DNA of 23,393 nt from Deltaproteobacteria bacterium (lineage in GTDB: Bacteria; Desulfobacterota; Desulfobacteria; Desulfobacterales; Desulfobacteraceae), in assembly GCA_019314105.1 (NCBI GenBank), contig JAFCZY010000018.1, positions 1 through 23,393 on the forward strand. Direction: 5' to 3'. A program made the translations under genes and the position numbers. This document shows, in pieces, positions 1 through 23,393 of this stretch. Numbering within the stretch: position 1 is the first letter of the stretch; each line of letters opens with the position of its first letter. The notes under the pieces are model-generated. The model was not told the DNA's origin and did not search any database. It saw only the letters and a list, made by a program, of their open reading frames with translations.

Positions 1-546
1 AATTATCTCTTTTACCTTTTTTTCATTTATAGAATTTTCATAGGAGTTGATAAAGCAGACAGCAATGGATTCTATTCCGTCTTTTTTGAATTTTCCAAGA
101 ACATCCAAAACCTCTTGCTCATCCACATCCTTAAGTATTTTACCGTCAAAGGTCAGCCGCTCATCTATTTCTGCTCTGTCTGCTCTGGGAACTATTGGTT
201 CCGGGTATTCACTGAAAATATCATAGGCATCATAACGTTTTTCCCTTCCAAGCTCCAGAACATCCCTGAATCCCTTAGTAGTTATCAACGCGGTTCTGGC
301 TCCTTTTCTTTCAATGATAGCATTGATAACCAGGGTGGTTCCATGAATGATTTCTTCAACATTATCCATGAATCCGGGCAGAATTTGTGCAAGTTCTCTG
401 ATGCCCTGTTCAATAGCATTCGACGGATCTGAAGGAGTGGTCAGGCATTTATTGGTATAAAACTCTCCGGTTTTATTATTTACCAGAACAAAATCTGTAA
501 AAGTGCCGCCAATGTCACACCCCAGACGGTAAGTCACTTGCTCCAA
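1..546 (-). CDS. Hydantoinase/oxoprolinase A-type subunit, N-terminal part (cut by window edge)
   Basis: The visible 182 or so codons form the N-terminus of a HyuA/oxoprolinase family protein; the rest lies beyond position 1. The start carries the ASKHA-type phosphate loop LGCDIGGTFTDFVLV, followed by the family signature HGTTLVINAIIERKGA and the TTKGFRDVLELGR segment. The family uses ATP to open cyclic amides or to carboxylate ketones and usually works with a HyuB partner, which would lie further left. The start is uncertain: TTG at 546 follows a GGGGGTG stretch, GTG at 537 gives the usual MTYRLG beginning, and an in-frame ATG lies at 576. It is the last visible gene of the operon, about 80 nt after the mutase. 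Next to an arylsuccinyl-type mutase it is a candidate for the oxindole-ring-opening hydrolase of indoleacetate degradation; an acetophenone- or acetone-carboxylase-like role is the main alternative. Confidence 0.8.
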   Translation of the reverse strand, partial: MEQVTYRLGCDIGGTFTDFVLVNNKTGEFYTNKCLTTPSDPSNAIEQGIRELAQILPGFMDNVEEIIHGTTLVINAIIERKGARTALITTKGFRDVLELGREKRYDAYDIFSEYPEPIVPRADRAEIDERLTFDGKILKDVDEQEVLDVLGKFKKDGIESIAVCFINSYENSINEKKVKEII

Positions 547-1116
547 GTTACACCCCCATAATTTTTTCTTAACCATTTTTTCATTTTTCTATCTGTTTTG
601 AATATTTAAAAATTTATCCATCTAATTAATAAAATTCAGGCTCATCCCATTCGCCGAAGGTCTGCCTGAACACCCCTGCCATTTCTCCCACCGTGGCATA
701 GGCATGGCAGCATTTCACCAGACAGGGCATGACATTCTCATCACCACTGGCTGCTTTCTCAAGTGCTTTAAGGCTATCTGTCACTTCTTTGTTATTTCGG
801 GTTTTTCGAAGTTCTTTTAAATTGGCTTTGGATTTTTTGGCCCATTCTTCGTTATATTCATGAAGTTCCACAGCGCCAGCGTCGGTTTGCTCTGCCTCAT
901 TATCTGTTTTTCCGGGAGTGAGGCCTACTTTTTTATACTCACCTGACTGGAGTCCTTTTTCATACTCATAGGCCTGACTGGATACCTTTCTCTGGATAAG
1001 GCCGCTGGAGATGCATTGGACCATGCCACCCAGTTCCTGGACCTTTTTCATCTCCTCAAGAATTTTTTCTTCCATCTCAAGTGTAAGGGTTTCAATAAAA
1101 TAGGACCCTGCAAGGG

Positions 1117-1228
1117 GATCAACCGTATCCCTTAAACCCACCTCGTCCATGAGCATTTCAAGGGCTCGAAGCGATCAACCGTATACCTTAAACCCACCTC
1201 GTCCATGAGCATTTAAAGGGTTCGAAGC
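1117..1228. repeat. 56-bp imperfect tandem duplication inside the mutase gene
   Basis: Copy A is 1117-1172 and copy B is 1173-1228. They match at 53 of 56 positions, differing at 1129/1185, 1159/1215 and 1165/1221. Read on the coding strand, copy A gives an intact LRALEMLMDEVGLRDTVDP. Copy B changes Ala to Thr, Glu to a TAA stop and Asp to Tyr. The length is not a multiple of three, so it also shifts the frame. Confidence 0.95.
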
Positions 1229-2045
1229 GACCAAAGGGCAGAGCGCGGCGTAGGGATGGTATATGCTTCGTCAAAGGAACAAAGGGCTATGGTCTGAGCA
1301 CCGGAAAGGGCTGCGCCAAGTGCATAATAGGCCCCTCTCATGATATTGTTTTCCGGCTGTTCCTTGGTAAGTCCGGAACCACCGCCGCCAAACAGTCCCC
1401 TTAAAAAGAGTTTTTTCTTTTCTGTAACGCCGTATTCATTTTTCAGCATTTTTGCCCAGAGTTTTCTGGCTGCCCTGAACTTGGCAATTTGTTCCCACAG
1501 GTTACCGTACACATTAAAATTAAAGGAAAATCGCCCTACAAAATCTTCCGGGTGTATGCCGCGCTGCACTACGTTATCGATGTAGGCTTTGGCAATCTCG
1601 AAGGCATAGGCGATTTCCTGAGCCGGTGTGGCTCCGGATTCACGGATATGGTATCCGCACAGGCTCACAGGGTTGGATTTGGGCAGTTCCTTTACCGCAT
1701 ATTCAATTGAGTCCCCGACAAGTCGGACCCCATGCTCAACAGGAAAAATCCAGGCGCCCCGACCAATCATTTCTTTTAAAATATCATTCTGGGGAGTGGT
1801 GGAAATTTGCTCTTTTGAATATCCGAATTTTTCTGCAACCGCCTGATACATGGCCATCATGATGGTGGCCACAGCATTGATGGTCAATCCGGACCCGATC
1901 CGGTCCAGGGGAATGCCGGCAAAAGCGGTTTCAAAATCTTTAAGTGAGTCAACGGCCATGCCAACCCGCCCGACTTCACCTTTCGCCAGGGGATGATCCG
2001 AGTCATAGCCCATCTGAGTGGGCAGGTCAAAGGCCACGTTCAGGC

Positions 2046-2149
2046 CATTTTGACCATTTGCGATCATGAGCTTGAACCGTTCGTTGGTTTCTTCCGGCAT
2101 TTTGACCATTTGCGATCATGAGCTTGAACCGTTCGTTGGTTTCTTCCGG
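2046..2149. repeat. 52-bp perfect tandem duplication inside the mutase gene
   Basis: Copy 1 is 2046-2097 and copy 2 is 2098-2149, identical over all 52 bases. It repeats the codons for PEETNERFKLMIANGQN and shifts the reading frame by one, which breaks the mutase after the RQYTGFG active-site segment. Deleting one copy joins the two frames cleanly. Confidence 0.97.
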
Positions 2150-2385
2150 AGTGCCGAATCCCGTGTACTGCCTCGTGGTCCAGGTACGGCTGCGATAGCT
2201 TTGCGGATGAAGACTGCGTGTAAAGGGGTATTCACCGGGAGCCCCGAGATCTTTTTCATACGTAAATCCCGTTTTTTCAAGATCTTCAGGACCATAGGCC
2301 GGTTTTACCTTTATACCGGACTGATAGATCACCTCTTTTATTGCCCCTCTTTCATCCTTGATATATTTTGCTACACCCATTATTT

Positions 2386-2787
2386 TTACCTCTCTATTAG
2401 ACGATTCATTCCTTTGGTAATTTCCTCAAAAGAGGTTCCGCCGGGAAACACTGCGGCGACTCCCATCTCTTTGAGTTTGGGAATATCCTGGTAGGGAATG
2501 ACGCCTCCCACAGTCAGGTAAACATCATTGAGCTCCTGTTCTTTCATCATATTGATGAGTTTCTCACATATGGGCAGATGCGCTCCTGACATAATGCTTA
2601 ATCCGATGATATCCACAGCTTCCTGGGTGGCCGTTTGCGTGATTTGTTCAAGGGTCTGGTGAAGTCCCGAGTAGATGACTTCGTAACCTGCATCTCTTAA
2701 AGCCAGGGCCACAATTTTTGCACCCTTGTCATGCCCGTCAAGGCCGGGTTTTGCAATCAGTATCCGAATTTTATTTTTGGTTTCCAT
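2386..2787 (-). CDS. B12-binding small subunit of acyl-CoA mutase
   Basis: This 133-residue protein is a stand-alone cobalamin-binding domain of the methylmalonyl-CoA mutase C-terminal type. Near the N-terminus it has the base-off/His-on motif KPGLDGHDKGA, in which the His ligates cobalt. The following GLSIMSGAH and VGGVIP segments match the SxL and GG motifs that hold the nucleotide tail. It lacks the TIM-barrel substrate domain, which lies in the next gene five bases downstream, so the enzyme is a split two-subunit mutase like the isobutyryl-, 2-hydroxyisobutyryl- and arylsuccinyl-CoA mutases. Start ATG 2787 is preceded by AAGGAAA. The reading frame is complete and of normal length, in contrast to the broken large subunit. 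Confidence 0.92.
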   Translation of the reverse strand: METKNKIRILIAKPGLDGHDKGAKIVALALRDAGYEVIYSGLHQTLEQITQTATQEAVDIIGLSIMSGAHLPICEKLINMMKEQELNDVYLTVGGVIPYQDIPKLKEMGVAAVFPGGTSFEEITKGMNRLIER

Positions 2788-2814
2788 AAATCGTTTTCCT
2801 TTATATCTTATTCT

Positions 2815-3789
2815 TTAATCATTGTTTTCAAAAATACAGATTTTACTGGTTATATGTTCAGCCGCGCTTAAGGGGTCTATTGAACCCTCTTGAATTTTTT
2901 GTAAAACTTCTTTGTATTCTTTTGAATTTTTCATGAGTAAAAGCAGTTTTTTCAGGGTCAGGTCCTGTAGCAGCGAATTGAAATAAGACGTTTCCATTGC
3001 ATTTCTTTTTTGATCGACAAAATTATTTTTTTTCATGAAATCAAAATGGGATAAAAAGGTGTCGGCAAGTTCTTTTACCCCGGTCCCATTCTGTGCAATG
3101 GTTTTCAGCACCCTGGGGGTCCAACCTGTTTCACGTGTGATCTTCAGGTTAGGTGGTTTGCGCATGCTGATCATCATTTTAAGCTCGTACACAGAGGCAT
3201 CCGCATCCGGTTTATCACTTTTGTTGACAATAAAGATATCTCCGGTTTCAAGGATGCCGGCTTTGACCGCCTGGATGCCGTCTCCTGTTCCCGGGATGCT
3301 GATAATTCCGGTTGAATGGGCAAGGGTGGTGATATCAAAATCTGCCTGGCCTGCGCCCACGGTTTCAATGATAATGATGTCATATCCCATGGCATCCAGA
3401 ACAATGGAGGCATCTTTTGTGGCCCGGGAAAGGCCGCCCTTTTGCCCCCTTGATGCCATGGACCGGATAAATACTCTTTTATCTGTTGCATGGCGCTGCA
3501 TGCGCAGTCTGTCCCCTAAAATGGCACCGCCGGAAAAGGGACTTGTGGGGTCCACAGCAATGACGGCAATCTTTTTGTCAAGTTTGCGGAATTCTGAAAT
3601 TAATGCATCAATCAGGGTGGATTTTCCCACACCGGGAGATCCGGTAATGCCGATGATAAAGGCATGACCCACATGGGGATACAATTCTTTGAGCAACCCG
3701 AAGACGGTTGGATCATTGTCTTCAATAAGACGGATCATCCGGGCCCCGGCCCTCTGGTTCCCGGCCAGTATGTTCTTGACTTCAAGCAC
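2815..3789 (-). CDS. meaB: MeaB/ArgK-type G3E GTPase, mutase chaperone
   Basis: The 324-residue protein is a MeaB-type P-loop GTPase, which protects B12 mutases and helps load or repair their cofactor. Residues 50-58 carry the Walker A motif (GSPGVGKST). It is followed by VDPTSPFSGGAILGDRLRM, the switch region IIETVGAGQ and the guanine-specificity motif NKSD. The start is a GTG at 3789 that overlaps the last codons of the GntR gene by 8 bases, so translation is probably coupled. Its position directly ahead of the two mutase subunits indicates that it serves this mutase rather than a general methylmalonyl-CoA mutase elsewhere in the genome. Confidence 0.93.
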   Translation of the reverse strand: MLEVKNILAGNQRAGARMIRLIEDNDPTVFGLLKELYPHVGHAFIIGITGSPGVGKSTLIDALISEFRKLDKKIAVIAVDPTSPFSGGAILGDRLRMQRHATDKRVFIRSMASRGQKGGLSRATKDASIVLDAMGYDIIIIETVGAGQADFDITTLAHSTGIISIPGTGDGIQAVKAGILETGDIFIVNKSDKPDADASVYELKMMISMRKPPNLKITRETGWTPRVLKTIAQNGTGVKELADTFLSHFDFMKKNNFVDQKRNAMETSYFNSLLQDLTLKKLLLLMKNSKEYKEVLQKIQEGSIDPLSAAEHITSKICIFENND

Positions 3790-4471
3790 TCTTTTGTTTC
3801 ATTTCCTCTTGTTTTAATTGAGTTAAAACTGCATTCTTTCCTTTAATGATGTGCGCCCTGACAAGCTTTTCAACTGCTTTGCCATCCCGGTTTTTAATGG
3901 CATCAAGCATTTTGATATGGTCTTCATTACTCTTATGGGCATATCCGGGTTGCCTTAAGATAATCTGCCTGAACATTGAGATTTGGGCCCGGAGCTGGTT
4001 GATCATTTTGATCAGTTTCGGGGTTTCGCTCAAAGCATATAGAAGATCATGAAATTCCGTATTAATTTTTTGAAGTTTGTCATTGTTTTCTTTTAATTCA
4101 AGGCAACTCTTAAATTCTTTTATCTTTTTTTCCAGAGGAAGCAGATCCCTGCTCGTATGGTTAACAGCCGCCAGCCGTGCCGCATAGGCTTCAAGAACAC
4201 TTCTAATTCCAAAAGTCTGTTCGATATCAGCTTTTGTCAGGGTAACCACCTGGAAGCCGCCTGACCCGGTTTTTTCAATCCAGTCTTCTCTTTCAAGCTT
4301 ATGCAAGGCTTCGCGCAACGGAGTCCTGCTGATCCCCAGCATGTCGGCGATTTTGCTTTCCACAAGCCTTGAGCCCGGCTCAATGGTCTGGTCAATGATG
4401 GCGTTTTTCAAATACTCAAATACATCATGGCCTAAGGAATTTCTTTCTTTAAAACTGTTATTCAATTTCAT
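3782..4471 (-). CDS. GntR-family transcriptional regulator with FCD domain
   Basis: The 229-residue protein has a GntR winged helix (about residues 10-75; SRLVESKIADMLGISRTPLR is the helix-turn-helix) and a C-terminal all-helical FCD ligand domain. The FCD domain has histidines in FHDLLYALS, DHIKML and VRAHIIKG, in line with the metal-binding form. Start ATG 4471 overlaps the dehydrogenase stop (ATGA). Such regulators are usually repressors released by a pathway acid or acyl-CoA. Being inside the catabolic operon, it probably controls the operon and itself. The GTATAC triplet ahead of iorA at 11415-11434 is the best candidate operator; GTATAC-centred sites are common for this family. The ligand is not visible from sequence. 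Confidence 0.9.
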   Translation of the reverse strand: MKLNNSFKERNSLGHDVFEYLKNAIIDQTIEPGSRLVESKIADMLGISRTPLREALHKLEREDWIEKTGSGGFQVVTLTKADIEQTFGIRSVLEAYAARLAAVNHTSRDLLPLEKKIKEFKSCLELKENNDKLQKINTEFHDLLYALSETPKLIKMINQLRAQISMFRQIILRQPGYAHKSNEDHIKMLDAIKNRDGKAVEKLVRAHIIKGKNAVLTQLKQEEMKQKSA

Positions 4472-5634
4472 TTGGATAAAATTTCCCTTGCAATTGTGGT
4501 CTGTAAGACTTCATGGGTCCCACCTCCGTAAAGCAGAAAACGATTATCCCGATAATATCTTTGTACGGAATACTCCATGGAGTATCCATATCCCCCGAAA
4601 ATCCGCATGGCTTCATCCGAAGCGCTGCAGGCAGATTCAACAGTAAAGTACTTTGCCATGGAAGCAAGATTGAGACATTCCTTGCCCTGATCAATCATAT
4701 GGGTAACCTTATCCACCATGAGCTGGCCCGCCTCAAGATTCACCGCCATATTAGCGATTTTTGCCTGGATAAGCTGGTACTTACCAATGGGTTTGCCAAA
4801 CTGTTCCCGTTCCTTGCAATACTTAATGGCATCATCCATGGCAGCCCTGTGAAGCCCAAGGGCCAAAGCTGCCGTCATGATTCTGATTTCAGACAGGATT
4901 TTTAAAAGTACGCCCAGGCCTCGTCCTTCTTCTCCCAGTCTGTACTCAACTGGCACATGGCAATCTTTAAAATATATTTCCGATATGGAAGAGGTCCTGG
5001 TACCCAGAAGGTCAAACGGCTTGGAGTAGGAGAATCCGGGAGTAGACGCAGGAACAAGGAAAAAAGCCAGCCCTCTTAGCCCAAGGGAAGGGTCAGTCTG
5101 GCATAAAACCGTATGAAAATCCCCTTTTGGGCCACTGGTGGACCATGTTTTCATGCCATTAATCACATACCCGTCACGGGTTTTTTCAGCTTTTGTCCGT
5201 ACAGCACTTAAGTCAGATCCGGCATTGGGTTCGGTCAGCTGAAAAGCCCCCATCTTATCACCTTTCAGGGCAGGGTAAAGAAATTCTTCATACATTTCTT
5301 TAGTGCCATAAAGGTACAGGCCATTGGTTCCCATCAGACACTGCATGGCGGTAGTGGCAGCAAGGCTCATCAATCCCCTTGCAAGCTCCTGCATGGCAAT
5401 ACAGTAAAGGGTTGTATTTCCTCCTGAACCCCTTACTTTTTTTGGATACCGTATACCGAAAATTCCCATTTTTCCCAGTTTCTTAAAAAGATGCTGGGGA
5501 AATTCGCCTTTATTATCATACTCCGTTGCAACGGGAATCACTTCCTTGTCAACAAACTGGGCCATGGTAAATCTTACCATGTCTTCGGCGTTGGATCTGA
5601 TTTTATTGGATTTATTTTTATTGGGTTGGGTCAT
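4468..5634 (-). CDS. iaaF: Acyl-CoA dehydrogenase, probably decarboxylating (arylmethyl-malonyl-CoA dehydrogenase type)
   Basis: The 388-residue protein is a full-length FAD acyl-CoA dehydrogenase, with the FAD-binding segment FQLTEPNAGSDLSAVRTKA and the C-terminal IFGGYGYSMEY. The catalytic Glu of short- and medium-chain enzymes sits in a YEGT motif near the C-terminus; here the aligned stretch is LLYGGGTHEV with Gly371 at that place. No Glu stands exactly where isovaleryl-CoA dehydrogenase has its alternative base, though a Glu occurs one residue earlier (LSEIRI). Benzylmalonyl-CoA dehydrogenase IaaF of Aromatoleum is reported to remove the 2-carboxy group instead of a C2 proton, so a missing base would fit a decarboxylating enzyme in the same role. 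The symbol is assigned by context and this feature and is tentative. Start ATG 5634 overlaps the etfA stop and has a GGAGGTG ribosome site. Electrons probably go to the adjacent ETF. Confidence 0.85.
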   Translation of the reverse strand: MTQPNKNKSNKIRSNAEDMVRFTMAQFVDKEVIPVATEYDNKGEFPQHLFKKLGKMGIFGIRYPKKVRGSGGNTTLYCIAMQELARGLMSLAATTAMQCLMGTNGLYLYGTKEMYEEFLYPALKGDKMGAFQLTEPNAGSDLSAVRTKAEKTRDGYVINGMKTWSTSGPKGDFHTVLCQTDPSLGLRGLAFFLVPASTPGFSYSKPFDLLGTRTSSISEIYFKDCHVPVEYRLGEEGRGLGVLLKILSEIRIMTAALALGLHRAAMDDAIKYCKEREQFGKPIGKYQLIQAKIANMAVNLEAGQLMVDKVTHMIDQGKECLNLASMAKYFTVESACSASDEAMRIFGGYGYSMEYSVQRYYRDNRFLLYGGGTHEVLQTTIAREILSK

Positions 5635-6824
5635 GATGCACCTCCGCAGGACAGCTGCTTTATGAGTTCCGGTACAATTTCATGGACATCGCCGACAATG
5701 CCCCAGTTCGCCAGTTTAAAAATAGGGGCCAAAGGGTCATTGTTGATGGCAATGATATAGCGTGATCCTGTCATGCCTGCGGTATGCTGGACAGCGCCCG
5801 ATATTCCGCATGCAATATAGATTTCTGGTCGGATGGTCTTCCCTGTCTGGCCGACCTGGGCATCATGGGGAAGAATCCCCTGCTCCATAATTAATCGGGT
5901 ACAGGCAAGTTCACCTCCCAGAATATCAGCCAGTTCTTTGAGCATGGCAAAACCCTTTTCACCATTCACTCCTCTGCCGCCTGCTACAATTACGGTTGCA
6001 TCTGAAATATCGGTCCCCGGTTTTTTCTGAGTTACCTTTTCAAGAATTTTTGTTCTGATATCCTGCTCTTTTAAAGAAATTTCATGCCGGATAAGCATTG
6101 GATTTTCAGGTTTATAGGGGGCTGATTCCATAACGCCCGGTCTTACCGTTGCCATTTGTGGGCTTGCGTATCTACAGGCAATGGTTGCCATGACATTTCC
6201 ACCAAAAGCAGGTCTTGTCTGGAACATGAGTTTTTCATCAGGGTCAATGGCAAGCTGGGTACAGTCTGCTGTAAGGCCGGTACCGATACGCCTTGACACT
6301 CTTGGCGCCAGATCACGGCCCAGGGCGGTTGCCCCTATTAATAAAATATTGGGTTTATAGGTAAGTACAAGATCTTCAATAACAGTTGTATAGGCGATGG
6401 TCCTGAAATTTTCCAGAAGATCATCTTCAACAAGATAGACATTTTGGGCACCATGGTCATGCAGGGTCTGTATCAGATGAGAAACATCCTTGCCAAGCAG
6501 CACAGCAGACACTTTATGGCCCATATCTTTGGCAAGCTCCTGTGCCTTTCCTAAAAGTTCTAAGGCAACCCCGGCAAGTTTTCCATCGGTCTGCTCTGCA
6601 AAGACCCAGACACCTTCCCTGTCGGAAAAGTCGGGAACTTTTCTTGGTTTAATATCAGATTCTATGGCGTGGTTTTTTTTGCAGGTTTCAATACATGAAC
6701 CGCAGGATGTGCAGCGTTCTGTAACAGATGCAATACCATCCTTCATTTCAATGCCTTCATAAGGACACGCCCTGATGCATCTCTGGCATCCGTCACACTT
6801 TTCTTCTATAATCCAGATTGTCAT
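5631..6824 (-). CDS. etfA: Electron transfer flavoprotein alpha subunit with N-terminal 2[4Fe-4S] ferredoxin domain
   Basis: The first 50 residues are a clostridial-type ferredoxin with two clusters: Cys10, 13, 16 and 20, then Cys38, 41, 44 and 48. The remainder is a normal EtfA. Its C-terminal FAD domain contains VAGGRGVNGEKGF, VGQTGKTIRPEIYIACGISG and AINNDPLAPIF. At 397 residues it is longer than plain EtfA (about 320) by the ferredoxin extension. EtfA forms a heterodimer with EtfB and passes electrons from acyl-CoA dehydrogenases. The extension suggests electron exchange with ferredoxin or another iron-sulfur partner, as in CarE- and LctC-like proteins of anaerobes. Start ATG 6824 has a clear GGAGG site. 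etfB is immediately upstream and the dehydrogenase overlaps its stop. Confidence 0.95.
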   Translation of the reverse strand: MTIWIIEEKCDGCQRCIRACPYEGIEMKDGIASVTERCTSCGSCIETCKKNHAIESDIKPRKVPDFSDREGVWVFAEQTDGKLAGVALELLGKAQELAKDMGHKVSAVLLGKDVSHLIQTLHDHGAQNVYLVEDDLLENFRTIAYTTVIEDLVLTYKPNILLIGATALGRDLAPRVSRRIGTGLTADCTQLAIDPDEKLMFQTRPAFGGNVMATIACRYASPQMATVRPGVMESAPYKPENPMLIRHEISLKEQDIRTKILEKVTQKKPGTDISDATVIVAGGRGVNGEKGFAMLKELADILGGELACTRLIMEQGILPHDAQVGQTGKTIRPEIYIACGISGAVQHTAGMTGSRYIIAINNDPLAPIFKLANWGIVGDVHEIVPELIKQLSCGGAS

Positions 6825-6857
6825 TTTTTCCTCCGAAAAATCCGGGTTTCTTAACGG

Positions 6858-7664
6858 TTACAAACGATAAGCAATGGTTGTATCACTTTTTTTCAACCGG
6901 TCAATAAGATCTGACACCACCTCTTTGTTTGACCCTTTCAATAATTCATTCTGGCGCTTAAAATTGGGTGTAAAGGTTTTGATCACATGGGTGTTAGATC
7001 CTTCCAGGCCCACTTCAATTGTCTTTACACCAATATCGGCAGCATTCCATACCGTGATGGGAGACTTTTGTTCACACGCAGAAATAAGCTGGCCCATATG
7101 GGGATATCTTGGTTCGTTCAGTTCTGAAATCACGGTCAAAAGTGCAGGCATTTTACAGGCTACACGTTCAAAACCATGTTCAAGTCTTCTTTTAACAACA
7201 ATTTGTTTTTCATCCACAGATTCAATATCATTGACGTAGGTTGCCTGGGCAATATCAAGCCAGTCTGCCACCTGAGGGCCGATCTGTGCAGTATCACCGT
7301 CGATGGCCTGGTGACCGCAGAGTATTAGATCATAGTCCTTTATTTTTTCTATCCCTTTGCTCAAGGTATAAGATGTGGCCCAGGTGTCAGCACCCGAAAA
7401 GGCCCTGTCAGAAAGCAAAAAAGCCTTATCCGCACCCATGCCCATGGCCTGGGTCAACACATCCACAGCCTGTGGCGGCCCCATGGAAAGTGCCATCACC
7501 TTGCCCCCAGTTTCTTCCTTGATCTTTACTGCTGCTTCAAGGGCATGCAGATCATCAGGGTTCATAATGCTTTCCAAACCTTCTCTGATCAGGTTCCCTG
7601 TCTTTGGATCAAGCTTAATATTTGTTGTATTGGGAACCTGTTTTACAAGTACGATGATATCCAT
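6858..7664 (-). CDS. etfB: Electron transfer flavoprotein beta subunit
   Basis: The 268-residue protein is a full-length EtfB beginning MDIIVLVKQVPNTTNIKLDP. The nucleotide-binding part contains LILCGHQAIDGDTAQIGPQ, and the central part has VVKRRLEHGFERVACKMPAL. The DGDTAQIGP form, rather than the DDCNQTGQ form of housekeeping ETFs, is typical of ETFs from anaerobes, including the bifurcating group. It pairs with the EtfA encoded 33 nt downstream and would carry the second flavin (or AMP). Start ATG 7664 follows a GGGAGAT ribosome site. The pair most likely serves the acyl-CoA dehydrogenase two genes downstream. Confidence 0.95.
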   Translation of the reverse strand: MDIIVLVKQVPNTTNIKLDPKTGNLIREGLESIMNPDDLHALEAAVKIKEETGGKVMALSMGPPQAVDVLTQAMGMGADKAFLLSDRAFSGADTWATSYTLSKGIEKIKDYDLILCGHQAIDGDTAQIGPQVADWLDIAQATYVNDIESVDEKQIVVKRRLEHGFERVACKMPALLTVISELNEPRYPHMGQLISACEQKSPITVWNAADIGVKTIEVGLEGSNTHVIKTFTPNFKRQNELLKGSNKEVVSDLIDRLKKSDTTIAYRL

Positions 7665-7679
7665 AATCTTGTATCTCCC

Positions 7680-8870
7680 TTATATAATTCCTTTTTCTTT
7701 AAATTCTGCAAGAGTGGCCGCATCATACCCCAGCAGATTGCCGTATATTTCCCGGTTCTGTTCACCGAATCTGGGAGGAAAGGAAAGTTTCCGGTCAGAT
7801 TCTTTAAGAAAAGGTGTCATATTGGGTGGCGGGGCAAGGGTTACTTTTGTGCCGGTTTTCGGGTCTGTTGAAGTGAGAATTCGTTTTGCAATCAATGGGT
7901 CTTCCACGACTTCATTCACATTTTTGATCTTTGAAATAGGAACGGTAATGGAGTTGAACAACTCAATAATTTCTTCAGAAGTGTATTGTTCTGTGATGGC
8001 ATTAATGGCAGCGTTCAGATTTGTTACATCGAAAATTCTGCCTTGATTTTTTTTATACTCTTCTTTTGCAAGGGATTTGAACATGTCTAAAGATACCACG
8101 GATTCCCATTGCCGATCATTGCCTACAGCGAGATATACAAACCCGTTGCTGGTTTTATAAACTGATACCGGGCTGAAAAATTCATGGGTGTTCCCGCGTC
8201 TGGAGATAGTCGCTCCAAAGCTCTTTGAAAGGGCGATGGGTACGGTCAACCAGGATACCGTGGATTCAAACATGGACAGGTCAATCCGGGTGCCTTTTCC
8301 AGTAGCTGCCCGTTTAAAGAGGGCTTTCATTAAAAGTCCGTATCCGTGTTCACTGGTTCCCATATCCGGCAGGGGAATGCCCAATACCTGGGGATCACCG
8401 TCCGCTTCTCCCGTAAGTTCCATTAAGCCCGATCTTGCCTGTAGAATCGGGTCATAGGCCCCTTCGTTGGAATCCGGGCCAAACCCTGTCAGTCCCAGCC
8501 AGATAATGTCGGGTTTGACGTCTTTCATTATTTCATAGGCAATGCCGAGTTTTTCATAGTTTTTGGGTAATTGGTTGGTGACAAAAATATCAACATCAAG
8601 TTCTTTGACCAGTTTTTTGAATATCTCCTGACCCTGGGGGTCAGCCAGGTTCAAGGACAGGGCTTTTTTCCCGGAGTTGATGCATAGAAAATAGGAGTTC
8701 ATCCTTTTTTCACCCAAGACGTTCTCGCCGATGAACCGGTTGGGATCTCCATATACCGGGTGTTCCAGTCTTACGACATTCATTCCGTCCTGGGCCAGTC
8801 TGTAAGTGAGATAGGGGGCAACGGTTGCCTGTTCAAGTGATAGTACAGTGAGGGTCTTAAAAAGTTCCAT
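7680..8870 (-). CDS. Class III (CaiB/BaiF family) CoA-transferase
   Basis: The 396-residue protein has the family's CoA-binding N-terminus (VLSLEQATVAPYLTYRLAQD; DPNRF; NSGKKALSLNL) and the catalytic aspartate in LPDMGTSEHG at residue 169, the same number as in formyl-CoA transferase. It would move CoA between two organic acids without ATP. In the Aromatoleum indoleacetate pathway a family III transferase (IaaL, a phenylsuccinyl-CoA transferase) activates the arylsuccinate before the mutase step, and this gene is placed to do the same. The true acids cannot be read from sequence; succinyl-, benzylsuccinyl- or other aryl acids are possible. Start ATG 8870 lies inside the end of iorB with a GGAGA site, so the two are coupled. 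Confidence 0.9.
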   Translation of the reverse strand: MELFKTLTVLSLEQATVAPYLTYRLAQDGMNVVRLEHPVYGDPNRFIGENVLGEKRMNSYFLCINSGKKALSLNLADPQGQEIFKKLVKELDVDIFVTNQLPKNYEKLGIAYEIMKDVKPDIIWLGLTGFGPDSNEGAYDPILQARSGLMELTGEADGDPQVLGIPLPDMGTSEHGYGLLMKALFKRAATGKGTRIDLSMFESTVSWLTVPIALSKSFGATISRRGNTHEFFSPVSVYKTSNGFVYLAVGNDRQWESVVSLDMFKSLAKEEYKKNQGRIFDVTNLNAAINAITEQYTSEEIIELFNSITVPISKIKNVNEVVEDPLIAKRILTSTDPKTGTKVTLAPPPNMTPFLKESDRKLSFPPRFGEQNREIYGNLLGYDAATLAEFKEKGII

Positions 8871-9444
8871 GAGCGTCTCCTGAGGCTATTTTTCTGCCGG
8901 TTTCATGGCAGGTATCAAAAATCTTTAAGTTTTTTTCCTTAAACGGTCCGGGGCTGATACTATCCACCGTAGCCCTTAAATCATCTGCGCTCAAAGGTCC
9001 CACTCCAAAGGCGGAATAAAATGCAATCATGGCAAGGTTCGTGGACCTGGGAGACCCGAGTGCCATGGCGGTTTTTGCAGCTTCCATGGCATAGGGTTCA
9101 ATTTGCATTTTATCAAGATAGCCTGCCACCCGTTCATCCGGGAAGGCATTGGAGGGGGCATTGGCAAAAAGCTTCCCGCCTTTTTTCAGATAGGGCAGGT
9201 GACGGTAGGCTTCTGACTCGTCCATTGATATTAGAAAGTCGGCGGCACCAGCCCGGATCAGGCTGGATCCTGCATCCCCGATCCTCAGATGGGACACGAC
9301 AGAGCCTCCCCGCTGGGCCATGCCGTGGGTTTCTGCGCCCAATATATTATATCCTTTATTTAAAGCAGTTGTGGCAAAGATTTTGGTCATGAATAAAATT
9401 CCCTGGCCACCCAGACCGCTTAATACATAATTCATGGTTTTCAT
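8857..9444 (-). CDS. iorB: Indolepyruvate (arylpyruvate):ferredoxin oxidoreductase beta subunit
   Basis: About 195 residues match the 2-oxoacid oxidoreductase gamma-type domain that forms the IorB subunit: NYVLSGLGGQGILFMTKIFA at the N-terminus, then AETHGMAQRGGSVVSHLRIG. With IorA it oxidatively decarboxylates aryl-2-oxoacids such as indolepyruvate or phenylpyruvate to the arylacetyl-CoA, reducing ferredoxin. ATG 9444 is preferred because GGAG lies nine bases before it; an in-frame ATG at 9459 has no clear site. It starts about 20 bases after the iorA stop and its end overlaps the CoA-transferase start. The frame is intact although its partner iorA is broken. Confidence 0.9.
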   Translation of the reverse strand: MKTMNYVLSGLGGQGILFMTKIFATTALNKGYNILGAETHGMAQRGGSVVSHLRIGDAGSSLIRAGAADFLISMDESEAYRHLPYLKKGGKLFANAPSNAFPDERVAGYLDKMQIEPYAMEAAKTAMALGSPRSTNLAMIAFYSAFGVGPLSADDLRATVDSISPGPFKEKNLKIFDTCHETGRKIASGDAHGTF

Positions 9445-9465
9445 AGTGATAGTCTCCATATCGGG

Positions 9466-11299
9466 TTATACTTTTTTAATCGCATTCCGCGGACAGATCT
9501 GTAAGCAGACACCGCATTGGGCGCAGAGGACCGGATTTATTTCAGTCTTTTTGGTTTCGTCATTCCTGACCATGGCAGGACATTCAAATCTGAGATGGCA
9601 GAAACCACAGTCATCACAATCATCGGAAATTTCAATCTCGAATTTTTCAGGTATGGCTTTATCCTTGAATGCGATAACACAGGGATGGCGGGAAATAATC
9701 ACTGCAATACCGCCGTCAGGATCATTCACATACTCGGCAGCTTCTTTAACCACTTTGATCATATGCCGGGTGTCATAGGGATCCACCACCTTTAAGTATT
9801 CAACACCACACCCTTTGACAATGGTTTCAAGAGAAATGGCATTTCCTTTCCTGCCGTCCACCCGGTCTCCCTGAGTAATGGCGGGCTGCATACCGGTCAT
9901 GGCTGTAATATGGTTGTCCAGAATAACCAGGATAAACCGCGCATCATTGTAAACCGCATTGATCAGGCCTGTGGTGCCGGAATGAAAAAATGTGGAATCC
10001 CCTATGGTGGCCACGATGGGCTTTTTTACATCATCCTGGATATAGGCATTCCAGAATCCCGATGCCATGGTAATGCCGGCCCCCATATCAAGGACTGTGT
10101 CCACAACGCCTAAATTGATTCCAAGGGTGTAGCACCCGATATCAGATGGGAAAATAGCCTTGGGCAATGCTTTTCTGATGGAATAAAAAGAAGCCCTGTG
10201 AGGGCAGCCTGGGCAAAGGGTGGGTTTTCTGATGGGAAGTTCAAGGTTTCCCACAAGCCCGAAGGCCTCTCTGCTACAGTCGCTGTCTGACAATGGTTCC
10301 AGGGCGCAGTCTAAAAGCGCCGTGTTCAACAGCGCTTCAATTTTTTCAGGCAAAAGTTCACCTTCCATGGGAACGTGGCCGGACAAGCGCCCCAGCGTTT
10401 TATGTTTATCTCTTAACATATATTCAATCACCGTGTCGGTCTCTTCAATGACCAGAACCTTGTCACAGGCAGCCATAAATTCGTCAGCCAGATTTTCTGG
10501 AAAAGGATAGGGCGCCCCGAGTTTTAACACCGGGATATCGTCTCTTTTATATTCTTCAAACAGATCCCGGACAACACTGGACGGCACTCCACCGGTGACG
10601 ATACCGAACGGATATTGTTTTCCGTTTATAAGCGTGTGCATATTATAGGGCGTCAGGGTGCTGAATTTTTTCGCGATCTGTACATGTTTTTCATTCAATG
10701 CCTTGTGCTGTATAAACCTGAATTTTGGGGTAGAGGCCCATCGTGAGGGGTCTCGTTTGAACTTGGCCTTGGTTATATTGCTTTCAAGCTTGTCATATTT
10801 GATGTTCTGCCGGGCATGACAGATCCTGATGGCGGGTCTTAATAATACGGGTATCTGGAATTCTTCAGACAGATGAAAGCCAAATTTAATCATTTCTCTT
10901 GCTTCTTCAGGACTTGCCGGGTCAAAGACCGGTACTTTGCCCATCCGTGCCATCATTCTTGAGTCCTGCTCGGTCTGGGATGAATGGGGACCGGGATCAT
11001 CACACGAGATAATAATAAATCCGCCAATATTGCCGATATAAGCCGCTGACATGAACGAGTCCGCAGCCACATTCAGGCCCACCATTTTCATGCAGCAGGC
11101 CGCCCGTTTGCCGGATATGGCAGCAGCAAAGGCATTGTCATTCAATACCGGTGTTCAGGTTGGCTGCTTTTGAAAACCTTACCATCTCGGGAAGGATTTC
11201 AGAACTTGGCGTACCCGGATAGGATGTCATGATCTGACAGCCGGCTTCTAAAAGCCCAAGAGCCATTGCGCCGTTTCCTAATAAAAACTCTTCTTTCAT
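9466..11299 (-). pseudogene. iorA: Indolepyruvate:ferredoxin oxidoreductase alpha subunit, frameshifted near N-terminus
   Basis: The gene starts at ATG 11299 with a GAGGAT site and encodes MKEEFLLGNGAMALGLLEAG, then SYPGTPSSEI, before hitting TGA at 11138-11140 after NLNTGIE. The remainder continues in another frame from about 11145 to 9466 (about 559 codons). It has the IorA-typical MKMVGLNVAADS, DDPGPHSSQTEQDSR, a TPP-binding C-terminal domain (ATIGDSTFFHSGTTGLINAV) and a C-terminal 2[4Fe-4S] domain ending VLCAQCGVCLQICPRNAIKK. IorA proteins have a W-x-x-N-E-K-x-A stretch exactly at the break. Seven bases remain where about 21 are expected, a loss of about 14, which also explains the shift. 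The lost Glu is expected to contact the TPP ring. Restored length would be about 615 residues, normal for IorA. First gene of the operon. Confidence 0.88.
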
Positions 11300-11413
11300 T
11301 ACAAGATCCTCGATAAAATCTTAAGTTAAAAGGGTTAAAACGTTGTAAATTCTGCAAGGTTCCATGACCGTCTCCATTTTTAAAACAGATCAGAGCTTAC
11401 CGCAACAATAGAT

Positions 11414-11450
11414 AGTATACTGTATACGGTATACACTCAATCGGTGTCAA
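11414..11450 (-). promoter_or_regulatory. Operon promoter overlapping a triple GTATAC operator
   Basis: Reading on the minus strand, TTGACA (11450-11445) is followed after 18 bases by TATACA (11426-11421), a good sigma-70-type promoter for iorA and the genes after it. Three GTATAC hexamers at 11415-11420, 11422-11427 and 11429-11434 have an exact 7-base period and cover the -10 region. A repressor there would block the promoter. The GntR/FCD protein of the operon is the likely binder. The -35 box begins 11 bases from the stop of the neighbouring kinase gene. Confidence 0.7.
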
Positions 11451-11460
11451 GCGCTAAATT

Positions 11461-13371
11461 TTAAATCATCTGAAATTGAATGTGGATGGAAGTACCGCCT
11501 GAATTGAAACAGTCATCCGGGGTTGTGCATGCCCGGCACAAGTGAATATCACCGGGGCAGATATCATTATCGTTTGGTATAATGCCACACCGGTTTGAAT
11601 CGATCCAAATTTTAAAGTGATATTGTTCAGAAAAAATTTTTATTCTCAGAAGATCAAATCCCCTGCCGCCGGCATTAAAATCATAGGGGTTTTTTGTTGC
11701 ATAATCGATGGATTCCGGAGGGGTGAAATAATTTTTAACTATCAGGTGCAATTTTTCTTTGGTAAATCCGATTCCATAGTCTGTGACAATCAATTCCGGA
11801 TAATTCCCTGTTTTTTTTAGAATAATATCAATTTTGCCGCCATCCGGGGTGTATTCAATTGCATTCCGGATGATCCCATTTATGATGATGTCAAGAATTT
11901 CAGGGGGGATATAAACGGGAATATTTTTGTCAATATGGGTGTTCAAAAGACAGTTTCGATGATGGAATTCAGGTTGGAGTTTTTTGATCTGTTTTATCAG
12001 ATATTCATTAAAAAGGAGAGATTCAGATTGAATTTTTTTGGGACCAAAAAGATTTTCTATGGTGTCGCGTACCTTGTTTATAATATCAGTATTTTCAGTT
12101 TTATTTTCAATCAGGAGGGTTAATTCATCTTTGCAGGCATCAAGAAGTTTATTCAGAAGATGATAGGCCTTAAAATTTTTATTTCTCAGGAGATCTTCAA
12201 CTTCGTATTGTATGTCCAGAATTCTGTTAAGATTTCTTTGCCCTCTTGTGAAAATTTTTTCAATCAAATGGGTTTCTACCCCCAAGGCCTTCAGTTTTTT
12301 TGACAAAAGCTTCATCGATGCGCTCAAAACTGCAACAGGGGTCTTCAGTTCATGGGCAAGATGGTTGATTACCTTGTCTTTTGCCCGATTTAATGTTTTC
12401 AGCTCTTCATAGGACTTGCGCAATTCTTCATGCATCCGGGTATTTTCAATGGGCAGTGCAATCGTACTGGCCACCGTGCTCAGAAGTTCAATATCTGTCG
12501 TATCAAATACTCCAAGGGTTTTATTGACAACGGAAATCACGCCAATGGTCCGGTCTTTAAGCTTTATGGGAACGGACAGGATGCTCTTTGTGGTAAGATC
12601 GGTTTCATCATCGACCCGTCTTAAGAAAAAAGAACAGTTGGCAGCATCGGAAATAAGAAGAGATTTCCCGGTTTTATAAACCCGCCCGGAAACCCCCTGG
12701 TCAGCCGGGAACCTGATTTTTTTAAACTTTTTTTCTGATTCCGGATTCCGGTACTGGGCAGAAAAAAAATAGAGTTGATCTTCTGATTCATCTGCCAGTA
12801 GAATAAAAGCGCCTTCCACAGATACCAGTTTTTGTATCTCCTTGTTGATAAGAGCAATAAGATCTCCCAGTTTCTGGTATTGGTACAAAGCTTTGGAAAT
12901 CCTGAACATGACCCGGTTGCTTTTCGCCATCCGTTTTTCAATGGTCATGTCCCTTAGTATCAATGCCTGCCCTATGGGTTTGTTATGTTCGTCATATAAG
13001 ATTGATCCATTAATCGATATATCAAGAATCCGTCCGTCTTTCGTATATCTCTGGGTTTCAAAATCATGAACCGACTGGTTTTCGAACAATTGTTTCATTC
13101 CCTGTTTTGCTTGATCAATCAAGTGATCGGGAACGAATTTAATATTTTTTCCTTTTATCTCTTTAAGTGTCCATCCAAAGACTTTTTCAAACGCCGGATT
13201 GACATATTCGACTTTATTATCAAGAGTGAATGCAAATACCGGGTCAGGCAGGAACTTTAGGAGCGTGCGGAGACGTTCTTGCGCAAGACGGGTTTTCTGG
13301 TACAATTTTCTGGCTGATTTTTCTGCGTTCTGTGCATCTTGAAGAGCTGATTGTTTGTCCGTCAATTCCAT
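11461..13371 (-). CDS. PAS-GAF sensor histidine kinase with C-terminal cysteine cluster
   Basis: The 636-residue protein has no evident membrane segment and is probably cytoplasmic. A short coiled coil (about 1-38) leads to a PAS domain (about 39-145; FAFTLDNKVEYVNPAFEKVF), a GAF domain (about 165-310), the HisKA helix with phospho-acceptor His340 (LAHELKTPVAVLS) and an HATPase domain (NAIEYTPDGG; DYGIGF). Near the end, inside the ATPase domain, are five cysteines (595, 605, 612, 615, 621; spacing C-x9-C-x6-C-x2-C-x5-C) followed by SGGTS, which could bind metal or an iron-sulfur cluster. Start ATG 13371 has a GGAAGG site. No response regulator lies beside it, so its partner is elsewhere. The signal is unknown. 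Confidence 0.9.
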   Translation of the reverse strand: MELTDKQSALQDAQNAEKSARKLYQKTRLAQERLRTLLKFLPDPVFAFTLDNKVEYVNPAFEKVFGWTLKEIKGKNIKFVPDHLIDQAKQGMKQLFENQSVHDFETQRYTKDGRILDISINGSILYDEHNKPIGQALILRDMTIEKRMAKSNRVMFRISKALYQYQKLGDLIALINKEIQKLVSVEGAFILLADESEDQLYFFSAQYRNPESEKKFKKIRFPADQGVSGRVYKTGKSLLISDAANCSFFLRRVDDETDLTTKSILSVPIKLKDRTIGVISVVNKTLGVFDTTDIELLSTVASTIALPIENTRMHEELRKSYEELKTLNRAKDKVINHLAHELKTPVAVLSASMKLLSKKLKALGVETHLIEKIFTRGQRNLNRILDIQYEVEDLLRNKNFKAYHLLNKLLDACKDELTLLIENKTENTDIINKVRDTIENLFGPKKIQSESLLFNEYLIKQIKKLQPEFHHRNCLLNTHIDKNIPVYIPPEILDIIINGIIRNAIEYTPDGGKIDIILKKTGNYPELIVTDYGIGFTKEKLHLIVKNYFTPPESIDYATKNPYDFNAGGRGFDLLRIKIFSEQYHFKIWIDSNRCGIIPNDNDICPGDIHLCRACTTPDDCFNSGGTSIHIQFQMI

Positions 13372-13418
13372 TTATACCTTCCGAGGAAAATGTAAAGGCT
13401 CATTATTTGAGATTATCC

Positions 13419-13448
13419 TTTATACTCAGGATGGTATCATGTTTTCAA
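13419..13448 (-). promoter_or_regulatory. Candidate promoter of the PAS-GAF kinase gene
   Basis: On the minus strand TTGAAA (13448-13443) and TATAAA (13424-13419) are separated by 18 bases, each one mismatch from the sigma-70 consensus. The kinase start lies about 50 bases downstream. On the opposite strand a TATAAT at 13449-13454 could serve the ABC-F gene but has no good -35 box. Confidence 0.4.
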
Positions 13449-13519
13449 TATAATAGTTTAAAAATATTAAGGACGCCATAAAATTTTGTTAATTTAAGGA
13501 TTCCCTTTTATTTTTAAAA

Positions 13520-13603
13520 ATGATAAGTTACAGCCGATTTTTGAACCACAGGATCTGTTCCTGTGGTTTTGTATTTAATGAAAAGGAAATAAAACAAAAA
13601 TGA
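13520..13603 (+). CDS. Possible 27-codon leader ORF of the ABC-F gene
   Basis: An ATG at 13520 opens a 27-codon frame, MISYSRFLNHRICSCGFVFN plus seven residues, whose TGA overlaps the ATG of the ABC-F gene (ATGA). Its first codons and preceding A-run (AAAAATGATAAGT) are identical to those of the ABC-F gene exactly 80 bases downstream. The 10-bp hairpin lies within codons 9-17. Neither start has a good Shine-Dalgarno sequence, so translation is unproven. Overlap and placement suggest a translated leader that could control the downstream gene. Confidence 0.35.
   Translation: MISYSRFLNHRICSCGFVFNEKEIKQK
13544..13576 (+). terminator. Intrinsic terminator or attenuator hairpin ahead of the ABC-F gene
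   Basis: AACCACAGGA (13544-13553) pairs perfectly with TCCTGTGGTT (13559-13568) around a 5-base loop and is followed by TTGTATTT. No plus-strand gene lies upstream, because the neighbouring kinase is transcribed the other way. It therefore sits in the leader of the ABC-F gene, where it could act as an attenuator rather than end another unit. Confidence 0.6.
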
Positions 13604-15225
13604 TAAGTGCGACCAACGTTAGCCTCGCCTATGGCAAGAGGGTTTTGTTCAAAGACGTTAATATAAAGTTTACACCGGGAAACAGCTACGGACTCATCGG
13701 CGCCAACGGCGCAGGAAAGTCCACATTTTTAAAAATTCTTGCCGGGGATATTGAATCGGACACAGGAACCATCTCAGTAGGACCCAGAGAGCGAATCGCA
13801 GTTCTAAGACAGGATCATTTCGCCTTTGATGATTACACGGTTTTAAACACGGTGATCATGGGTCATGAAAAAATGTATAAAATCATGATGCAGCGGGATG
13901 CACTTTATGCCAAGTCTGATTTTTCCGAAGCAGATGGCATCCGGTCAGGTGAGCTTGAGCTTGAATTTGCAGAGATGAACGGCTATGAGGCAGAGTCTGA
14001 AGCAGCGGTTCTTTTAAACAGTCTGGGAATTATTGAAGAACTGCATGAGAAAAAGATGAAGGAACTTGAGGGCGGGGAAAAAGTGCGAGTGCTTCTTGCC
14101 CAGGCCCTGTTCGGGAATCCGGATATTCTACTTCTGGATGAGCCCACCAACAACCTGGACATCAAATCCATTGCCTGGCTTGAGGGGTTTCTCGACCGAT
14201 TTAAGAACACGGTCATCGTGGTATCCCATGACCGCCATTTCATGAACCAGGTGTGTACCCACATTGCAGATATTGATTTCGGTAAGATCTCAGTGTACAT
14301 GGGGAATTACGATTTCTGGTACCAGGCCAGTCAGTTGAATCTGAAACAGAAACAGATGGAAAACAAGAAAGTCACTGACCGGGCCAATGAACTGAAGGCG
14401 TTTATTCAGCGGTTCAGCTCCAACGCCTCTAAATCCAAGCAGGCCACTTCCCGGAAGAAGCTTTTAGAAAAACTCACTATTGAAGACATGCCGATATCGT
14501 CAAGAAAATATCCGTTTATCTGTTTTAAGCCGGAACGACCCTGTGGTAACGTGATTCTGGAAGTGGATGGACTCACCAAGACCATTGATGGGGAAAAGGT
14601 ATTGGACAACGTAAGCTTTACTGTGAACAGCGGGGATAAGATCGCCTTTATGGGCAAAAACAGCCTGGCCAGGACCGCCCTTTTCCAAATTCTTTCCGGG
14701 GAGATGAAACCGGACAGCGGTAGTTTTAACTGGGGAGTCACTATTACCCACTCTTATTTCCCAAAGGAACACAGTGCTTATTTTAACGGTGATCTGAATC
14801 TTATCGACTGGCTCATGCAATTTGCGCCTCCCAAAGAGACCGAGAACTTTGCCCGGACTTTTTTGGGGCGTATGCTTTTTTCCGGGGAAGAGGCACTTAA
14901 AAAAATCAGTGTACTCTCCGGTGGAGAAAAGGTTCGCTGTATGCTTTCCAGAATGATGCTTTCCGAATCCAACGTTTTGATGCTGGATGACCCCACCAAC
15001 CACCTTGATCTGGAATCCATCACATCCTTAAATGACAGCCTGGTTAACTTTCAGGAGGTAATTCTTTTTTCTTCCCATGATCATGAGTTTGTGAGTACCG
15101 TGGTAAACCGGATTATCGAAATTACCTCCGGTGGCGTTATCGATCGGCTCATGACGTTTGATGAGTATATTGAAAGCACGGAAGTGGCAGAAACCCGGAA
15201 AGCCATGATGCAAAAGGCCGCTTAA
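13600..15225 (+). CDS. ABC-F ATPase, YbiT-like, with degenerate second nucleotide-binding site
   Basis: The 541-residue protein has two ABC domains and no membrane segments, and resembles E. coli YbiT throughout. ABC-F proteins act on the ribosome, relieving stalls or protecting from antibiotics. Domain 1 is canonical: GANGAGKST at 34-42, LEGGE at 156-160, LLLDEPTNNLD ending near 187. A linker (about 245-315) contains RFSSNASKSKQATSRKK. Domain 2 has lost its Walker A: at 352-360 it reads GKNSLARTA, without the Lys and most glycines. Its Walker B reads MLDDPTNHLD with Asp for the catalytic Glu, while LSGGE (439-443) and the SSHDHE His are kept. So only one site is likely to bind and hydrolyse ATP normally. 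It is the only plus-strand gene, with its own leader. Ribosomal function is inferred from family. Confidence 0.93.
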   Translation: MISATNVSLAYGKRVLFKDVNIKFTPGNSYGLIGANGAGKSTFLKILAGDIESDTGTISVGPRERIAVLRQDHFAFDDYTVLNTVIMGHEKMYKIMMQRDALYAKSDFSEADGIRSGELELEFAEMNGYEAESEAAVLLNSLGIIEELHEKKMKELEGGEKVRVLLAQALFGNPDILLLDEPTNNLDIKSIAWLEGFLDRFKNTVIVVSHDRHFMNQVCTHIADIDFGKISVYMGNYDFWYQASQLNLKQKQMENKKVTDRANELKAFIQRFSSNASKSKQATSRKKLLEKLTIEDMPISSRKYPFICFKPERPCGNVILEVDGLTKTIDGEKVLDNVSFTVNSGDKIAFMGKNSLARTALFQILSGEMKPDSGSFNWGVTITHSYFPKEHSAYFNGDLNLIDWLMQFAPPKETENFARTFLGRMLFSGEEALKKISVLSGGEKVRCMLSRMMLSESNVLMLDDPTNHLDLESITSLNDSLVNFQEVILFSSHDHEFVSTVVNRIIEITSGGVIDRLMTFDEYIESTEVAETRKAMMQKAA

Positions 15226-15256
15226 CCAACCGGCATTCAAAATATGTATAATGTAA

Positions 15257-15931
15257 TCAGGGTTTCTCAGCAAGCCAGATGGTATGCCTGCTGCCTTTTC
15301 CGGATTTTCGAGCCCGTACGATGACGGTTTCGGTCTTAAATCCGCACTGTTTCAGGCGGCGGGTGAATGCCTCGTCTGCTTTGGAAGACCAGACGGCCAG
15401 AATTCCTTTGGGGCGGAGAGCCAAAAAGGATGTTTTCAGACCTGTCCCGTCGTAGAGGCGGTCATTGGCTGTCCGGGTAAGCCCGGCAGGGCCGTTGTCC
15501 ACATCAAGAATGATGGCATCCCAGGCGGATTTTTTTTTCATGATGTTTTTTGCCACATCTTCTTCTTTGACAGATACCCGGGGGTCATCCAACGGAACAT
15601 GGGCAAGGTGACCTATATATTCCCGGTTCCATCTGACCACAGCCGGGATCAGTTCGGATACAATGATGCGTGTATCGGCTTTAGATTGTTCAAGTGCTGC
15701 TGCCAGGGTATACCCCATGCCAAGGCCTCCAATGAGAATCTGTAATCCCGATGTTTGTTTAATCCGGCTGCATGTGAGTTTTGCCAGTGCCTCTTCGGAA
15801 CCGTGGACGCGGCTGTCCATCAGCTCTGTTCCTGCGGTTCGGATGGAAAATTCCGAGCCTCGCTTCAGTAGAATGATTTCTCCTTCATGTCCGGGGATTT
15901 TGGCCCGGTCAATTTCTTCCCAGGGGATCAC
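15257..15931 (-). CDS. Spermidine-synthase-like methyltransferase-fold protein
   Basis: The 224-residue protein has a Rossmann methyltransferase fold of the SpeE-like type. GGLGMGYTLAAAL forms the glycine-rich SAM-type loop, IIVSELIPAVVRWNRE the second strand with its acidic residue, and AIILDVDNGPAGLT the fourth strand with an Asp. An N-terminal beta part (LLKRGSEFSIRTAGTELMDS) matches the small domain of this family. True spermidine synthases are longer (about 280) and carry a conserved aminopropyl-acceptor segment not evident here, so polyamine synthesis is doubtful. The start is GTG 15931 after a GAGGGA site. It is convergent with the ABC-F gene with 31 bases between them and follows the hydrolase by 24 bases, so these two probably share a transcript. 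The substrate is unknown. Confidence 0.8.
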   Translation of the reverse strand: MIPWEEIDRAKIPGHEGEIILLKRGSEFSIRTAGTELMDSRVHGSEEALAKLTCSRIKQTSGLQILIGGLGMGYTLAAALEQSKADTRIIVSELIPAVVRWNREYIGHLAHVPLDDPRVSVKEEDVAKNIMKKKSAWDAIILDVDNGPAGLTRTANDRLYDGTGLKTSFLALRPKGILAVWSSKADEAFTRRLKQCGFKTETVIVRARKSGKGSRHTIWLAEKP

Positions 15932-15955
15932 AGTCTTTCCCTCATATTTTATTAT

Positions 15956-16729
15956 TTAGCCTTTAATTTTATGAATAAATTGAACCATGATATTTAATAC
16001 TTTTTCAGGCTGTTCAAGGTGGGGTGAGTGCCTGCAATCATCAATCAGATAAGTTTTGGCATGTTTGACATGGCGTTGAATGGACTCCAACTGTTTTTTG
16101 GTCCCATACGGATCGCCTTTTCCCTGGATGGCAAGCATGGGAACTTTGATTCTGCATAAGTATTTTTCAATGTTCCAGTTAATGAACCTGGGGTTTAACC
16201 ATACATCATTCCAGCCCCTGAATGCATTATCCGTATTTTTACCATGATATTTTTCAAGGCCTTGCCTTAAGGTATGCTGTTCATAATTTATTTTTGCCTG
16301 TTGGATGCAATCCACGGTGATTTGTTCGCAAAAAACATGGGCTGCTTCCGTGATTAAGCCTTTCAGGCCTTTTGTATAGGGACTGCCGGCAAAGATAGTT
16401 CCAATTGATCCGCCATCAGAATGCCCGATCAGGATATAGTCTTTGATTTGAGTTTCTTTTATAATTTCAGGTAGTATGCTTAACGCTTCTTTGTGCATAA
16501 AATTGATTTTCCACGGAGTAGGGCATGGATCTGAATTACCGTATCCAAACCGTGAAAAAACCAGTGATGGGCAACCGGTCTCCTGAGATATTTTTCGGGG
16601 GAAATCTTTCCACATTCCGGTACACCCTAGCCCTTCATGCAAAAAGATCAGGGTTGACTGATCTTTTTGTCTTTTCTGATGCCATTGTACCTCAATTTTT
16701 TGGGTACCCAGTTTTAAAAAGTTTGTCAA
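15956..16729 (-). CDS. Alpha/beta hydrolase
   Basis: The 257-residue protein has the alpha/beta-hydrolase fold with a visible triad: nucleophile Ser104 in IGHSDGGS, Asp206 in GKGDPYGT and His234 in CRHSPHLEQP. The oxyanion loop is HEGLGCTGMW near residue 31. No signal peptide is seen, so it is probably cytoplasmic. The family includes esterases, lactonases and acyl-CoA or ring-cleavage C-C hydrolases; the sequence alone does not separate them. The start is TTG 16729 with a strong AAGGAAAGGGGG site and no better alternative. An 8-base tandem repeat (TACAGTAT twice, 16749-16764) lies just upstream and might be part of its control region. The SpeE-like gene follows. Confidence 0.85.
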   Translation of the reverse strand: MTNFLKLGTQKIEVQWHQKRQKDQSTLIFLHEGLGCTGMWKDFPRKISQETGCPSLVFSRFGYGNSDPCPTPWKINFMHKEALSILPEIIKETQIKDYILIGHSDGGSIGTIFAGSPYTKGLKGLITEAAHVFCEQITVDCIQQAKINYEQHTLRQGLEKYHGKNTDNAFRGWNDVWLNPRFINWNIEKYLCRIKVPMLAIQGKGDPYGTKKQLESIQRHVKHAKTYLIDDCRHSPHLEQPEKVLNIMVQFIHKIKG

Positions 16730-16794
16730 ATTTTACGCCCCCTTTCCTTACAGTATTACAGTATTATTCGGCATAAGACAAACACAAACAACGC

Positions 16795-16839
16795 TTATAG
16801 CCTGCCCTAGCCGTCATGTATGGTCAGAGCAGGCTATAA
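16795..16839 (-). terminator. Hairpin downstream of the CoA-ligase operon
   Basis: TTATAGCCTGC (16795-16805) pairs with GCAGGCTATAA (16829-16839), an 11-bp perfect stem with a 23-base loop. It lies 26 bases past the ligase stop. On the minus strand it is followed by a moderately T-rich GCGTTGTTTGTGTTTG, so it would serve as a weak intrinsic terminator or RNA-stabilising hairpin. Confidence 0.55.
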
Positions 16840-16864
16840 AACAAGCAGGTAATTGTATGAATAA

Positions 16865-18436
16865 TTAAACCGGCAAAGCCTTTTGTTCTTCCTGTTTTTT
16901 TAATTCGAATCGTTTCACCTTGCCAGTGGCAGTTTTAGGCAGATCGTCCACAAAATAAATCCAACGGGGGAATTTATAGTGGGCCAGCTCTTTTTTTACA
17001 TATGCTTTTATTTCTTTCTCAAGCTCCTCTGATGGAGAAAATCCCTTATTTAACACAAGATAAGCACAGGGTTTTACAAGATTTTCTTCATCCCTGCTAG
17101 GTACAACCGCACTTTCAAGAACAGAAGGATGCCCTATCAGACATGCCTCAACTTCAATAGGGGAAACCCATATACCGCCAACCTTTAACATGTCATTTGA
17201 CCGTCCCACATAAAAGAAAAATCCCTCTTCATCTACAAAAAATTTATCATCGGTATTAAACCATTCGCCTAACATGGCTTCTTTGGTTTTTTCATGTCTG
17301 TTCCAATAATAGGCTGCCGTGCTGTCTCCTTTAATCAAAAGAGTTCCGATCTCTCCTTGCGGCACTTCATTGAAATCATTGTCCACAATCTTTGCTTCAT
17401 ATCCGGGCACAATCTGCCCCGTACTTCCCGGTCGGATATCTTCCACCCGGTTGGAAACATAGATATGAGCGATCTCCGTAGACCCGATACCATCAAGGAT
17501 GTCCACATTAAATTGATCTTTCCAGCGGTGGAAGATATCTGCGGGCAAGGCTTCGCCTGCAGACACACAAAGCCTGATCCCATTTACCTTTCCTTTTTCC
17601 GCTGCGAGCATGGCGCCGTACAGAGTGGGGACCCCAAAGAACAAAGTGGGTTGGTGAAGGGCAATGGTCTTATAGACAGATTCCGGTGTGGGGCGTTCCG
17701 GCATTAATACGGTTGTAGCCCCGACACTGAAAGGAAAATAAGTTCCATTACCCAGTCCATAGGCGAAAAACAATTTTGCAGCGGAAAAACAAATATCGTT
17801 TTCTTTGATCTGTAACACCTGCTTACCGTAGGTTTCAACGCTGAACAGCATATCATGCTGCAAATGGACTGTTCCTTTGGGTTTTCCGGTTGAGCCTGAA
17901 CTGTACAGCCAGAAACAGGTATCATCGGGACTGGTCAGAGCAGGTTCAAGCGTATCGGACTGGTCACTGATAAAATTCTCATATGTCATGGTATCCGGCT
18001 TGTCCTGGCTGCTATTAACCATGATGACCCGCTCAAGAAATTTCAATTCGGATTTGATTTCTTCAATATTGAAATACAGACTTTCATCAACTACCAGAAT
18101 CCTTGCCCGGCTGTCATTTAAAAAGTAAAGATAATCCTTTGGCCGCATCAGGGTATTCAGACAGATGGGAACTGCACCGGATTTAATAGAGCCAAAAAAA
18201 ACAACCGGGTAGAGTTCCATATCCAGCATCAGCACGGCCACTCGATCTTCCATTCGGATTTCTGACGACAAAAGGGCATTGCCGAACCGATTGACTTCTC
18301 TGGCAAGTGTTCCATAGGTCATCTGCCGGTCTTCACACAGAACAGCGACCTTGTCTTTTCTTCCTTCACGGATATTTCTATCCACAAAATAATCTGCGGC
18401 ATTAAAATATTCAGATTCAAGAACTTCCTGTATCAT
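16865..18436 (-). CDS. Benzoate-CoA-ligase-family aryl acid:CoA ligase (AMP-forming)
   Basis: About 523 residues form an acyl-adenylate ligase of the benzoate-CoA-ligase branch. It has the P-loop YSSGSTGKPKGTVH, GVPTLYGAML, SAGEALPADIFHRW, LDGIGSTEIAHIY, the hinge FYVGRSNDMLKVGGIWVSP, and the catalytic Lys in LPKTATGKVKRF near the C-terminus. It would activate an aromatic or cyclic acid with ATP and CoA to AMP and diphosphate. Benzoate, 2-aminobenzoate and indoleacetate are all possible; the pathway predicted from the other operon would yield 2-aminobenzoyl-CoA. ATG 18436 is preferred over the TTG at 18442 because AGGAGG lies nine bases before it. It is the last gene of a sigma-54-type operon with the symporter, which implies uptake and activation of the same acid. 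Confidence 0.9.
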   Translation of the reverse strand: MIQEVLESEYFNAADYFVDRNIREGRKDKVAVLCEDRQMTYGTLAREVNRFGNALLSSEIRMEDRVAVLMLDMELYPVVFFGSIKSGAVPICLNTLMRPKDYLYFLNDSRARILVVDESLYFNIEEIKSELKFLERVIMVNSSQDKPDTMTYENFISDQSDTLEPALTSPDDTCFWLYSSGSTGKPKGTVHLQHDMLFSVETYGKQVLQIKENDICFSAAKLFFAYGLGNGTYFPFSVGATTVLMPERPTPESVYKTIALHQPTLFFGVPTLYGAMLAAEKGKVNGIRLCVSAGEALPADIFHRWKDQFNVDILDGIGSTEIAHIYVSNRVEDIRPGSTGQIVPGYEAKIVDNDFNEVPQGEIGTLLIKGDSTAAYYWNRHEKTKEAMLGEWFNTDDKFFVDEEGFFFYVGRSNDMLKVGGIWVSPIEVEACLIGHPSVLESAVVPSRDEENLVKPCAYLVLNKGFSPSEELEKEIKAYVKKELAHYKFPRWIYFVDDLPKTATGKVKRFELKKQEEQKALPV

Positions 18437-18457
18437 AATCAATTTCCTCCTGATAAT

Positions 18458-19951
18458 TTATTTGGTTAAGACTGGATGAAAAAATAAACTAAGACTTTTT
18501 TCTTCTGTTTTGCCAGGGGTCGTCAGGTAAGAGCCGACAAAGAAGACAATACCTGAAATAATAAATGCCGCAAGGAATCCATTTAGTTGAAAAAATGATT
18601 TCTGCGGGAAAAGAACCATGGCTTTTCCACCGACAAAAAAGAAAGTAACATTTAACGAAACGCCCACAAGTATGGATAAAATAGCACCGGTTTTGGTCGC
18701 CCGCTTCCAGTAATAGGCACCCCAAAGAGCGAAAAAGGTTACAGCAACCGTACCGAATGCAATGATGGAAAGTTCTGCCACAGGGGTGTTGGGATTCCAG
18801 GCAATAACCACACATGTCGCCATAATAATCGCCACAAACATCCTTGCAATATTAATGAGTTCCGATGCTTTGGTTGCCGGTCTCATTGTTTTAATAATAT
18901 CAATTGAAAGATTGGTAGCATTCCCAAAAACAAGGCCGTTCACCGTTGACATAGCCGCGGTAAAACCGCCAGCCACAGCAAATGCTGCCAGCCAGTCCGG
19001 CATGGTAGCCGAAGCAACAAGCCCATATATTTTATCGGCTTCAACCCCTTTAAGTCCCGGAACAATAGTATTGCCGGCGATGCCAATAAGGGTGGCTATG
19101 GTAATGACGACCAGGCAAAGGCCGCCAAATGAGAGGAACATCGCTTTTAAGCCTTTTACTGACCGACTTGAATACGCATGCATAAAGGGTTGTGGAAAGC
19201 AGACACATCCCAGGCACATGGCGGATGCCATGCCAAAAATCATGGGATAACTCCAGACTTTGCCCCCTGCCCAGCCAATCTGAAACAGATTGGGATGCTT
19301 TGCCAGAACCATCTCCATGGTCGGGACGAACCCGCCATTTTTCATCATGACAAAAAAGAAAAGGACAAACACCATGATGGAAAAAAAGACGCCCTGAATG
19401 GCATTAACCCAGGCAGCCCCTTTCATCCCACCCATTATCAGGTATAATGCAATAAAAAAGGGAACAAAAAACAATCCCATATGAAAAGAGATCATACCTT
19501 CACTCATGGCTTCCAACATGACTCCGATTCCCTGAATCTGGGCGACCAGATATGGAATGGATGCGACAAGAACCACAAGTACCAGGATAATTTTTGTGGC
19601 TGTCCCGTATCTCTCACCAAAGGGTGCCCCCATGGTCATCCAGTTTCTGGCCCTTCCCAAAAGGAATGTTTTTTTGTGCATATAATACCATAAGAACCCT
19701 AAAGGAACCAGATTGGCTGTCAGCACGTATAAAGAGCCAAACCCCAGACGATACCCGAAACTTGACATGCCAAACATGGAAAATGCACTTAAAAAGGATG
19801 CCAGAAGGCTGAAAATTAGAACAAAATAGCCAAGACTTGACCCAGCAACAAAATAATCATCCGCACTTTTTGTAAATCCTTTCTGAAATGCTATATAGCT
19901 GATATAAACCGATACCAGGCAAATACCTGTAATAATAACGACGGCTACCAT
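18458..19951 (-). CDS. Sodium:solute symporter (SSS family)
   Basis: The 497-residue protein is highly hydrophobic, with about 13 predicted membrane helices by eye, and has SSS features: an N-terminal helix, then KSADDYFVAGSSLGYFVLIF, LGRARNWMTMGAPFGERYG and VAGGFTAAMSTVNGLVFGNA, the last matching the small-residue-rich sodium-site helix. The family imports acids such as acetate, pantothenate, proline or aromatic acids with sodium across the inner membrane. The substrate is inferred from the ligase gene 15 bases downstream to be an aromatic or organic acid. Start ATG 19951 follows GGAGAAT. It comes right after the small membrane protein, separated by one base, so the two probably act together. 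Confidence 0.92.
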   Translation of the reverse strand: MVAVVIITGICLVSVYISYIAFQKGFTKSADDYFVAGSSLGYFVLIFSLLASFLSAFSMFGMSSFGYRLGFGSLYVLTANLVPLGFLWYYMHKKTFLLGRARNWMTMGAPFGERYGTATKIILVLVVLVASIPYLVAQIQGIGVMLEAMSEGMISFHMGLFFVPFFIALYLIMGGMKGAAWVNAIQGVFFSIMVFVLFFFVMMKNGGFVPTMEMVLAKHPNLFQIGWAGGKVWSYPMIFGMASAMCLGCVCFPQPFMHAYSSRSVKGLKAMFLSFGGLCLVVITIATLIGIAGNTIVPGLKGVEADKIYGLVASATMPDWLAAFAVAGGFTAAMSTVNGLVFGNATNLSIDIIKTMRPATKASELINIARMFVAIIMATCVVIAWNPNTPVAELSIIAFGTVAVTFFALWGAYYWKRATKTGAILSILVGVSLNVTFFFVGGKAMVLFPQKSFFQLNGFLAAFIISGIVFFVGSYLTTPGKTEEKSLSLFFHPVLTK

Positions 19952-19952
19952 T

Positions 19953-20243
19953 TTAATTCTCCTTTATGCTGGATTCTTCAGTGATTGTTGTTTTAAGTGC
20001 AGCTATAATTTCTTCAAGATCATCGTCATACAATGCCAGGTCGGTCCAGAACAGATAAATCCATTCAATGACAAAAAGGACGGCACCAATCAACAGCATA
20101 ATGAAAGCCCATGAAGGCATTCCCATGATCAAACTGACTTCGCCATAACTTCCATATCCAATAGGACACCAGCACAACACAGTGAGAACAAGAAATACGA
20201 TTAGAAAAAAAGTTTTTTTGTTTTTGTTTACATTAGACGCCAT
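19953..20243 (-). CDS. Small two-helix membrane protein paired with the symporter
   Basis: The 96-residue protein has a basic N-terminus (NVNKNKKT), two hydrophobic stretches (about 11-32 and 44-68) with a CPIGYGSYGE loop between them, and an acidic C-terminus (YDDDLEEII). Short two-helix proteins of this kind commonly precede SSS transporters (YhdT with PanF, DUF3311 and similar families), but I cannot assign this one to a named family with certainty. A role as accessory subunit of the symporter is inferred from adjacency alone. Start ATG 20243 has an AAAGGAGA site. It is the first gene of the operon, about 70 bases after the expected sigma-54 start point. Confidence 0.8.
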   Translation of the reverse strand: MASNVNKNKKTFFLIVFLVLTVLCWCPIGYGSYGEVSLIMGMPSWAFIMLLIGAVLFVIEWIYLFWTDLALYDDDLEEIIAALKTTITEESSIKEN

Positions 20244-20324
20244 TCACTTTCTCCTTTTTGGTTTAAAGATGTTAAAAATCTCAGGGCATATTTATCAATA
20301 ATAACTTCATCGGTATTTATAGAT

Positions 20325-20340
20325 AGCAAATCATGTGCCA
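20325..20340 (-). promoter_or_regulatory. Sigma-54 (-24/-12) promoter of the symporter-ligase operon
   Basis: The minus strand reads CTGGCACATGATTTGCT (first C at 20341), matching the sigma-54 consensus TGGCAC-N5-TTGCW at every fixed base, with the required 10 bases between GG and GC. Transcription is expected to start near 20314, about 70 bases before the first gene. An NtrC-type activator is encoded immediately upstream. Confidence 0.85.
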
Positions 20341-20425
20341 GTTTTCGGGAATGACTTTTAGCTGTGAAATAGTTACGGGAATGGCAGATTCCAAATATAG
20401 GCGGGATTTGAACGTGATGAATTTA

Positions 20426-20444
20426 CCAGAAAGGAACTTTCCGG
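20426..20444. promoter_or_regulatory. 19-bp dyad, candidate activator binding site
   Basis: CCAGAAAGGAACTTTCCGG is an inverted repeat with 7 of 8 arm positions matching around a 3-base centre. Its centre lies about 121 bases upstream of the expected sigma-54 start, the normal distance for an enhancer-type site. It could instead be a weak terminator for the regulator gene that ends at 20463. CGGGAATG also occurs twice, at 20346 and 20376, 30 bases apart, nearer the promoter. Confidence 0.45.
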
Positions 20445-20462
20445 ACTAGCAAGCTTCTTTCA

Positions 20463-21809
20463 CTACTCCGGGGGAGCTAATTGATATTTTTGGATCTTTT
20501 TTCTTAAGGTAGGCAATGAAATTTCAAGAATCTTAGCCGCCCTGGTTTTATTCCATCGAACCGACTCAAGCGTTTTGAAAATGTGCACACTTTCCATTTG
20601 GGAAAGAGACTGAGAACTGCTGTGTTCTTCGATGGAAACAGGATGGTGTGACAAAAGATCTTCAATGGCATCCAAAAAAATTACACTTCCCCTGGATCGT
20701 ATGGATGCAGATACAATAATATTTTCAAGTTCACGGACATTTCCTGTCCAGGGATGTCGCTTCAGTCTTTCAAGGCAGCCGTCCTGCAAGGTCATTTGTT
20801 TAATTCCCAGTTCATTGGCGGTTTTTTGGGTAAAATGGGCTGCAAGATCATCAATATCAGACGATCTCTGCCTTAAAGAAGGAATGGTCATGGTTACAAC
20901 CTTCAGCCGGTAATAAAGGTCATCCCTGAATGTTTTCTCTCTGACCATTTTTGCAAGGTCTTTGTTGGTGGCTGCAATAATCCTGCACCTGGACTTTAAA
21001 CTATTTTTCCCCCCAACACGCATATACTGCTTTCTTTCAAGGAATCCCAGAAGTTTTCCCTGAAGGTTTAATGGTAACGCCTCGACCTCATCAAGGAAGA
21101 GGGTTCCATCACCGGCCAGTTCAATCTTGCCCGGTCTTGAGCTTACCGCTCCGGTAAAAGCACCTTTCTCGTGGCCGAACAGTTCACTTTCCAGAAGCGT
21201 ATCCACCACAGCTGAACAATCAAAGGTGACAAAGGGTTGATGACAGTATGGACCACTCAAATGTATCCGTCTTGCAACAAGCTCTTTACCGGTACCGGTC
21301 TCACCCGTAATTAGTGTCGTGGCCCTGTTTTGGCAAAGCATACCAATCAGTTTATAAATCTCTTTCATGGCACGGCTTTTACCGACTATTTCATTTTCAC
21401 TATAAGAGATCCGGCTCTCACTTTTCCCCGCTGTTTTAGTGTCTTCATAAAAACTTGCAATCGCATCATTGACTGTTTTTTCAAGCTCATCCGCATCCAA
21501 AGGCTTATGAATATAATCGTAAGCCCCTTTTTTCATAGCTTCTATGGTCGTTTCCATATCCTGAAATGCCGTGATCATAATAATTTTCGTCAGAGGATAA
21601 ATACGATGCATCTGGCTCAACGCATCCAACCCACTACCGTCAGGGAGTCTGATATCAAGAATGACCACCTCCGGGCACAGCTCATTGAACCGATTTAATG
21701 CTGCTTCAATTGTTGATGCTGTATAAACATCATGCCCTTTTTCAGACATGAACATGTCGATTGATTTACGGATCGAATATTCATCATCAACAACCAGAAT
21801 CTTAACCAT
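20463..21809 (-). CDS. NtrC-type sigma-54-dependent response regulator
   Basis: About 448 residues with a receiver domain (phospho-acceptor Asp52 in VILDIRLPDGSG; Lys102 in YIHKPLD), an AAA+ sigma-54 activation domain (Walker A GETGTGKE at 169-176; GAFTGA loop at 216-221; DGTLFLDEVEALP) and a Fis-type C-terminal helix-turn-helix (RWNKTRAAKILEISLPTLRK). It should activate sigma-54 promoters after phosphorylation. ATG 21809 (MVKILVVDDE) is chosen because GGGAG stands just before it and it matches the family start; upstream in-frame codons run into the kinase gene. It overlaps the kinase by 8 bases, so they are a pair. The consensus sigma-54 promoter 120-140 bases past its stop, facing the symporter genes, is its likely target. 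Confidence 0.95.
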   Translation of the reverse strand: MVKILVVDDEYSIRKSIDMFMSEKGHDVYTASTIEAALNRFNELCPEVVILDIRLPDGSGLDALSQMHRIYPLTKIIMITAFQDMETTIEAMKKGAYDYIHKPLDADELEKTVNDAIASFYEDTKTAGKSESRISYSENEIVGKSRAMKEIYKLIGMLCQNRATTLITGETGTGKELVARRIHLSGPYCHQPFVTFDCSAVVDTLLESELFGHEKGAFTGAVSSRPGKIELAGDGTLFLDEVEALPLNLQGKLLGFLERKQYMRVGGKNSLKSRCRIIAATNKDLAKMVREKTFRDDLYYRLKVVTMTIPSLRQRSSDIDDLAAHFTQKTANELGIKQMTLQDGCLERLKRHPWTGNVRELENIIVSASIRSRGSVIFLDAIEDLLSHHPVSIEEHSSSQSLSQMESVHIFKTLESVRWNKTRAAKILEISLPTLRKKIQKYQLAPPE

Positions 21810-23322
21810 TTGTTTCTCCCAGAGGGATGAACACTTCGAATATGGTTCCCCTATCTTTTGCATTATATACCTTTACCATGCCGTCATGGGCTTCTACAAT
21901 TCTTTTCACATTTACAAGACCCAGACCGGTACCTTTTGTTTTCGTAGTATAAAACGGTTCAAAGATATTGGCTAATATATTTTTGGGAATCCCTTTCCCA
22001 TTATCTTCAACCCTGATGGCCAAACAGACCTGATCATTATGAGTTTCCCTGTCGGTTGAAATAATTATTTTACCGAAATCATCAACAGAATCCAGTGCAT
22101 TTAAAAGTAAATTAATAATTAACTGTTCAATTTTCCCTTTATCAACTAAAATTTCTTTTAAACTGCGATTAATATTAATATTACAATCAATACTTTTTCT
22201 ATAAAATTTTATTTCTAACAACTCAACACAGGAATAAATAATAGGGTTGATATCTGTCGGAGCAAGTTGCAATGACATGGGTTTTGCAAAATTAAGAAAT
22301 TCACGCAAAATACCTTCCAGTCGTTTAATTTCTCTTTCTGATATTTGAAGTCGTTCTCTATCATTACCATGCCAGAGAATATTTTTGCTTAAAATCTGTA
22401 AATTCATTTTTATTGATGAAAGGGGATTTCTAATCTCATGGGAAAGAGATGCCGTTAATTTACCGATATACGCCATCCGTTCTATTTCCCTGCTTTTTTT
22501 CTCCATTTCAACCCGCTTTGTAATATCCCTGACAATACAAAGATTATAATTTTTACCTTTAAAAAATGACGGCTTAAAATTAATTTCCGTGGGAAGGTGT
22601 TCTCCCTCCTTTGTCAATCTCTGGTACTCGAATGCATTGGTTCCAACGTTTTGTTTAATAATAATATCCCTTACCTTTTCACGGCTTTTCCGGGCAACAA
22701 AAGACATGAATGATTTTGGGATATTATCAGTTACCCGATACCCATGCATTCTGGAAAAAGCCGGGTTCACAAAATTAATTTTCTCTTTATCCAACACCAG
22801 ATAGCCGTCACTGATATTTTCAACAAGGGTTTTGTACTTATGTTCAGATTTTTTCAATTCCGCTGTTCTTGCTGTCACATCTTGTTCAAGCTGACTCGCG
22901 TATTTTTTTAAATATGTTTCATGCGTTTTTTGAAAGTGATGGCTAAACCGATGAATGGTATAGGCAAGGCCCGTATTAATGGCTTCAATATTTTTGCACA
23001 ACAATTGTGCCGGGGATTCTTTTATAAGGAAGGGAATGAGAATCTGCCGGTAAAGTTCAAATGCTTTTTGGACGTCATCCAGAGGAAAGCCTGACTCTAA
23101 TCGGATTTTTGTAATTTCATTGATGAACTCATTGATCAGGGTATAGTCATTATAGACAAGCACCTGGCAGAACGAATCATACGCCTTGCCTATGGTCATG
23201 GCCAATTCTTTCAAGGGCCTTTTGACATAATGCTCAGATACATCATACTTGAGCTTTTTTTTCCACTCAAGTACAACCCGATCTCTATGTCTGTTCAGGA
23301 AATCTTCCCATTTAAACTTCAT
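21802..23322 (-). CDS. Sensor histidine kinase with RsbRD_N-like and PAS domains
   Basis: About 506 residues from ATG 23322 (MKFKWEDFLN). An in-frame TTG at 23340 is less likely, though neither start has a clear ribosome site. The first 130 residues form a helical domain resembling the RsbRD N-terminal (globin-like) domain (RDRVVLEWKKKL; FPLDDVQKAFELYRQILIPF). A PAS domain follows (about 158-270; GYLVLDKEKINFVNPAFSRM), then HisKA with His295 (SLSHEIRNPLSSIKMNL) and an HATPase domain (NLLLNALDSVDD; VEDNGKGIP; TKTKGTGLGLVNVKRI). No membrane segment is seen, so a cytoplasmic signal is likely, perhaps the imported acid or its CoA ester; this is inference. It overlaps and surely signals to the NtrC-type regulator. 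Confidence 0.93.
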   Translation of the reverse strand: MKFKWEDFLNRHRDRVVLEWKKKLKYDVSEHYVKRPLKELAMTIGKAYDSFCQVLVYNDYTLINEFINEITKIRLESGFPLDDVQKAFELYRQILIPFLIKESPAQLLCKNIEAINTGLAYTIHRFSHHFQKTHETYLKKYASQLEQDVTARTAELKKSEHKYKTLVENISDGYLVLDKEKINFVNPAFSRMHGYRVTDNIPKSFMSFVARKSREKVRDIIIKQNVGTNAFEYQRLTKEGEHLPTEINFKPSFFKGKNYNLCIVRDITKRVEMEKKSREIERMAYIGKLTASLSHEIRNPLSSIKMNLQILSKNILWHGNDRERLQISEREIKRLEGILREFLNFAKPMSLQLAPTDINPIIYSCVELLEIKFYRKSIDCNININRSLKEILVDKGKIEQLIINLLLNALDSVDDFGKIIISTDRETHNDQVCLAIRVEDNGKGIPKNILANIFEPFYTTKTKGTGLGLVNVKRIVEAHDGMVKVYNAKDRGTIFEVFIPLGETNG

Positions 23323-23393
23323 CACGATAAAAATTCTCAATGCATTAAAAAGTATATTTGATCAAAAAAATTCAGACTTATATAGATTCGATT

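Follow-up and report, generated by a model that had tools for sequence, protein, structure and literature searches.

Front part of a predicted anaerobic indoleacetate degradation operon in a Desulfobacula-like bacterium

Gene content and layout of the locus

The DNA analysed here (the window; 23,393 nucleotides) is an entire contig, C284, of an assembly of 2.70 Mb in 478 contigs, and its positions 1-11299 are spanned by an operon on the minus strand. Read from the high coordinates downwards, the operon starts with iorA (9466..11299; TIGR03336) and iorB (8857..9459), for the alpha and beta subunits of indolepyruvate:ferredoxin oxidoreductase, the former in two broken frames. These genes are followed by an iaaL-like gene for a class III CoA-transferase (7680..8870), predicted to be a (2-aminophenyl)succinyl-CoA CoA-transferase, and by etfB (6858..7664), with a DGDTAQIGP motif, and etfA (5631..6824), with two N-terminal [4Fe-4S] motifs, both assigned by model and structure-sequence comparison. 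Next comes an iaaF-like acyl-CoA dehydrogenase gene (4468..5634), predicted to encode a decarboxylating (2-aminobenzyl)malonyl-CoA dehydrogenase, in which a GGG motif (4519..4527) replaces the usual YEG. The remainder comprises a GntR-family regulator gene (3782..4471; Pfam GntR 59.4 and FCD 86 bits, both above the cut-offs), meaB for a mutase chaperone GTPase (2815..3789; TIGR00750, 337 bits, above the cut-off), an iaaH-like gene for the B12-binding small mutase subunit (2386..2787; TIGR00640, 149.6 bits, above the cut-off), an iaaG-like gene for the large mutase subunit in three frames (626..2380), and the N-terminal 192 aa of hyuA (1..576), an ATP-dependent lactamase-like subunit whose gene is cut by the contig end.

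All of the genes that the earlier note had named are present on this strand, with short gaps or overlaps between them, and the family matches agree with its list; the GntR gene, which that list lacked, keeps its position in relatives. In the relative G042, the operon extends over about 31 kb, compared with the 11.3-kb front part in the window, and its hyuA encodes 712 aa. Kinship to proteins named Desulfobacula suggests that the source is a Desulfobacula-like bacterium and, on the same basis, a sulfate reducer.

Kinship of the operon proteins

The genome of Aromatoleum buckelii, found via a published iaaF primer, served for comparison, A. aromaticum EbN1 not being among the matches. All four proteins searched against it (IaaF, CoA-transferase, IaaG and HyuA, the last two as intact G042 orthologues) have their best match inside the iaa cluster. 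The dehydrogenase matches IaaF with 339 bits, against 263 for the next protein, and the two form one clade with a support of 100/100 in a tree containing IaaF and eight paralogues of the 14 A. buckelii matches (five were omitted). GGG occurs in all 22 IaaF-class sequences (one reads GGGAHE), from the iaaF genomes defined with a cut of 1e-110, and in none of the eight paralogues used. The dehydrogenase thus sides with Aromatoleum IaaF, by clade and by common motif, as the earlier note had expected. That note had also relied on two active-site peculiarities without specifying them; if they are, as we guess, the GGG of the dehydrogenase and the RGLFGGGGSG loop of the mutase, both are present. A GGG motif has been reported for benzylmalonyl-CoA dehydrogenases, in the passages of PMC8360864 drawn on here. 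However, a GGG dehydrogenase of the IaaF clade is not always seen in an iaa operon, because no further iaa gene accompanies the IaaF-like gene of G168 within the 20.0 kb examined, or that of G387 within 6.5 kb. A CoA-transferase or mutase gene lies in the examined stretches of 19 of the 22 iaaF genomes.

The two flavoprotein subunits have their closest solved relatives in CarD and CarE: EtfB scores 275.6 bits to CarD vs 91 to human ETF, and EtfA 406 bits to CarE vs 147. The DGDTAQ motif, presumably a mark of electron-bifurcating (group 2) ETFs, is found in 15 of 15 EtfB sequences. The window ETF therefore resembles the bifurcating CarDE and appears nearer to bifurcating than to simple ETFs, its activity being a prediction from sequence. 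An ETF gene lies in the examined stretch of 18 of the 22 iaaF genomes. As far as the passages of PMC8360864 go, the re-oxidant of IaaF under anaerobic conditions was left open, and the Aromatoleum ETF does not serve; an IaaF gene beside genes of a CarDE-like ETF offers a direct candidate for this role.

The CoA-transferase matches IaaL of the A. buckelii iaa cluster with 292 bits, the next match having 140, and the HyuA orthologue matches the HyuA of the cluster with 390 vs 222 bits. The earlier note had suggested a search for HyuB and a molybdenum hydroxylase near the operon; both were found in the same genome. They lie on contig C223, which carries HyuB and two molybdenum hydroxylases together with a PaaK-like ligase and a TRAP transporter. 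HyuA and HyuB are adjacent in G042, and synteny in this relative places the C223 genes next in the operon. One C223 hydroxylase has a large subunit 45% identical to that of A. buckelii and, with FAD and [2Fe-2S] subunits, comprises three subunits. On C223, the ligase is PaaK-like (396 bits to TIGR02155, below the cut-off of 646) and stands in place of an IaaB-type indoleacetate-CoA ligase, which was not found on that contig; in some relatives, ligases sharing 30% identity or more with that of A. buckelii lie near the operon. Ring opening is the weakest link of the comparison, given an identity to the Aromatoleum counterparts of only 35% for HyuA and 31% for HyuB. The hyuA piece scores 139.5 bits against caprolactamase alpha and 79.4 against acetophenone carboxylase, both below cut-off, and the nearest relative of HyuAB is the lactam hydrolase caprolactamase, although the scores stay under the cut-offs of the caprolactamase models. 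The genome also contains a gene for anaerobic benzoyl-CoA breakdown (TIGR03200, 470.4 bits; cut-off 464.45).

The longer iorA piece scores 553.5 bits against TIGR03336 (cut-off 650.9), and iorB, 92% identical to the G042 copy, is matched best by IorB models, all below their cut-offs. IorA or IorB of the window type occurs in 12 of the 22 iaaF genomes and beside the operon in six. The same IorA subfamily is present in 31 genomes without iaaF, and IorA of this type was accordingly rejected as an exclusive iaa marker. IorAB could supply indoleacetyl-CoA from indolepyruvate, and the link to tryptophan that we infer from this, if true, would connect tryptophan breakdown with auxin breakdown.

Predicted pathway and alternative readings

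Taken together, positions 1-11299 of the window are, with a probability of about 0.85, the front part of an operon for anaerobic degradation of indoleacetate (iaa), the plant hormone auxin, in a Desulfobacula-like bacterium, whose reactions are predicted. The reading is based on gene content and order, kinship to Aromatoleum IaaF, IaaG, IaaL and HyuA, conservation of motifs and residues, and synteny. It agrees with the earlier note, whose interpretation as an indoleacetate operon proved largely right and was refuted by none of the refutation tests run. In the pathway, for which we infer every reaction, substrate and direction of electron flow, IorAB would convert indolepyruvate, derived from tryptophan, to indoleacetyl-CoA and reduced ferredoxin; alternatively, free indoleacetate may be brought in by the TRAP transporter and the PaaK-like ligase. 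The 2-oxindole would be formed by a molybdenum hydroxylase, and HyuAB would open the lactam with ATP to yield (2-aminophenyl)succinyl-CoA, whose CoA the IaaL-like transferase would shift to the other carboxyl. IaaGH with MeaB would rearrange this compound to (2-aminobenzyl)malonyl-CoA, which IaaF would oxidize and decarboxylate to 2-aminocinnamoyl-CoA, passing the electrons to the neighbouring ETF, and beta-oxidation would lead to 2-aminobenzoyl-CoA.

An operon that combines an ordinary methylmalonyl-, isobutyryl- or 2-hydroxyisobutyryl-CoA mutase and a branched-chain acyl-CoA dehydrogenase would also have separate mutase subunits and MeaB, and among solved structures the large subunit is indeed closest to 2-hydroxyisobutyryl-CoA mutase (407.8 bits). 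The residues argue otherwise. The signature of 2-hydroxyisobutyryl-/isobutyryl-CoA mutases, which we take to be Ile or Phe at position 89 and Gln at position 207, was not found in the operon mutases, of which 17 were aligned (the interrupted G316 was excluded, and the window residues were read from the sequence). Like methylmalonyl-CoA mutase, these have Tyr and Arg at the two positions, which in the aligned 2-hydroxyisobutyryl enzyme are occupied by Ile and Gln. Retention of Tyr and Arg, and not the Gln of Icm-type sequences, suggests a carboxylated substrate. Moreover, the glycine-rich RGLFGGGGSG loop lies where four methylmalonyl-/isobutyryl-type sequences show HxQTSG. The G042 orthologue has its best match in A. 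buckelii IaaG (644 bits, next match 320; 55% identity, vs 35% to the A. buckelii methylmalonyl-CoA mutase-like protein), the window pieces are 38-64% identical to this IaaG, and the iaaH-like subunit is 50% identical over 121 aa to a B12-binding ORF adjoining the A. buckelii mutase. By residues, loop and best match, the three mutase identities were rejected, and the mutase falls with the iaa cluster and not with the methylmalonyl-CoA type, as the earlier note had proposed. With GGG in the dehydrogenase as well, the ordinary mutase reading is largely refuted and hardly tenable. An operon that degrades a different arylacetate or arylpyruvate, such as one derived from phenylalanine or tyrosine, and whose iaa-like genes now serve some other aryl- or alkylsuccinate, is unlikely, although less so: the ligase is PaaK-like, HyuAB is far removed from its Aromatoleum counterparts, and, in the portion of PMC5109826 used here, another sulfate reducer is reported to produce an IorAB on phenylpyruvate. 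Against it, the relationships of IaaF, IaaG and IaaL are consistent with one another. To our knowledge, phenylacetate breakdown also does not call for a lactam-opening HyuAB combined with a molybdenum hydroxylase.

The broken frames might instead be genuine and the pathway dead in the source organism, since iaaG lies in three frames and iorA in two. However, iaaG is divided by two nearly exact repeats that lie within the window, one at 2039..2149 (59 alignment columns, 2039-2097 with 2092-2149, 97% identical) and one at 1117..1234 (62 bases, 1117-1178 with 1173-1234, 94% identical), and both joints are likely assembly artefacts. The split B12 mutase of the earlier note is thus genuine in having separate large and small subunits, and the extra large-subunit frames are due to the repeats. 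The gene is a single frame of 542-560 aa in the 17 relatives used for the residue comparison; in G316 and G359 it is interrupted too. The iorA frames (11299-11138 and 11145-9466) correspond to residues 1-54 and 60-618 of the intact G042 protein of 619 aa, and this genus-mate carries intact genes. A second iaaG-hyuA copy on contig C288, 86-91% identical to the window, points to strain mixing, and the assembly is probably an incomplete genome that mixes strains. The breaks are therefore most likely assembly artefacts, and a dead pathway is very improbable.

Two operon builds and comparison with known systems

Genomes with the window-type IorA and without iaaF led to 14 sister operons that lack etfBA-iaaF and carry instead an MmdA-like carboxyltransferase and/or a YEG dehydrogenase (cassette B); in no stretch examined do both cassettes occur together. 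Gene trees of the mutase (27 sequences of at least 500 aa) and the CoA-transferase (28 of at least 370 aa) suggest that the cassettes were exchanged more than once. The carboxyltransferase scores 750 bits against TIGR01117 mmdA (cut-off 998.8), and an assignment as glutaconyl-CoA decarboxylase was rejected (99 bits to GcdA vs 595 to a hypothetical methylmalonyl-CoA decarboxylase alpha chain). No biotin carrier gene was recognised, without a model search, beside cassette B. It is tempting to speculate, at slightly less than even odds, that the Desulfobacula-like auxin operon exists in two exchangeable builds, both fed indoleacetyl-CoA directly by IorAB. In build A, IaaF and a CarDE-type ETF would oxidize and decarboxylate (2-aminobenzyl)malonyl-CoA in a single step, possibly with confurcation by the ETF of these electrons and those of ferredoxin reduced by the adjacent IorAB. 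In build B, the step would be divided: an MmdA-like biotin-dependent decarboxylase would take off the carboxyl group, perhaps conserving energy, and an ordinary YEG dehydrogenase would introduce the double bond. Build B predicts an alkylmalonyl-CoA decarboxylase working on an aromatic substrate and would exemplify a pathway step swapped between one-enzyme and two-enzyme solutions.

The cassette B protein shares the carboxyltransferase family with methylmalonyl-CoA decarboxylase alpha and propionyl-CoA carboxylase beta; it differs in falling below the mmdA cut-off and in having a YEG dehydrogenase beside iaa genes. The window ETF is like that of CarCDE (6fah) in that EtfA, with its two [4Fe-4S] motifs, aligned over its full length, in the DGDTAQ of EtfB, and in the enoyl compound of the cinnamoyl-CoA type. 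By contrast, the catalytic Glu is missing from IaaF, whose reaction would release CO2 and run in the direction of oxidation. With the Aromatoleum iaa cluster (A. aromaticum EbN1, as far as covered by PMC8360864, and A. buckelii U120), the operon shares IaaF with GGG, IaaGH, IaaL, HyuAB and a molybdenum hydroxylase, and it differs in the iorAB, etfBA, meaB, GntR and TRAP genes in or beside it, the PaaK-like ligase and a second molybdenum hydroxylase. The same passages of PMC8360864 predict iaa operons in Desulfatiglans anilini, strain NaphS2, Desulfocarbo indianensis and Ferroglobus, with an IaaF orthologue and, for D. anilini, other sulfate reducers and Ferroglobus, an ETF paralogue. This ETF is called non-bifurcating there, whereas the window ETF is nearest to CarDE, and iorAB is not mentioned in those passages on the sulfate-reducer and Ferroglobus operons. 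Because published work already includes iaa operons with ETF from sulfate reducers, the core operon is of a known kind; added to this core here are iorAB beside the operon, the CarDE-like ETF and the 14 sister operons with a replaced cassette.

The operon and its Aromatoleum counterpart

The gene set named in the earlier note is present on the minus strand of the window, as judged from sequence and family models, together with a GntR regulator; from right to left the order is iorA, iorB, class III CoA-transferase, etfB, etfA, acyl-CoA dehydrogenase, GntR regulator, meaB, B12-binding small subunit, mutase large subunit and the start of HyuA (its first 192 residues). The whole window corresponds to one contig, C284, from an assembly of 2.70 Mb in 478 contigs. 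Close homologues of the CoA-transferase include several named Desulfobacula sp. and Desulfobacteraceae bacterium, and the source organism is thus Desulfobacula-like. A TIGR03200 gene, which we take to be bamA of anaerobic benzoyl-CoA breakdown, also occurs in this genome (470.4 bits; cut-off, 464.45), truncated by a contig end. Elsewhere on the window, positions 16865-23340 probably encode a unit that takes up and activates aromatic acids. Its ligase belongs to the benzoate-CoA ligase family (647 bits to TIGR02262, above cut-off); a small membrane protein and a gene resembling sodium/solute symporters, which scores below the model cut-offs, accompany it, and the same strand also carries genes for a PAS histidine kinase and a response regulator of sigma-54 type.

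The iaaF primer printed in the accessible part of PMC8360864 gave 10 matching stretches across the genomes searched, and one of these belongs to Aromatoleum buckelii, where the surrounding genes resemble the iaa cluster. The comparison with Aromatoleum proposed in the earlier note was run on this genome, and all four proteins tried match best inside its iaa cluster: the dehydrogenase with 339 bits (next match, 263), the CoA-transferase with 292 (140), the mutase with 644 (320) and HyuA with 390 (222). For the latter two, orthologues from G042, a relative with an intact operon, served as queries, since in the window the mutase gene is broken and hyuA is cut.

According to the available text of PMC8360864, GGG replaces the YEG motif in all IaaF orthologues, and loss of CO2 is proposed to take the place of proton abstraction. 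The window dehydrogenase carries GGG at 4519-4527 (minus strand). It is one of 22 IaaF proteins matched at E <= 1e-110 among 389 genomes of the class, all of which have GGG (GGGTHE in 21, GGGAHE in 1); the A. buckelii IaaF has GGGTSE, and GGG is lacking from all 8 paralogues that were included from that genome. The 22 proteins and the A. buckelii IaaF form one clade with support of 100/100, so that the grouping with Aromatoleum anticipated by the earlier note is borne out. GGGTHE also occurs in all 120 nearest of 6474 IaaF homologues. No other iaa genes were seen near the IaaF gene in G168 and G387 (20.0 and 6.5 kb examined), which speaks against a strict reading of IaaF as a marker of the iaa operon.

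The best solved relative of the mutase is 2-hydroxyisobutyryl-CoA mutase. In an alignment, however, the window mutase shares Tyr and Arg with methylmalonyl-CoA mutase at the positions known there as Tyr89 and Arg207, which are Ile and Gln in the 2-hydroxyisobutyryl enzyme; the same Tyr and Arg are found in 17/17 operon mutases aligned and in the A. buckelii mutase large subunit, IaaG. A loop reading RGLFGGGGSG in the 17 operon rows, and glycine-rich in A. buckelii too, is HxQTSGW or HxQTSGR in four methylmalonyl- and isobutyryl-type rows, which is consistent with room being left for an aryl group.

Missing partners and broken genes

HyuB and a molybdenum hydroxylase, which had been expected to the left of the window, were found with the A. 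buckelii HyuB and hydroxylase large subunit as queries on another contig of the same genome, C223. This contig encodes HyuB (cut at its very end), a PaaK-like ligase, a molybdenum hydroxylase with FAD, FeS and Mo subunits, the TRAP genes dctPQM, a second molybdenum hydroxylase and a gene with a molybdopterin-binding domain. In G042 the full order from iorA to thiolase lies on one contig; therefore, C223 should follow the left end of the window, with the missing part of hyuA between. Caprolactamase, a lactam hydrolase, is the nearest model of both HyuA (G042, 525 bits) and HyuB (C223, 259 bits; cut-offs, 1000), and acetophenone carboxylase subunit models score lower (300 and 111, respectively); this relationship would fit the opening of an oxindole. 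The nearest model of both hydroxylase large subunits is 4-hydroxybenzoyl-CoA reductase alpha, below cut-off. A YqeB gene for selenium-dependent molybdenum cofactor maturation (TIGR03309, above cut-off) lies farther along the operon in G042 (L093:7597-8427) and G045 (L184:16349-17158), and one of the two hydroxylases may for this reason be selenium-dependent. Separately, G031 has an extra HyuA (L086:2755-4899) that is 53% identical to that of the A. buckelii iaa cluster, whereas the HyuA type of the operon itself reaches about 35%; directly beside the extra gene, no HyuB was seen.

The window mutase gene is split over three frames. At each of its two breaks about 60 bases are repeated (2039-2097 as 2092-2149, 97% identical; 1117-1178 as 1173-1234, 94% identical), and the flanking pieces, aligned to G042, overlap by 50 and 58 bases. 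Five residues are missing at a frame break in iorA. The G042 counterparts are intact (mutase, 548; HyuA, 712; IorA, 619 residues), and we take the breaks in the window to be assembly faults. A further contig of the same genome, C288 (L110), carries a second iaaG-hyuA copy that is 86-91% identical to the window over three long segments, and the bin therefore probably mixes two strains; a second operon copy, or real decay, could less probably lie behind the breaks and the C288 copy.

Two builds of the operon

Following IorA genes without iaaF led unexpectedly to a second build of the operon. Fourteen genomes have an operon without etfBA-iaaF, in which a carboxyltransferase and another dehydrogenase stand beside iorAB instead (cassette B; build B, as opposed to build A of the window), and GntR comes after the CoA-transferase where the contig continues. 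Eight of these genomes show the mutase itself; in the remaining six the stretch ends before that point. The cassette lies at L166, L169-L172, L177-L180, L182-L187, L189, L190, L193 and L194 (dehydrogenase alone at L187); in G338 only the dehydrogenase precedes the contig end, in G092 the cassette sits between iorB and the CoA-transferase, and in G345 it is about 14 kb from iorAB with other genes between. This last interval, between iorA and the cassette (L185, 3616-18696), is occupied by TRAP-like genes, a ligase of IaaB-like type and another hyuAB pair, which is distant from the first. Against the mmdA model the carboxyltransferase reaches 750 bits (cut-off, 998.8); against solved chains it reaches 595 for one named hypothetical methylmalonyl-CoA decarboxylase alpha, but 99 for glutaconyl-CoA decarboxylase; the dehydrogenase has the normal YEG in 19/19 copies. 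The simplest reading is that a putative decarboxylase and a dehydrogenase would together replace the decarboxylating dehydrogenase; such a replacement would likewise agree with a mutase that forms an alkylmalonyl-CoA.

CoA-transferase or mutase was seen in 37 genomes, of which 19 have iaaF, 14 have cassette B and 4 show neither (G047, G110, G304, G359). Either cassette occurs in 42 genomes (iaaF in 22, cassette B in 20, one of these with a carboxyltransferase fragment only), and no genome shows both in the stretches examined; absence of iaaF was judged at E <= 1e-110, and that of cassette B in iaaF genomes from these stretches. Six cassette B genomes show no core gene: five stretches end at or near iorA, and G034 has none in about 10 kb downstream of iorB.

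Rows of build A and build B are mixed in the mutase and CoA-transferase trees, with 4 changes on each by parsimony, and a single build B clade is rejected (AU p 0.0057 and 0.0004, respectively). Strongly supported branches alone force 1 (label A) and 2 (label B) changes in the mutase tree and 2 and 3 in the CoA-transferase tree. More than one exchange between builds is thus the favoured interpretation of the trees; exchange of core genes between strains would give the same pattern. In the mutase tree every outer row belongs to build A, but the search for build B went through IorA only.

IorAB, ETF and known systems

Among the 22 iaaF genomes, iorAB is directly beside the CoA-transferase in 6 (the window, G042, G245, and, counted on a contig breaking in the CoA-transferase, G072 and G198, and, by iorB at a contig edge, G303). 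It lies within 10 kb in 3 (G041, G056, G074), about 37 kb away in 1 (G118) and on a separate contig in 2 (G013, G191); in the remaining 10, no IorA at least 60% identical was seen. The window's genome has a second IorA, 39% identical. An IorA at least 64% identical to that of G042 is present in 42/389 class genomes, namely in 11/22 with iaaF vs 31/367 others (Fisher p 1.9e-6, kinship uncorrected); hence, this subfamily is linked to the operon but not exclusive to it. Neither mutase nor CoA-transferase was found beside it in the stretches examined of G333, G115, G325 and G219. G333 (L175, L176) has iorAB-gntR-paaK-dctPQM without mutase, CoA-transferase or hyuAB in 30 kb examined; this may be a module for arylacetates in general, akin to parts of the window operon. 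IorAB has been proposed to turn arylpyruvate into arylacetyl-CoA in sulfate reducers (PMC5109826, in the part available); it is our own suggestion that it would feed indoleacetyl-CoA straight into the pathway.

An ETF gene is shown in 18 of the 22 iaaF stretches and is absent from those of G316, G168, G387 and G013, the last because its contig starts at iaaF. In sequence, the window ETF comes closest to CarDE, from the caffeyl-CoA reductase complex (EtfB, 276 bits; EtfA, 406 bits), and the match to CarE spans the whole of EtfA with its two [4Fe-4S] motifs. The five best-matching solved proteins for this ETF, which we take to be bifurcating types, score 186-276 (EtfB) and 245-406 (EtfA), and human ETF scores 91 and 147. 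DGDTAQ is present in 15/15 EtfB and both cluster motifs in 15/18 EtfA; the three exceptions are fragments or contain frame shifts.

Neither build B nor the presence of iorAB in the operon came up in our literature search, which took in the accessible part of PMC8360864 but not the iaa papers of 2012 and 2016. The core finding is of a known kind, because ETF-containing iaa operons of sulfate reducers have already been published. Their ETF is called non-bifurcating in the available text of PMC8360864; Car, as described in the accessible part of PMC6085437, couples NADH oxidation to the reduction of ferredoxin and caffeyl-CoA, and it is a possibility, rather than a result, that the CarDE-like ETF of the window confurcates with ferredoxin reduced by IorAB.
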